This document shows, one piece after another, positions 1 to 64,000 of a stretch of DNA of 64,000 bases. The notes under the pieces were generated by a model. It did not search any database and was not told where the DNA came from. It saw nothing but the letters and a program-made list of their open reading frames with translations. The translations under genes were made by a program, and so were the position numbers. This DNA comes from Pyrenula massariospora (Eukaryota > Ascomycota > Eurotiomycetes > Pyrenulales > Pyrenulaceae), in assembly GCA_021030905.1 (NCBI GenBank), contig JAGFMI010000010.1:992001-1056000 (forward strand), written 5' to 3'. Positions within the stretch are counted from its first letter, which is position 1. The number at the start of each line of letters is the position of its first letter.

Positions 1-246
1 ATCTTTCTTTTTAACAAGTTTTGAACCTTGGCTTTGAGCTTCTGTGTGTCTGAGATATTGATTTTCGTGCCATCGTTGAACCATTTGCGCGCTGAGAGAC
101 CTTCGAGCTCCTTTTATTTACTTGTACTGAAGTCATATGATGATGTCTATGAATTTCTCATCCTGGCCACAATGCTTCCGTTTCGGTTCTGAAAAGAATT
201 CCACTACTGCACCTCTATAATTTGCTCCTCTGCTCACATTATCTAG

Positions 247-1374
247 TGGATAATGGGTCTCGGAGCCCAGATGTGGGCCTGGCAACGTCAAACTTACGAC
301 TTCTGTCACACCGAGCCGAATGCAAGCAAATACACCTCTCTGGTCTTTGACAGTAAGCCTCCACATTCATTACCTCTCATAAATTACATTTGAAGCCCGT
401 GTTCATTGTACCCGAATCCTTAATTATCAACTCTCAAATTCCCCACCCCAATCCTGACTAACCTCCCCCCCCCAGACCGCGGCATGGGCGCCTCCTCCGT
501 CCCCCTAACCCGCTACAGCACCCACGAAATGGCCCTCGACCTCCTCGACCTCCTCACCTCCATCTCCTGGCTCCCCTCCGACCCCACCACCCCCTCCTCA
601 ACCACCCCGCGCACCCTCCACCTCCTCGGCGTCAGCATGGGCGGCATGATCGCCCAAGAACTCGCCCTCCTCATCCCCACGCACCTCACCTCCCTCTCCC
701 TCCTCTCCACCGCCGCCCGCCTCACCCGCCCCGCCCGCGTCTCCTACCTGGCCTACCACCGCCAGCGCCTCGGCCTCTTCGTGCCCAAGTCCCTCGACGC
801 CAGCCTCGCCGCCGCAAAGCTCAATCTCTTTTCGGCACGCTGGCTCGCCGCGCCGGACCAGGACCGCCGGGGGCCGGGGGCTGCCTCGGCGTTTCCCGGT
901 GCGCGGCCGGCGGAGGATGTGAGGGGGTTTGTTGGGGAGGAGGAGGAGAAGGGGGAGGGGGAGGGGGGGTATGAGACGAATGGGGATCGGTTTGCTGCGC
1001 AGGAGGTGTTTAAGCGGGTTGATCCGAGCGGGGGGTTTACGCGTACGGGGCTGATACTGCAGGGCTTGGGCGCGGGGTGGCATGCTAAGGATGACGGGCA
1101 GCTGAAGGAGATTGCGGAGAAGGTGGGGAGAGAGAGGATCGGGGTGTGGCATGGGACGGAAGATCGGATGATTGGGGTGGAGTGTGGGGAGACGCTGGCG
1201 AAGGGGTTGGGGTTGAAAGTGGCTGACGGGGATGGGGACGGTGGGGATGATGAGGTTGGAGTGTTTAGGAGGAAGGAGGGGTTTGGACATGTACTGATGG
1301 TGGAGGATAGGGCGAGGTTTGGAAGGGAGGTGGAGGGGCTGATTCTGAAGGGGGAGAGGTTGACGGGGAGGTAG
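247..1374 (+). CDS. alpha/beta-hydrolase fold protein, 5' end incomplete
   Basis: Two exons are visible, 247-352 and 476-1374, joined across a 123-nt GTAAGC...CAG intron; the join creates the family motif VFDNRGMGAS. The nucleophile elbow GVSMGGM follows in exon 2 at about 634-654. A candidate acid (GTEDRMIG) and candidate base (FGHVLMVED) complete a Ser-Asp-His triad. Exon 1 reads WIMGLGAQMWAWQ, the usual beta-strand and oxyanion loop near the N-terminus, but the preceding frame closes with TAG at 244-246. That TAG looks like a 3' splice site, so the start exon is probably further upstream or outside the window. About 334 codons are visible. The substrate cannot be inferred; esterase, lipase or epoxide-hydrolase-like roles are all possible. 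Codon use is strongly C-ending up to about 860, then G-ending. Confidence 0.85.
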
Positions 1375-2205
1375 GGTGAGGGAATTGGAGATGGAGCGGT
1401 GCGGGCTACCTAGCTACTCGGGTCTGAGATGGAGATAATGGGAAATGGAGTGAGGAAGTTTTAAGTAAAAAGGTATAGAAGGGGTGGTAGACACAGAGCG
1501 GAAAGAAAGATGGCGCGGCAGAGCAGTGAGAAAAGCTGACGCGGGCGTAGAATCTCGGGATATAGAATCGTCGCCACGCGAAATTCGACGTCTCCGGAGG
1601 CCTCTGATATCCAACTACTCTACAAAACGTATCTAATGATCCCGCACGTAGGATTGAGATTGTAGGCGCCGGAGAAAGACACCTTTCGTTGGTGAAAAAG
1701 TGATTCCTTGGGACATCATGGGAGCTTGTACTAAGTTTCATGAAGGGCGGCGGTGTGTATAAAGTCTAGAGCATAAAGTGCGGAGACAATACGTGGGAAG
1801 GATTCGAGAGGATTCAACGGGTCACACAATAATCCAAAAAGGCATGATTCGATAAAGTCATGATGATATTCAAGATGATTCCCCCATACGACGTAGCTAA
1901 AAAGGACTATCGCATGGCATCGTCAGGAAAATTTCCAATTCTGTGCATACTGTGCAATTTTCCGCTCAACGCAAGACCAACAGTTCAATCGCTTTAACCT
2001 CGCAGGCCCAAATTCCCATACACCAAACTACACAATTGGGGTAGATGGGAATTTAACTTGCTCATCGGTGCTTTGAATCTGTCGCCGCGGAGCCTGGAAT
2101 GATTTCTCCAAATGACAAAAGAAAACATTGGGGTAAGGGATCCAGAAAGGCAGAAAAGGGATCCCACATAGAAATACTCCACTGTGTCTATTGTTCAATG
2201 AGCTT
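1375..2205. other. intergenic, convergent 3' ends
   Basis: This stretch lies between the hydrolase stop and the stop of the minus-strand zinc-finger gene. It should hold two 3' UTRs and terminators. I see no coding sequence with family motifs; the open frames here are short and low-information. Confidence 0.5.
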
Positions 2206-3594
2206 TCACTCCTCCATCCTTCCAAAGACTCCTTCATCTTCGTCATCTGAGTGACGTGCGTGCCCAAAGCCACGGTCTTGTCCAGAAGTCCTCTCAAAGG
2301 ACTCGTGTGGTTTGATGTCTCTTTCATCAGAGAGTTGTTGTGTCATGGTAGCGGGATGCATGTTGAGAGGGTTGAAGATGGTTGGAGTAGCATCGATGCC
2401 AGACAGACGGTTGGCAGCCTGGTAGCGCTCAGGCAGCGGTGGAACAGGTGGGATATCTGGTGACATCTGAGATGGGCGGGTACGCGGCGTGCCGAAGTTG
2501 AGCAGCTCAGCAGCCGCTGCCAGCCCACTGTCATCCGTTCCAGCAGTAGGAGGACGAAAGTCGCCTCCGGAAAGTCGGTTCGGCGCAAGCCCTGGAGAAA
2601 GGGAAGGAATGCTTGCGCCAAATGAGGTAGAGGGTATCGAATGGTACGAACGAGAGTACGCCGTGCTTGACGTGCTGTAGCGCTTGGAGCTAGGGATGGA
2701 AAAGGCGCCGTCGCTCGTGGGAGGCGGAGTTGTCTCAGCGGAGCTCAGATCATCGTCACGGAGATCTGATATGCCAGAGAGACCAGGAGATGCAGATGAG
2801 CCTTCGCTTTCATGATGGGCCAGCTCTGGATCGGAGCCGTTGGCCTGAATATTCAAAAGCACGGACGCAGCTTCGAGAAGCTGGACTTGCTGGTGCTTCG
2901 AAATAAGCAGCTTTGAGGTAATGGCCCATGCAGGATCATGCTCCCACCTGAAACAGTCAGTACGCCTCCACAATGTTTGTACAAGAGCTATACATGTGTT
3001 TCGTCAAGCAGCTGCTATGCTTATACCCTTTCCCGCAGGTGTCACACCTCAACTCTCCGCTGACCCTTTTGCCTTCACCTCTAACGAGGTGAGCACCCTC
3101 GCTCGCACGGCGATTGCGCGGTTTTGGGGCAGATGTTCTCTCCGCTGGCATGTCGTCTGCAATAGCACCCTCTTCCTCCGAGCCAGTAAATCCCTTTCGA
3201 TCAGGGTCTGAAGGCCGAGGGAAGTAGGTGCCGTAAGCAGAGGCACTGGTCATGGACGTTGATTCCAGACCCTTCTTGGAACCAAGGCTCCTTCGATGAG
3301 ATGTTGTAGACAAGGAGGCCGCGTCTGGATTCTCTCCTAAGGCGGCGACTAGTGCTGCAGCAGCATTGCTAGCAGTACTAGACGCCGCACTTTTCCGGCG
3401 ATTGACGCGGTGATTTGGGTTCACCGCACCCAACGAGACCGAGTGGGAATGGCTTCTGGAGGCAGGCTGACGTGCAGGCACGCTGATCGAAGGTGGAGGA
3501 CGGAGGGCAGTAGGTGGTTCCTTTCACATGAGGTCGAGTCAATCAACGGTCACTGGCCTAAGAAGGAATTCCAACTCACCCTAGAAGATGCCAT
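2206..3594 (-). CDS. C2H2 zinc-finger protein, putative transcription factor
   Basis: Three exons give 427 aa: 3594-3580 (15 nt, MASSR), 3520-2994 and 2947-2206. The introns are 59 nt (GTGAGT...AAAG) and 47 nt (GTATAG...CAG). A single finger has C164, C167, H180 and H184 (C-x2-C-x12-H-x3-H), and the second intron splits it between KHM and WEH. The finger is followed by a conserved block reading TSKLLISKHQQVQLLEAASV, which I recognise from a family of fungal C2H2 proteins. The rest is Ser/Pro-rich and probably disordered. It likely acts in the nucleus; target genes are unknown. The start is chosen because the ATG lies just before a strong donor and the joined frame reads smoothly (EPPTALRPP). 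The upstream gene-free region is unusually long. Confidence 0.88.
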
Positions 3595-6500
3595 GGTCTC
3601 GGTCAGGGACCGAAACTCTCCGACCTCTCACCTCACAAGAATGGCTATCTTGCTTGAGGAAATATTTGTTGCTGCCAACCGGCCACGCGCCTTGGTCCGA
3701 TTCTGATGAGTCAATTGGAGCTCTGGAGGAAACGAAAGCTGGGGATGGGAAAGCGGTCTAATAGGGAATGATCGTCGCAGCGTGTCTTCACCGTCGGAGA
3801 GAAAATGGCTTTGTTCAAAGGAGAGCTCTCCCAGTAAACTGGCTGACTGCTGGACTGGGCTGCAGGATTCTGCGGGGTTCAAGAATCTCAGAGCCGTTGT
3901 CGTACACCCCCGTGTTTCGGGACCTGCTTCGAAGCGCCAGAAACTGCACCCGTTCTCGCCGTGAACCGTGCTGCCGGGTCTGTAAGCTTCCCCAGAACGA
4001 GAGGTCGGCGTGGTGGTGCTCGAGGGAAGGCGGAGTAGGACAACTGGAGGGAGAATGGGACGTGAATATTGAAACCAGAAGAAAGAGAGAGTGTTTGGGA
4101 TCAGGGCAGGAAAGAGGAGAAAGCTTAATGCGTACCTGGGGCTAGTCGCGGCCTGGTGGGTAGTATGGTGTGTGGGTGTGTTTGTGCAAGGTCAGGCAGA
4201 GGATATCGTCAAGAGCCTAGTGACTCTATTGAAGCAAAGAGGGGGGACACATTGAGACTTGGTCCTGAAGAGGCATGGGGGCTGCAGCATGAGGGAGATT
4301 TGGGAAAAGGCGGCCGGGGGAGGGAGGGTGTGCGCATAACAATTGTCCTGGAGGACGCCGGGAGCCTTTTTGACTGGCGGGGTGGCTATGCGGAATCTGA
4401 CCTCTGCTTTTGGGTTGCTGCCTCGTAAAGTGTGTGAATGGTGCGTGTCTTCTATCGAGAATGTGAAAGGTGGGCTCCAGTTACCAATACCAAAACGCCC
4501 GGAACGCGGTCGACAGGCCTTGTATGGCGCCGGACCAGTCAGGAGGGGAAAGAGAACGTGCTTGAAATTCACCGGGCTCTCCTTGCTCACCACCTGCACG
4601 AGGCTAGCCATCGGCCTCCATCCATGCTCCACCGAGCGTACGACCGCCCACATTGCCTCCAGGCACCGGATAGGTAGGGGCACTATCTACAATCAAGCTA
4701 GAGCCCCTCCGCTAATACTCTTGACACGGCGAACGCTGGGCCGTACGTTCTAGACAGAGAAGAATTGAAGCTCTTCGCTGATAACCACCGCGCCAGGTCT
4801 GCCAATCTGCTCGACACGACGGTCAGTGAGTTCGAGCGACTGTCGCTCACGAGCGTTTCCGGGAATCCGTGCCCTCGCCTCGTCCTATAAAAAGGCACAC
4901 ATCCTGTACGTACTGTACCTGCGATGTACCATCGGACTCGCTGCTGAGAAAATCCGCCGGTCTGGGGCGTGGACATCCCTGTGATTACGAATAATCCTCG
5001 GCCAGCGCCGCCTCAGGTACCGCTAAGATACCTTCTACCCGCGCCACGATCCATTCTCGCCAAAACAACCCCCAACCCAGCCGACGGGCGCTTGAGAAAC
5101 AGACAGGCACTTGGAAATTTTTTCGAGATAAAAAAACATTGGGCTGCCAAAGTTAAAATTCCACGGTCATGCAGTACGCGCAGGATGCTCTGGTACGCTC
5201 TTTGTCCGAAACTCGGTACATACGACTCCGTACAAACCGTCAGCGCAGCTAGTTCCACAGCCCTGGGGCCTAGTCCACATTTTCTACCCGGGCATGTGAT
5301 TCTGCAGCTCATCCATCGTCGATCGTCGTCTCCGCCGCAATTTTTGGCTGCCGTGCCGAAACTCCAGCAAGCCACGATCGAGCAATATTCTAGGCAAGAT
5401 CTCGCAGGCGCTCTTCATCTATACATTCAAGACCGCACGGGATAGCTCTTCTCGCTATTGATGACTGCAGTAGAGACCAGTCAATGGAGATCTCTCGTTG
5501 TTGCTGAGGCTGCAGTCCCGCCGTGTGGGCACTGGGATCAACACCGATGGCCATCGCATGGCCCGCGCTTATGGCGAATTGTTGCGGGTGATCATCCAAT
5601 GCCTACACTATCTGCTTCTATCCTGAACTGGCGCTGATTGACATGATTGACCCGCTGACAGCCGCATCTCTGTGGGCCTGGCCGATCTGTTTTGGGTGTA
5701 CAACATATTTTTTGTCCGCCAGAAAAGTTTTTTTTTTTTCGGCCAACACAAACTAAAAATTTTTTTTCGCACACTCTCTCCAGCTGATGCAGCGACTCAA
5801 GCGCACGAGACCCCTTGCAATGGATCGTGAGACCTTCCGTAGGTGGCTTGTCAGCTGGATGGGGCAGGTGATTGATTGACCCCGCTGCCGCAGCGCCTTC
5901 GCGGGTTCCGAGGGACGCCTGGGCCTGGAGAGGCTACGAAGCCAACACCTTACGAGGCCCAAATCGACCAAGTCTATGCCCCGGGCACGTCCACCCTCCA
6001 ATCTTTGGCTGCCCCCGTACCCTTCAATCATTTGACCCCCACAAATGGATCATGCTCCTCACATCTTGGAGGACGCGCGACCTCTGTTACAGGCTTAGGA
6101 AGGGTTGCCTTTTCTCTGCCAACCGCCGCTTGAAATGCTTGCCGCTGCCGCTAACCACTGAGATTGTCGTCTCACGACTGGTCCAATAAAGGTTCTCCAT
6201 CGCCTGGCCCCAGGTTTTGAACCATGCTTGTCGCCTCAGACCCCTCTTTCAGCGTCTTTTACCTTCCTTCGCGCTAAATTTTTGTTCGATTTGTGATCAG
6301 GCATGTACTTTTTGTAGAGTCAACGGCAAAATTATAACATCATGCCTAGAAGATAGAACATATCTAGTCCTACTGTTGATGTGTTAGCGGTAGGGAATGT
6401 TTTGACGCCAAGGCCCAGATATAGAAGTTCAGTGATACCAGCTGCAGGAGAGCCACAAAAGCTAGGTACTCTTCCCGTGACCCCAGATGAAAGGAGAAAC

Positions 6501-9500
6501 AATTTCTCCTGAATGATTTGAATGAATTTCGCCCGAAATCCGTACAAGTGGTGGATTGTTGACCGTCTCCTTGAGTTTGTGATGGGCTTTAGTGTTCAGC
6601 TTGCTCCAGGCACAGATCGCTGCGAATACTAAGGCAGCATCTCTCGTCTGCTGCATCTAGTTCAAGGAGTCAACGAGCTTCGTTACCTTGTGCTTGAATT
6701 GGTGCAAACACATCCACGTTGTCTCTTGTACTCTAGATACCTTTTTCATGTTATCTAAGGTCCCGATGTGATGTCTTTGAGATTTTGTCCGCTTCACTCT
6801 GTTGATGGACCCTTCTTCTCCTTAGCAATTAGTGCCTTAGAAGTGGCACTACTGGGCTTTTTTCCGTCTCAACAATTCTCTTTGGAAGTACATGATTTAA
6901 TCTGAGGTCTCCTCGGTATCGTCAGGGTAGCTCTCTCAAGCGATAAAGAGAGAACGCAAATTAGGCAGGTGCAGGTTTCACAACGTTATTGACTGCACGA
7001 TCACCTTGCATTGCCTACGATATCTGCACGTGAAAATGTGGCGATATCCATGCCCTTGAAGTACGACAAATGCATAGAAGAATTACGCAAGACCTTTTCG
7101 GCAGGTGGCTACTGTTTTGTATACTTTTCTTATCTTACACTATAGTAGTGTATTGCTACTATTCACTTATCCAATGTCCCCTCGCCGTTCTGATGCCTGT
7201 CGTGTAATCTAATATCTCCTTTCACACTCAACGCAACGATGCAGGTCTTCTGCTAGATGTCAGCCACACACACACAAGATAAGAAGACTCTAGTACAGGA
7301 TCTCTCTGCAAAAAGCGTGGCGCTAGCGGGCCGTCAGCTCACTGCAAACACCAGGCGTGTTCGAAGAACCTCCCTCCAACTCCTACCTGACAGGTTCTTA
7401 CCACCCCCACTCGACCACTCCCCTCTCGATCAGCCTTGCAATCATACTCAAGTTCTACCCCCGACAATTGTCTATAACAGCCGTCCAGTTGGCCGCCCGC
7501 GGAAAAATTCCCCGGCGCAATGCACCGAACAAACGCAACACCGTCACCATCGAGAGCCGCCAGCTGACATGAACCCCGACAGGAGTCCGAAGCGGATATA
7601 TCAGACCCGTCCACGAACTCACGTCGCACATCGATTGTGTTTCTGCGTACTTGGAGACTATGCGAGGAAGCACGCATTTATGCAGGTCACAAATTCAGTT
7701 CAATAGGCATCTCTAGGAAGAGTCACCACATAAGGATTAGACTTTGGACTCCATCAGCCACGGAATTGGTATAGCAACACCCAACCTAGCTAGTAATACC
7801 CACCGGTCAGGACAAACACTATTCTGTTTCGGGAGCACGTAAGGCAGGTAATATTTTTTTTCAAAGCAAGGTTTTTAACTCTCCCTCGCTTTTGTTTTTA
7901 AGAACCTGGAGATTTATCAGAGAATGTGATAACGCAACGGCAACTTTCTAAGTTAGAATACCGGATACGTTAAGACAGTAATTAACAACACATTCTCGCT
8001 GGGTTTTTAAAATCCATCGCCATCAAAGGAGCCCATTATGAATTTTCTATGATAAGTATACCTTGATCGTCAATTTTTAGATAACTATGCCACAGCTGGG
8101 AGGAAAAGCGGTCGTGGGAGCACGAAGGCTGTACAGGAAAAATCTCAACCAAATAGCCTCGGATCATCCCCCCCTTCAAGATTGCAGCAGCCCTTCCCAA
8201 CAACCTCAATCCTCGTCGCCCACCACAACCGCCTCTAAACCACCGACCCAGCAAGCCTTCCATCTTCACCAAATCCCTCTCCTCCCCACGCTGTCACATT
8301 CTGCTCAGCGGGTGGGACACATCTGCAGCAAGCCTCACCCCATACCCATTGGCGTAACGCCCCCTGCTTCGGCATTTTGATATGTGACACTCTCACTGGT
8401 TATAGGCGACTGCCTAAGCTGGCTTCCTTGTATATGTAGCAGGGCAAAGTCTGCGGTTCAGAACACATTCTTTCGCACCGGGCTTTTAAAAATAAAGAGA
8501 AAGAGGAGATAATGCGATTCCACGCGGTACGAGGCATCGCGGGTTTGGTGGTGACAAGCAATGCTTCGATGTTTGTCTCCATTCTTCAAGTGCTGGCGGG
8601 CATGTCCTTTCAGCTCATTCGATTCGAGAGCTATGCTAGTGGCCGTATCTCGTGGAGACTCGTTCTTAACGTCCCGACCGAACCGAAGCTGGATTGGGGC
8701 ATTGATACTCGTCTCTGTTACAGAGCTTGGATGCTTTTTCGCTCGTACTTATAGGTCCGATGAGGTTCTGGTGGTACGAAGACTCTCCCATCGAGGAAAG
8801 ACAGGCTACGGAATCTGGCGGGGTCTTGAGTGATATAGAAAGGTAGGTAACCCGGCTTCAGCTACACAAGAAAGAGTTCACTGAATATTTTTTTGTTCGT
8901 GCTGTGAGGGATTTGAAAGGGGTGGAATACTACTGCTTTAGTAGATAACCCGCTTGAGAGGGAAGGTAAAGATTAAGAGTCGACGACGTTAGTAGGAGAT
9001 GGATGCTAAGGATTTCAACTATGGATGGAGATAAAGGTGAGAGTCATAGGACCGTACAGGAGATATGGCAAACAATACATCACCCGTAAAGCCGTATATA
9101 GATCTATCGCCCAATATACCAATAGCTCGCAAAAGCGTGCCTACGGAGAAATCAAAATCAAGTAGCGCAAACCGTAGCCGATCTAATCCTCAACACCAGT
9201 AAGCGCCTGCCTATTAATTGGATCAGCCACAACTTCTGCTCCCCAGCCTTGAGCGTAGAGCCCATGTTCTTCTAATTCTGATTGTATATTTAATTGAAAA
9301 TAAATTTTACCGTGGTATAAGCACTCGATCTGAAGCCAACAAACTTGAAGCCGAGCCCACCGCGCACCCCCACTCATTAAACCAACACGAACCAGCAAGC
9401 ACGTGTCACGTAGCACATACTTCGCTACATGCTATATATGCAGGTACGCGGGCGCTTGGCTGGTTCGGGGACATGATGGATATTGGATCGGGGGATGGCT

Positions 9501-10340
9501 GGGGAAAAGGAGGTGGGGGTTTGGTGGACGGAAAAGGGGAAAGGGGAAAGGGGTGGTGGTGCTGTGGGTGGAGGCGGAGGATCGGTAATCTCGGGAGGGC
9601 GGAATGTTCCATCGGGTTATACAATGCGCTGGAGAGCGTTATGGCCTTTTTTGTAGGGATATGGGGTTGTGTGTGTGTGTGTGTGTACGCACGCACGCAC
9701 CGGTAACACGGAGAAAAGGAGGCGAGAAAAATGGAAGGGTATAGTGAATTCGTGGTCCGCAAAAACAGACGAACGGATCATATCCGTAGACAGTAAGCCG
9801 GTGGAGTATCGTAACACAACGTTGATACAGATATGCAAGATCCAATCCACTTCGCCATATCAGGCCCTTGGTATATCCCAATCAAACGCCATTATGTCAA
9901 CCCCTTATAGATAAAAATATGGTGGGGAGTGCCCGTATTGACAAAGGGAAAATGTATGAACAGGACTGTGTCGAAATTTGAAGGAGAAAAAAGATGCTGT
10001 AACAAGGGTATATCAAAGAGAGATGAAGAAGGGTATATGTAGCTCGCTTGCTCGCTTGTTCAAAAGAAAAATGTGCCTTGCGCCTCCGGTGAGAAACGCC
10101 CATTCCGTCTCGTTCATTATCTTTTTTCGCACTGGGTATCGTAGCCCATAACCGTTGCCGATGTCGGATGATGGCGGTCGTCAATCTCGCAATGCGGGTT
10201 GCATGCGGGTTTGTAATAACAGCTGCGCAGACTTCTATCTCTGGTCAGTCCACTGATCCGTCTCGACGACAATTTTGACTGGAGAACGGAAAAGAGACCA
10301 GACAGATACATACCCGGCACCGTTCCGAGCTAGGAAACTT
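3595..10340. other. 6.7-kb gene-free region upstream of the C2H2 gene
   Basis: No open frame here shows a recognisable domain, plausible splice structure or consistent codon bias. The longest, 4969-5445 plus and 7257-7706 plus, look like chance frames. Visible landmarks are a TATAAAAAG box on the plus strand near 4885, poly-T runs near 5715-5770, and a (GT)n plus ACGC microsatellite near 9668-9700. The proximal part probably includes the 5' UTR and promoter of the zinc-finger gene. A non-coding transcript cannot be excluded. Confidence 0.45.
9668..9700. repeat. GT / ACGC microsatellite
   Basis: A run of about ten GT dinucleotides is followed directly by ACGC tetramers. It lies inside the gene-free region, so it is useful only as a polymorphic marker. 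Confidence 0.85.
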
Positions 10341-11015
10341 CTAACTGAACACCAAAGCCCCGAGATTTCTCAAACTCACTTTCCTCCGAGTTTTCGTCAC
10401 TAACTCGCCTCCCTCGTCGGAAGAGCTGACATTGTACTCACGCTTGCGCTGCAACTTCCGCCCTCCCCCTCCCCCTTCTTTCGTCGACGAAGTGGACAGC
10501 GTCCGCCGTAACTTCCTCGTCGGCGACCGCACAATCACCGGCAGCGACTCCAGTCTGTCCGAATCGTCTTCGCTGGGTCTCGTGCTGCAGCTCACAAGCG
10601 AGGGTGGGGTGTTGGAGTCGGTCGAGGCGGTGGGCATGTGGCGGGCTCGGAATGGAGGGGTGAGCTCTGGTGTAGGGAGCGAGGAGACGTCGAATCTGCG
10701 CGGGGAGGGTGGGATGTCGATCATCTTGGGGGAGCCGGCGCGGACAAAGGTTAGGGTCTTTGCGGATTCGATGCTTAGGGAGGGGATCTGAGGTGGCGGG
10801 AGGGACGCAGAGCTGTTGTAGCGGGAGAGGGGGACTCTGCAGGGGGAGCGAGGAGGAGTAGGTGGGCGGTCGATGGGGTCCTCCATGAAGGGATTGTTGT
10901 CGACGTCGTCGTAGGTAGAAGGGAAGGGGAAGTGAGGGGAAGACGGCATCGAAATAGAGTGGGATGTCGTTATATTGCGGTGGGAGAGGATGGGTTGGAG
11001 GTATTTCGGAGCCAT
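10341..11015 (-). CDS. Ser/Pro-rich protein of unknown function
   Basis: I do not recognise this gene. The frame starts at an ATG in good context (TTCATGGCT) and encodes 224 aa. It is rich in Ser, Pro and Thr, with repeated proline-directed sites such as RPPTPPRSP and PTPELTPP. Near the C-terminus a basic stretch (SPTRKLRRTLSTSSTKEG, then KLQRKRE) looks like a nuclear-localisation or phosphorylation segment. Another in-frame start lies upstream, but the codon bias begins near 11015. A GTGAGT in the last 60 nt could be a donor, so the exact C-terminus is uncertain. The coding strand is C-rich in the 5' part and G-rich towards the 3' end, like neighbouring real genes, which supports a genuine gene. 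Likely disordered; no function assigned. Confidence 0.55.
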   Translation of the reverse strand: MAPKYLQPILSHRNITTSHSISMPSSPHFPFPSTYDDVDNNPFMEDPIDRPPTPPRSPCRVPLSRYNSSASLPPPQIPSLSIESAKTLTFVRAGSPKMIDIPPSPRRFDVSSLPTPELTPPFRARHMPTASTDSNTPPSLVSCSTRPSEDDSDRLESLPVIVRSPTRKLRRTLSTSSTKEGGGGGRKLQRKREYNVSSSDEGGELVTKTRRKVSLRNLGALVFS

Positions 11016-12896
11016 GAAGAAGGATTTGGATGTGACGATGAGGTGCGTGAGGATGGATTTCTCAGCGCATCTCGGCGAGCGGAGAGGATTGCAGTTGTAC
11101 AACGATCAGCAGGTCAATTGGATGAGAAGGCGTCGGCGGACAGAAAGCAGGTCACGACGGAGAAGAAGTACAACAACTTGTCCTGGGCCAAGGTGACGGA
11201 TCCGGTCCCAATATGTGCGTATCCTGTGGCAATGCGAGAGCCTTTTCAGCCCCCGAGTGGCATGGCCTACCTGGGTCAAGCATTGGGGCTGAGCAGCATT
11301 GACTGCTGCTTATGACAGTGGACAATGCCCGTCGGACTCAGCTTTGCGAAATGAGCCGAACATTTAGTGTTTTTCGCAGCTTGATCGCGGAGTGGTGCCA
11401 GGCTGCTGGACCATGAGCCACGATGTCGTGGTTGGTTCGAGGGTTTGAAGAAGTTTCCGAGGCGTTCGCCTACTGCAGTTTCAGCGGAGGCGGTTGACGC
11501 ACGGTTCACTGAATGCTTCCAAAAACGGGTCCCGCCCTAGACGCTTTCGGAAAGGCTCAGGATGGAACGGCAAACGCTTCGAGGGTCCAAGATGTTGGAC
11601 TGCATCGATCCCTTTCCCGCACATATTCTAGGCGCAGCGCATTCGCAGCAAACGATAGTCCAAGTCAAAGAAAGATCTAACTCTTCACAATTCAATTTTA
11701 ATATACTGCGGTTTTCAGTGAGGATCCAAATTCGGCGCGAAGTAGGAGACAAGGCCTGCTACTCTTTTAGGCAAGTACCTTAGCTTCATGACTTTGTCCG
11801 TAGTCAGCACCCCAGTGTGAGCTTATCCCCGTCATGCTTGACACAATGGGGGCAACGATTTTCGTGAGACATGCATGCGTCTATCGTATTCGTTTCAACG
11901 TGAAATTGCAGAGCCGTATATCAATCTATTGTCTACCATCATATCACAACCAAGGACAACGGTTGCGAAGCTCTTACCGAGCAGCTGCAACTTGTGGCCT
12001 GTCTCAAGATAGATTTCTAACAGAAATCGATTTCAGCCAAGATGAGACATTTCTAAATCGGCATTCACGCCACATGGGGGAGCTTCGTGGATACGGCATG
12101 CGTCGCGTAGATTTGGCCGCGCAATCCGTTGTCTAGATCATAAACCGTTTTGACTTTTGTGGGAAGCAACAATAGGGCGCATCCGCCTCTAATCCGTTCT
12201 CCGCTCCCATGGGTGCAGGCAAGGAGACTTTCGCCAAGTGCGAAACGTTGGGTATGGCTGAAGCTTCTACTAGTGTTCCTGCGCGCAGTTGGTACGGTTC
12301 GAGCGGCAAGAAACTTTCCTAGATATATTGGTTGACATGTGTTCAGCAATAATTACAGCTGAAGAATAATTGTAGGCAATATTGGTAAGCACATGGCCTG
12401 GGCATCCCCACAGAACAGGAGAAGTATATTGAGAATGAGAAGGTGTTGTGCCTTATTTACCTTATTTATCCCCTTTGTTCCTTCAATGCTTTTGTTATGC
12501 TGGGAGCCGCCACTCGCGTCTGTCCCTTTTCTTTTTTCATCCTGCTAATACTGGTTGAACATCTATAGCAAGCCTCTCCCCGCTGCCATAATATAGCTCA
12601 TCTCACCTCTACGGTGCTTCCTTGTCCATCCAGGCTTGTTAAATGCCATCCTAGGGGGGGCTCTAAGGTATTTGCAAATTCTCAATGTCCAGGATCCTAG
12701 CTAGCACATTAGTTCTCGAGCAATCTGGTGACATGACGAGTATTGCCGTTTGCCATGATATTCTGCAGGCACATGTTGCTCGATATGCTGAAGTAGAGCG
12801 AGAGTTAACGAATTATTGATTAAAATCGCTAGCAAACTTGACAGGCTGGATCAGGAACAGGCCGGAAGACCTCCTTCTTTCTTCCCCATCATCTCT
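11016..12896. other. intergenic 1.9 kb
   Basis: This holds the promoter side of the Ser/Pro-rich gene and the 3' side of the Rad51-like gene, both minus strand. I see no supported gene. Open frames at 11276-12349 are short, on mixed strands, and lack domains. Confidence 0.45.
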
Positions 12897-14391
12897 TCAC
12901 CACACTCCCCATCGTCCCTTCCCCCTAACATCAACCTCACTAGACAAAACCTCCACAACCATCCTCTCCTCCTTCCCCCGCCCACCATCCTCACAATGTC
13001 CATGTACACCAACCCACTCCTCCACCCCATCCTGAACCACCCGTCCCACGCTCCCCGTCCACTTCCCACCCACACCCTCCGCGCTCCCTACCCCGCCAAA
13101 CGCCGACTCCAACCCTCCGCCCACCCCGTCCTCCGCGCCAAAAGTAAGCAGCACGCCGACCTCAGCCCGGCCGCTGCCCCGCCGGAGGTGCCTCAGCCAT
13201 CTCATCAAAGCCTCGACGACCGCACACACCCTCACCCCGCTCATCGCCCCGGTGCTGAGCGCACTCCTAATCGTTGGCATTAAGGATGTGATGATGACTA
13301 GGACCTGCGGTCCTGTTTGAGGAAGTTTGTCTGATGGGTTGCTGGAGCGGGGCGCGATGGAGGAGGCTGCTTCGCTGATACAATCTACAAGGCTGGGGAG
13401 TGTGAGGTAGGATAGGATATTAACGTGGTTCAATAATTCTATTGAGGTTGCTGAGGCGCTGGTGGGATCGTCTTGATGTGATTTGGAGAGGGAGGTTAGG
13501 AGTGAGTCGTGGAGACGCTGAGGGTAGAGGGGAGAGGAGGGGTTGGAGGTGGTTTGGGGTGCGGAGATGAGGTAGACGAGTGGGGGAGTGAAAGGATTAG
13601 GAGGTGATATGGTATTCGGTGGAAGCGGTTTTCTCCATTGGAGTGAGGCTAGGAGGTGCGTGATTAAGAGACGGGAGGCAAGCTATATGAAAACACAGAC
13701 TCAGTCAATGGCCCTTCAAGGACAGAATAAGATGACCAAGCTTAAAGTCTTATGATAACGCAAAGGATGAGAAAGAGATAAGAAAATTGCAATGGTGAAG
13801 AAGTAACAACGGAAAACAAATACTGACATGAAAGCATCACTTCCCTTGCCTACTCTAGTCTCCATTCGAATATACACGTGGTAAAATAAAGAACAAACAC
13901 CATTATGGTTGCGACCATAATCTTGCCGCTCTTTCTGGCCGCATAGATCCGTTTTCGGCACCACATCACGACAGAAGAAGCACATCGCACGAAGCGGACG
14001 AAAATATACCTGCTCTCAATTGACTTACCTCCTCACTTAAGTTTGACTGCCCGTCTCGCTCCTTTATATCACCAACCATACCCATGACTCCAACAACTCT
14101 CCCTGGACCCCATATCCCTCGGGGTAGGTTTTCGTCGACATCCCTCAGCCCTGTGGTGAACCATGCAGATCTGACCTTACTCTCAGCGTCTTGCTCGAAC
14201 GCAAGAAGGCTAGAAGCCAGGACTGGCGGCGACGGCTCATCTAGAGACGGTGGATCCTGAAGAAGAGGAGATATAGAGGGGGGAGCCGTCGGAGACTGTT
14301 CGTATTGCGCTGCTGGGAGCTGACTAGGATATGGAGACTCGGGCCTTGAGAGTGAAAGAGAGCGGGGTGATAGCGGCATCAGACCGCTCAA
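12897..14391 (-). CDS. Rad51/RecA-like recombination protein with degenerate P-loop
   Basis: Two exons (14391-14029 and 13682-12897) give 382 aa in phase 0 across a 346-nt GTAAGT...TAG intron; a small extra exon inside that long intron is possible. Residues about 76-104 read FTTGLRDVDENLPRGIWGPG followed by RVVGVMG. This is the conserved entry to the RecA core of Rad51 paralogues (XRCC2/XRCC3/Rad55/Rad57 type). After the intron come predicted core helices and strands (LASRLLITHLLASLQ, PLVYLIS, VLVIITSL) and a C-terminal strand ending GRWGVW. The glycines and Lys of a Walker A motif are not present where expected (GVMGMVGDIKERDGQSN), so ATP hydrolysis may be lost. Expected role is homologous-recombination DNA repair in the nucleus; which paralogue it is remains open. 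Confidence 0.7.
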
Positions 14392-15309
14392 GGGTTAGAT
14401 TATATATGTACAGAGAATGAAATGAACGCGGTAAGAAGGACATTAAGAACAAGAAAGATTGATTTAGAGAGGAAATAAACAGGATAGCTTAGCTATCTGC
14501 TGATATTAAAATATGATATGACGAAAATGGCGTTAAAAGAAGAAACGTCGGGCTGGAGGTTGTTAGTAACTTCACAGAATGGTAGCGATACGTCACCACA
14601 TATTCTAGAGTCTAAGTAGTACACAGACTCGACTAGTTAGTCTATGAGGCATTCACAGTAATGGGCAAAGTGCAAGAAGCCTACAGGTGTAAGAGAGGGA
14701 AAATTTCTACAATAACGAAAGACTTTACTATCCCTGTCTATCTGGTGAGAAGGTAATCCGAAAACATCCCTTGCTGAGATTTTGGGGTTGTAGGCAGTCG
14801 AAATGGCTATAATCTTGTTGACTTATCTCACAAATCACCGAGCTAGTTGCCTCACGTCATCATCCAGTAGCTAGAAGAATTACGGTTATACTGTGTAAAT
14901 TTTATAGATATATTTTCTCGACAGCGCCAGTCCAGTTTGACTGAGCTCGTTCCACTACCTTGCAAGCGTAGACTGCCCACCCGCGGACACGACCTAATAA
15001 GTATAATACAAACACCTAGCAGTATACTAGGCAGTACACATTAGCCATTGTTCTCTCATTCGTCCATTCAACCCTTTTTCTCAAGAGGCAAAGTAGCCTG
15101 ACGAGTCACAGAATGACCAATTACGGCACTGGTCTTCTAAACCCAAATGATGCAACAAACCCAATGTTCAGAATTATTTGTGGCTGACTGTGAACACCAA
15201 AGGGCAAAAAATCTCTTTGAAAGAAGGAAACCGATTAGAAAAGAAGTGGGTGGTTTAGATGCTGGATGTTGGGTATCTAAGATTTCAAACGTGGTGTAGG
15301 TAATGCTGC
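14392..15309. other. intergenic 0.9 kb
   Basis: AT-rich spacer between the 5' end of the Rad51-like gene and the 3' end of SEC2. I see no gene or repeat in it. Confidence 0.5.
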
Positions 15310-17304
15310 TTATTCGAATCCACCGGGTATAGAAACTTTCAAGTCAGATCTTTCAGTCGAGGCGTCGATTCCATTCTCATCACTCTTGTTTCGAGTCAGA
15401 TGACTGATCCGCTTCATTATCGAGCTCTTGGGTCGAGAAGAAGCCGCAATCCCTTCATGTTCAGTGCTTGCCTTGGCGTTCTCCTCCAGGGAATCCCTCA
15501 GCGCCGCTTTGAGCTGGATATTAGCTTCCTCGGTCGATTCGCTGCCGGGATCTGAGGGCGAAGTAGCCGGCGTGGATCTCGCACTTGACTTGTCCATTGT
15601 AGACGAGCCGATAGATATCCGTTTATTCGCATTGAATGCTTCTTCATTGATTCGCTGAGCTTTGGCGAAGTCAACCTCATCAGTATTGCTTCTCGATACG
15701 ATCGCGTCAATCGAGTCTTGACTTGGCCGCGGGACTGGAGAATCTCGTTCGCTTCGCTTTTCTGTAGAGATAAATGCCGGCACAACACCAGCGCTTACCC
15801 GAGCCCAAAAGAGTCGCTCTCTTAAGCGTACGAGTTCCTCCCAAGCTTCTTGCTCTGCCTCTTTATCATCACCTAATCTGATCACACCATCTTTAATCAT
15901 TCGGAGGAAGCCGACCAAATCACATGTTGCTCGGAATTTCTCCAAGCACAAGACACACAGCGGCCATTTCGTGGTGTTTTCATTTTCCGAGAGCTTCATA
16001 CGATGTGTTCGTGCATTGAGGTCACCCTTTCTTGACTCTCCGCAGCATGAACATGATGTGAAGCGCCCATATAACTTGCGCGACTGCTCTGGAATTGGTT
16101 CGACGACAAGAGACCCGTCGCAAATAGCGTTCATGATACTTCGCCTTGTGAGCCAAGACACGCCGGGTGCTAGATCCAATCGTAGAGTAGGTTCCACATC
16201 CTCGGTCATGATCCGCTTGTAGAATTTGGTTTCCTTCAAGGGGGTGGCGGCGGGCTCTTTGGTGCCCACGGGAGGGGAATGTATCAATGCAGGGGTCGCA
16301 GGCGATGACGCAGCGGTTGTAGACGTCTTATTTGTTGATAGAGAAGAGGTTGAATTATTAGATGGCCCGTTTCCATTTCCGAGGCCGTTTAGCATTTGCA
16401 AGCCAGCATATGATCCGCTAACCACCCGTGATGACGGTCGAGATTTTAATGAATTGGTGATGAATTGCTGAAAGTCGTCATAGGCAGGTGTATCAAATCG
16501 GCAGACTGCCTTGAGCAGATGGGTGAAGGAGGTGGACGGCGCAGGTGAGAAATCTGGAGTATTTGGATTTGAAGTGCTTATGTTCATGGCCTCCAGCAAC
16601 CGAGAAATGGTGTCTTCTCGATGAATGGCCGGCGATGAAGGCGTGGTCGACATCCGAGCGGATTCTGCCTCTTCGCGGTCGGTCGACATCTCGTGCATGA
16701 CTAATTTCAACTCGACTAGCTGTTCTTGTTGGGAGCGAAGAAGTATTTCCGTCTCCTTGATCTGATCTTTTAGCTGCTGATTCTTTTTTTCGATAGCGTC
16801 TCTGTCATGATTCGCAGCAGCGACCATCTTGTTCGCCTCCTCGAATAGGGAAGCGGTCAGCGTCTCTAGCTCTTGCTCGATCGCACGCTTTTCTTGCTGA
16901 AGGATGCTCTTTTGCTTTCGTTCTTCCGCCAAATCCGCCATCAGCTTGACTTTATCATCATCGGCGGCTGCTTTGGTCAACAAGGCCCCGCAAGCTAATT
17001 TTTCTGTGTGCGCTCTGGACTCAGCTTCGAGCTCTTGTGTACGCGCTCTTGAAGCCTCCAATTCTGACCGTGTGTGCGCGAGGGTATCATCGAGCGTCGT
17101 CTGGTGGTTGATGGCACTAATTAGCTTGTCGCTCAGCGTAGCAACTTCGTTGCTCAGGTCAGGATGTCGTGGCGATGCAGACCCAGACCGGGAAAGATCC
17201 GACATGCTTGCCGACCTTGGGTCTGGTATCGTGCTGAGCGAAAGCTCAGAAGCATCCTTGTGATGGGCCCCAGGCAGTCCGGGGGGTACCTCGACCGCCG
17301 CCAT
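15310..17304 (-). CDS. SEC2: Sec2-type guanine nucleotide exchange factor for a Sec4/Rab8 GTPase
   Basis: A single-exon 664-aa protein. Residues about 50-205 form a long heptad-rich coiled coil. They contain LTASLFEEANKMVAAA (149-164), the hallmark of the Sec2/Rabin8 exchange helix that opens the Rab nucleotide pocket. A second conserved block reads FYKRIMTEDVEPTLRLDLAP, followed by WLTRRSIMNAICDGSLVVEP and a Cys-rich segment (SCSCCGE, PLCVLCLEKFRATCD) that may bind zinc, as in filamentous-fungal Sec2 proteins. In yeast the family activates Sec4 on secretory vesicles for polarised exocytosis. The C-terminus is Ser-rich and probably phosphorylated. The ATG at 17304 starts a frame with no upstream coding signal. 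It lies in a core-gene block with PRP21 and PMT1. Confidence 0.92.
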   Translation of the reverse strand: MAAVEVPPGLPGAHHKDASELSLSTIPDPRSASMSDLSRSGSASPRHPDLSNEVATLSDKLISAINHQTTLDDTLAHTRSELEASRARTQELEAESRAHTEKLACGALLTKAAADDDKVKLMADLAEERKQKSILQQEKRAIEQELETLTASLFEEANKMVAAANHDRDAIEKKNQQLKDQIKETEILLRSQQEQLVELKLVMHEMSTDREEAESARMSTTPSSPAIHREDTISRLLEAMNISTSNPNTPDFSPAPSTSFTHLLKAVCRFDTPAYDDFQQFITNSLKSRPSSRVVSGSYAGLQMLNGLGNGNGPSNNSTSSLSTNKTSTTAASSPATPALIHSPPVGTKEPAATPLKETKFYKRIMTEDVEPTLRLDLAPGVSWLTRRSIMNAICDGSLVVEPIPEQSRKLYGRFTSCSCCGESRKGDLNARTHRMKLSENENTTKWPLCVLCLEKFRATCDLVGFLRMIKDGVIRLGDDKEAEQEAWEELVRLRERLFWARVSAGVVPAFISTEKRSERDSPVPRPSQDSIDAIVSRSNTDEVDFAKAQRINEEAFNANKRISIGSSTMDKSSARSTPATSPSDPGSESTEEANIQLKAALRDSLEENAKASTEHEGIAASSRPKSSIMKRISHLTRNKSDENGIDASTERSDLKVSIPGGFE

Positions 17305-18974
17305 ATCGTGAATGGCTGTGCTTGACTTTGCTCTCGAGACTGGCTTGGAGGCGGGAGAAAGTGAAGGAGGAGCGGCGGAACGAGAACGCAGAGGCGAAGG
17401 TCGTGGGGTCAGCAGCGCTCCATGTTGCGGCCAGCGGACGGAGGAGAGGAAACTGGAAGAAAAACAAAGGTGTCAGCGTGCATCAGAGGTCATCGGTCAT
17501 CAGGCTGCGGGTGTTCTAAATTGCGCGTGCAGGATTGGAAGGATGGAGGGCAGAGCCTTACTCAGCCAGCTTGGGCGGGCAGTCGGGAGGCGCGACTGCC
17601 GACGATATTATTGGACGGCCTCGAATAACAACGACGTAGTAGCCTCAACGTCTCTGAGAAGACTTAACGATCCAGTGTGAACAATGTTGTGAGCTGAGGA
17701 GGAAGACTCTCCCGGAAAGAGCCTGCGTGATGCTTGATGATGTCGGTGGAAGAAGCGGAAGGAAGCTTGCTTTTTCGAGAGATGCAGGTGACGATCGTTG
17801 AGGAGATGCACGGCAGGCGTTGCGCAGACGGGCCGTTTGTGAGGGGATACAAGCTGGAGACAACCGGTATGCGCTGCTGTCCCAGGCAATTTATCGTCTT
17901 CGAACAGCAAATTGGTTCAACGTTTTTTGGTGATTTGCAGTAATCCCAAAGTGGTGATGCCGACGGTGAAGATGGTTTCAACGCTCTAAAAGCTATAATT
18001 TCCCAAATAATTCCTTTTTCCAATCGTTGCAGCGTAACCGGGGCAGTGTGGAAAGCAAAGACACGGGAGAGGCCTGGGCGCTAGCCGTGGACCCTGGCCC
18101 CCGGGCACAGAAAAGTTGGCGACAAGGGCCGCTAACGAGATCTTGCGCTTCTCACCCACCTGCCGGCTTTCGCCCGTGCCCGGCTGGAGTCCTGGGAAGT
18201 TCGCCTCGACGCCCGTCATGCAGCAGCCCTTCATCCTGGCAACGTTGACCTTACCAGGGAGTCTCCAGTCTCAACGACAAGGTTGTGACCTGCAGACTGT
18301 CTCGTCCCTTGCAGCCTTCGAGATCCTTGTGCCTAAAAAGAGTCAAGAGACGAGACACTTGATTTCTATCTTGGGCCTCTGTCTTAATGCCAAATGCTGA
18401 ATGCGGCAAACCCGTCTTGAGATGGTCAATGCCACTCCAAACGGTTCTCGGGTACCAATCTCAACCTGGAGGGCTTGGCCTGCCCTTCTCAGACTGGCTC
18501 CCACTGGATATCTGCTGAGTTTTGACCTCTACCGCGAGAGAGAAGTCTGTGTGGGCTCCTACACTACAGGTCTTTTCTGACCATGAGAAGCGGCTGTTCG
18601 GCTTTGCGTAGAGCTTCACACACATAATTTCCCTCATGTGCTGCAAGGTTTGCGAATGCGATGGCTCACCCAGACGGCTGTCTTTGTCATTGTGTCTACG
18701 ACGACGCATAAGCTCCGAATGAAACAAGGCACAAACGAATGGCTGCGGACTCGTACGGCGGGCGAAAACTAAATGCTTATGCCCTGAAAGGGACTGTCTT
18801 AGAATTTGCAATTGTCCTTCATTTTAAATGGTGACCTCAGACCGGCGCATACCCTTGGTGTATTGAATACCAAGTTGGATTATGTCCCCTCTCAGGACTT
18901 GGTACGAAAAATATCCTACCAGTTTGGGGAATCCTTGGTAATGACCTCCTGAAGCAAACACAACACAACACAAC
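17305..18974. other. intergenic 1.7 kb upstream of SEC2
   Basis: This holds the SEC2 promoter and the 3' side of PRP21, both minus strand. Several short open frames occur on both strands, but none has a domain or matching splice sites. I call no gene. Confidence 0.5.
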
Positions 18975-20722
18975 TCAGGCTCCTTGTCTCGCTCTTGCAT
19001 GTATCCTGTTGATCTGTTCCTGCACACTTAGATCCCTATTCTCCTCCTGTCGTGGCACTTTTCTTGTCTCGACAACCCCTCCCATGGCTAACCCTGGCGC
19101 CGCTTGTGGCTGTGCGCTGAGGTCTAATTGTACCCTCTTTCTCCTTGTCTCTTCGTCTTCTTCGAGCACTTTGCCCACCATGTCCCCAACAAGCGGGTCG
19201 AAAACATCAGACCGCTGGCTGGCCAGCCGCTTGAGGTTGTTGGCCACATCCACCGTCGACAGGTTAGTGCTAGCGTACCGGCTGTCCGATTTAGCCTTTT
19301 GTTCCTTCCACTGCGGGTCAAGAAGTTCGATCCGCATGTGAGATTCAAATTCGTTGAGTGGTATCTGAAGTCCACAATTCGGGCAGGGTGTCGTAGTGGC
19401 ACGGTTGGCGGCACGAGCAGCGCGGGGGACGTAGTCGTTTCGTATCCGCATAGGCGCGTTAGCATTCGGCGGAGCTTGAGGTGCAGGAATGGCAGAGGTT
19501 GGTCGGGGAGGAAGGGGCGTAGCATTTGCGTTTGCCGCTCCCGGAGGAGGTGGTAAGGGAGACACCGAAGGAGGCGGTGGTGTCGGAAAGCCATTTTGTT
19601 GATGATCCATTGGTGTGAGAGGTTTCTGTGGGTACTGTGGAGGTTGAGCAGGTTGAGGTGGTTGTGCAGGTGCGTAGGGTTCTGTTTGAGGTTGCTGTGT
19701 ATATGGATTATAATATGAGGTCATGTCGTCGGTCGGCATGGCTTCCTCGATACGCATGTCGGCTCGAGCAAGAGACATCTGCGCTTTCTGCTCCAGAGAG
19801 GCAGATTGGAGGTCATTTAGAGATGTGGGTGGGGGAAGTTGTACTTCGTCATCGGCTTCGGTGAACAGCACTGTCTCAACCACCACAAAATCATGCCAGT
19901 CAATCTGGGCGTATGCAACCTGCTCTGCCTGTTCTTCCTCCACTTTAGCCTGTTTTTGCGCTTCCTGATACTTGACAAACTCGGCACGCTTCTTCGCTCT
20001 CTCCAAGATACGGAACTTGTCTTTGGCAATCTTCTCGAGTTCTGAAATCCGTAGCTTCTCGGCCTTCTCACCTTCTGGCCCGGTTTGCAGAATTAGCTGA
20101 TACTGTTCTACCGTTCGTGTGAAAAGATTGTTCAGACTGTGTTGAGGCCTGAGAAAGTCGAATTGCGGGTTCCTAGCCTCACGCTGTGAAAGGGCGGTCA
20201 TCCATGACTTGCCCTTTTGTGCGACATGCAAAGCCGTAAGTCGGACTATCTCTAAATCCTTGGCACTGATGTTGGGCATTCGAGCAGAGAAATGGAAGTC
20301 TGGGGGAGGTGGTGGACCTTTCGGTTTCTGCTCTTCAACAGCCGGTGCTGGTCCAGTCCGTCCAGCGGATATGTCCGTACCTCGACCTGCCCGTACCTCG
20401 CTGAGTCGCCATTCGTAGAAGGGAGTGTAGGCGTCGTTAGGATGTAGAAAAGAGAATTTGGGATTGTTCAGTTCCTTGTCGCGAATTCGGTCTGCCGCAT
20501 TGGTTAGGCTTTTCCTTGATATGTTGGGAAGACTGACCTTCAAAAACCGGTCCATTTCGGGCAACATAGCCTGCAGTTTTCTCAACAATAGCTGTGCACG
20601 TCTTTAGTATCACAATGGAACAAGAGCTTGATGAACTTACCTCTTATGTCTCGTGGAGGTAGAACGATGCCTTCTGGCGGTTTGGGAATTCCGTCGAGAG
20701 TGTCGTTCCTTGAGGACGACAT
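18975..20722 (-). CDS. PRP21: splicing factor 3A subunit 1 (PRP21/SF3A1)
   Basis: Three exons (20722-20641, 20591-20538, 20491-18975) give 550 aa. The introns are 49 and 46 nt with GTAAGT and GTCAGT donors. The N-terminus reads LDGIPKPPEGIVLPPRDIR and then SURP module 1 (IVEKTAGYVARNGPVFE, from about residue 29). A second SURP is at about 121-170 (PNISAKDLEIVRLTALHVAQ). A central coiled/acidic segment and a Pro-rich linker follow. Near the C-terminus a CPNCGLQIPLNEFESHMR zinc-finger-like element precedes RIELLDPQW. The family is part of the U2 snRNP SF3a complex that helps recognise the branch site. Reading the second intron through would destroy the first SURP, so the splice is well supported. 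It is divergent from PMT1 across 735 bp. Confidence 0.95.
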
Positions 20723-21457
20723 TAGAACACCTAGATCTTAATGATATGGGGCAGTGAAAGGTATCTGAAGCGACATTGAAGAGCTGTGTCTTCTTTATGG
20801 GGAGGGAGTGAGCTTGCGGCCCTTGTGGATTGCTCTTGGAGCATTCAAGAAATCCCCAAATGAGTTAGTCAACCAGACGGGACTTAAGCTTGTCGGCGCG
20901 GATGAACTATATGCCGATACGGCAGCTGAGCAAACCGCTAGATCACCGCCGCTGAGCGTCGTATTTCTGGCTTCTTGGCTTCGATGTTGAGCTTTTAAGG
21001 GCTGGCATGCGATCAGTCATGAGTTAGGGCAGATAAAGTTCTTAAGACTCCCTCAAAGTCGCTCTGGTACCTTTCTGGCGTTTATCTAGGTGATCATCAT
21101 TGAGGTTGCGGATCAGTGGTTCGCATGTCCTTGGAAGTTGGAGTACTCCGATTGGCTAATTGGAGCTCGTCTCCTAAAATAAGACCCTTGCTTTAGAGCC
21201 CCAAAAAGTTGCACAGCCTGTCACTTATCGCAGCTGCGACCACGCCGGTCTTTGCAGACCAGACAATGCCGAAAATTGTTTCGCGTTAAGAGATCGTCGA
21301 ATAGATTTATTCGACATACATTAAGTGACAGTTTTTCGGAGCTGTGTTTACTCGGGGGGCATCACGGCCAGCTCATAGTCCTCGAGTCGGCCTTCCACTG
21401 GCCGAACGACTCTTCGCGGACTTTACACCACGACAATCAACTGAGAAAACCGCGAAG
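20723..21457. promoter_or_regulatory. bidirectional promoter of PRP21 and PMT1
   Basis: The two ATGs face away from each other across 735 bp. Two ATTGG pentamers (CCAAT on the minus strand) lie at 21151-21163, which could bind a HAP/NF-Y-type complex. I see no clear TATA box. Confidence 0.5.
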
Positions 21458-24395
21458 ATGGCTTCAACTATCCATGAATCGTCCCGAAAGGGTGTCCCTG
21501 AAAAGCGTCCAGGCGCTGAAAAATCCAGCGCGTCACAAGGCAGCAGATCCTCGTCCAAACCAAAAGATTTCGGGTCGGATGGAGTCACCGACAATGACAT
21601 ATTCCTCCTTCCTGGGTCAGACTATCAGGTCCTTGGAGCACTGGTCGTCGTAGCATGTATTGTTAGGTTCTTCAGAATTTACCAACCTTCAAGTGTTGTC
21701 TTTGACGAAGTCCAGTGCGTGTCTCCTTCCAGAAATTTCCATCATGCTAACATGGCCTTACCCATAGTTTCGGTGGCTTTGCTTCGAAATACATCAAAGG
21801 GAAATTCTTTATGGACGTACACCCTCCTCTTGCGAAGCTCCTGATCACCCTCGCTGGTTGGCTGGCTGGTTTTAATGGAGACTTTGACTTCAAAGATATT
21901 GGGAAAGACTATCTCGAACCTGGTGTACCATACGTCGCGATGAGAATGCTTCCTGCTGTCCTCGGCGTTCTGACCATTCCGACAATGTTTTTGACCCTGA
22001 AGGCTTTGGGTTGTCGAACGATGACCGCTGCTATGGGAGCTGCGCTCTTGATATTCGAAAACGGATTGGTTACACAATCGAGGCTTATTCTGCTCGACTC
22101 GCCGTTAATTATCTGCACCGCTTTCACAGCCTTGGCTTTCACTTGCTTTACAAATCAACATGAGCTTGGACCGTCCAGGGCTTTTGAACCCAGTTGGTGG
22201 GGCTGGCTGGCGGCTACTGGCCTTGGACTTGGCGCCACCGTGAGCATCAAATGGGTTGGACTCTTTACGATCGCCTGGGTTGGCAGCTTGACGTTATTGC
22301 AGCTGTGGGTTTTGCTTGGCGATACCAACACCGTGACACCCCGTCTGTGGTTCAAGCACTTCTTCGCCAGGGTCTTCTGTCTCATTGTCATCCCGATAGC
22401 TTTTTATGTTGGAATGTTCGGCATACACTTCATCTGTCTGGTCAATCCTGGAGATGGTGACGGCTTTATGTCTTCAGAGTTTCAGGCAACTTTGAATACA
22501 AAAAGCATGCAAGATGTGCCTGCAGATGTAGCCTTCGGTGCGAGTCTCAGTTTGCGGCATCACAACACACAGGGAGGCTATCTCCACTCGCATGCTCACA
22601 TGTACCCAACGGGGAGTAAGCAACAGCAAATTACCTTGTATCCTCACAAAGACGAGAACAATGTTTGGATTGCCGAAAACCAGACTCAACCAGTTACTGC
22701 AGAGAACGTTACGATTCCTGGACCATTCGCTTGGTCGGATCTTGAGCCTACCTGGATCAAAGATCGGGATGTGATCAAACTTTACCATATCACCACCCAT
22801 CGACGCCTTCATTCCCACGATGTTCGACCTCCTGTGACAGAAGCCGACTGGCAAAATGAGATATCCGCTTATGGCTATGAAGGCTTTGAAGGTGACGCCA
22901 ACGACCTTTTCCGGGTGGAGATTATCCAATCTATGTCTGATGGAGCCGAGGCAAAGCAACGTCTGCGCACCATTCAGACCAAGTTCAAACTTGTGCATGT
23001 AATGACGGGCTGTGTACTCTTCTCTCACAAAGTGAAGCTACCCGACTGGGGATATGAGCAGCAAGAAGTCACATGTGCAAAGGGCGGGACTCTACCTAAT
23101 AGCGTCTGGTATGTTGAAGGCAATACCCATCCAAAGCTCGACGAGCATGCCGAGAAAGTCAATTATCGAAATCCTGGCTTCCTAGGTAAATTTTGGGAGC
23201 TACAACGAGTGATGTGGACTACAAACGCAGGTCTCGTGGAATCTCACGCCTGGGACTCTAGGCCGCCATCGTGGCCGATTCTACGACGCGGGATCAACTT
23301 CTGGGGCAAGGATCACCGTCAAATCTACCTCATTGGCAACCCGGCTATCTGGTGGGCCTCCACAGTGGCAATTGCAGTCTACTTGGGCTTCAAAGGGCTC
23401 GCTGTGTTGAGATGGCAACGTGGTTTTAAGGACTATGATAACGTCATGTTCAAACGATTTGACTATGAGCTTGGTCAAACCATCTTGGGGTGGGCCTTCC
23501 ACTACTTCCCGTTCTACCTCATGGCGCGGCAGCTTTTCTTGCATCACTATTTCCCAGCGCTTTATTTTGCCATCATGGCGATGTGCCAGATCTATGACTA
23601 CGTCTTCCACAGATCGACCCTTCTTGGCATCCATGACAAACCGGAGTTCAGTGGTGCAATAATCACGATGTACCTTGCTTTTAGCATTGGTGTCTTCGCT
23701 TTTTTTGCACCGTTGACCTACGGCAACCCCTGGACTCAAGACCAATGTAAAGCCGTCAAGCTGTTCGATACGTGGGATTTCGACTGCAATACCTTTCACG
23801 AAGACGTAAGTGCTCCAAGAACTCACCCCCTTCAAAGTCTTTGGCTTTGTTGTGGTGAAATTTGTGTGCTGATTTGGTTTAGTATTCGAAATACTCAACG
23901 TCCCTTCCTGACTGGGCTTCTGGCTCAGGCGCAGTTCCATCTTCTTCTGCGCCTGCCGTACCCGAGCCGGCAAAACCTGCTGACGGCGGAGTCTCCGAGA
24001 AAGAAGTTGCCGGAATTGTTACACCGCAAGCGCCGCCCCCTCAGGGTGAGCAGAAAGTTCTTGGACGCGAAGAGCGCGTAGAATATCGCGACCAAGACGG
24101 CAATCTGCTCAACTCAGAGCAGGTCGCTCAGCTAGAGAAAGAAGGAAAGGTGACCTTCAAGACTAAATACGAAACTAGGACCCGCTTAGTTGACGCCGCA
24201 GGTAATGCGATCGAGGAAGGAGCAGTTGCACCTGAGCACCCGGACGCCGAGGGTCAAAATCCCGATACCCAAGGCGTCGGTGAGGAGCAAGCAAACAGTG
24301 CTCCTCCAAAGGCAGCTGTTGGCGGATCAGATGTGAATAAGGAGGAGGATGGCAAACCTCGCCCTGCTAGTGATGCAAGTGCAGCTACGAAGTAG
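21458..24395 (+). CDS. PMT1: dolichyl-phosphate-mannose--protein O-mannosyltransferase, PMT1 subfamily
   Basis: Three exons (21458-21714, 21768-23805, 23883-24395) give 935 aa. The first intron (53 nt, TGCTAAC branch) sits inside VVFDEVHFGGF; the second is 77 nt. The luminal Asp83-Glu84 pair in FDEVH is the family's catalytic DE motif, followed by MDVHPPLAKLL. Multiple membrane segments flank a luminal MIR region (about residues 320-500) with HSHAHMYP, RRLHSHD and TGCVLFSHKVKLPDWGYEQQ. The end of the transferase core has NPWTQDQC and WDFDCNTF. These match the PMT1 rather than the PMT2 or PMT4 subfamily. In yeast Pmt1 works as a Pmt1-Pmt2 heterodimer in the ER membrane. The long, hydrophilic Ala/Glu-rich C-terminal tail is typical of filamentous fungi. 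Confidence 0.95.
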
Positions 24396-24785
24396 CGATA
24401 TTCGGTGTCAAAACATTTAACATTTTTCGGGTCAATGGTAGCGAGGTCTCATTGGCGTTGGCAGGTGCATCGAACAGAGGATGGTCGGGATTAGCATTAT
24501 TTTTCTACAAGTGAATGCCTTCTGCATCATCCTTGGTTTTGATAACTTTGAGTCGTAGCCATATAAACGTTATGATTGGCTGTAAACAATGAACCGTCAT
24601 CGGGGCAACCGCTACACCTACTCTAAATTTCCATTGCCTTTTGCGCGTATCAAACGCTTGACGCGTTGATATCAGAAATCACCAGCGCAAGGCCGGCTTC
24701 TTGCTTGTATCAAAGAGCTTGATAATCGCATCAGTGAACGATCATTCTACTCAAATTCTAACTATCTATTCCTCTGTACCCCGCC
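24396..24785. other. intergenic 390 bp
   Basis: 3' UTR of PMT1 plus the promoter of BIM1, both plus strand. Nothing else is seen. Confidence 0.5.
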
Positions 24786-26030
24786 ATGGGCGAGTCTAGG
24801 TAATACACCGTATTGCTTCTGCCTGGTGCAGTCTGCTGAAGGAGATTATGCTGACATTTCGTGCTACCCAGACACGAGCTCCTACAATGGCTGAATAGTC
24901 TGTTACAACTTTCAGTTAATAAAGTCGAGCAATGTGGAACAGGGTACGATCAGAACGTTGGCGATTCTTCCCATTCCCACCGTCTCAGAGAAGCTCCGAT
25001 TTACAGCGGCCTTGACGTGGTTCAGATGGCTAATAAAGGGTTCGAGATACAGTGCAGCCTACTGTCAGATAATGGACTCCATATACCGTGCGTTGACTCC
25101 TTGTCACCCTCTGCCGTATCCACAAATTCCACAATCGAGCCTTTGCGCCGAAGACAGTATCTATAAGAACAGGACTGATAATCCCTCTAGTGGATGTTCC
25201 GATGTCGAGGGTTAAATTCAATGTCAACACCGAATACCAGTATCTCTCAAACTTCAAAATTCTTGCGAGTACGTCTTCCACTTGCCTCCTACAACCCCCA
25301 CAATCACCCAGCGGATACCCACTGACGTCTTATCCACAGACATCTTCACCCGCCATAACATCGACCGCCCCCTCCACACGGAACAACTGATAAAATGCCG
25401 CATGCAAGACAACCTCGAATTCCTACAATGGTGCAAACGCCACTGGGACCAATATTTCCCCGGCCACGACTACGACCCGATCGCCCGCCGAAAAGCCTCG
25501 GGCGCACCGCTGGGCGGCCCTTCTACACCCGCAGCAGCATCAGGGCGCACCTCCGCCACCGCTCGCAGAGCCGCCCCAGCGTCCACCGTGAGACCGAAAG
25601 TCGGCGCGGGAGCGGGCGGGGTAGGCGGAGGCGCGGTGACGGCGGCGCTGAGGGAGGAGAACGCGGCGATGAAGACGACGGTCGAGGGGCTGGAGAAGGA
25701 GCGAGATTTTTACTTCAGCAAGCTGAGGGATATTGAGCTGTTGCTGCAGAATGCGGTGGAGGAGAATCCGGAGCTGGAGAAGGAGGAGAATGGGCTGATC
25801 AAGCATGTACAGGCTATTCTGTATAGTACGGAGGTATGTCGTTTCTTCCTCTTTCTTCTACGCGTGAGGGAACGCGGTCTTGCGGAGCTATTATCAACCA
25901 AGCCACCACATCCGTCTCTCTAGCAATCATACAAAACGCTGACAAATTCTTCTACCACCAGGAGGGCTTCGAAATACCCGAAGAAGGCGCCGTCCCAGAA
26001 GGAAACGGCGAGGATCTTGAAACTTTTTGA
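24786..26030 (+). CDS. BIM1: EB1-family microtubule plus-end binding protein (BIM1/Mal3)
   Basis: Six exons give 253 aa: 24786-24799, 24872-24943, 25053-25087, 25191-25268, 25340-25833 and 25962-26030. All phases agree. The calponin-homology domain (residues 1 to about 105) reads ELLQWLNSLLQLSVNKVEQC, then CQIMDSIY, DVPMSRVKFN, YQYLSNFKIL and NLEFLQWCKRHWDQYFPGHD. A basic Pro/Ala linker leads to the EB-homology coiled coil (TVEGLEKERDFYFSKLRDIE, LLQNAVEENPELE). The protein ends in an acidic DLETF rather than the animal EEY tail. The family tracks growing microtubule ends and aids spindle positioning. The first coding exon is only 14 nt and the third 35 nt, so automated prediction can easily miss the start. 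Third-position bias flips from C to G near 25600. Confidence 0.95.
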
Positions 26031-26657
26031 GCCCAAAGTCAGCGAGCGTTTTCTCTTGGGCTGTAAGAGCTTGCATACCTACAGACCTACATCGGGCACT
26101 GATCAGGTGAACTTGCCCCTCTTGGAGGCAAACTTCCATGGACAGACCCCCTTTTATAGATGAGATAAGACGAGACGAAATAGTTTATCAGATACCCTTG
26201 TCCCTTGTCCTTGCCCTCCTATGTTCTCCTAATCTCGGATAGAATCCATTACAGCTCTGCAATGCTCGGGATGTGTGGATTTCTTTCCACCAGCTACATG
26301 GAATTGAAAGCGTGTGGCTTTGCAGCCAGAGTTTGAGGACTCGTCTTTCACAGAGATTCCTACTCCACGGCCTGACATTGTCTTACAGCTTCTAGATTCA
26401 TTGCTCCACTCTGATGGCCCTCGAAACAAGATTCATAGAAAAATATAGAGACGAAACCCCTTCCATGTGGAACTAACACCAAGTACAATGTATGCCAGCT
26501 CAATAGATATGTGCCTAACATGTACTCAGAGCAGATACTAGAGACGCCCCATCACCTCCGCGAGCACCAACCAGTCCTATGATAGGCAATATCAATACTC
26601 CCAAAGCCCCTAAATAAGTCACCACATCCCCTGCCCCACCACCTCATAACCCTCCCA
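26031..26657. other. intergenic 627 bp, convergent 3' ends
   Basis: Sits between the BIM1 stop and the stop of the minus-strand unknown gene. No gene seen. Confidence 0.5.
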
Positions 26658-28918
26658 TCAACCCCTTTCGCTCTCAATTCTCAAACCCTCACTCTCGCCC
26701 CTCAATTCTTCCATCTCCTCCCGCATCTCCACATCGACCCACTCATCCCCTTCCCCTTCCACACCCACATTCTCTTGCCCGCCAGTAGCCTTGAACGGCC
26801 TCCGAGCAAACCTTCCTCTCCGCGGCGTCGTGTCCACATTCGGACTCAGTTCCTTCAGCTCCACCTCCTCAGCATCTCTTCCTCCCGTCAGAGAAATCAC
26901 GTCTTGCCCCTCTTCACTACCTCGGCCGCCTCCAATATCCACATCAGCATTCACCAGCATACTCTCCCCAGCATCCACATCTCTATCATCATCCACCCCA
27001 ATCCCCATCTCAAACTCCTCACCATCCATCTCCTTCATCATCTCGAGCGCCGGCCCGATATCCACACTCTCCTCCGACGGCTCCTTCGGCTCCTGCTTCA
27101 CCTGCCCAACCGGCGTACGATAACCATACCCATACCCGTACCCGTACCTCTCCGGAGTCTCCAACCACCTCCTTCCCCCCTTCTCCCTCCTGACCCTCTT
27201 CCTCCTCTCCAACCCCCCACCACCCCCAGCCTCCGCCCCCGGGATCGGACTACTTGCCCACCCCCTCCCCCTCTTCACCACCTCCTTCTCCACCCGCCTC
27301 AACCGCCTCCCCCCACCACCACCAACCCCCACGCTCGCGGCCAAAAAATTCGTATCATAGCTCTCGCGGATCATCCTATCCGGGCTCGGCGGCCGCAGCA
27401 GCCTCAGCGTCTGGTCGCTGGTCTCCAGCCTCTTCAGCAGGCCCAACTCTTCGTTCCTCCGCACCGACGCCGAGGTCGCGAAGCTCGGTGCTGCGGGTCC
27501 TTGGGAGGATGGCTTCGAGGAGGTAGGGTGGTGGGGCGCGGAGGCCGAGGTGCCGGGGCGGCGGGGCGTGGTGCTCGCGGTGTGTGGTTCCAGCGCAGGG
27601 TGTGGTGTGGGAGATGGGGCTGTACGGGGACGGCGCAGGGGTGGGGATTTGAGGATGGGTAGTGGGGAGCCTGTTGGGTCGACGCGGGAGAATGGGTGCG
27701 GTGGGGCGAGGCCGGGGGATGGAGTAGGCGCAAGGTGGGCTAGTCTGTGGAGGGGCGTTGGGGGGTTTCGGATGTTGGCGTAGGGGTGGAGGGGGAGGTT
27801 GAGGGAAGATGGTTGGGGACTCATGCTGGAAGGTGGGATGTTCTCTTTGTTGCTGTTGCAAGAGGAGGGATAGGCAGGCGGTGGAAAGTGACTGGGGTAA
27901 TAGCCACGCTTGAATTTGGCGGACTCGGCGGCGGCGCGGGCAGGGCTGCTGAGGAAGATGGTTGTGGGGCGGTTGTCTGGGGTTGATGATAAATTTTGGT
28001 CCGCTGGCGGTGCAAGAGCTGATATGGTATCCATTGGGTCGGGAATTTCTTCGCTTGGTGGCGGCAGAGGAGGTTCCGGATCGTGGTCGAGGACATCTTC
28101 GAGCCAGGCATCAGTGGCGGAGACACCGAGACGCCGCATGGGTCGTTCAAGCTCGGTTCGAGTCATGGGGTACGGGAGTGGGATGCCGTAGTGTGAGGTC
28201 AGAAGGGGAGAGGATCCCGAGGTGCTGTGCTGTGAATCGTCTCGATTCTCATCGTTTCTGCCGTCTGAAGTCGTGGTTGAACGGGCCTCAGAGAAGGGTG
28301 GAAATATGGACATGCGAATATCGTGTGCAATCTGATCTTGAGTGGGAGGGTGTGTACCAGGCGCAGCCGGTGAGGCAAAGCCACTACTGATGGGCTCGTG
28401 TTGCTCGTCTTCCGGCATTGTCTGATCTTTATCAATCGCCATCTGAGGAAGCATCGGAGATCCAACGACTATGGGTTCTCGTACGTCAACATCATAGCCT
28501 GCGAACTGAGGAGGTATCGTAGAGTATCGCCAATCTGCATTGATACCGCTACGCGGCCGGGGGACGGGAGACTCGTTGGGCGCCCCGGAAACAGGAAGCC
28601 TGGATGCAATAGACCCACATGGCGAGCTGGCAAATGCCATGTCCTTTTGTAAGTGTGTCTTCGCGTCTTGAAAGATTCTCTGCATCTGTGTACTATGGCT
28701 CGGCGTTGCGGCCGTACGGAGAAGGGGCGATGGTTCAACACGTTTGCGTCTGATGTTGGCTGCTGCTGAGCGAGCGGTGCCTGGGACGGCTGGATTGGTT
28801 GTTAGCTAAAATAAATTTGTTTACAGATCTGGGTAAGGAGTTTGTAAGGCGAAGATTTGCGCCAACCTTGACCGTCTTGACCCTGAGGGCCTTTGCGTGG
28901 CGTGATGTGTGAATGCAT
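26658..28918 (-). CDS. basic, low-complexity protein of unknown function, probably nuclear
   Basis: Two exons (28918-28867 and 28789-26658) give 727 aa; the intron is about 77 nt with a GCTAAC branch and CAG acceptor. The donor could be GTTGGC at 28866 or GTCAAG slightly upstream; both keep phase 1. The joined N-terminus reads ITPRKGPQGQ and then AVPGTARSAAANIRRKR, a short conserved-looking segment with a nuclear-localisation-like RRKR. QRIFQDAKTHLQKDMAFA may form a helix. The remainder is Pro/Ser-rich with basic RRLRR and KRRKRVRR clusters, a GYGYGYGY run from a hexanucleotide repeat near 27123-27150, and an acidic C-terminus. I do not recognise the family. Many SP/TP sites suggest cell-cycle kinase control, which is inference only. 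The coding strand flips from C-rich to G-rich near 27500. Confidence 0.75.
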
Positions 28919-29270
28919 CTTCGGTTGAGGTCTGTCAAGCGGAAAGATGACCGATCGTCAAGATGGTTGACCACTGGTCTTCAATTCGAAGTCTACAATG
29001 CAGCTGATGGTTCTCGTAGCATTTTTGAAGTAATAGACAAGACTTCGGTACATAGAAAAGCAGAACGTAATGAAAATGGAAAGGACGTCAAGTCCGCCTT
29101 CCTTTTGGACCTGTGAGCGAATATTACGGAAAGGGCGAAAGAGGAAAGGGAAGGTCTAGATGAAGAAGTTTCACGAGCCATGCACTTGCGTACTATGCAG
29201 TCCCCTAGAAGCACTTGCCCTTGGAGCACTGGAGCGATCGATTTCGTCAGTTACCTTCTTAGACGGCCAA
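28919..29270. other. intergenic 352 bp
   Basis: Promoter side of the basic protein gene and 3' side of the SDR gene. Nothing else is seen. Confidence 0.45.
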
Positions 29271-30468
<1,198 letters not shown>

Positions 30469-33426
30469 GGCAGCTCAGATGAGGTAAGTTGCGGTTAGCA
30501 CTCTGAAATATAATTTTGGCCGACGGAAGTTTTTGTACTTTGCAATTTCAGACTTAACGCGTCTCCTCTCACACAGAGTCGGAGAGATCTCTACTAGTCT
30601 CGAGCTCACACAGGGTTGAATATCAGAAATCGTGATGGATCTGATGAGTAGCTATGCGCCCGCTAGGGTCGTACTTGGAGACCCAGGCTCCTTTCGTGCG
30701 GGGCGCCTCAATTTATCCTGGCGAAGAGGATCTTTTATCTCTCCAAAAAACGGCAGGCACTTCTTAATCCGTATAAAATGGTAGTATCAATTAATTGTCC
30801 CACAACGGCCTCTATTGTATCTCTGTCTCAAAAGCCTCTCCAGCCAGTTCATACACCTGTTACATCCTTAAGCGACAAGGTAACGGCGCACTCTTATAGC
30901 TGTGTTGAAGGCACCTTTTCTCTTGTCCTTCACTGGACATGTCAGATCTACGCTGTGCATTTCTTCCTCCCGTAGCTTTCATCACCTTTCAGAGCGTAAA
31001 GTAAGCCGAGAATTATCGACTTCAGTTTCAGCGCTGCACCTCGTTCTACCCATAATGACGATGCCTTGAAACGCCTAGCTTTTCGGAAGGGAAATGCTGT
31101 TCTGGTTCAAGTCGGACCAATCAATGCCAGCTAGAGATTCAAGACCTTCAGTCTTCCCCTTGAGGATGCGTCATTAATACCTGGCTCCACTGAGATCACA
31201 GCGATTACTGTTGTAGACGAGTGACTGTTCAGCATGGTACAAGTAATAGTGCAAAAACGACAACAATATTTCTCCATACGGACCCAGTCTGCCCACTCCC
31301 GGGCGGTGTATGAAAAGATGTCTGTTTCGTTCAAAAAGCAAGCAATTGGGATCATAGCCTAGGGAGGAGAACTATCCCATGTAGTGCTGATCGGCTATCC
31401 CATCTATACACAAGTGCAACGCAGCCGACTACAGACAAGTTCTGAAATAGGGCCAAGATGCTTTTTAAAGCTCGATAGCCGCTCGACAATATAGGGTCAG
31501 AATTTCAACAAAGGTGCAAGCTATGATGATTGTTGATCGAATGCTCTTAGGGTGGAAGTGAGGTTTGATACAGATAGGACGGCTGCTCTGGGTACTGAAC
31601 ACCTGTAGTACGGAGAGTCGCAAGTTTAATGGTATGGACTGTACATTCAATTCTTTTATAGCCATCTACAGAGTGTGAAAGGACGTGAATACATGCATAA
31701 GCTGTTCCTATACCCACAATTGTTTTGATGCTTTGCTTGCTAGTTTCGATTTTGTCGTGGCCGTCAATTGGGCTACATACACACCCAAGTTTTTGTGACT
31801 AAGTCTTCATTTCCAGCTCATTTGGTCTGTTAAATAGACCTATATTTACCCGTGAAATAAACACTATACGTTGGCAAGCAGACCCCGCAACTCGAGAATT
31901 GCCTCAGCGCCGTAGAGTGAAGATGCCATTTTGCCTTGTCTGGATGATCCCTCCAAATATTTTCTCTCTAATAGCTCTCGTTGGCCCATGAAAGGTTATC
32001 TGGTCTCTATTTAGGCACCCATTTATTGTGTAGATAGTACGTCGTCGTCAGTCTGTCAGAGATCATCTCGGAGCGGTTGATCTGATCGGAGTCTTGACAA
32101 CGTTAGGAATGTCTTTCTCGTGTTTTAGGCTCGGGATTCACGATCACCAATCGAGATGAGAATGGTCTATTGGATCTGAACCTTCGCTTTGAGCCCGCTG
32201 GCGTAGCACGATAGGTTGGCGATGGAATCTTGTGAGCAGACTCAGCAGAGTATCCAAATCGATAGCTATACTGCGTATGCTTAGGACAGTTGGCAATGAT
32301 CGCGCTTCCGTTGGTGGATTGAGAAAGAAGGGCTAGACCATTTAACAGGAGAAGATCTGGAGCCGGCCCTCGCGACGGCGAATATCCTCCACTGGCAAGC
32401 AGCTGGCAGGTCTAGCCTTGCACTAAGTGTAAGCAAGATCATCAAAGTTGAGAGGGATCGCTTCCGGAATAATCGATAGCCAATGAGAGTCTTCTCAGCA
32501 ACGATGCAGTGTGATAGAACCAACAAAAGAAATTCATGATGATTTTTGCTTTTGACAGACAAGGAAAGCTGTTGCTCTACAATCTCTGCCGTGCCTTCGG
32601 CTTGAGGTTCTCTCCAACGACCTCTCCGTGATACATAGTCAGGCTTTTTGCCGTGTCGATGTTCAAGTCTGTATCACTGCCCTCAGGATCGCGCCTAGAT
32701 GCGTTAAAAGACATCAAAATAGACTCTGTTACAATGTTCAAAAATGGCATATGATGCTCGGGGACCTGAAATCCCCTTGGTCCCCGATGCGTGGCGGCGG
32801 GAAGAGCCGGTGGCTGTAAAGCCACCTTGGCCCCATGCGTCCGCGATCTTGCAGTGCGGCTCACGGCATGCCTAGGATTGGTTACGATCAGGACGCCTGC
32901 TTCGGGGACCTGATCGGGCTTCAATCGCGGCCCTGGATATCGACCCTTTTCAGCATCTGCGAGTCATACGCGATCTTGATGTCTCAACCTTATACATCGC
33001 ATGGTGGCTATTGAGAATCGTGTCCGGATTGTCAGCCGAAAAGCCTTTGACTAAGTTGTTTTTTATAAAGCTAAAAATAGACTTCGACTCAGCTGGTCGT
33101 CAGAATGTCCAAGCTGTCGGGTCCACTGCCCCTGTGCTTGGAGAAGTTGACCCACAACAGCGAAACCTACGTATTTCGTCAATTTTGGTGTGAATTTCCA
33201 CGAATGGCGATTCTAGCAGGCAAAGGTGACGGCTGCCCTTGTGGATCCGCTTCCCATAGGGCGTGAGAGCTGGTTGGAGTAGACACAAGTGGTGTTTCGT
33301 TTTTCAACAGGGTTTAGCTTTGCCAGCCTTGCAGGCGGGGAATCGACACATCAAAAGCATCCAACGTGACAAGTCACAGGATAGAGCTGCAGATTAAAAA
33401 TTGATCTCAGGAGAGCCGTCTCTAAG
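30469..33426. other. intergenic 3 kb between two damaged genes
   Basis: No supportable gene. The part near 32755-32915 is GC-rich and holds two copies of CGGGGACCTGA and one TCCCCG. It could be the distal promoter of the HET gene. The remaining open frames are short and lack domains. Confidence 0.45.
32759..32913. promoter_or_regulatory. CGGGGACCTGA elements upstream of the HET gene
   Basis: CGGGGACCTGA occurs at 32759-32769 and again at 32903-32913. An inverted TCCCCG lies at 32781-32786. The CGG ends resemble half-sites of Zn2Cys6 regulators, and the G-run resembles a stress-type element. The same nonamer, in reverse, lies in the ABCG promoter at 40563-40571. Function is inferred only. Confidence 0.35.
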
Positions 33427-35695
33427 ATGGGTGCGGCAAATTCGATTTCTGATATTAACCTGCCATCCTTAGATGATCCAGAATACGAAGAGAAATTACA
33501 ATGCCATCATGATGACCTGGAACTAGAAGTGAAATGGATGGCCCAACAACAAGAATTGCAGAAGAAAGGGATGATCCAAGCCCCTCTTTATGAGCCAACG
33601 TCGTCAGAGAGAATCTACGAGGCTTTGCGTCCCGGTGACGTCCGGATATTGCGACTTGAGCCCTCGCAAAACATATATAGCCCCGTGGTAGGGACGCTGG
33701 AAGTTTATTGCTTAGACGATCGCCCTATGTACGACGCGTTGTCTTATGTTTGGGGCGATCCGAAAGAGACTCGACCTGTTCAGCTACGGATCGGCGAAGG
33801 ACGATCCAAGGACAGAAGGAGGGCCAGTAATTCTAATATCGTTGAAAAACTGGTCACGACCAACCTTGAGGCAGCCTTACGCCACATTAGATTTAAGTCA
33901 CGTGACAGAATGATCTGGGCTGATGCTTTGTGTATAAATCAGGACGATATACTCGAGCGCAACCACCAGGTCCAGGTGATGAAGAACATTTTTGTGCAGG
34001 CAAAGACCGTAAGAGCATGGCTTGGTCTCGCGGAAAATCCGCGGAAAATCAATTTGGAAACGATGTTACAGACGTTCAACTCTTATGTAAAGGCACGACG
34101 GAGGAGTCGTCGATTGCAAGAAAGGGACGGGGTGCGGCATTTTCCAGGGATCCTTTCTTCTATGGATTGAGAGAAATAGCCTTCCGACGATGGTGGAACC
34201 GCCTTTGGATCATTCAAGAGGTCTTACTGGCCAAGAAAGTGATGCTTCACTGTAGCTCTGCCTCAGTTGCTCTTGACGATGTTCTACGTGTTGTAAATGC
34301 CGTTTGCCAAGATGGGGAAGTTTGGTCACAGTTTGGCCAGTACTTAACAAAAGATAGCCGAGGCGATACCGATTTCTTTAATCTTTATATGGTAGTTGAA
34401 CGTCTCCGCTCTATCCATTCTCTTTACCAGCAAGTGAAACGGCACGATGACCCTCACTTCTTCCTGCAACTCATTATACGATGCCAATCGCTTGAGGCTT
34501 CTGAGGAAAGAGATAAGGTCTACGGCCTCCTTGGACTTGCTCCACGCGGCTTTGATCTTGTTCCAGACTATAACCTCTCTCTCAAACAGGTGTTTTGCAA
34601 GGCTACTATCAGTTTCATGAAGGCTTTCGGGAGCTTGCGCGTCATACACGACTCAGTATACGGCAATGACTTCTTGCGCAGTGGTTTGGATCCTCAGACC
34701 ATTCCGGAAAGCATTCAAAGAGTGATGGAATGGAGCTCGCTTGAACCCAGAATGCTTAGATGGGGTGAACTTCCATCGTGGTGCCTAGATTTCCAAAGAA
34801 TGCTTGCTTTTCTTGAAGACTCAGATCGCGAACCAGAGTCGGCGCGACGTCGACTATTATACGACAATGCTTTCGACGCGTGTAGGGATAATATTCTCCA
34901 GTGCTCAGAGCTTCTGAATGAAGACCTGAACCAAGATTCCTTGATTACACATCATGGACGCGAGTTTTCCATTGCAATACCTCTGCAACCTTCGAAGTTG
35001 GAGGACGGCACAGTACTATTATTGAAAGGATGTGTACGCGACCAGATCCTGTGCGCACACCCAAAATCTTGCTATCGGCGCAGTGTATCTGAGCTTCATG
35101 TGAGATCTGGTATGCCTGATGAGGTTCTCGAATGGTATTGGTTCTGGCGCAATCATTACGCAAATATTCCACCAGAGGCATTTTGGTCGACAATGTTTGG
35201 TGGCATGAATCTGGCAAAATCTGTAGATTCCAACTCAATCTCCTTGCCTACTCAGCCAGAGGATGTATGGAAGTTGATAACATCGCTCTCTGAGCATCAG
35301 CCTACAGATCTTTGCCATCCAAAAGCAATCCTTAACCGAAATCTTGTCTTCACGCATAATGGCCACATAGGGCTCGCCCCATTGTATACTAAATCTGGTG
35401 ATATGGTTGCTGATTTTGCAGGTAAGAGGAATCAAGTTGCGACCTAGATCTACTTCCTTGCTAGATTGATATAGCACAAAGATACAAGACACTAATTTTG
35501 CCAGGGGGAAATCATCCATTCATCGTACGACGTCATATTCGGAATCATACTATGTTTACAATCGTCGGTGAATGTTATATCCATGGGATGATGGAAGGAG
35601 AGGCATTTAATAAGATGGAGACCGCTGGAAATGAAGCTCAACGGCTTGAACAGAGTAGCCTTGGTAAGATGTGGCAAGATATGCTCATTCTCTGA
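33427..35695 (+). pseudogene. HET-domain (heterokaryon incompatibility) protein, frameshifted
   Basis: The N-terminal part carries HET-domain blocks: YDALSYVWGDP (102-112), IWADALCINQ (163-172) and VRAWLGLAENP (195-205). Downstream the next block, RRWWNRLWIIQEVLL, is in a different frame, as is the signature SLEASEERDKVYGLLGLA. The two frames join exactly if one copy of an 11-bp tandem duplication is ignored (CGCGGAAAATC at 34029-34039 and 34040-34050). As it stands, translation stops at 34170 after 247 aa. A 3' intron (35422-35504, GTAAGA...CAG) leads to the usual HET C-terminal block GGNHPFIVRR and GECYIHGMMEGEAF, ending at 35695. HET proteins trigger death after fusion of unlike hyphae. 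The truncated product would keep much of the HET domain, so residual activity is possible. Confidence 0.85.
34029..34050 (+). repeat. 11-bp perfect tandem duplication in the HET gene
   Basis: Two adjacent identical copies of CGCGGAAAATC. Because 11 is not a multiple of three, it shifts the reading frame exactly where the two halves of the HET gene part. Confidence 0.95.
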
Positions 35696-37060
35696 GATCT
35701 GGAGTGATCAGATCCTGAAAGGTTCCTGGTGGTGATCACTACAAAACTTCCGTGAGAATCATTCGATTGGTTTGTACAACTCAACTCGATTCGGGCTGAA
35801 AGATCTGCACACCAATCGGCTCTCAGACCTGCTCCACGGCTCCTTCGAGGTGGCAATTGCAGCAAGCAGCAGGAAATTCTCGCAAACCTGCGTTGGAAAA
35901 GTCGGAAACGAGCAAGAAATCAGCGCAGCACGGCCGCCATTGCTCCTTTGGGAAGTGGTGGCAATCTTCTAACAGGGAACTGCTTCGGGGTCTCGCAGTA
36001 GATTTTATCCCCATTTAGAAGTGATCACGGCAACCTCCGTTGACCGTATCTGCAACCTCGGGAGGTATTTGATGGGCTAACACCTCGACGTGTCTGCTTC
36101 ATGGCTCGAAGCTTCGGTCTAGACTGCCTTCTTGGTGGCCTTCGTTCTAACTTTGCGCCATCCGTGCCGCTCCCGGTTTGATCTAAAATTTCGACGACAG
36201 CTTGACCACGAGCCAACCTCGACTAACCAGAGGCAGCATTCCCATAGTCCGCTTTCCAAGACGCCTTATCAAGAGTCCAACAGCGATAAGCTCTCTACAT
36301 CTTTAGCAGCAACACCACCTTCCCTCTAAAGGCTATCGGGCCCCTCATCGTTTCTGAGACCATTTCTCGACAATGAGAGTCTGCCGACTGCCGAACGTGC
36401 AGTTCAATGGTTTTTGGGGCCGTCTCAAGGCAGAGCGACCTGATACGGTCACTGCTGCCGTTGCGATCAACCTTGTGGTCCCATACCCCCTGCTTTTGTT
36501 ACACAAGATCCTGAAACAAAAGTGGACGCGCGTACCAACGCAAGGCATACACTTTGACGGATTAGGACATAGAAATTACCTTTTTAGTTTGAACGTCTTG
36601 GAAATACAGTAGAGAACCATTGTTTTGAATGGTCTTTTTTATTTCAGAGAGAATTGAGAAGAGATTAGTATTATGACCATGAATATCATTTTAGTAGTAG
36701 ACATATGTTCAATGCTCTATATATGCTATGTTCCTGGTATCGATGGCGTGAATAACGGTCATTTCATGTGATCTGTTGACCCACATGGCAGTATGTCCAA
36801 AAAATGAAGTTGCGAGATCATCAATCCTTTCTCAACCAAAATTTGTCCCACGAGTGATTCCAAGCCTATCCAAATGTGATCCATGCAAGCCAATCAATCA
36901 CTCAAAGTTGCTGTACATGAAAGATTCCCCGCCAAAATGCAACGCACGGTGTCGTCCGCCAAGGTAAATACCCAAATAACGCATATGCCAAGCGTTCGAA
37001 AATTCCATATCCATCCAATCCCCGTCAAATTTTCTCTCTCTCAAACACCTTCGCGTTTTT
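35696..37060. other. intergenic 1.4 kb, convergent 3' ends
   Basis: Sits between the HET gene and the 3' end of the Zn2Cys6 gene. Small open frames only; no gene called. Confidence 0.5.
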
Positions 37061-39340
37061 TCACGACGCCCTCATCCCACCTGCATACATCCCACCACCG
37101 GGCGCACCCGCCCCCGCCACCGTCGTCTCGGTGCTGGCGTAGAACGGCGTAATCTCCTCCAGCCACCGGTCATTCTCAAACAGCTGGTCGTAGTCGTCCT
37201 GCGTGTACCGCCCCACCATGTACCCTCCCCCCTGCGCCTGCGCATGTACATGCGTGTGCGTATTCCCGCTCGTCATGCTCGACGCCACCGCGTTCCCGGC
37301 CTCGCTGGGCGCCTCACCGCCACCGTACGAGGGCGTCGTGCCCGACGACACCGTCTGCGCTGCTACGGCTGCCTGCGCGGGCGAGGCGTGCTGGATGGAG
37401 TGCGCGCGGCGGTGGGGGTGCGCGTGTTGTTGGATCTGGCCATTGGCGGGGGCGACGCTGGCGAACATCTCCTTGGCAAAATACGCGATCTGGCGCTTGA
37501 CGTCTTTCGCTAGGGCCCAGATCTCGCCGATGGTGTTGAGGGCGTTGACGAGGAGCTGGAGGCGCTCCTTGACCTGGGCGGAGATGCGCGGGTCGGTTTC
37601 CATGACGTAGGCGGGCAGGTAGACGAGGGCGGCTTGGGCGATTTCGCAGATGAAGCAGGGGGAGTGGCGGAGGAGGGGGACGTTGAGAGAGGTCGCGGTG
37701 GTGATGGCGTTGGCGGCTTGGAGGGCTTTGTTGCGGTGCATGTCGTAGGATTGGACGGGGAGGGAGGGGGGCGTGGGTGACTCGTTGCAGCGGTTTGGGT
37801 AGTGGTTTTGGATGAAGGTTAGGTTGCTGCGAGGGCGGTGGAGGGCGATCAAGGCCGTGTGAAGGGAGGTATGGGAGGCGAAGAGGATTTCGTCGATTGT
37901 TGGGTGGGAGGTAGAGGTTGAACTAGTAGGTTGGTTGGTTGATGGGAGCAGGTCGCGTTTGTTTGGGGGAAGTGAGAGAAGGTAGGAGTGAAGGGATGCA
38001 TCAGCGGCGGCAACGGCATCGGGCTGGGGAGTGAAAGGGTCGCTGCCGAGAGAGTGGACGATGCCTGTTAAGCGCATGCCATCGATCTTGTAGGCGAAGC
38101 TAGAGTAGGGATAGGATTCTTCGGAGAAGGCTCGGTCAATAAATTGGTTCAGTGTGCGTGGTGGAGGGACGGGAAGCATATGGTCGTAGACGGCTTCTTC
38201 GCTGGGTAGTGGGATATTAAATGTGTGGAGTAGGGGCATTAGGCGGGATTGGTGGCGCCCACCGGCGAGGGCAGCCATAGTTACGTCGATTATAAAGAGG
38301 CACCAGAATGTGCGGTCCCAGGATTCTGCGAGGTGAGGATTGGCAGGGGAGTTGTGGTTTTGAGCAGTCGGTTGGCTGTTGAAAGTTGTTCGGTGCATTT
38401 TGAGTTTGAGACCTAGGTCAATAGCTGACTCGATTAGAGGAATGGCTTGCTCCATCTCTGTCCGTAGATAAAGGGTCATGCCAAAAATGAGGAGTGATTG
38501 AACTTTGAAGCCATCATTGGGTGTGTGAGGGTCTGATAACATTGAGCTCGTAGCATCTCGTAGTGTCTCCTGAGGGTAGTCTGGGAAATGATGGCATGCT
38601 CTGAATTGCATGGCTGTCTTTAGATGGGTAGGGATGTTGACCATGCCACTTTGGAAGATTGTTCTAGGTAGAACAAAAGGGAATGAAGGATGTGAAATTG
38701 AGTAATAGACATCAATCAACTGATCCGAAACTGCTTTGACAGACATATGGCTTGATCCCAAGATCTGCTGGGACATCGTTCCCTCGTCTGTGGCATGTCG
38801 GTGGTCCGGATAAGAAGATTCGCTGCCTGAAGCTCCATGATGGCCAGAAGACACAAGTGACGATGCTGGTGATGGTCGTGAATTTGATGAAGCGTATGGG
38901 TCCGAAAGAGGTCCGCCAGCAGTAGAGAAGTCCCAGGCATTGTTGAGCTTGGGACTGGCGCCGAGCATCAAATCTATGTGCTCTGCCCTCTGAAGAAAAT
39001 CGTCCAGGGAAGCGAGATTAGCCTGATCCGGGGATAAACCCAGACTGAAATTGAAATCGTCAGCGGGAAGCGGAAGGCTGACAGGAGGAGGAGGCGGCGC
39101 CGGCGCCTTTTCTGGATTTTGAGTTGATGTTCTTCGAAATCCTTTGTAGCCTCTTCGGGACTGAAGATAGGTGCACTCGGCTCCTGTGCTTTGACAACGA
39201 GCACATACCGGCATCTCGGCCGTACATTTGAGATGTTTCCTCCTGCAATTGATACATGCGAGCAGACTCGGAGGTCGGTTGCGGCGTTTAGTCTGAGTTG
39301 TGGTACTAGGAATGGTGGATACGGCCATGCTTTGCGCCAT
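37061..39340 (-). CDS. Zn2Cys6 fungal transcription factor
   Basis: A single-exon 759-aa protein. The binuclear zinc cluster has Cys29, 32, 39, 46, 49 and 56 (C-x2-C-x6-C-x6-C-x2-C-x6-C), with basic KRRNRPP before it. A mid-region (about 195-460) matches the fungal-specific regulatory domain: LIDVYYSISHPSFPFVLPR, SLLIFGMTLYLRTEMEQA and HLAESWDRTFWCLFIIDV. The C-terminus is rich in Gln, His and Gly. It should bind CGG-type DNA sites in the nucleus and control nearby or metabolic genes. Its start codon faces the start of an ABCG transporter 1.76 kb away, with a CGG-N12-CCG palindrome between them, which suggests transporter control. The pathway is not known. Coding-strand skew flips near 37380. 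Confidence 0.92.
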   Translation of the reverse strand: MAQSMAVSTIPSTTTQTKRRNRPPSLLACINCRRKHLKCTAEMPVCARCQSTGAECTYLQSRRGYKGFRRTSTQNPEKAPAPPPPPVSLPLPADDFNFSLGLSPDQANLASLDDFLQRAEHIDLMLGASPKLNNAWDFSTAGGPLSDPYASSNSRPSPASSLVSSGHHGASGSESSYPDHRHATDEGTMSQQILGSSHMSVKAVSDQLIDVYYSISHPSFPFVLPRTIFQSGMVNIPTHLKTAMQFRACHHFPDYPQETLRDATSSMLSDPHTPNDGFKVQSLLIFGMTLYLRTEMEQAIPLIESAIDLGLKLKMHRTTFNSQPTAQNHNSPANPHLAESWDRTFWCLFIIDVTMAALAGGRHQSRLMPLLHTFNIPLPSEEAVYDHMLPVPPPRTLNQFIDRAFSEESYPYSSFAYKIDGMRLTGIVHSLGSDPFTPQPDAVAAADASLHSYLLSLPPNKRDLLPSTNQPTSSTSTSHPTIDEILFASHTSLHTALIALHRPRSNLTFIQNHYPNRCNESPTPPSLPVQSYDMHRNKALQAANAITTATSLNVPLLRHSPCFICEIAQAALVYLPAYVMETDPRISAQVKERLQLLVNALNTIGEIWALAKDVKRQIAYFAKEMFASVAPANGQIQQHAHPHRRAHSIQHASPAQAAVAAQTVSSGTTPSYGGGEAPSEAGNAVASSMTSGNTHTHVHAQAQGGGYMVGRYTQDDYDQLFENDRWLEEITPFYASTETTVAGAGAPGGGMYAGGMRAS

Positions 39341-41104
39341 CTTTCCGAGAGCCCGGTTGTGATGATTGTCGCAATATCAGAGTGTCGATGCACCGGATGA
39401 TGCGGGTTTTAAAGTCGGGGAAATTGGTGTTGAGGTATTTGTTTAATATCTACATCGGCGACGGGAGCGACGGCACTAAAACTTTGAAAAGTTCTATGGC
39501 TATGTCGATGTTATGGGACGTTAGATCGTGAACCCTGGAAAGCTGTGAACGAACAACATTTAGATGGATTCGATGATTCGGGATGTAGAGCTCAATTTGG
39601 CTCGAGGTCTGGATTATGCTAGTGAGCTGGAGCGTGCCTTGGAGTGCGGGCTCCCAGTTGAAAAGCTCTCGGGCTTTCGACAAGGGTAGCGAGAGACCTA
39701 GAGCCCGAGGCGCACTAAGGTAAGATGAGCTTAGAGGAGGGGACGATCCCGTTCTCTTGGGGGCTGGCAGACCCTGCGAACGTGGTGGTGTGGCCTAGCC
39801 CTACCGCTAAATAGACTTGGCTAAGCCTTCCATCTGCACCAAATCAGCCCGCCTCACCAACCGTTACACTCTTCACTACGCCCACACCATCGTGGTCGCG
39901 GCGAAAAATCATCAACCTGCAAGCGGCCCGCAGATCTTCGGCCTCTACAGGAATTTTCCGGTCGACAACAAGTGCAAGCCTCTTTCTATACGGGGAAGTG
40001 AAACGTGCAGACGACGCATTAATGGAAAAGGATGCACAACTCTATCTGAACCGAAAACGCCCATCCCCAGCCCTGGTTCTGCAAGTCGTACAGCTGCAGC
40101 AACGCAGCATCCGTCATCCCACCATTGACCCCATCATAGCTCCACCGCTCCAGAGTCAAAGCTTAGATGAGCAGATCCCAAATGCCATTGTCTACTCTTG
40201 GATATTGGTAGCACGGATCGACCTCAATTTGGGCATATGATCCGAGGCTGTAGGACAGAACTGCAGGTCATACGGGTTGATACGAATGCAACTTCAAATT
40301 TCCCAAGACCCTTTTGACTACTTTCCCACCTTGGCTACTGCCTAGTACGACTCTATCCTCGGTAATTTCGGCAGCGCGCGTGGTCGGAAGTTTCCTCAAG
40401 TCACGCTGCCGAGAATGGCAACGGCTGCGATCGTGTCTAGCCCTAAAGCTTGGCGGCTCTTGCCTCCTGGTTCTCCCTGAAATCTACCGTTTAGGCGCAT
40501 GCCGGCCCGTGCGGGCTCCGTCAGAGCCCGACCCTCATACAATTCCACAGCCGCGGGGAACCAGGTCCCCGAAACACAGTAAGACGACGGGCTTCATACA
40601 ATGTTCAGAACGGCGATTTCCAGCCAGTGAAAGATTTAAGCAAATCATGCAGCTTACAATCAATGGTTTCAAGTCACTAGCCAACAACGTTTCCTTTCAT
40701 TGGTTCTCTGAGAACCGGAGTCGGGTAATGTTGTGTTCAACGTCCCCGGCCCCATGTTGTTGACTCCGCCACACGTATCTTACCATTAATAGCCTCCGTT
40801 TTCTGCTTTCTTCCAATGCTTCTAGCCCGATACCACAACCTTGAGGATCTGACGAACAGGTTGGTGTTGCTCGAGTCGAGTTGCAGCTTGAACCTAGCCA
40901 CCATTCTGTCGAACGGTCGATCTTGTATGAACCATCATAATTTCTACCTCCACAGTTCTCTATCTTAGAAATTCTGTTGCAGCCATGCCTTGCATTATGA
41001 AGTCCTTACTATTGGTATCCAATATTTGACGCGGGCAGCTGGTTTGCCCGCACTGCTATCGAACTTGACTAGTCCTCTCTAGTAGACGAGGCATAGTAGT
41101 CGCG
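39341..41104. promoter_or_regulatory. shared divergent region of Zn2Cys6 regulator and ABCG transporter
   Basis: 1.76 kb between two divergent starts. It holds a CCGCGG (40551-40556) overlapping an inverted repeat at 40554-40571. Open frames inside it (for example 40314-40763) have no domain and are not called. Confidence 0.5.
40551..40571. promoter_or_regulatory. candidate Zn2Cys6 operator, CGG-N12-CCG
   Basis: CGGGGA and TCCCCG face each other with a 6-nt spacer, giving inverted CGG triplets 12 nt apart, the usual layout for dimeric zinc-cluster regulators. A CCGCGG core, like pleiotropic drug-resistance elements, overlaps its left end. It lies about 530 bp before the ABCG start. Binding is inferred. 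Confidence 0.4.
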
Positions 41105-43089
41105 ATGAAAACTCGCTCTAACAGACCGTCTGTGTCGAGGGACGGGCCCCCTGATGACGGCAAAGACTTGGAGATGCACTCTGTATTTCCTGAATCACAT
41201 CTCACAAATGATGCAGTCAATTCTTTCTCGTGGCGTCACGTTACTGTGACTGTTGAAGATCGATCGGCTAAACAGGACAGGCCTATTCTGTATGACGCTA
41301 ATGGTATGGTGGAGGCGGGTGAGGTCCTTGCCATTATGGGGCCATCGGGATGCGGCAAGACTACCTTACTGAACATTCTCGCGCAAAGGACATCAAGTAT
41401 CAAGGGAGACATTGACGGAGACGTCATGGTCAATGGAGAGAGAACAACACATCAGACGATCCGGCAGATTTCAAGCTATGTTGAGCAGGACGATGCATTG
41501 ATTGGCAGCTTGACGGTGAGAGAGACGATGAATTTTGCCGCCAAACTATCTTTGCCCAGGTACCTTGCATCCATACTAGAGCTTATGACCTGTCCATAGA
41601 GCTAATGAGCCGCAGGAACCTTTCTAAGAAAGCACGTATAGATCGCATCAATGGACTTCTGGAAGCGTTTGGTCTCCACGAGCAGGCAAATACTCTTATT
41701 GGAACTCCGATACGTAAAGGTATCAGTGGTGGCCAGAAAAGGCGCTTGAGCGTCGCAAGTCAACTCGTCACGGACCCTAAGGTCCTTTTCCTTGATGAAC
41801 CGACTAGTGGTCTCGACTCTGTCGCTGGCTTCGAAGTCATGAGCTACATCAAGCAGATCGCAAAGCGCCACCGCCTCATAGTAATCGCATCCATCCACCA
41901 ACCATCCACCTCAACTTACACTCTTTTTGATCAACTTCTGCTCCTCTCCGGCGGCCGCACCTGCTACTTTGGCCCAACCTCGCGCGTCATCTGGTATCTC
42001 GAATCCATCGGCCATCCTCTGCCACTCTACACTAATCCCGCCGACTTCCTCCTCGCCCTTGTAAATATCGACTTTGCCCGCGACCGCCAGACCGCAACCA
42101 TATCCCTGGCCTCCATTCAAGACACCTGGTCGCGGTCCTCCCAAGCCACCGACTTGAACTGGCGCATCGGCCGGCCCCTCCCCTCCTCCCCAAACCAAGC
42201 TTCCCTCCTCGCATCCCAAACCTCCGCCCACCCCCTCCTCACTCCGTTCATCCTCCTCCACCGCTCCTTCCTAAAATCCTACCGCGACATCATCGCCTAC
42301 GGCATCCGCCTCGCCATGTACCTCGGCCTCGCGATCATGATGGGGACGGTCTTCCTCCGCCTCCCGACCACCCAGACCGCCATTCAACCCTTCGTCAACG
42401 CCCTCTTCTTCGGCAGCGCCTTCCTCTCCTTCATGGCCGTCGCCTACGTCCCCGCCTTCCTCGAGGATCGCGCCATCTTCGCCAAGGAGCGCGCCAACGG
42501 CCTCTACGGCCCTACCGCCTTCACCGTCGCCAACTTCCTGATCGGCGTGCCGTACTTGTTTGTGATTGCGCTGGTCTTTAGCATTGTGAGCTACTGGCTT
42601 ATCAACTTCCGGCCTGATGGCGTTGCTTTTTGGGTCTATGTGTTGTACCTCTTTCTCGACCTGCTGGCCGCGGAGTCGCTCGTCGTGCTCGTGTCGTCTC
42701 TCCTGCCAATTTTTGTTGTCGCGCTTGCGGTGACGGCGTTTGCGAACGGACTGTGGATGTGCGTGGGCGGGTTCCTTGTGCCGCTTGGTACGCTGAATAG
42801 TTTTTGGAAGTATGTCTTTCACTACATCGACTACCAGGCGTATGTGTTTCAAGGGATGATGGTGAATGAGTTCGAGGGGAGGAATTATAGCTGTGCACTG
42901 GACTTCAAGGGGAGGGGTTATCAGTGCATGTATCCAAGTGATTTGGAGGCGCAGGGGTTGATTCGCGGGGATGCGGTGCTGGACAGGTATGGGTATAAGA
43001 AGGGGAAGATGGGGGAGTGGGTGGGCATTCTGATCGCCATTATTGTTGTGTATCGATTGCTGGGGTGGGCCGCGCTGAAGTGGCGGTAG
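41105..43089 (+). CDS. ABCG (White-type) half-transporter
   Basis: Two exons (41105-41559, 41616-43089) joined by a 56-nt intron give 642 aa. The order is nucleotide-binding domain then membrane domain, the ABCG layout. Walker A is GPSGCGKTT (79-87), the Q-loop lies near SSYVEQDD, the signature is ISGGQKRR (about 188-195), and Walker B is VLFLDEPTSGLD (208-219). An H-loop (IHQPS) follows. About six hydrophobic segments come after residue 390, with a Cys-bearing external loop (YSCALDFKGRGYQCMYPSD) before the last. As a half-size protein it probably dimerises. Substrate may be a lipid, sterol, pigment or drug; unknown. It is divergent from a Zn2Cys6 gene. Third positions are C-rich to about 42560, then G-rich. 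Confidence 0.93.
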
Positions 43090-43812
43090 CGGGAGGACGT
43101 CAGCTGGGGAGATGACGGACGAATTGAGCACTGGGAGGGTATGTTTCTTTTCTACACCATATTTCTCTTTTTTGCACACGTTTTCTTGGGTGGCTCGTCT
43201 CTTTGCATTTTCGGCGGATGGCATATCTTGAGCGTATTTTATCATTGATGTTGGAAACCTATCTCATCCTTCTCCACTTTTGCATATATTTCGAAATTTT
43301 CTTTCTACTGGCGGTACTTTGCGTTATATTTGCATTTGCACAGCGTGCGCTATAGCGATAGACTAGCGCCATAGCAGAAAACTGTCTATGCGAACCAGGC
43401 TTGTGACAAAATTCACGATCCTGTAATGAAGACGGGGTAGGAAGTTTACATCAGTAGTTTCTTCTTCGAACAATCCTCTCCTCAAATAGTGCCGTTTTCT
43501 TTTTGAGAAATTTCCATGTTCAGCCCCTCTTGGAAGTCTTCATCTGCTCTTACCTAACTACATACTCTATGAGCTTTACGACGGTGCGGTCATAGCCCTG
43601 TTTCACGAGTGCAGCGATCGATTCGAGCCTCACTAGCCACAACCCCGAGACGTTAATGGAGGTAAAGAATAAACAGCTAACGTACGCCGCCGTCCACTAG
43701 CATTCCCGACCCGAACTCTCGGTCAACCATTGCTCACGAGTGCACAAAAATGTGACTGCACTGTGCATAACAGCGGACAGTCGAAGCTAGATATCAGAAA
43801 TTACGACGCATC

Positions 43813-43937
43813 CAATCATCAGTCGGCGCGGGCATATTCAATCATCAGTCCGGCGGGCATATCTATCAATCCGGCGGGTGTATAAAATCATCAGTTCCGA
43901 ACGGGCGTACCTAATTGTCAGTCCGGCAAGCGTCATT
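43813..43937. repeat. degenerate tandem repeat, about five 23-28-bp units
   Basis: Units share a core like AATCATCAGTCCGGCGGGC; copies begin near 43813, 43839, 43863, 43885 and 43912 with drift in length and sequence. It is non-coding. Confidence 0.7.
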
Positions 43938-44236
43938 GCTCGCTGCCAGATGCGCTACGACTCCTGCTACCAAGCCTCGGATAGCACTCAAAGCCGGACC
44001 GGCGCGGCACGGGCATAAGATGAGCTACGTGGACGAAGCTTTGGCGTACATGGCATTTCAGCATTGAGCGAGCGGCGTGTGAGTAAATAGCGCATAACGG
44101 CCGGGATGGATCGCATGTCGCCCGAGCAGGATTCTCGGGTATGGAGTAAGAGATGCTGCCTTGTAGGAATAATGCGATGTGGTACAACGTATAACGTCTG
44201 GACGTTGATTTTACCTTGAGCATCCGATACCATGGC

Positions 44237-44310
44237 GCGGAGCTGGATGGTCGAGCGAGCTTGAACTCCGACACCCTGACACGGAGCTGGATTGTTGGAC
44301 AAGCTGACGA
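44237..44310. repeat. imperfect direct repeat
   Basis: Two adjacent units built on CGGAGCTGGAT followed by an AAGCT-like end, near 44239 and 44282. Function unknown. Confidence 0.5.
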
Positions 44311-47300
44311 CGCTCCGGGGACTAGAAATCTGCCTCGGAGAAAAGTTAGCTGTTAGACCAATAACCCGCCGAATTGATTGTTCTAGAACCTGGTTAGATG
44401 ATAGAGCGAATTACATTTGAACAAGAATTCCCAAAACCCAGATGCTCCTGCATCGGAAGGAAGATTAATGGCGCGTTTTCCCATTTCGGTGGCTGGGCTG
44501 GTAGGGCTGACCCGTATAAGTACACGTAGTCACAGGGGTAGATGCATAATCCGAAACATGAGCAATAGGCAAGTAGGTCTTGCGAGATCTGATAAGCCTA
44601 TGGTAGGATTGATTGACGATCTTAAATTTCCATGTCGCTTGATGCAGTCCGCAATTTTTTTGGGGCCGTGCTTGCGTATCCCTGCTAGAGCAGAAGCCAA
44701 CGTGGGGGCTCCCCTTGAGGCAACGAGGGTTTCGGCACGAGACTGAGATACGCAATGTAGGTACGCAATGTAGCCCGAGGTAGCTACTTGAGCGATGAGG
44801 ATGGATGAGAAGTGACGATGTATGTATTGACGGAGTAGGGACATATCGCAAGAAGTCGACGGATCAGAAATGTTAGAACGATGTTTAGTCAGGGATTAGT
44901 AACGCTAATCAGGATCAAGACTATCGATTTAGAGCGAGATGATCTACTCAAACCATGACTTTAGAAGCTCTTGATGTGTGAAATTAAGTTTAGTTGCAGT
45001 TGCGGAAAGGCCAACTGGTGGCGCCAAACGTTCCAACTCGTGTTCTAACCCAAGTCCATGCACTCGGGAATTGTAGGTGCAGCGAAACAATTCTGGGTGG
45101 GATATCGTGACGACATGGATAATTGCTTGAAAGTGGGGTAGTGCGTTAACAAGGGTTTGATAAGGGGCGATCTACAATGCGAGGCCGCCATGGTTGCTGA
45201 TTCGCATTCTTTGATGAGAACGGCAAGACCAAGTTTGACCTCACGTGGGAGCACCAGCGCTATAATGAAGATTGAGGAGATCCGACAGGGGTACGAAGGA
45301 AATGGTCCCCGAGCCGCGTGGTGTTCTTGGGGGCCGCTCTGGCACATCCACATTTTTCGTTGCCCGTTGGTACTAAGTTGAATAAATGTCGCTTTCGGGT
45401 AGTTGCGTCGAAAATTTGGGTCACTTAGCTAGTGGAGCTAGAATCTCTGCAAGAGTCGCCCGAACCAGATGGCTTGAAATGGGGCGGTCTTGTGGGGAGA
45501 GACATAATAGCAGGAGTGGGACGTTCGATAATGAAGATATCTACAGTTGAGCGTCGATGCTGCAGACCTCGTACAAACCTATCTTCCTCGTACACTCGGA
45601 TATTTTAGGCTGAGCGAAACAGCGTAAGATGGATTGTAGTGACAGAGGTACGTGTTTGAAGGGGGGTCACTGCGTTAACAACGAGTCCATCGACAGCGGG
45701 GCCATCGACAGCGAGTGCATTGAGAGCCGAGGTCTTCTTGATCCCGGGAATTTTGAGAAGTCTGGATGGTACTGGTCGTCATATCCTTCCTCGATAGAGG
45801 CATCGAGAGCAATTCCATCGACAGCCTGACTTTCTCTGGTTATTAGGCTTGGATCCGAGGCGAAAGTCGTACTCATCACGTTGCATGAAGTCAACACACC
45901 AGAGAACAACATTAACTTATCTGGTAACCGCCCATGCGTTTGGAATAGTGTCCTTCCTCTTTTTGATGTGTTAAACAATTCGCAACATGAACGGAACGGC
46001 AACGGTAGTTTTTTGTTTGTGAAAGAAAAAGCTAACAAGGGGAGAAAGGTCTTTTGATATGAAATGTCTGAGGTGTCTAGCCTTCTACGAGGTATAACTT
46101 ATGCATTCTTAGATCGCCATTGTGTGCAAAATTAGAATGCCCAAACGTGGACGTTCTGAAGATGTAAGTTCCATGCTTTTGTTCTCATCCGTTTCTCACA
46201 TCGCTTGTTTTGATGGAGAATATTCTCTTACGTATATATTGCTAACATGCTATATTGATGGATTAATTCCAGGCTACCGTTTATCGTTCTGAGCGTTCCT
46301 CCGCCTTCCGTTTCCTTTGACACTTTCAAGAAATATCATACATCGTGACAGAATGTCGAAGATAGATGACACATGCTTACATCCAGTCGTGATAAATGGC
46401 AATTGGTCAGACGAGTAGTGCCCAGGGCTCAATCCACGACGGTAACATGATTTACTTGCCGCCGCGTGATCTAGAGCAGAGATTCCATACCAGGATGGTC
46501 AAGGTCTTGCATCGAACTTACGCGATGCCTTTAATTGTGGAATTGACACTGAGATCTTATGGGTGTGAGAGGTCCCGAATGATTTCCATTAATTACCAAA
46601 GCTCAAAAGCATCGGCAGTACCTTCCCGGTAACACGTTTACAGCCTGCCTCTCTCTCCAACTCTCAAGCATTTATGCCGAATTCGTAGTGTTCGCTCTAC
46701 CTGTTCCGAGCACGCACGATGTTCGCCTCTGTGACCACGCATAAATTCTTCGTTCGACCAGAATTCGGCGCTGGTAGCTTTTATCTCCCTCTGCTTTGAC
46801 ACAACTACCTGCAAGTGCAGCATTTCCAAAGTGGGATCGCGCATGTCTCCAATGGTGTAATCCTCATTTACTTCCGCACTCTAGTCTATGGAGTACTTTT
46901 AAAAGATGCGTACTGTCATGACAGACTTTGAAAAGATCGTCTTGCTATGGTTACATGCCTATTAACCTTTGTTGGATCTTCTGTAACGTTGGTTATTAGT
47001 GCATACATTTCAGAGCTGGCCGAGCAATTCTCCTATGAGAACTGACCGTGTATGTAAAACACTATGGGGCAGTGGAGGCCGCTAAAATTTGATAAGCCAG
47101 TGACCAAAGTACAAAACGGGAAAGTACTTGAATCCATCCAGACGCTTATCCCAATCACGCTGAGTAAGCACCAGTGAGGCATTCCAATCATTCGATAAGG
47201 CCGCCGAAGGGCGTGACCATGATAGTAGTATTTGATCAATTGAAGTGCTAGCCAAGCCACAGGGCGTATCCAAGGGCGCTCTGATGGGGCGCTAAGAGGG

Positions 47301-48159
47301 CCATGAGTGGCGTTTCTGTGTTCGGAGCGCGCACCCAGGAAGGAATAGCCTAAATTTCAGAGGGTCATTACCTGCTCATCCTGTAAATCTTAGTCTAGAA
47401 CAACAATCTCTATCCTGTCAACCTGCAGCGCACTGCTAAAGTACTATAACACCTTACTGCGCGAAAGAATGACGACCCAAGCTGGCTCCGTAAGTCTCAA
47501 CACTAATAGTCAACGCCGCATGAGATGCATGGATAGTATTCCTAATAATTAGACCTAATGAAACAACCTCACAGTAAAGGATTTCTAGGAAATGGGTTGT
47601 CGAGAGGGACCCCCATGTTGTTCGATAGCAATGACCGTGGTCTTAGCGTTCATAAATTTTGACGAGGTACTTGATCATAAGCCTGGAAAGCAAAATTGAT
47701 GACAATGTTTCCTCGTATCATTACCGTTGGAGGTTTTGTATTCCAGTGTAACTTTGTCATTTTTCAAATTCTTTTCTCTGTATGACTAGATTGTAATTGT
47801 AGCGTCCAGAATCCCTGCTTTGAAGTCGCGTCAATTTAGGATGGTACTGGACTTACGAACAGTGACGTATCTTGAGATTCTCCGAATTTCATTCTAAATT
47901 TCCTAGTCGCTTTCTCAGCGCTCGGAGTATGTCAGCAATAGATTATCTTGCTTTGAAACCGACAGCGTTGCGTCACTTTCTTCTGTATTGTCTAGATCCG
48001 TCACTTTTGGCATGCCTACTCGGCCGCACAGCAGGTCCGGTCTGATACTCAACATCTTAGGGCTCCTTGAATGTTCATTCTTGACTAGTAGTATCGTCAT
48101 AATTTGAGAAGCTGGAATTTTTCGCATAATGCTTGTGCGCTCGGACGATTAATCTCTTC

Positions 48160-49175
48160 ATGATGGATCAAGGACCGAACCTGCTTGCTGACGAAGAGCG
48201 CCCCTTCCTTGACGAGAATGGTCCCGGTCCAAAGAGAAGGCGCCTAAACTGGACAACGATCATTATAAGTACTGCTTTGTCCATTTGTACTTTTACAATC
48301 GGCTACTTCTATAACGACCAGTGCCGGGATTTAAACACCACGTGTAACAGATTTACTTCTGAGTTTGGTACCACATTCTGCGTCGAAGAACTTTCCTTTT
48401 GTTTCAAGCTAACATCGAAAGATTCGCCCATAACTGAAGACCTAGCAATCAAGTACACCTCGGTGACTTATAATGGTTCCCTACGCAAGAAAACACCTTA
48501 CCGTCAATCTTATGGATCAGAAGTCGATGAGGCATGGAGACAGCTCGGCACGGATTGTAAGCTTCATGACGTCTTTGACATTTAAAAATGCTAATGAACA
48601 CTGCAGATAGAACCATTCTAGTCCCTGAGGAAGATGCGCAACGATATGGTCTTGCTCCTGGTCAGGTCAAGAGAAGACTGACGGCCGGTGGTGGATTTCC
48701 GGCATACGTCGAAATTTTCCATCACCTGCACTGCCTTGTCAGATACTCCTAAGTCGAGCCACCAGACCAAAGCTAAGAATAAATAGGACACGATTAGAAA
48801 AGCAACTTACTACAACGCCGAGTACTACAAAGCAGAAGGTAAAGGGCCTTTTCATAATAAAGGCGATGAGCTTGAAAACCATGTCAGTATGTTAAACAAT
48901 GCTCTGGATCCTTTGTAGTTGAAATATTGATTCTAAAGTGAGTAGGTCATTGTATAGACATACTTAGACAACATTTGATGTGCACCGCGGATCTCGGCGT
49001 CCTAGGTCAATGGTGGGTTAAAGACGTTGGCCCCGTTGTTGACTTCAATACACGACACAAGTGCAAGAATTTTGAGAACATCCGGCAGTGGGGCGAGCGT
49101 AATCAGTTTTTCCCTACGGATCAAGATTTGGTACATTTCCGCGAAGGAGATACAATTCTACCAGAGTTTCCGTAG
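48160..49175 (+). CDS. UstYa-family (DUF3328) oxidase-like membrane protein 1
   Basis: Four exons (48160-48556, 48607-48737, 48787-48886, 48946-49175) in phase give 285 aa; introns are 50, 49 and 59 nt. A basic PKRRRLNW segment precedes one N-terminal membrane helix (about 31-51). The luminal part carries the family's paired motifs: HHLHC (H171, H174, C175) followed by IRKATYYNAE, and HVSHC (H208, H211, C212) followed by IDILRQHLMC. Both motifs are completed only by splicing, which supports the model. UstYa proteins oxidatively cyclise ribosomal or non-ribosomal peptides in several mycotoxin pathways and probably use a metal held by the His/Cys pairs. It lies near a second UstYa gene and a tiny secreted-peptide gene. 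Tandem ATGs begin it; either may be used. Confidence 0.88.
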
Positions 49176-49698
49176 AGGTGCATATAGCGGGACAGTATTG
49201 CAATAGATTGCACAGTCAAGGATACGGCTGTTAATGTTTTAAGACTTCCAATAGAAAGTGAAAGAAACACGTGATGGTGAGGGGTAATGGGGTTCCGTAT
49301 AAAAAAGGCGCGAATCACATCTTAGAATCGATTTATGACTGACCCAGACATAGTGAAGACTGTTCTACGACCGATTGAAAATGACCGCATCTGAGAATAC
49401 AGAGACACCTTCCATCTTCACGGCGGAAAAGACCAGAATCATGCGAATGTATACGCATCTTCAGGGTGTTTAACGAAAGTATGCCATAACATATCTTCTA
49501 CAATCTTTCAAGTTGAACAGCCTTCTTCCAACAGACCATCCGCCAACGGCTCCTTAGCTTCGGAAAGAACAAGTCCCCTCAGTCTCAACTCGTACCATAT
49601 CATAACCTTGATAACAATAATATCGGCACAGATTTGAGAATTTGCCAACATATAGTAACTCATTGCACGAGAGGTCAGACTTTCATCAACCACAACCA
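49176..49698. other. intergenic 523 bp, convergent
   Basis: Lies between the 3' ends of UstYa-like gene 1 (plus) and the short peptide gene (minus). Nothing else is seen. Confidence 0.5.
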
Positions 49699-49889
49699 TC
49701 AGGGTGGCACGACGTAGTAGCTGTCATTACCCGCGGCCTTGAAATTATTAGTATGATGAGTTCGCAACAATATCCAAGCCCAAAACGTACGACATCTTCA
49801 AATTCCAAATCGCGAGCTTCCAAAACATCCGGCGGTGCAGCGTACACCGACCAAGCTAGAAGAGGGAGGAGATAAAGGAAGGCCAACAT
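49699..49889 (-). CDS. very short secreted peptide, candidate precursor for the UstYa locus
   Basis: Two exons (49889-49791 and 49737-49699) flank a 53-nt intron with a strong GTACGT donor, an ACTAAT branch point and a CAAG acceptor; both sides are in phase and give 45 aa. The start context is good (CACAATG), and TATTTAA lies about 95-100 bp upstream on the same strand. Residues 1-17 are a clear signal peptide (MLAFLYLLPLLAWSVYA). A short acidic leader with DLEFEDV follows, and the peptide ends in a Tyr-Tyr-Val-Val-Pro-Pro tail right at the stop. Known dikaritin cores are also Tyr-containing and rich in Val/Ile/Pro, but those precursors usually have several KR-flanked repeats, which are absent here. 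It could instead be an unrelated small secreted peptide. Without splicing the frame would encode 67 aa with another tail. Confidence 0.5.
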
Positions 49890-50777
49890 TGTGAATTCTT
49901 AGAAAGCAGTGGTTCTGTTAAAGTTCTGGAGAGACTGAGTGAGTCGATGTAAGTCTGAGCAACAGAGGAGATGCTCGTCTGTTAAATACAGCTGCGTGGC
50001 AAGCTTGTCTTCGAACCCCTGTGAGTCGAACATTACATCATTGGGCAATGACAAACCTCATACTCGTTTCAAATGAACTTAATCCTACTGAGTACTTCAT
50101 TTTGCTGTCACCGAATCAAATAATATGTAGCACGTCATATGGTTGTAGTTAAGGTTAAGATCACCTCTCGAGAACGACGCGAAGGAGCGATACGAAAGAA
50201 CTATACCAGGCGTTGATGTGAGGGAACAGCACTAAGGAATGACAAGATGAAACGACACTAAGAAACGATATGAGTAAAAGAGACTAAGGAAGGACATGAA
50301 GCAATAAAAAGTCCATAACAGTTACCACACCCTCAACATGGACCCGCAGAGATTGTTCCATTTCGGCATAGAAACAATGGGTAATCAATTTTTCGGTGGT
50401 GGCACCATTTTGGAATGACCGTAAGAGCTATGCTTAGTGTGATCTTGGAACGAGCTAATGCAGTTTCCAGATCCTTCGTTATGCTTCTAGCATTCATTTC
50501 TCTTTACGGAAAGATACCATAAGCAGACATGGAGCACCAGATGCGATAGTAGTAAGACCCAGTCCATGGTCGTATCATTGGCTTTATAGTTCACCATGCC
50601 GTCATGATGACGAATATCAGCTAGTCCAAAGAATGATCACTTTACATGTTGGAGCTCTCTCGATTGTGTTGAAAGGTGCTGAGATACATCCCACCGAGCC
50701 TGAAGTTTGCGCAGACACAGAATTTGCTACAAGAAAACCTCTGACGGAGCCTGTCATATACTCATTAACTTCCGCGA
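49890..50777. promoter_or_regulatory. divergent promoter of the short peptide gene and UstYa-like gene 2
   Basis: 888 bp between two starts that face away from each other. It holds TATTTAA on the minus strand (49982-49988) and a 26-bp-period repeat array at 50172-50305. Confidence 0.45.
50172..50305. repeat. 26-bp-period tandem array in the divergent promoter
   Basis: ACTAAG begins at 50231, 50257 and 50283, exactly 26 bp apart. AACGAC occurs at 50173 and 50251, three periods apart. About five degenerate units built on ACTAAGRAACGAYATGA are visible. It may be a regulatory array or an old minisatellite. Confidence 0.7.
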
Positions 50778-51666
50778 ATGGACAAATGGTCGCAGAGATA
50801 TCTTGGTTACCGGAGTCTTAGGGAAAATGGAGAAGACCTGCCCAAAAGGCACCATAATTTCTGGAGAGGCAATCTTGACCGGTGTGTATCATTCTGGCGA
50901 TGGTACCTGGCCTTGACCTTAATGTTCATCACTTTCGTTGTTGTGAGAACGGTCCTACCTCATGGTCAGGAAGAATTCATCATATCTAGTGAGAATTGAC
51001 TCTTTTCTCCTTTTTTGTCAGATATCTGACCCCGAAAGTCCCTAATGCTGCTCTACCTGTGGTGTTTCGCCCGAATCCGTCGTGGACTGGAACTGATCCA
51101 GACGTAAATCAACGATGGCATGGAGAGTTTAAGGACGGTAGCAAAAACTCAATCGCCATAGAGAATCCCTCCCGCTATGGTCTTAGACCAGGCGTTCCCA
51201 TACCAAACACCACATTCGAGAAATTTGGGTTGAGTATGTTCCATCAACTTCATTGCTTGGTATGTAATTGAAGCATTTCTTGAATCTTTTAAATCAGTCA
51301 TTTGTTCTTCGGACGAGAAAGATACACTACTATCAAGCTGCAGGCCGAGACTCTCAATATTTGCTAACATACTTGAGCCAGGCTGCTATTAGAGAACGAT
51401 TTTATGACCTGTCCTCAGGCCACTTAGAGGCCAGCACTTATTCACATATGCATATTGACCACTGCTTTGATTACATACGTCAAGGCATTCTATGCTCTGG
51501 AGATTTAACCCCGGAGTGGGCGGATGTCTCCGTGAATGGTACTAGGATTGGGACAGATGGCTGGAACATCGCACATAAAACATGTAAAGACCTTTCAGCA
51601 ATCGAAAACTTCTTACGGAAATATCGGTGGAGACCTGAACGATGGTCGGACGGTAACAATCTTTAA
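50778..51666 (+). CDS. UstYa-family (DUF3328) oxidase-like membrane protein 2
   Basis: The best model has three exons (50778-50988, 51039-51259, 51298-51666) and 266 aa. One membrane helix lies at about 43-60 (YLALTLMFITFVVVRTVL). The luminal part reads FRPNPSWTGTD, YGLRPGVPIPN, then MFHQLHCL (H139, H142, C143) and HIDHCFDYIRQGILC (H196, H199, C200), the two hallmark HxxHC motifs. The first intron is 50 nt (GTGAGA, CTGAC branch, AAAG acceptor); an earlier CAG would make a 33-nt intron and break frame. The second is only 38 nt (GTATGT...CAG). The likely role is oxidative modification of a peptide in the secretory pathway. It is divergent from the short secreted-peptide gene and about 1.6 kb downstream of UstYa-like gene 1. 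Sequence drift from gene 1 shows they are not recent duplicates. Confidence 0.82.
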
Positions 51667-52160
51667 AAGTTCCATTGTTCAGTTCATTGACTTAGACAAA
51701 TATAAACCGAATAGCCAGAGAGACAATTTTAAACAATTCCTCCGAGCCCCAGAAAGAGGACATATGATGAATTGCCTATGTCAGTATCCACAAGTTTGAC
51801 GAAATGTGAATGTAATAGAGTCATGTCAATGCAAGAAGCTATAACCAATGTCCATCCTGCTCATATCGGCAGACATGATTCCTAGCGTGTTGGGCAAATT
51901 TTCTCGAGATTTAGGCCTCGAGAACGATGATTCACAACATATCAGCTCAAGGAAAGCTGTTTGATGATCAGTTCTCCCTTTTTGTGCCATCTCCTTCACT
52001 TTACAGCACTCTTATTCTGAGCTTTAAGATCCAGCGACATCGAACTCTTCCTGGCTGGCATGATTTCTATCTGTTGTCGAGTAATTGATGAGAATAGTGT
52101 AGTAGATACGGTCGCATTCAGTCCCGCTTTTCTTTTCAGGGCAGCTCTTTTAAAGAGATA
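51667..52160. other. intergenic 494 bp, convergent
   Basis: Between UstYa-like gene 2 (plus) and the third HxxHC gene (minus). Nothing else is seen. Confidence 0.5.
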
Positions 52161-52910
52161 CTACCCGCCTTTAGTGATACGAGTGCAGGTACCAGCCCCG
52201 AATTCTACAGCAGCCCGTGCTCCTTGACGATGGCTCTGCGAAAGAATGACCGTATTGCAATGCATCACATGAGCCGGATCCAGGATTCTCGAGTTGACGT
52301 AGACTGCTTCTGCGCCGGCCTTCAGCTCGTTCAGTGCCTTGATCGCGAGTCTCCAAGAATAAAGGCAATGGGCGACATGCCACTTCTCCGACGTCCACAG
52401 CACCGGCGGATCCATTTCGGAGAGGGTCTCTATCAGCTCGTCCTGAGCAACCGATGAAGAAAAATTCGCATCCAAGTACCATGGATACGTTGCTGTCCCT
52501 CCCAATGAAGCCAACGAAGAGTTTGTAGACATGGCCTCCTCGGCCATTTGTGCATCGTAACATCGCCTCGGTACCCAGTTATTCATCCCAATGTCGAGTA
52601 TACAGCCGTTGGCGATGGCTTCTGTTATCTTATGGCCATTGCAGGATTGTATTGAATTATGGTCGGCATAAGCTTCTGCTGCAATAGCACCAAGCTGATG
52701 AGTCCCTGTCACTTCCAGATTATATCGCATAACAATTCCCGTGAATATCAATACAATAGGAACCATGACCAGGCATACTGTGCAGCTTCGGGAGTCATGT
52801 CTTGACTTCATCGCGTTCTCTAATTCTGAATACTTGTTGTTCTGCTGTTGTGGCGGACTCGGGGCAGAGTTCGACGTTTGTACACTCTTTTCCATGTCTC
52901 TGTTAGACAT
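52161..52910 (-). CDS. single-pass membrane protein with two HxxHC motifs (divergent UstYa-like)
   Basis: A single-exon 249-aa protein with a Ser/Gln-rich cytosolic start, one membrane helix (about 43-62, CTVCLVMVPIVLIFTGIV) and a luminal remainder. The luminal part has HVAHCLYSW (H178, H181, C182) and HVMHC (H214, H217, C218), 36 residues apart, close to the spacing in UstYa-like protein 1. It lacks the YLRQ-like context after the second motif and has extra Cys residues (for example NGCILDIG and RRCYDAQ), so it is a separate family that may share the same metal-binding idea. I know similar proteins occur widely in Pezizomycotina but cannot name a characterised one. Its position beside two true UstYa genes suggests shared work on one substrate; this is inference. 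Confidence 0.72.
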   Translation of the reverse strand: MSNRDMEKSVQTSNSAPSPPQQQNNKYSELENAMKSRHDSRSCTVCLVMVPIVLIFTGIVMRYNLEVTGTHQLGAIAAEAYADHNSIQSCNGHKITEAIANGCILDIGMNNWVPRRCYDAQMAEEAMSTNSSLASLGGTATYPWYLDANFSSSVAQDELIETLSEMDPPVLWTSEKWHVAHCLYSWRLAIKALNELKAGAEAVYVNSRILDPAHVMHCNTVILSQSHRQGARAAVEFGAGTCTRITKGG

Positions 52911-54361
52911 TTGAAACCCTATGGCTCATAGTCTTCTTTCGTCTTCTCTAAACAATAAGTGATTAGCACAAGAGTAAGGATGTTTGTATCCCTGACGCAG
53001 GTGCAATTTCCTTAGGCCTATTGTAATCCAAGGACTCGAATATTATTTGATGAAATATTGCGGTATCCCAGAGTGTTTGTAACGCGCCAAACGGACGTCT
53101 ACACGTGATCAAAGAGCCTGGAGAAAGCCGCGAGGACATTCACCGCTGCTGAGCAAGCAAGAAAGATGTATGTAGCCTCTACCAATCAAGAACGATGACA
53201 GTTCACCTCAGTCTTTGTGATCTGGACAGGGTTCACGTGGGTCGGCAAGGGTGCCGGGCGAAAGCGGCTGGTAAGAGATTTTGACGAAGGATCTTCGTGA
53301 AGGATTTCGACTATTCAAGCAATACGTCCCGATACTATGGTCCCTGGGGTATTAAATTTTAGCGGCCGCCACTGACCCATCGTGTTTGAAACACACATAC
53401 ATCATTTTTGTGAGGTCATTGCGCCGTCTCTGTACTGCATAAACTCAATTGTCAACATGAATGGGGCTTACTAAAATTTATCTTGGTTTGACTAAAGTTA
53501 GAAGGCTTAATAAGATAAGCTCCTGACGTCATACTGGCTGATAGTCTTAGCCTCGGAGGCTCAATGGTCCGAACTACTCATGAAGAGCCATGCCATGGAT
53601 ACAGCCTTTGATCGGCCTTCCTGAAGATTACCCGTCTTTCCAGGTCTATGATGGTGAGGGAAATCCTTCTGAGCGGGAACATGCGTCAATGCTGTGTTTT
53701 AGGAGGAATTGCGGGGTAGAGAGAACAGCACTAAAATCTGAAATTCGTCCTTAAGCTTCATGCTAGTGTATCAAACTTCTTTCTCGATTGTCTCTAGTCT
53801 ATGCCTGCAAAAGCCTTCCGCTCTTGTCGATGGGTTCGAGATGCAAAAGTACAGCCGCTTAGAGCTACGAATGCTACCTTGGCTATTTCGAAAGTAATTT
53901 TGGCGTGACCATGAGTGTATCAAGGCCGTACATCTTTAGCTCGTGGTCTTTACAATTACAAATCATGCTCAGTACCTATATTGTATTTGCTGCGTTGCAA
54001 TCAATTCTTCAGCTGATGATTTTGACTTCATTGATTTTGAATTATCGAACTGGGTTTCGTATCTCCCACCTTCTCTTCATACGGAAATCCATTGAATTTG
54101 GAAGTCACTCACCTAGAAGAAAGTGTTCGCGGCCTGCGTTCCAGAGAAATTTTACCTTGTTGCTGTGGGCCTGAGCATTCATAATCTCGAAAGGAAAAAC
54201 GTTGTTCCGCGGAAACTAATTCGTTGAAGCATCCCACATGGTCCCCATGTTGTACCATCCACTTATCTATGCCGGGTAAGAACAAAAAAAGCCTGAGGTT
54301 TTGTCGGAGCTTCGATGTTAATTCATCTCAGGGTTATGGTCATGCTCCTCCAACTGACTAG
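52911..54361. other. intergenic 1.45 kb
   Basis: Promoter of the HxxHC gene and the upstream side of the methyltransferase. An open frame at 53905-54174 is hydrophobic but lacks conserved features and splice support, so it is not called. Confidence 0.45.
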
Positions 54362-54538
54362 TGGCGAAACGAGAAAGTCTTTAGAATCAGTACGTCCCGT
54401 GTCTCATTGCGACGTTCGACCAAGATACAATATGTCTCAAAAGTATCTCGCAGAAAATTTTCCAATTTGGTGAATAAGCTCTCAACCCTGTCGAAGTTTG
54501 AAGTCTCGACTCTAATGTGATTTTTTTCACGAAGCGAG

Positions 54539-55180
54539 GTCCCAGAGCATATATTTACCAAGATATATGAACAACGTATATGGGGTAGAGGAGATCATGA
54601 GGGAGACATGTTCTCTGGGCCAGGTAGTGCCGAGGATGCTGTTGTGAAGCCGTACATCAGTGCAATTCGTTCATTTCTTGATCGCTTCGAAAAACCGCGA
54701 AATGTTGCAGACCTTGGATGCGGGGATTTCAATGTTGGATCTCAGATCAGAAATGCGACTGACGGATATATTGCGTGTGACATCGCGCCGAATCTCAACA
54801 AGCGCAACCGACTTCGCTTTGAAAACATGGACGTGGACTTCCGAGATCTCGATATCATCTCTCAACAATTGCCTCGCGCTGATGTCGCCTTTGTGCGACA
54901 AGTTTTACAGCACCTCAGCAACGAGCAAATTCTAAGTATCATTCCAAAACTCGCGGTATACCAATGGGTTGTGGTGACGGAGCACCTGCCACGACGGTCT
55001 AATTTCACACCCAACGTCGACATCTCACCAGGTGCAACTACTCGGCTCAGAATTCGGTCAGGAGTCGTGCTTGACGAGCCTCCCTTCTCACTTAACTTTT
55101 CCTCTTCCGAAATTCTTTGTGACGTCTTTCCGCGCGAAATCGGTGTAATAAGGACCGTAGCATATCAGCTTGGGAGGTGA
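54539..55180 (+). CDS. class I SAM-dependent methyltransferase, 5' end uncertain
   Basis: The last exon (54539-55180) begins VPEHIFTKIYEQRIWG and then MFSGPGS, before the SAM-binding motif VADLGCGDFNVG and the acidic end of beta-2 (ACDIAP). VAFVRQVLQHLSNEQI and VVVTEHLP complete a Rossmann methyltransferase core, about 213 codons. An upstream in-frame exon, about 54362-54502 (ending LSTLSKFE), joins in phase 0 across a 36-nt intron that would remove the TGA at 54515. No ATG is found in that exon, so a further 5' exon is missing or the gene is 5'-damaged. Acceptor chemistry (N, O or C) cannot be read from sequence. Within the peptide locus it could tailor the product, for example by N-methylation, but it may be independent. 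Confidence 0.75.
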   Translation, partial: VPEHIFTKIYEQRIWGRGDHEGDMFSGPGSAEDAVVKPYISAIRSFLDRFEKPRNVADLGCGDFNVGSQIRNATDGYIACDIAPNLNKRNRLRFENMDVDFRDLDIISQQLPRADVAFVRQVLQHLSNEQILSIIPKLAVYQWVVVTEHLPRRSNFTPNVDISPGATTRLRIRSGVVLDEPPFSLNFSSSEILCDVFPREIGVIRTVAYQLGR

Positions 55181-56478
55181 TAACAAGTGTTATTTTTGCG
55201 ACGGTATTTATCGTGGTGGATGATTCTGCTTGTAATGTTATCTTTGATAATATAATTCAATGTAAATCTTCCTCAGTAGCGATCTCGACCAGCTCTGACC
55301 AGGTCTCTACATTTACCGGCTCTTCGTCCACGAAAACTTAGACAACACCGCAGATCCCCTCTGTTTGGGATTGCTGCAAAAGATTCGAAAGCATAAACAT
55401 TGTGATTCCACTCCCAACGATCTTGACGAGAAATAAGAAAATTTGTGCCATGCTGTAGCACTATTGAGACGAGATCGGCTGTAGGGGTTGACTTCCCCTT
55501 GTAGCAGATCGCGTGGGGGCGCAGCTTAGGATTGTCACATGATTTTCCACGCTCATATAGAGTAAGGTGATGCACTCCACCTACTAGAGAAGATGCTCTT
55601 GAACAACCGAGGCAAACAAGTCGATTGGAAGGTGTTCAGTCGCTGGTGAGACGAAGTCCTGATCACGAAAATGACCTTCTTTAATAGTGACGCTCAAGCC
55701 GCTGGTGTGAGTGAGCTACTCGGTGTTTGGTTGCGACGACTGACATGGTTATTCACGATCCTTGGGTGATTCATGTAGATTTAACCGAGACTGGTTGCTA
55801 GAAGGCATAGTGGGTCCAGTTATCCAGTGTTGGCAATCACTGGGCAAACATTCCAACGCGGCCACGATTAATAGTATTCAACCTCAAATCCCTGTACAAC
55901 AGTAACGACCCTCAAGGTGTTTTCCACACAGGAAGGAACATGGAGAAATCAAAATCGACTGCTTCCGGTCTTCGCAATTTAGACTTAAGAGGAATGCGCA
56001 TAGATAGTACGGTCGTTCTTGGTGTGATATCCTTTTTTAAGGGAAGTGGTACGACCCTTGGATGAGAAGAGGCGAACGTTTCCAAGGGTTGAAGCTGATC
56101 AACGAAGAATTAAGGGTGGTGGGTTGAAGCTGTTTCCTACTTCATACTTCAGCATTAATTCATTTGTTCTTGCACCAACTTGCACGTCTAGCGACGTGCA
56201 AGGGTAAAAGGTGGAAGCAGCTGAAGCAGCTGCTATGAGACTAGAAGCATGTGCTGAAATTGATGCTGGGATATAATATTGATTGAGCAGTATGTCGATA
56301 TTTACACCGATTAAAGAAATCTTACCGGATTCTTAATCGTTCGAAGCAAGACCGTCCCATATTCAACGACCACAACGCCGATGAAGTAGAGAATTCCGTA
56401 GCAGCTTTGCGACTTTCTCTTGTCTGTAAGCATCGAGGTATCCTTAGTTGAGGCCCTGACCGAGTGAACTCGATAAAA
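55181..56478. other. intergenic 1.3 kb, convergent
   Basis: Between the methyltransferase (plus) and protoglobin (minus) 3' ends. No supported gene; a TGAAGCAGC duplication near 56220 is the only pattern seen. Confidence 0.45.
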
Positions 56479-57258
56479 TCACATATTCGAAAGCTTGACG
56501 ACCAAAGCCCCTATAATTGCGCCAAGAAGGACTATGATCAAAGCATCTATGTTAGCGAAGCTCTTCCTAGGAATGTGGTGACTGGTCATCCTAGGGTCTG
56601 CTTTTGGTATGCTTCCAACGTCCCAATCCGCTGTATAGTGCCGCGCAAAAAGGTCGTTTTGGATCCACAACAGCTTATTCCAAGCCATGACGGCTTCCGC
56701 TTTTCTCTCTGGGGTCCATCCTTCAGCGGTGGAGGAGAGGATTGCGCTTGCGACAGCTTCTTCAACAAAGCCAAGTAGGAGACCCATATGCATATACTCA
56801 ACGCGCAACGAAGGTCTCTTTGCGCGATGAGCGAATCCTGGATGAGCTGGATCTCCCGTATGCATGACGCCAACATTGTCGAGATATATCCAGATAGGTG
56901 AGCTCGGAGACCAGTCTGTGGTGGAAATAGTCTTGACGAGGTACGACTTGAGGAAGTCTTTGCGGAACTTGACATTTGGATGATCAAGCGTGAGATCTGT
57001 CACTTTGGAGTCACCGCCGTCATATTTTGCGTCGCCATTATGTACTTGTTGCCGTGGAGCGAATGCTTTAGCAGTAATGTCGAAGGATAAGAGTTTGATG
57101 TAGACGGCATCCAGCAAGGTTGGTAGGAGCGGTTTTAAGATGGTAAGACTTGAGTTTATCGCTTGGCCAGAGGAAGAAGGGTCGAAGCCAAGAAAGCTTT
57201 GCTCGTACGCTATCCTACTCGGGACAGTGGAGAGTGAAGACGGAGGGATTCGCTGCAT
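56479..57258 (-). CDS. protoglobin-domain protein with C-terminal membrane anchor
   Basis: A single-exon 259-aa protein. From about residue 12 to 210 it follows the protoglobin/globin-sensor pattern: SRIAYEQSFLGFDPSS, LKPLLPTLLDAVYIKLLSFD, FRKDFLKSYLVK, WIYLDNVGVMHTG, LRVEYMHMGLLLGFVEEAV and WNKLLWIQNDLFARHY. His133 in the MHTG motif is the best candidate for the proximal haem ligand, with His157 nearby. The C-terminus ends in a hydrophobic helix (about 236-256, IDALIIVLLGAIIGALVV), so the protein is probably tail-anchored with the globin facing the cytosol. Protoglobins bind O2, CO or NO; fungal versions are poorly studied. It is divergent from AIM18. A role for haem/O2 chemistry in the adjacent peptide locus is possible but unproven. 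Confidence 0.82.
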   Translation of the reverse strand: MQRIPPSSLSTVPSRIAYEQSFLGFDPSSSGQAINSSLTILKPLLPTLLDAVYIKLLSFDITAKAFAPRQQVHNGDAKYDGGDSKVTDLTLDHPNVKFRKDFLKSYLVKTISTTDWSPSSPIWIYLDNVGVMHTGDPAHPGFAHRAKRPSLRVEYMHMGLLLGFVEEAVASAILSSTAEGWTPERKAEAVMAWNKLLWIQNDLFARHYTADWDVGSIPKADPRMTSHHIPRKSFANIDALIIVLLGAIIGALVVKLSNM

Positions 57259-58300
57259 TCCGCTTCTATGAATTAGGGTTTGAAGTGAGGATGAAGGTAA
57301 GTTTGAACAGGAAAGAGGGATTAGCGGTTGTTAGAATGTCTGATTGGATTCTTGGGAATTTTATCTCCGGATAGATATTGAAGATAGTGAGTAGTTGTCG
57401 AAGGTGGTGAGGTAATGTCCAAAGTTGGTGAGGTGATGTGAGGAGTGATGAGTAGAGGTCAACAGTCATGAGCAATGAAGAGGTATTTTAAAGAATTGAC
57501 CCGGGAAGAAGATACTGAATGCGGTGGACGTTGAATCCTTACCATGTAATACTCTATGATCGGGCGAGAAACTTAAGCGAATCGTACTTGAATCGTGAAT
57601 CTTGTCACATGGCCGTGTCTCCAAGTGTACAAAGTAGTGTTGCTATCTGTTTGTTGCTGGTAGTATTACCGCGGCTAGGGTCTGTCATGGCCGGAAGAAG
57701 TCGGCTGCGACCATCTCCTCGGAGATGAGCAACTGAAAACAAGCGTGCCGTAGCTGCAAAGCAATATGTCTATGTATAGTCGGAGGAGCCTCTGAAAGTA
57801 CTGATGCCGAATCATATTGCAATCACCGGCATCGCACCATACTTACAAAGGATGACTTGTCTTCAACGAGCGTGGTCATGTTGTATCGGAGATTCTGGTG
57901 TTGGTGCTAAACGAAACACGCGACGCAGCGGATGGGACCGCGCTGCCTCCATTCGCATAGTTTCAATTTCACACACGTGTCTCTCGGGCATTCGAGGTTT
58001 TCTGATCGTGATTGCCTTCCCGCTGACATGATATTCTCGCTTAGTCGAGTGCCGGAAAAGATGTCCAGACACAGACTTTCACGGTCCTGAGACAGAAGAA
58101 CAATTCGCCGACAATTAGCCGGGCCACCACGCCGACAAGGTAAGCTCCCGCAGCTCCATCACATCGTCATAGTTCGACCAGTCTCCGCGCAGGTACGAAG
58201 GTATAGGGTATGTGAGACAGCGCCCTTACAGACAGAGCGAACTCGCAGCAGCGTGCTCTCTTTTGCCCACTTTTCACCTGCGTATTCAATCCACACGTTT
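57259..58300. promoter_or_regulatory. divergent region of protoglobin gene and AIM18
   Basis: 1.04 kb between two divergent starts; it marks the return from accessory to core genes. I see no TATA box or strong operator. Confidence 0.4.
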
Positions 58301-59524
58301 ATGATGGCCTTGAAAGCGCCGCGGACCTGCTCTCTGAAAATACGTCAATCAATCACTCCTGTACCTGTTCCATGTGCGCAAAGGAGCCCAAAACCCAACA
58401 GATGTCCTCACCAACTACCTTATTCGATCCAGAACCGCCGTTACGCTACCCGCACGATCACACGTACCGTCTATACGCCCATCTTTGATCGACCGCGCGC
58501 ACGCCCTATAACCTCTCCGAAGCGTGTAAGCCCTGAGATTGAAAAGGCCTGGAAACGCTTCAAGTTCGCTGGTGTTGGCTTGTTATTGACAACTCTGTCT
58601 TTGTTCGGTGTGTTGTACTTTGATATCTTCGACGTCCCGTTAGATGGAAAGAAGAAACCGCCGAAGCCATCAATACAAAGCGATGCGCCGCCTGTGGCTA
58701 CGGGGGCATATACGAAAGCTCAAGGGGAGGAGAACGACGTTGTTGAGACTGGAACATCCACCATCCCCACCTTTCCTCGACACATCAAGCTCGGTAGCCT
58801 TGACGCGCCGAAAGATGCGAGTTTCGTTGACACGGGAGAGCAGGAATATCAGCTGATGGGCCTCGGCATAAGAACGGTCTCTTTCCTCGGTATACAAGTC
58901 TACGTGGTAGGACTATATATCGCAGTGCCGGACATTGAGCGATTGCAACACCACCTGGTCAGGACTATCAATGATGTCGCCACGGCGCTTGTACCCGGCG
59001 AAAAGGCGCGATTGAAGGAATCGTTACTGGATCCTGAGCAGGGAGAGGTGATCTGGGGCAATATACTTAGAGACGCAGGCATCAGAACTGCCATACGGAT
59101 TGTACCAACACGGAACACCGACTTTCAGCATCTGCGTGACGGCTGGGTTCGAGGCATTACGTCGGGGGTGCAGAGGGCTTCTGTAAGCACAACAGGCGGC
59201 GATTTCTCAGATGACGCTTTCGGAGAAGCGATGACGGTTTTTAAGGGCATGTGGGGTGGCGGCGCAAGGAAGAGCGTGCCAAAAGGAGAGACGCTGCTTT
59301 TGACAAGAGATGCTAAGGGAACATTGGACGCATGGGTAACAGACAAGAAGGGAGCGACAAGTAAGATCGGGCAAGTCCAAGACGAGAGGATCTCAAGGCT
59401 GATATGGTTGGGCTATCTGGCTGGGAAGACCGTCAGCAGTGAAGGGGCGAGAAAGAGCGTTGTTGATGGGATCATGGACTACGTAGAAAGACCCGCGGGA
59501 GCAATTGCAACCCAGGTGGTCTAA
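58301..59524 (+). CDS. AIM18: AIM18-type mitochondrial chalcone-isomerase-like protein
   Basis: A single exon of 407 aa from the ATG at 58301 (a second ATG follows directly). The first about 60 residues are basic and Ser/Arg-rich (IQNRRYATRTITRTVYTP), as in a mitochondrial presequence. One membrane helix is at about 89-106 (KFAGVGLLLTTLSLFGVL). The rest matches the chalcone-isomerase-like fold of AIM18: LMGLGIRTVSFLGIQVYVVG, IRIVPTRNTDFQHLRDGWVR, VFKGMWGGGARKSVPKGE and ISRLIWLGYLAGKTVSSEGA. In yeast this is an inner-membrane protein whose loss alters mitochondrial inheritance; it is a haem-binding, non-catalytic relative of plant chalcone isomerase. It is a conserved core gene flanking the accessory region. 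Confidence 0.92.
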   Translation: MMALKAPRTCSLKIRQSITPVPVPCAQRSPKPNRCPHQLPYSIQNRRYATRTITRTVYTPIFDRPRARPITSPKRVSPEIEKAWKRFKFAGVGLLLTTLSLFGVLYFDIFDVPLDGKKKPPKPSIQSDAPPVATGAYTKAQGEENDVVETGTSTIPTFPRHIKLGSLDAPKDASFVDTGEQEYQLMGLGIRTVSFLGIQVYVVGLYIAVPDIERLQHHLVRTINDVATALVPGEKARLKESLLDPEQGEVIWGNILRDAGIRTAIRIVPTRNTDFQHLRDGWVRGITSGVQRASVSTTGGDFSDDAFGEAMTVFKGMWGGGARKSVPKGETLLLTRDAKGTLDAWVTDKKGATSKIGQVQDERISRLIWLGYLAGKTVSSEGARKSVVDGIMDYVERPAGAIATQVV

Positions 59525-61065
59525 TTTGGACTGTACAGAAGATTCCAATGGATCCACATGCTTGTTCTCACGTCCTATTATCTTGGACTGATCCTTTCTC
59601 ACAGCAATTATAACACCGCACAACACCACGATACCCAAGATGCAGTCTTCAAAAAAGAAATCCATCCCATGATATTGGTGTGGCAACGACCTCAAAGCAA
59701 ATCCCCCCTTCATATCATTATAGTTCAGCTCCCGCCACCACCTACAGGTCTACGCGGCAAACCCGTTCCTCACCTCTCTCCGAACAACCTAAGCACAACC
59801 CCAGCGACGTCTCACTCGCCTCAACACTCTCGGCATGCCCGGCAATCCTTTTGCCCTTGGATCCCTCCTTTCGTTCCCCCGGACTTTGTCTCAATCACTT
59901 CCATCCTCCCAGTCTCAGCTCATCGTCCACATCTCATCATCTGATTTCTGTCCTTCTACCCACGCTCACTCTTCAGTATACTTCTATCATCTGAACATAG
60001 TAGGTACACTCCTCTCTCCTAGCCCTATTGGTGCCTTCCGCCAACGCACGCCAATTCGACTCGTCTCGCTTCTTTCCAACTGATCGAAGCCCACCTGTAT
60101 TCATTCATTGGGATAAGACGGCCCTCGTCGCATGGGATCTCATAACGGCGGCCCTAAGTCACCAGGGTGAGCGTGGCAATTTCCCGAGATTTCATTGTGT
60201 TGCGGCGCGAAGACGGCGTTGGGTGAGTCCGGCTTGATCCAGCCGTGTGCAAAGGAGGAGACTATCCTTTGATCTGTGCGTGCTTTTTGAACGTTTGTGC
60301 AAAGGGATAAGCTGGAGAGGAGAGAGAAAAAATTGGAGCTAGGTGGGTATCAGAAATCGTGTCGTATCTACGTAATGCTCGCCGGGCTAGTAATTGGATG
60401 CGCTCCTGCTTGTGAATATGAAATCTAGTTTTGCGTGCTAGAAGACAAGGAGGGTAAGGAGAAACTTAGCAAAGGCAAAAGAGTGAAAGCAAAGCGTATG
60501 TGTACCGTAATATGCCCCGTCTATTCAAAACCCTAAGGTACCTATGTATGAACATAGCTAGGTAGTAAGCTAACCCTTTCACATCACGCCACGCCACGCC
60601 ACGCCATGCTATGCCATGCGCTGCTCTATCTCCCTCGCTGTGTGTAGCCGGAAAAGACAAGGACCGTGGTTTTGGACGGAAACACATTTTGTAGGAACAG
60701 GAACAGGGAGAGCAAAGGGAAAAGGCGAAAGGCTGGGTTGGTTCTTGAGGTTCGAGGAGGACAGGAGGCACGCTAGGCTCGATTGAATTGAATTGGATTG
60801 GATGGACGTCTGAGGCGGCATCTCGGGCGTGGTCAAGTATGATCAAACCCGTCTTTCTGCGTACCCGATTCGTGTGCACGTCTGGACCCGTGCAGTGCTT
60901 TTGCGGATGCCGTTCGTGAAATAGTAGTCTTTGACGAATCCAACAGTCTCTTTTTGCCTCCTTCCGTCAAGTTCACCGTGACTCAGAACCCTGGCCATCC
61001 TCTCCTTCAGCCTAGCATGATTGAGATCGACGTACCACAGCTGATTGCCCAGGTCACCAAGCCAG
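59525..61065. other. intergenic 1.5 kb, convergent
   Basis: Between AIM18 (plus) and the DnaJ gene (minus). It holds a CACGC pentamer run near 60586-60620. Open frames are short and unsupported. Confidence 0.45.
60586..60620. repeat. CACGC pentanucleotide microsatellite
   Basis: Four to five copies of CACGC decay into CATGC-like variants. Non-coding. Confidence 0.8.
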
Positions 61066-63344
61066 CTAGCCGAATCTGAACCCACCGGGCATACCTCCTC
61101 CCCCCATACCACCAAACGGCGACCCTCCCCCGCCCCCTCCACCGGTCGAGAATCTGAAGCCACCAGGCATTCCGCCCATCCCGCCGCCACCGGATCTCCC
61201 TCCACCCATACCGCCCATCATGTTGAACAGCATCTCGGGATCGATCTGCACACCGCCACCCATGCCGCCCATGCCGCCCATTCCTCCACCACCAAACATC
61301 TCCGCGGGATCCATCAGATCATCACCCCGATCGTACGCTTCTCTCTTGTTCTGATCACTGAGCACCTCATACGCCTCACCTAGATCCTTGAATCTCTCCT
61401 CTGCCTCCTTGTCTCCTGGGTTCTTATCCGGGTGCAACACAATCGCCAGTTTGCGGTATGCCTTCTTAATCTCGCCGTCAGACGCGTCCTTCTCCACGCC
61501 TAGGATCTTGTAGTAGTCCTTCCGCTTGCTCTTCTTGAGCTCCAACTCCGCATTCCGTATCTCTTTTTTCAGCGACGAATCACTAGGGTTCGCTTCAGCA
61601 AGTGCTTTGAGTTCCTTCACCGCAGCATCCCAATCACCAGATACACCCAGTGCATTAGCACGCGTTTTCCGTGCCTTCGTGTACGAGGGATCAAGTTTCA
61701 GTGCCGCATCACAGTCCTCTATTGCAAACTTGGAATCTTTTAACTTAAGGCGAGCTGCTGCACGGTTCTGGTAAAGTTTAGCGTTTGTGCCCTTATTTGC
61801 TGGGTCCACAGCAAGGGCCTGGGTGTAGAGATCAACAGCCTGGGCCATTCGCCCGGCCTTAAAGGCGGCGTTTCCATCTTCTTTGGCACGATCAAGACGC
61901 TGCACTATACGGAGATATTTGATTGCTGCCTTGAAATCAGGGTCATAGCTCAATGCCCGCCGGAAATGGTTGAGGGCCTTGTCGTTCTCGCCTTGGGCGT
62001 AGAAGGCACGGCCCCGAAGAACGAGGGCGTCTGGATCTGCATTGTTAGCACGTAGAAGGGACATGGCGATGTTTTGTGCCTCGCCAAGAGCATTGACATT
62101 CCCAAGTTTAAGGGCAGCTTCTCCGCGAAGGAGAGCCCAATACTTGGGTCGAGTGACACCTGTGCCAAGGTATTTGTCTGCTTGGTCGAGAGCATAGTTG
62201 ATCATTGAGCCAGAGCCGGTGGGCTTGGCAGCTTCTTCCTCGGCTTGTTTAAGGACTTTTTGCATACCGAGAGCCGATGACTTGTCTTTGGCAGTAGCGG
62301 GAGGGTCACGAATGCGGTCGTATGTCTCGAGAGCTTCTTGTGGGCGACCGAGGCCGGTGTATATGCGGGCGAGCCGGTGGAGAATCTTGGAATCGTTGGC
62401 TGATAGGGAGATAGCCCGGAGAGAATCTGATAACGCTGCATTGTAGTTACCAGCGCCCATGTAGGCTGCGCAGCGATTGTTCAGGTACGTTGGCGACGAA
62501 GGATCGGCATCGACAGCTACGATATTCTTAGCACCTTTATCCATGGTTGAAGGATCTTCAACTTACCTTTGGTGTATTCAGCAATTGCTCGGCTGTAATC
62601 CTGGGCCTTGAAGAATTTGTTGCCCGCAGCCTTGCACGCCTCTGCATCCACCGTTGGCTTTGGAGGAGCTTCATTTCGAGGGCTGGGAGGTATTCGATGT
62701 GGAGGAGGAGCGGGACTGACACCTTCATCACCTCCACGTTCGTCGTCTTCGTTGTTGGCGCCATTTACGCTGTTAGAGAAACTATTGCCATTGCTCTGCG
62801 TAGGTGAAGACGGGATCGAAGAAGAACTTCTGGATTCATCTCGATCATCCACATCCATCATATCGCCATCCTCATTTTCATGTGACATGGGGCCTACCCT
62901 AAGCCGCCCTTGCTGGTCAGACGGTCGGTAATTATTAAGCGGGTGTGTGTTCTGGTCTTTCTTCGGGGAGTTTTTTGCTTTTGGCTTGGGGTGTTTAGAT
63001 TTTTTGCCGGATAGATTCAACGGGCTTCTCATGAACGACAAAGTCGGCACCGCAGAAGTTGAAGGTTTTCGAGCAGGTTCGGGGGATTGGCGTGGTCCGT
63101 CCCGGTGCAGCCTCGAAGATCGGGGAGATTGTCTGTGGTGTGGGGGTACCGGTGAGGAGGGTGGAGGGAAGGAAGCGGACGATCGGATGGGGGGAGGCGA
63201 TGGAGGAGATCCTGAAGGCTGTGCGGCGGTGGAACTGCTGGTGTTGGATCGTGGTCTCTGGGAGAAATAATCGTCGTGGTCGTGGTCGGGTCCCCTGGAC
63301 TTTTCGTTCTTCTTCGATGGCCGATCCTTGCCCGCGGGAGCCAT
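61066..63344 (-). CDS. TPR-repeat DnaJ co-chaperone (DNAJC7/TPR2-like)
   Basis: Two exons (63344-62567 and 62516-61066) give 742 aa, with a 50-nt GTAAGT...TAG intron inside the first TPR (AIAEYTK / AVDADPSS). The N-terminal about 230 residues are basic, Ser/Pro-rich and disordered, with an acidic patch (MMDVDDRDE). About seven TPR-type helical pairs follow ([72 protein letters not shown]). The J domain (about 593-660) has the HPD triad at 621-623 (LHPDKNPGD) needed to stimulate Hsp70. A Gly/Met/Phe-rich tail ends the protein. The family links Hsp70 and Hsp90 during protein folding. The long disordered N-terminus is unusual next to animal DNAJC7. Confidence 0.93.
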
Positions 63345-64000
63345 CTTGGCGCCGCTATCACCGATCGGGGATCTGAGGCACAGTCAATGGGCCGTGGTAG
63401 GGGCGATCATGCGAGAAGCCGGTTCAGTCTCGAGAGATTCAAAGACAGTGGTACCGGAGACTTTGGAGAATGCTGGAATGCTGCAAACGCGAGGTGCGGT
63501 GCCCTGTCATCTGCTGGTTGTGATTGAGCGACGTGATCGAGATGTGGTGGATTTCTATTTGCGGAGCCCATCAGCCTGCAGTGCCCAAGGCTCAGAAGAA
63601 GGTCGTGGAATTTTTGCCCGCGCTGACCGGGGCTACGCTTTATCGATAAAGACCGCTCCCACGACCGCAAATACATCCAAGACATCATGATCCGGTGTTG
63701 CAAAGGCCAGGTTTGGCACGACCGTCTACGATGCGCTGTCGCTAAAAGGCGTCGGCGCAGCGTAGAGACCTGATCGAGATGTGGAGAGATGATGTTGATT
63801 GTATTGTGAAGGATAACTATCTATCAGGAGTTAAGAAATACTGTAGGTGTAGTCGAGAGATATTGTCTCGGTACCTAATGTTGAGTGTACGGAAATCCAC
63901 TTCACAGACCAGCCGGAATCTCATAGTAAGCTGCTGCCTCCTGTGCCAACCAGGTTTGTATGCGCCAAAATAGAGTAGCTCCAGCAAGTCGACAAGAGAG
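63345..64000. other. upstream region of the DnaJ gene
   Basis: Promoter and 5' UTR of the minus-strand DnaJ gene up to the window edge. No further gene is supported. Confidence 0.5.

Follow-up and report, generated by a model that had tools for sequence, protein, structure and literature searches.

What does the 48.2-57.3 kb region of the Pyrenula massariospora window (the whole stretch of 64,000 nucleotides that was analysed) make, and which of its genes take part? Six genes are present: a pair of UstYa genes, a transmembrane (TM) protein bearing the HxxHC motif twice, a tiny gene for a secreted peptide, a methyltransferase of class I and a tail-anchored protoglobin (Table 1). Judged from sequence, the probable product of the locus is a small cross-linked peptide derived from a single short secreted precursor with the help of two known copper-type oxidases and a third, related oxidase unnamed in Pfam. 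The six-gene content had been listed in a first-pass annotation and was borne out by Pfam UstYa, PF08242 and PF11563, the HVAHC/HVMHC motifs, spliced models and a signal-peptide ORF. The tiny gene is the ORF at 49889 on the minus strand, which we assume to be the gene meant in that annotation, where it carried no coordinates. Four or five of the six genes are consistent with a peptide locus.

Table 1. Features of the locus; coordinates refer to the window.
Feature	Coordinates	Strand	Exons	Basis
UstYa gene 1	48160..49175	+	48160-48556, 48607-48737, 48787-48886, 48946-49175	Pfam UstYa, splice model, genome-wide match G000:C1:1040229-1041100
Candidate single-core precursor gene	49699..49889	-	49889-49791, 49737-49699 (intron 49790-49738)	Signal-peptide ORF and two-exon model
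UstYa gene 2	50778..51666	+	50778-50988, 51039-51259, 51298-51666	Pfam UstYa, splice model
HxxHC-2 protein	52161..52895	-		Family alignments A1 and A4, hhalign to UstYa
Class I SAM methyltransferase	54432..55180	+	54432-54469, 54535-55180	PF08242, splice model, homologues, tree
Protoglobin/S globin, single-domain	56479..57258	-		PF11563, E 4e-29

Genes 1 and 2 belong to the UstYa/DUF3328 family, as both exceed the cut-off of 25 bits for Pfam UstYa (PF11807), possess a TM helix by eye (a single one in UstYa1) and carry the HxxHC(x)nHxxHC signature. The spliced frame of gene 1 is open and encodes 285 aa with the motifs HHLHC and HVSHC; its first exon matched the family at 48160-48585 (E 1.9e-6, 28.4 bits). 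The frame of gene 2 is likewise open, with HQLHC and HIDHC, and the region 50993-51666 returned one match under the cut-off (E 0.0027) and one over it (E 2.7e-12), the last exon scoring 47.5 bits. In this model intron 2 measures just 38 nt and, by eye, an AAAG-ending 3' acceptor farther down offers an in-frame alternative. The searches with DUF3328 and protoglobin models that the annotation had suggested thus recovered UstYa genes 1 and 2 and the protoglobin. DUF3328 proteins are described in the accessible part of PMC12435403 as dicopper enzymes with HxxHC(x)nHxxHC, and a DUF3328 enzyme with two HxxHC motifs, by which dikaritin RiPPs are defined in the accessible part of PMC12048977, is present here. 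An adjacent UstYa pair is ordinary in this genome, which contains 82 UstYa exon matches forming 42 loci when matches ≤20 kb apart are merged.

The candidate substrate is encoded between UstYa genes 1 and 2. Its spliced model of 45 aa (MLAFLYLLPLLAWSVYA/APPDVLEARDLEFEDVAAGNDSYYVVPP) comprises a putative signal peptide, the N-terminus being signal-peptide-like by a crude score, a short acidic leader and one core ending SYYVVPP, with no dibasic site anywhere. Unspliced, the gene is a 67-aa ORF. The intron (GTACGT..CAAG) ends at the first AG past a branch-point-like CTAAT; this acceptor reads AAG, and alternative acceptors change the C-terminus, the next AG (CAG, 17 nt on) giving a different 103-aa reading. 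The first-pass annotation had noted that kexin-spaced cores were missing, and indeed no repeat-type precursor ORF was found in 40001-60000. Between 43000 and 58500 only short tandem arrays occur, and by eye none of them encodes a repeat precursor with kexin sites, so that the repeated cores with kexin sites typical of the dikaritin definition do not occur at the locus. A one-core precursor would explain their absence; we propose short one-core precursors of similar kind next to UstYa genes elsewhere in the genome, at six places.

Precursor scans were calibrated on sequence lacking the locus and on shuffled sequence. Under strict rules no model was found in window positions 1-43000, and one extra, weak model appeared at 47137; with relaxed rules the 43-kb control produced 6 starts, which fall in 3 places. 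Because the relaxed scan is too loose, weight for the window precursor is placed on the strict scan together with adjacency. When the 1.6-kb gap was dinucleotide-shuffled 2000 times, 25 of the shuffles contained a secreted two-exon model of at least equal score, a chance of about 1% for the gap; in 12-kb shuffles a model of at least equal score arose in 7/300 (about 2%) and any model in 37/300. Of the six one-core candidates elsewhere, the strict scan recovered just two, L024 and L033. Its models at L030 and L031 were taken for false, and relaxed-scan models at L032, L036, L043 and L028 were rejected by eye.

Alternatively, this may be a UstYa-type peptide locus in which the tiny gene is not the substrate, the precursor lying elsewhere or another secreted peptide or small metabolite being modified; CctR, for instance, acts on a non-ribosomal peptide. 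We regard this as rather unlikely. The dependence of the model on one acceptor choice favours it, as do the shuffle frequencies, the failure to find a second genomic match for the precursor, the lack of an acceptable candidate at 3/16 UstYa loci examined and the intron phase, which is 0 here, unlike the phase 1 of all six other one-core models (the intron lies 16 codons past the crude cleavage site, and 4-17 codons past it in five other models measured). These points are countered by the position of the gene between two UstYa genes, by candidates located 0.7-3.1 kb from UstYa at ten other loci measured (distance from the candidate's start, in some cases approximate, to the closest UstYa match) and by the absence, by eye, of NRPS or PKS among the window ORFs.

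The third membrane protein, for which we coined the label HxxHC-2, has 244 aa encoded without introns, a TM segment followed by a Cys-rich luminal domain, and the motifs HVAHC (residues 173-177) and HVMHC (209-213). It matched no family in Pfam or NCBIfam, UstYa included, and none of the 19 genes of its family reached a Pfam cut-off, the best UstYa E among the relatives being 3.3e-4. Weak UstYa matches were seen in 6/34 and 4/18 HxxHC-2 members and are the commonest family match in both sets. Profile-profile comparison by hhalign aligned HxxHC-2 with UstYa over 127 columns (Prob 92.7%, E 4.2e-7) with both HxxHC motifs in register; alignment A1 against UstYa gave 90.6% over 48 columns and a control against methyltransferases 0.1%. 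Both motifs are kept in 34/34 rows of A4 and 17/18 rows of A1, and the two alignments share a conserved block of their own ahead of the motifs, C-G-x-S/T...GC...W.P..CY. Searching with the single protein sequence yielded 1 match, with the family profile 38, and the family is present in at least five other fungal genera. No solved structure related to the UstYa or HxxHC-2 profiles was found. By these profiles HxxHC-2 is a remote UstYa relative, and we propose that it belongs to a UstYa-superfamily branch that is so far unnamed and would serve RiPP loci in this genome with or without UstYa.

The neighbourhoods of HxxHC-2 genes across the genome are in keeping with this. UstYa lies within 5 kb at 6/11 HxxHC-2 loci, such intervals covering 1.26% of the genome (binomial p 1.8e-9), as compared with 2/82 P450 loci used as a control; the link between the second HxxHC family and UstYa genes is statistically supported. 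Repeat precursors adjoin five of the 11 loci, four of these five having dibasic sites, and UstYa is absent at two of the five, C2 and C22:1.297 Mb. The C2 precursor has dibasic sites and the C22 precursor none, and the repeat units of both are without Tyr and Trp. HxxHC-2 with UstYa thus has the appearance of a branch of UstYa-type RiPP machinery that recurs, and no description of it was found in the literature searched. The annotation had called the mix of a second HxxHC family with a protoglobin unfamiliar; the combination of HxxHC-2 with UstYa is not unique to this locus. More tentatively, HxxHC-2 and the smaller HxxHC-3 might form an unrecognised dicopper oxidase branch and with it a fungal RiPP class in its own right, acting on secreted repeat precursors with no UstYa nearby at C2 and C22:1.297 Mb and jointly with UstYa at the window locus, where the precursor would be of the one-core form that lacks dibasic sites; we hold this idea to be possible rather than probable.

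The remaining two genes are less readily placed. The spliced methyltransferase model is open (227 aa) with the expected motifs; its PF08242 match at 54521-55180 (E 8.7e-7) is at the family cut-off, named relatives occur in bacteria and Xylariaceae, and no second match was found in the genome at E 1. We treat it as a possible member of the locus. The protoglobin ends in a hydrophobic tail by eye, and single-domain S globins are known in fungi (PMC3287990, accessible part). That it assists the copper enzymes as an O2 or redox partner was an attractive idea but was rejected, the gene being single-copy and absent at all other loci: PF11563 has one match in the genome, so that no other UstYa locus has a protoglobin. 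It is probably a bystander outside the pathway. A single unusual set made up of all six genes is accordingly not supported, while the wider part of the claim, an HxxHC-based ribosomal-peptide locus, is supported by the plausible precursor between the UstYa genes, the tie of HxxHC-2 to UstYa and the repeat precursors at 5/11 loci.

These two single matches, which leave both genes without partners at other UstYa loci, would also suit the view that there is no pathway and that unrelated neighbours sit in an AT-rich, gene-poor stretch gathering lineage-specific genes. GC falls to 0.43-0.48 across 46-58 kb, and long gaps separate the genes, which are distributed over both strands. We consider this improbable, as HxxHC-2 adjoins UstYa far more often than P450 genes do and adjoins repeat precursors also. 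That the locus is decayed, a multi-core precursor having shrunk to one core and the pathway being silent, would agree with the several cores typical of related dikaritin precursors (PMC9233826 and PMC12048977, accessible parts) and with a single dibasic-free core and no peptidase seen here, but is very improbable, as all four enzyme genes retain open frames and motifs and the one-core form looks like a type, not decay, because of the candidates at six other UstYa places.

We therefore return to the reading that we find moderately likely, in which the locus would make one small ribosomal peptide of the UstYa kind (dikaritin-like) from a single-core precursor by means of three oxidases including HxxHC-2. 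The 45-aa precursor would enter the ER via its signal peptide, where UstYa1, UstYa2 and HxxHC-2 are predicted to face the lumen as type-II membrane oxidases. Each HxxHC...HxxHC site is expected, by homology to CctR, to bind two copper ions, and with O2 the oxidases would introduce cross-links or oxidations into the tyrosine-rich core SYYVVPP. Leader removal would then fall to general proteases of the secretory pathway or the vacuole, because there is no dibasic site and no peptidase gene was seen in the locus. It counts against this reading that by eye the ORFs of the locus include no peptidase or transporter, the ABC transporter being ~5 kb and the regulator ~9 kb away. The methyltransferase might, at a guess, methylate the released product in the cytosol, and the protoglobin would be a mere neighbour.

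Like this locus, those of the dikaritins (ustiloxin, phomopsin and asperipin-2a types) and epichloecyclins encode UstYa/DUF3328 oxidases next to a secreted precursor whose core contains Tyr, and a methyltransferase is present in some of them; the window locus differs in its one core without dibasic-spaced repeats, its second, unnamed HxxHC family, and in that no tyrosinase, peptidase or transporter was seen. Plant burpitide (BURP) cyclases have another fold, belong to another kingdom and use another precursor arrangement than UstYa-type loci. They resemble them in copper, four His and side-chain cross-links on ribosomal peptides (PMC12435403, accessible part). The CctR/DUF3328 copper enzymes of the same source also have a membrane anchor and a pair of HxxHC motifs towards the C-terminus; Pfam assigns UstYa1 and UstYa2 to its UstYa family, whereas HxxHC-2 stays under that cut-off and has its own block before the motifs. 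Lichen clans R1 and R2 contain UstY homologues for which a repeat precursor was not found, a single core being one possibility raised by the authors, and R1 has methyltransferases; unlike the window locus, R1 has a tyrosinase and a sulfatase and R2 acetyltransferases, and the accessible part of that report does not mention a second HxxHC family (PMC12048977).

Genome-mining rules for fungal RiPPs, as given in the accessible parts of PMC12048977 and PMC11109268, depend on UstY-like proteins and on repeats that carry dibasic sites. The repeat rule would exclude the window locus, the UstY rule would exclude C2, and C22 would be excluded by both; an HxxHC-2 profile combined with a one-core precursor search would reveal RiPP loci now missed. 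Of the kexin-repeat precursors, 78% are without a DUF3328 neighbour (PMC7329392); the HxxHC-2/HxxHC-3 class, if true, would give an enzyme to some of them.

The window spans C1:992001-1056000 of a genome of 37.8 Mb in 33 contigs, whose genes mark it as fungal. The two UstYa genes (DUF3328, PF11807), the methyltransferase and the protoglobin named in the first-pass annotation were all matched by Pfam, and no Pfam family was matched by the third protein of the locus (window 52161-52895, minus), whose two-motif family is labelled HxxHC-2. The spliced models of UstYa1 (285 aa) and of the class I methyltransferase (227 aa) have open frames. UstYa2 was modelled as three exons, likewise in an open frame, with one intron of 38 nt, and a longer alternative is also in frame. 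The GC content is lowered to 0.43-0.48 over window 46000-58000, the same extent as the locus. Values of 0.45-0.47 also occur in other stretches of the window, e.g. at 31-32 and 34-37 kb.

Three protein queries identified 19 HxxHC-2 genes at 11 loci in the genome; the window protein returned 16 matches (E 0.01) and the two other queries 18 and 19 (E 0.001). In an alignment of 18 of these genes (C1:43 kb left out), both HxxHC motifs are present in 17, and the frame of the remaining one breaks ahead of the second motif. Searching a large protein collection with the family profile gave 38 hits; those that bear an organism name come from Pyrenula, Xylogone, Pseudogymnoascus, Chlorociboria and Talaromyces stipitatus and are annotated as hypothetical. 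The wider alignment, composed of the window protein, one single-sequence hit and 32 of the 38 profile hits (six short ones of 112-173 aa left out), contains two HxxHC motifs in all 34 rows; the six motif residues (four His, two Cys) are invariant, as are four further Cys. UstYa was the commonest Pfam match, at 4/18 members of the first alignment (best E 3.3e-4) and 6/34 of the second (best 8.9e-4), where DUF3116 came next (3/34, best 0.17). Profile-profile comparison with ten UstYa proteins gave 92.7% over 127 columns (0.1% for a methyltransferase control), and the genome alignment gave 90.6% over 48 columns. Because of the 92.7% profile-profile score and the prevalence of UstYa among the weak Pfam matches, HxxHC-2 is placed, on sequence comparison, within the UstYa superfamily as a remote branch under Pfam's reach and not as a member of the Pfam UstYa family. 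A third, smaller family, HxxHC-3, comprises three genes encoding proteins of about 350-370 aa with two HxxHC motifs and a long segment ahead of the TM helix; all three match Pfam UstYa weakly (best E 3.8e-4), and hhalign against UstYa gave 87%.

A UstYa hit lies within 5 kb at 6 of the 11 HxxHC-2 loci, with 1.26% of the genome covered (binomial p 1.8e-9, treating loci as independent), as against 2 of 82 P450 loci, which served as control for secondary-metabolism regions. Within 10 kb the figures are 6/11 and 4/82 (Fisher p 1e-4). The P450 list was reduced from 102 matches to 91 starts by removing second exons by hand, and the search behind it scored 92 of 262 candidates. Repeat precursors adjoin five HxxHC-2 loci (C11, C30, C28:1579 kb, C2 and C22), with dibasic sites at the first four and none at C22, where most units end K-A-R. 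No genome-wide UstYa match is near C2 or C22, and their repeat units contain neither Tyr nor Trp; C2 could represent a complete RiPP locus served by HxxHC-2 alone. All three HxxHC-3 genes lie at ≤10 kb from a repeat precursor, two of them near UstYa. At the HxxHC-2 loci C8, C10 and C29 no UstYa was nearby and no repeat precursor was accepted; C29 has low-complexity repeat ORFs. Short signal-peptide-like ORFs occur near UstYa-free HxxHC-2 genes at C10 (L028:9470, minus) and C8 (L027:2767, minus).

After merging within 20 kb the genome has 42 UstYa loci, of which 16, the window locus among them, were examined (C4 in part). Loci with several UstYa genes or with HxxHC-2 genes were picked, which makes the sample non-random. 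Five carry repeat precursors (Table), seven have one-core candidates (window, C1:38 kb, C1:1268 kb, C18, C30:60 kb, C17 and C33) and C13 has a two-core candidate; no acceptable candidate was found at C5:987 kb, C1:751 kb and the part of C4. Weak models at C1:751 kb and C4 were rejected by eye. The one-core scans demanded Tyr or Trp, and several models were judged by eye. At the eleven loci measured (C33 and C13 left out), the distance between the precursor start, approximate in some cases, and the closest UstYa hit is 0.7-3.1 kb.

The absence of kexin-spaced cores from the window locus was borne out, as no repeat-type precursor ORF was found in window 40001-60000. The tiny gene begins as a 67-aa ORF at window 49889 (minus) with a signal-peptide-like stretch at its start. 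Removal of a predicted 53-nt intron (GTACGT, CTAAT, CAAG) yields a candidate single-core precursor of 45 aa with the C-terminal end AAGNDSYYVVPP. With the next AG as acceptor the protein would be 103 aa long, and with AGs further on 74 or 67 aa; the first AG past the branch-point-like site is preferred because of general splicing knowledge. The intron is in phase 0, versus phase 1 in all six other one-core candidates, and lies 16 codons past a crude cleavage site (range 4-17 in five others measured). A strict precursor scan of window 43000-58500 returned this model and a weaker one at 47137, and none in window 1-43000. The score of the 49889 model was reached or exceeded in 25 of 2000 shuffles of the 1.6-kb gap separating UstYa1 and UstYa2 and in 7 of 300 shuffles of 12 kb, 37 of which gave any model at all. 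The strict scan recovers only L024 and L033 of the six other one-core candidates, L040-L043 being outside it; its models at L030 and L031 were taken for false. Searched against the genome, the precursor matched only itself.

CctR is described in PMC12435403 as a membrane-associated dimer that holds two copper ions on an HxxHC(x)nHxxHC motif and uses O2. By analogy, UstYa1, UstYa2 and the HxxHC-2 protein would act on the precursor in the secretory lumen, and we speculate that the Tyr-Tyr-Val-Val core might suit a Tyr-phenol ether or a Tyr-Tyr link. In the open-access literature consulted, which mostly excludes subscription papers, no fungal RiPP locus was described with a second HxxHC family, nor any demonstrated single-core dikaritin precursor. 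A single core is raised as one possibility in PMC12048977, and a DUF3328 neighbour is given for 22% of repeat precursors in PMC7329392.

The methyltransferase had 2426 relatives at E 0.001. Among the 120 listed, four were named bacterial and three fungal (Xylariaceae sp. and two Nemania, 50-54% identity), the others being without organism name. A tree built from these 120 places it in a ten-tip clade (support 0.92) together with the three fungal and six unnamed tips, and the tips closest by branch length are unnamed ones. A genome search matched only the methyltransferase itself, and the protoglobin had one match in the genome. The Zn2Cys6 regulator and the ABC transporter could conceivably serve the locus, with no tie seen; the chalcone-isomerase-like and DnaJ/TPR genes appear to be ordinary neighbours of the protoglobin.

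Table. Precursor, HxxHC and flanking features (C, contigs; L, genome regions examined)
Feature	Location	Strand	Remarks
Repeat precursor	C11		unit VGYAYTTV
Repeat precursor	C30:230 kb		ORF cut by edge of region
Repeat precursor	C28:1579 kb		partly masked
Repeat precursor	C32:1135 kb
Repeat precursor	C28:1845 kb		K-A-R closes most units; ORF seen without its N-terminus
HxxHC-2 locus	C2:413-432 kb (L025:7211 and L026:981-1268)		dibasic repeat precursor, four HxxHC-2 genes, Zn2Cys6-like regulator (by eye)
HxxHC-2 locus	C22:1.296-1.300 Mb (L030:3201-7089)		secreted repeat protein with QQTVRFKTEVDEADKLKAR-type units, one HxxHC-2 and one HxxHC-3 gene
HxxHC-3 gene	L020:7349-8458
HxxHC-3 gene	L030:5980-7089
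HxxHC-3 gene	L031:14-1060
HET domain gene	window 33385-34170		Pfam; flanks region
Zn2Cys6 regulator	window 37061-39376	-	Pfam; about 9 kb from UstYa1
ABC transporter	window 41485-43089	+	Pfam; about 5 kb from UstYa1
Chalcone-isomerase-like gene	window 58091-59524		Pfam; flanks region
DnaJ/TPR gene	window 61066-62562		Pfam; flanks region
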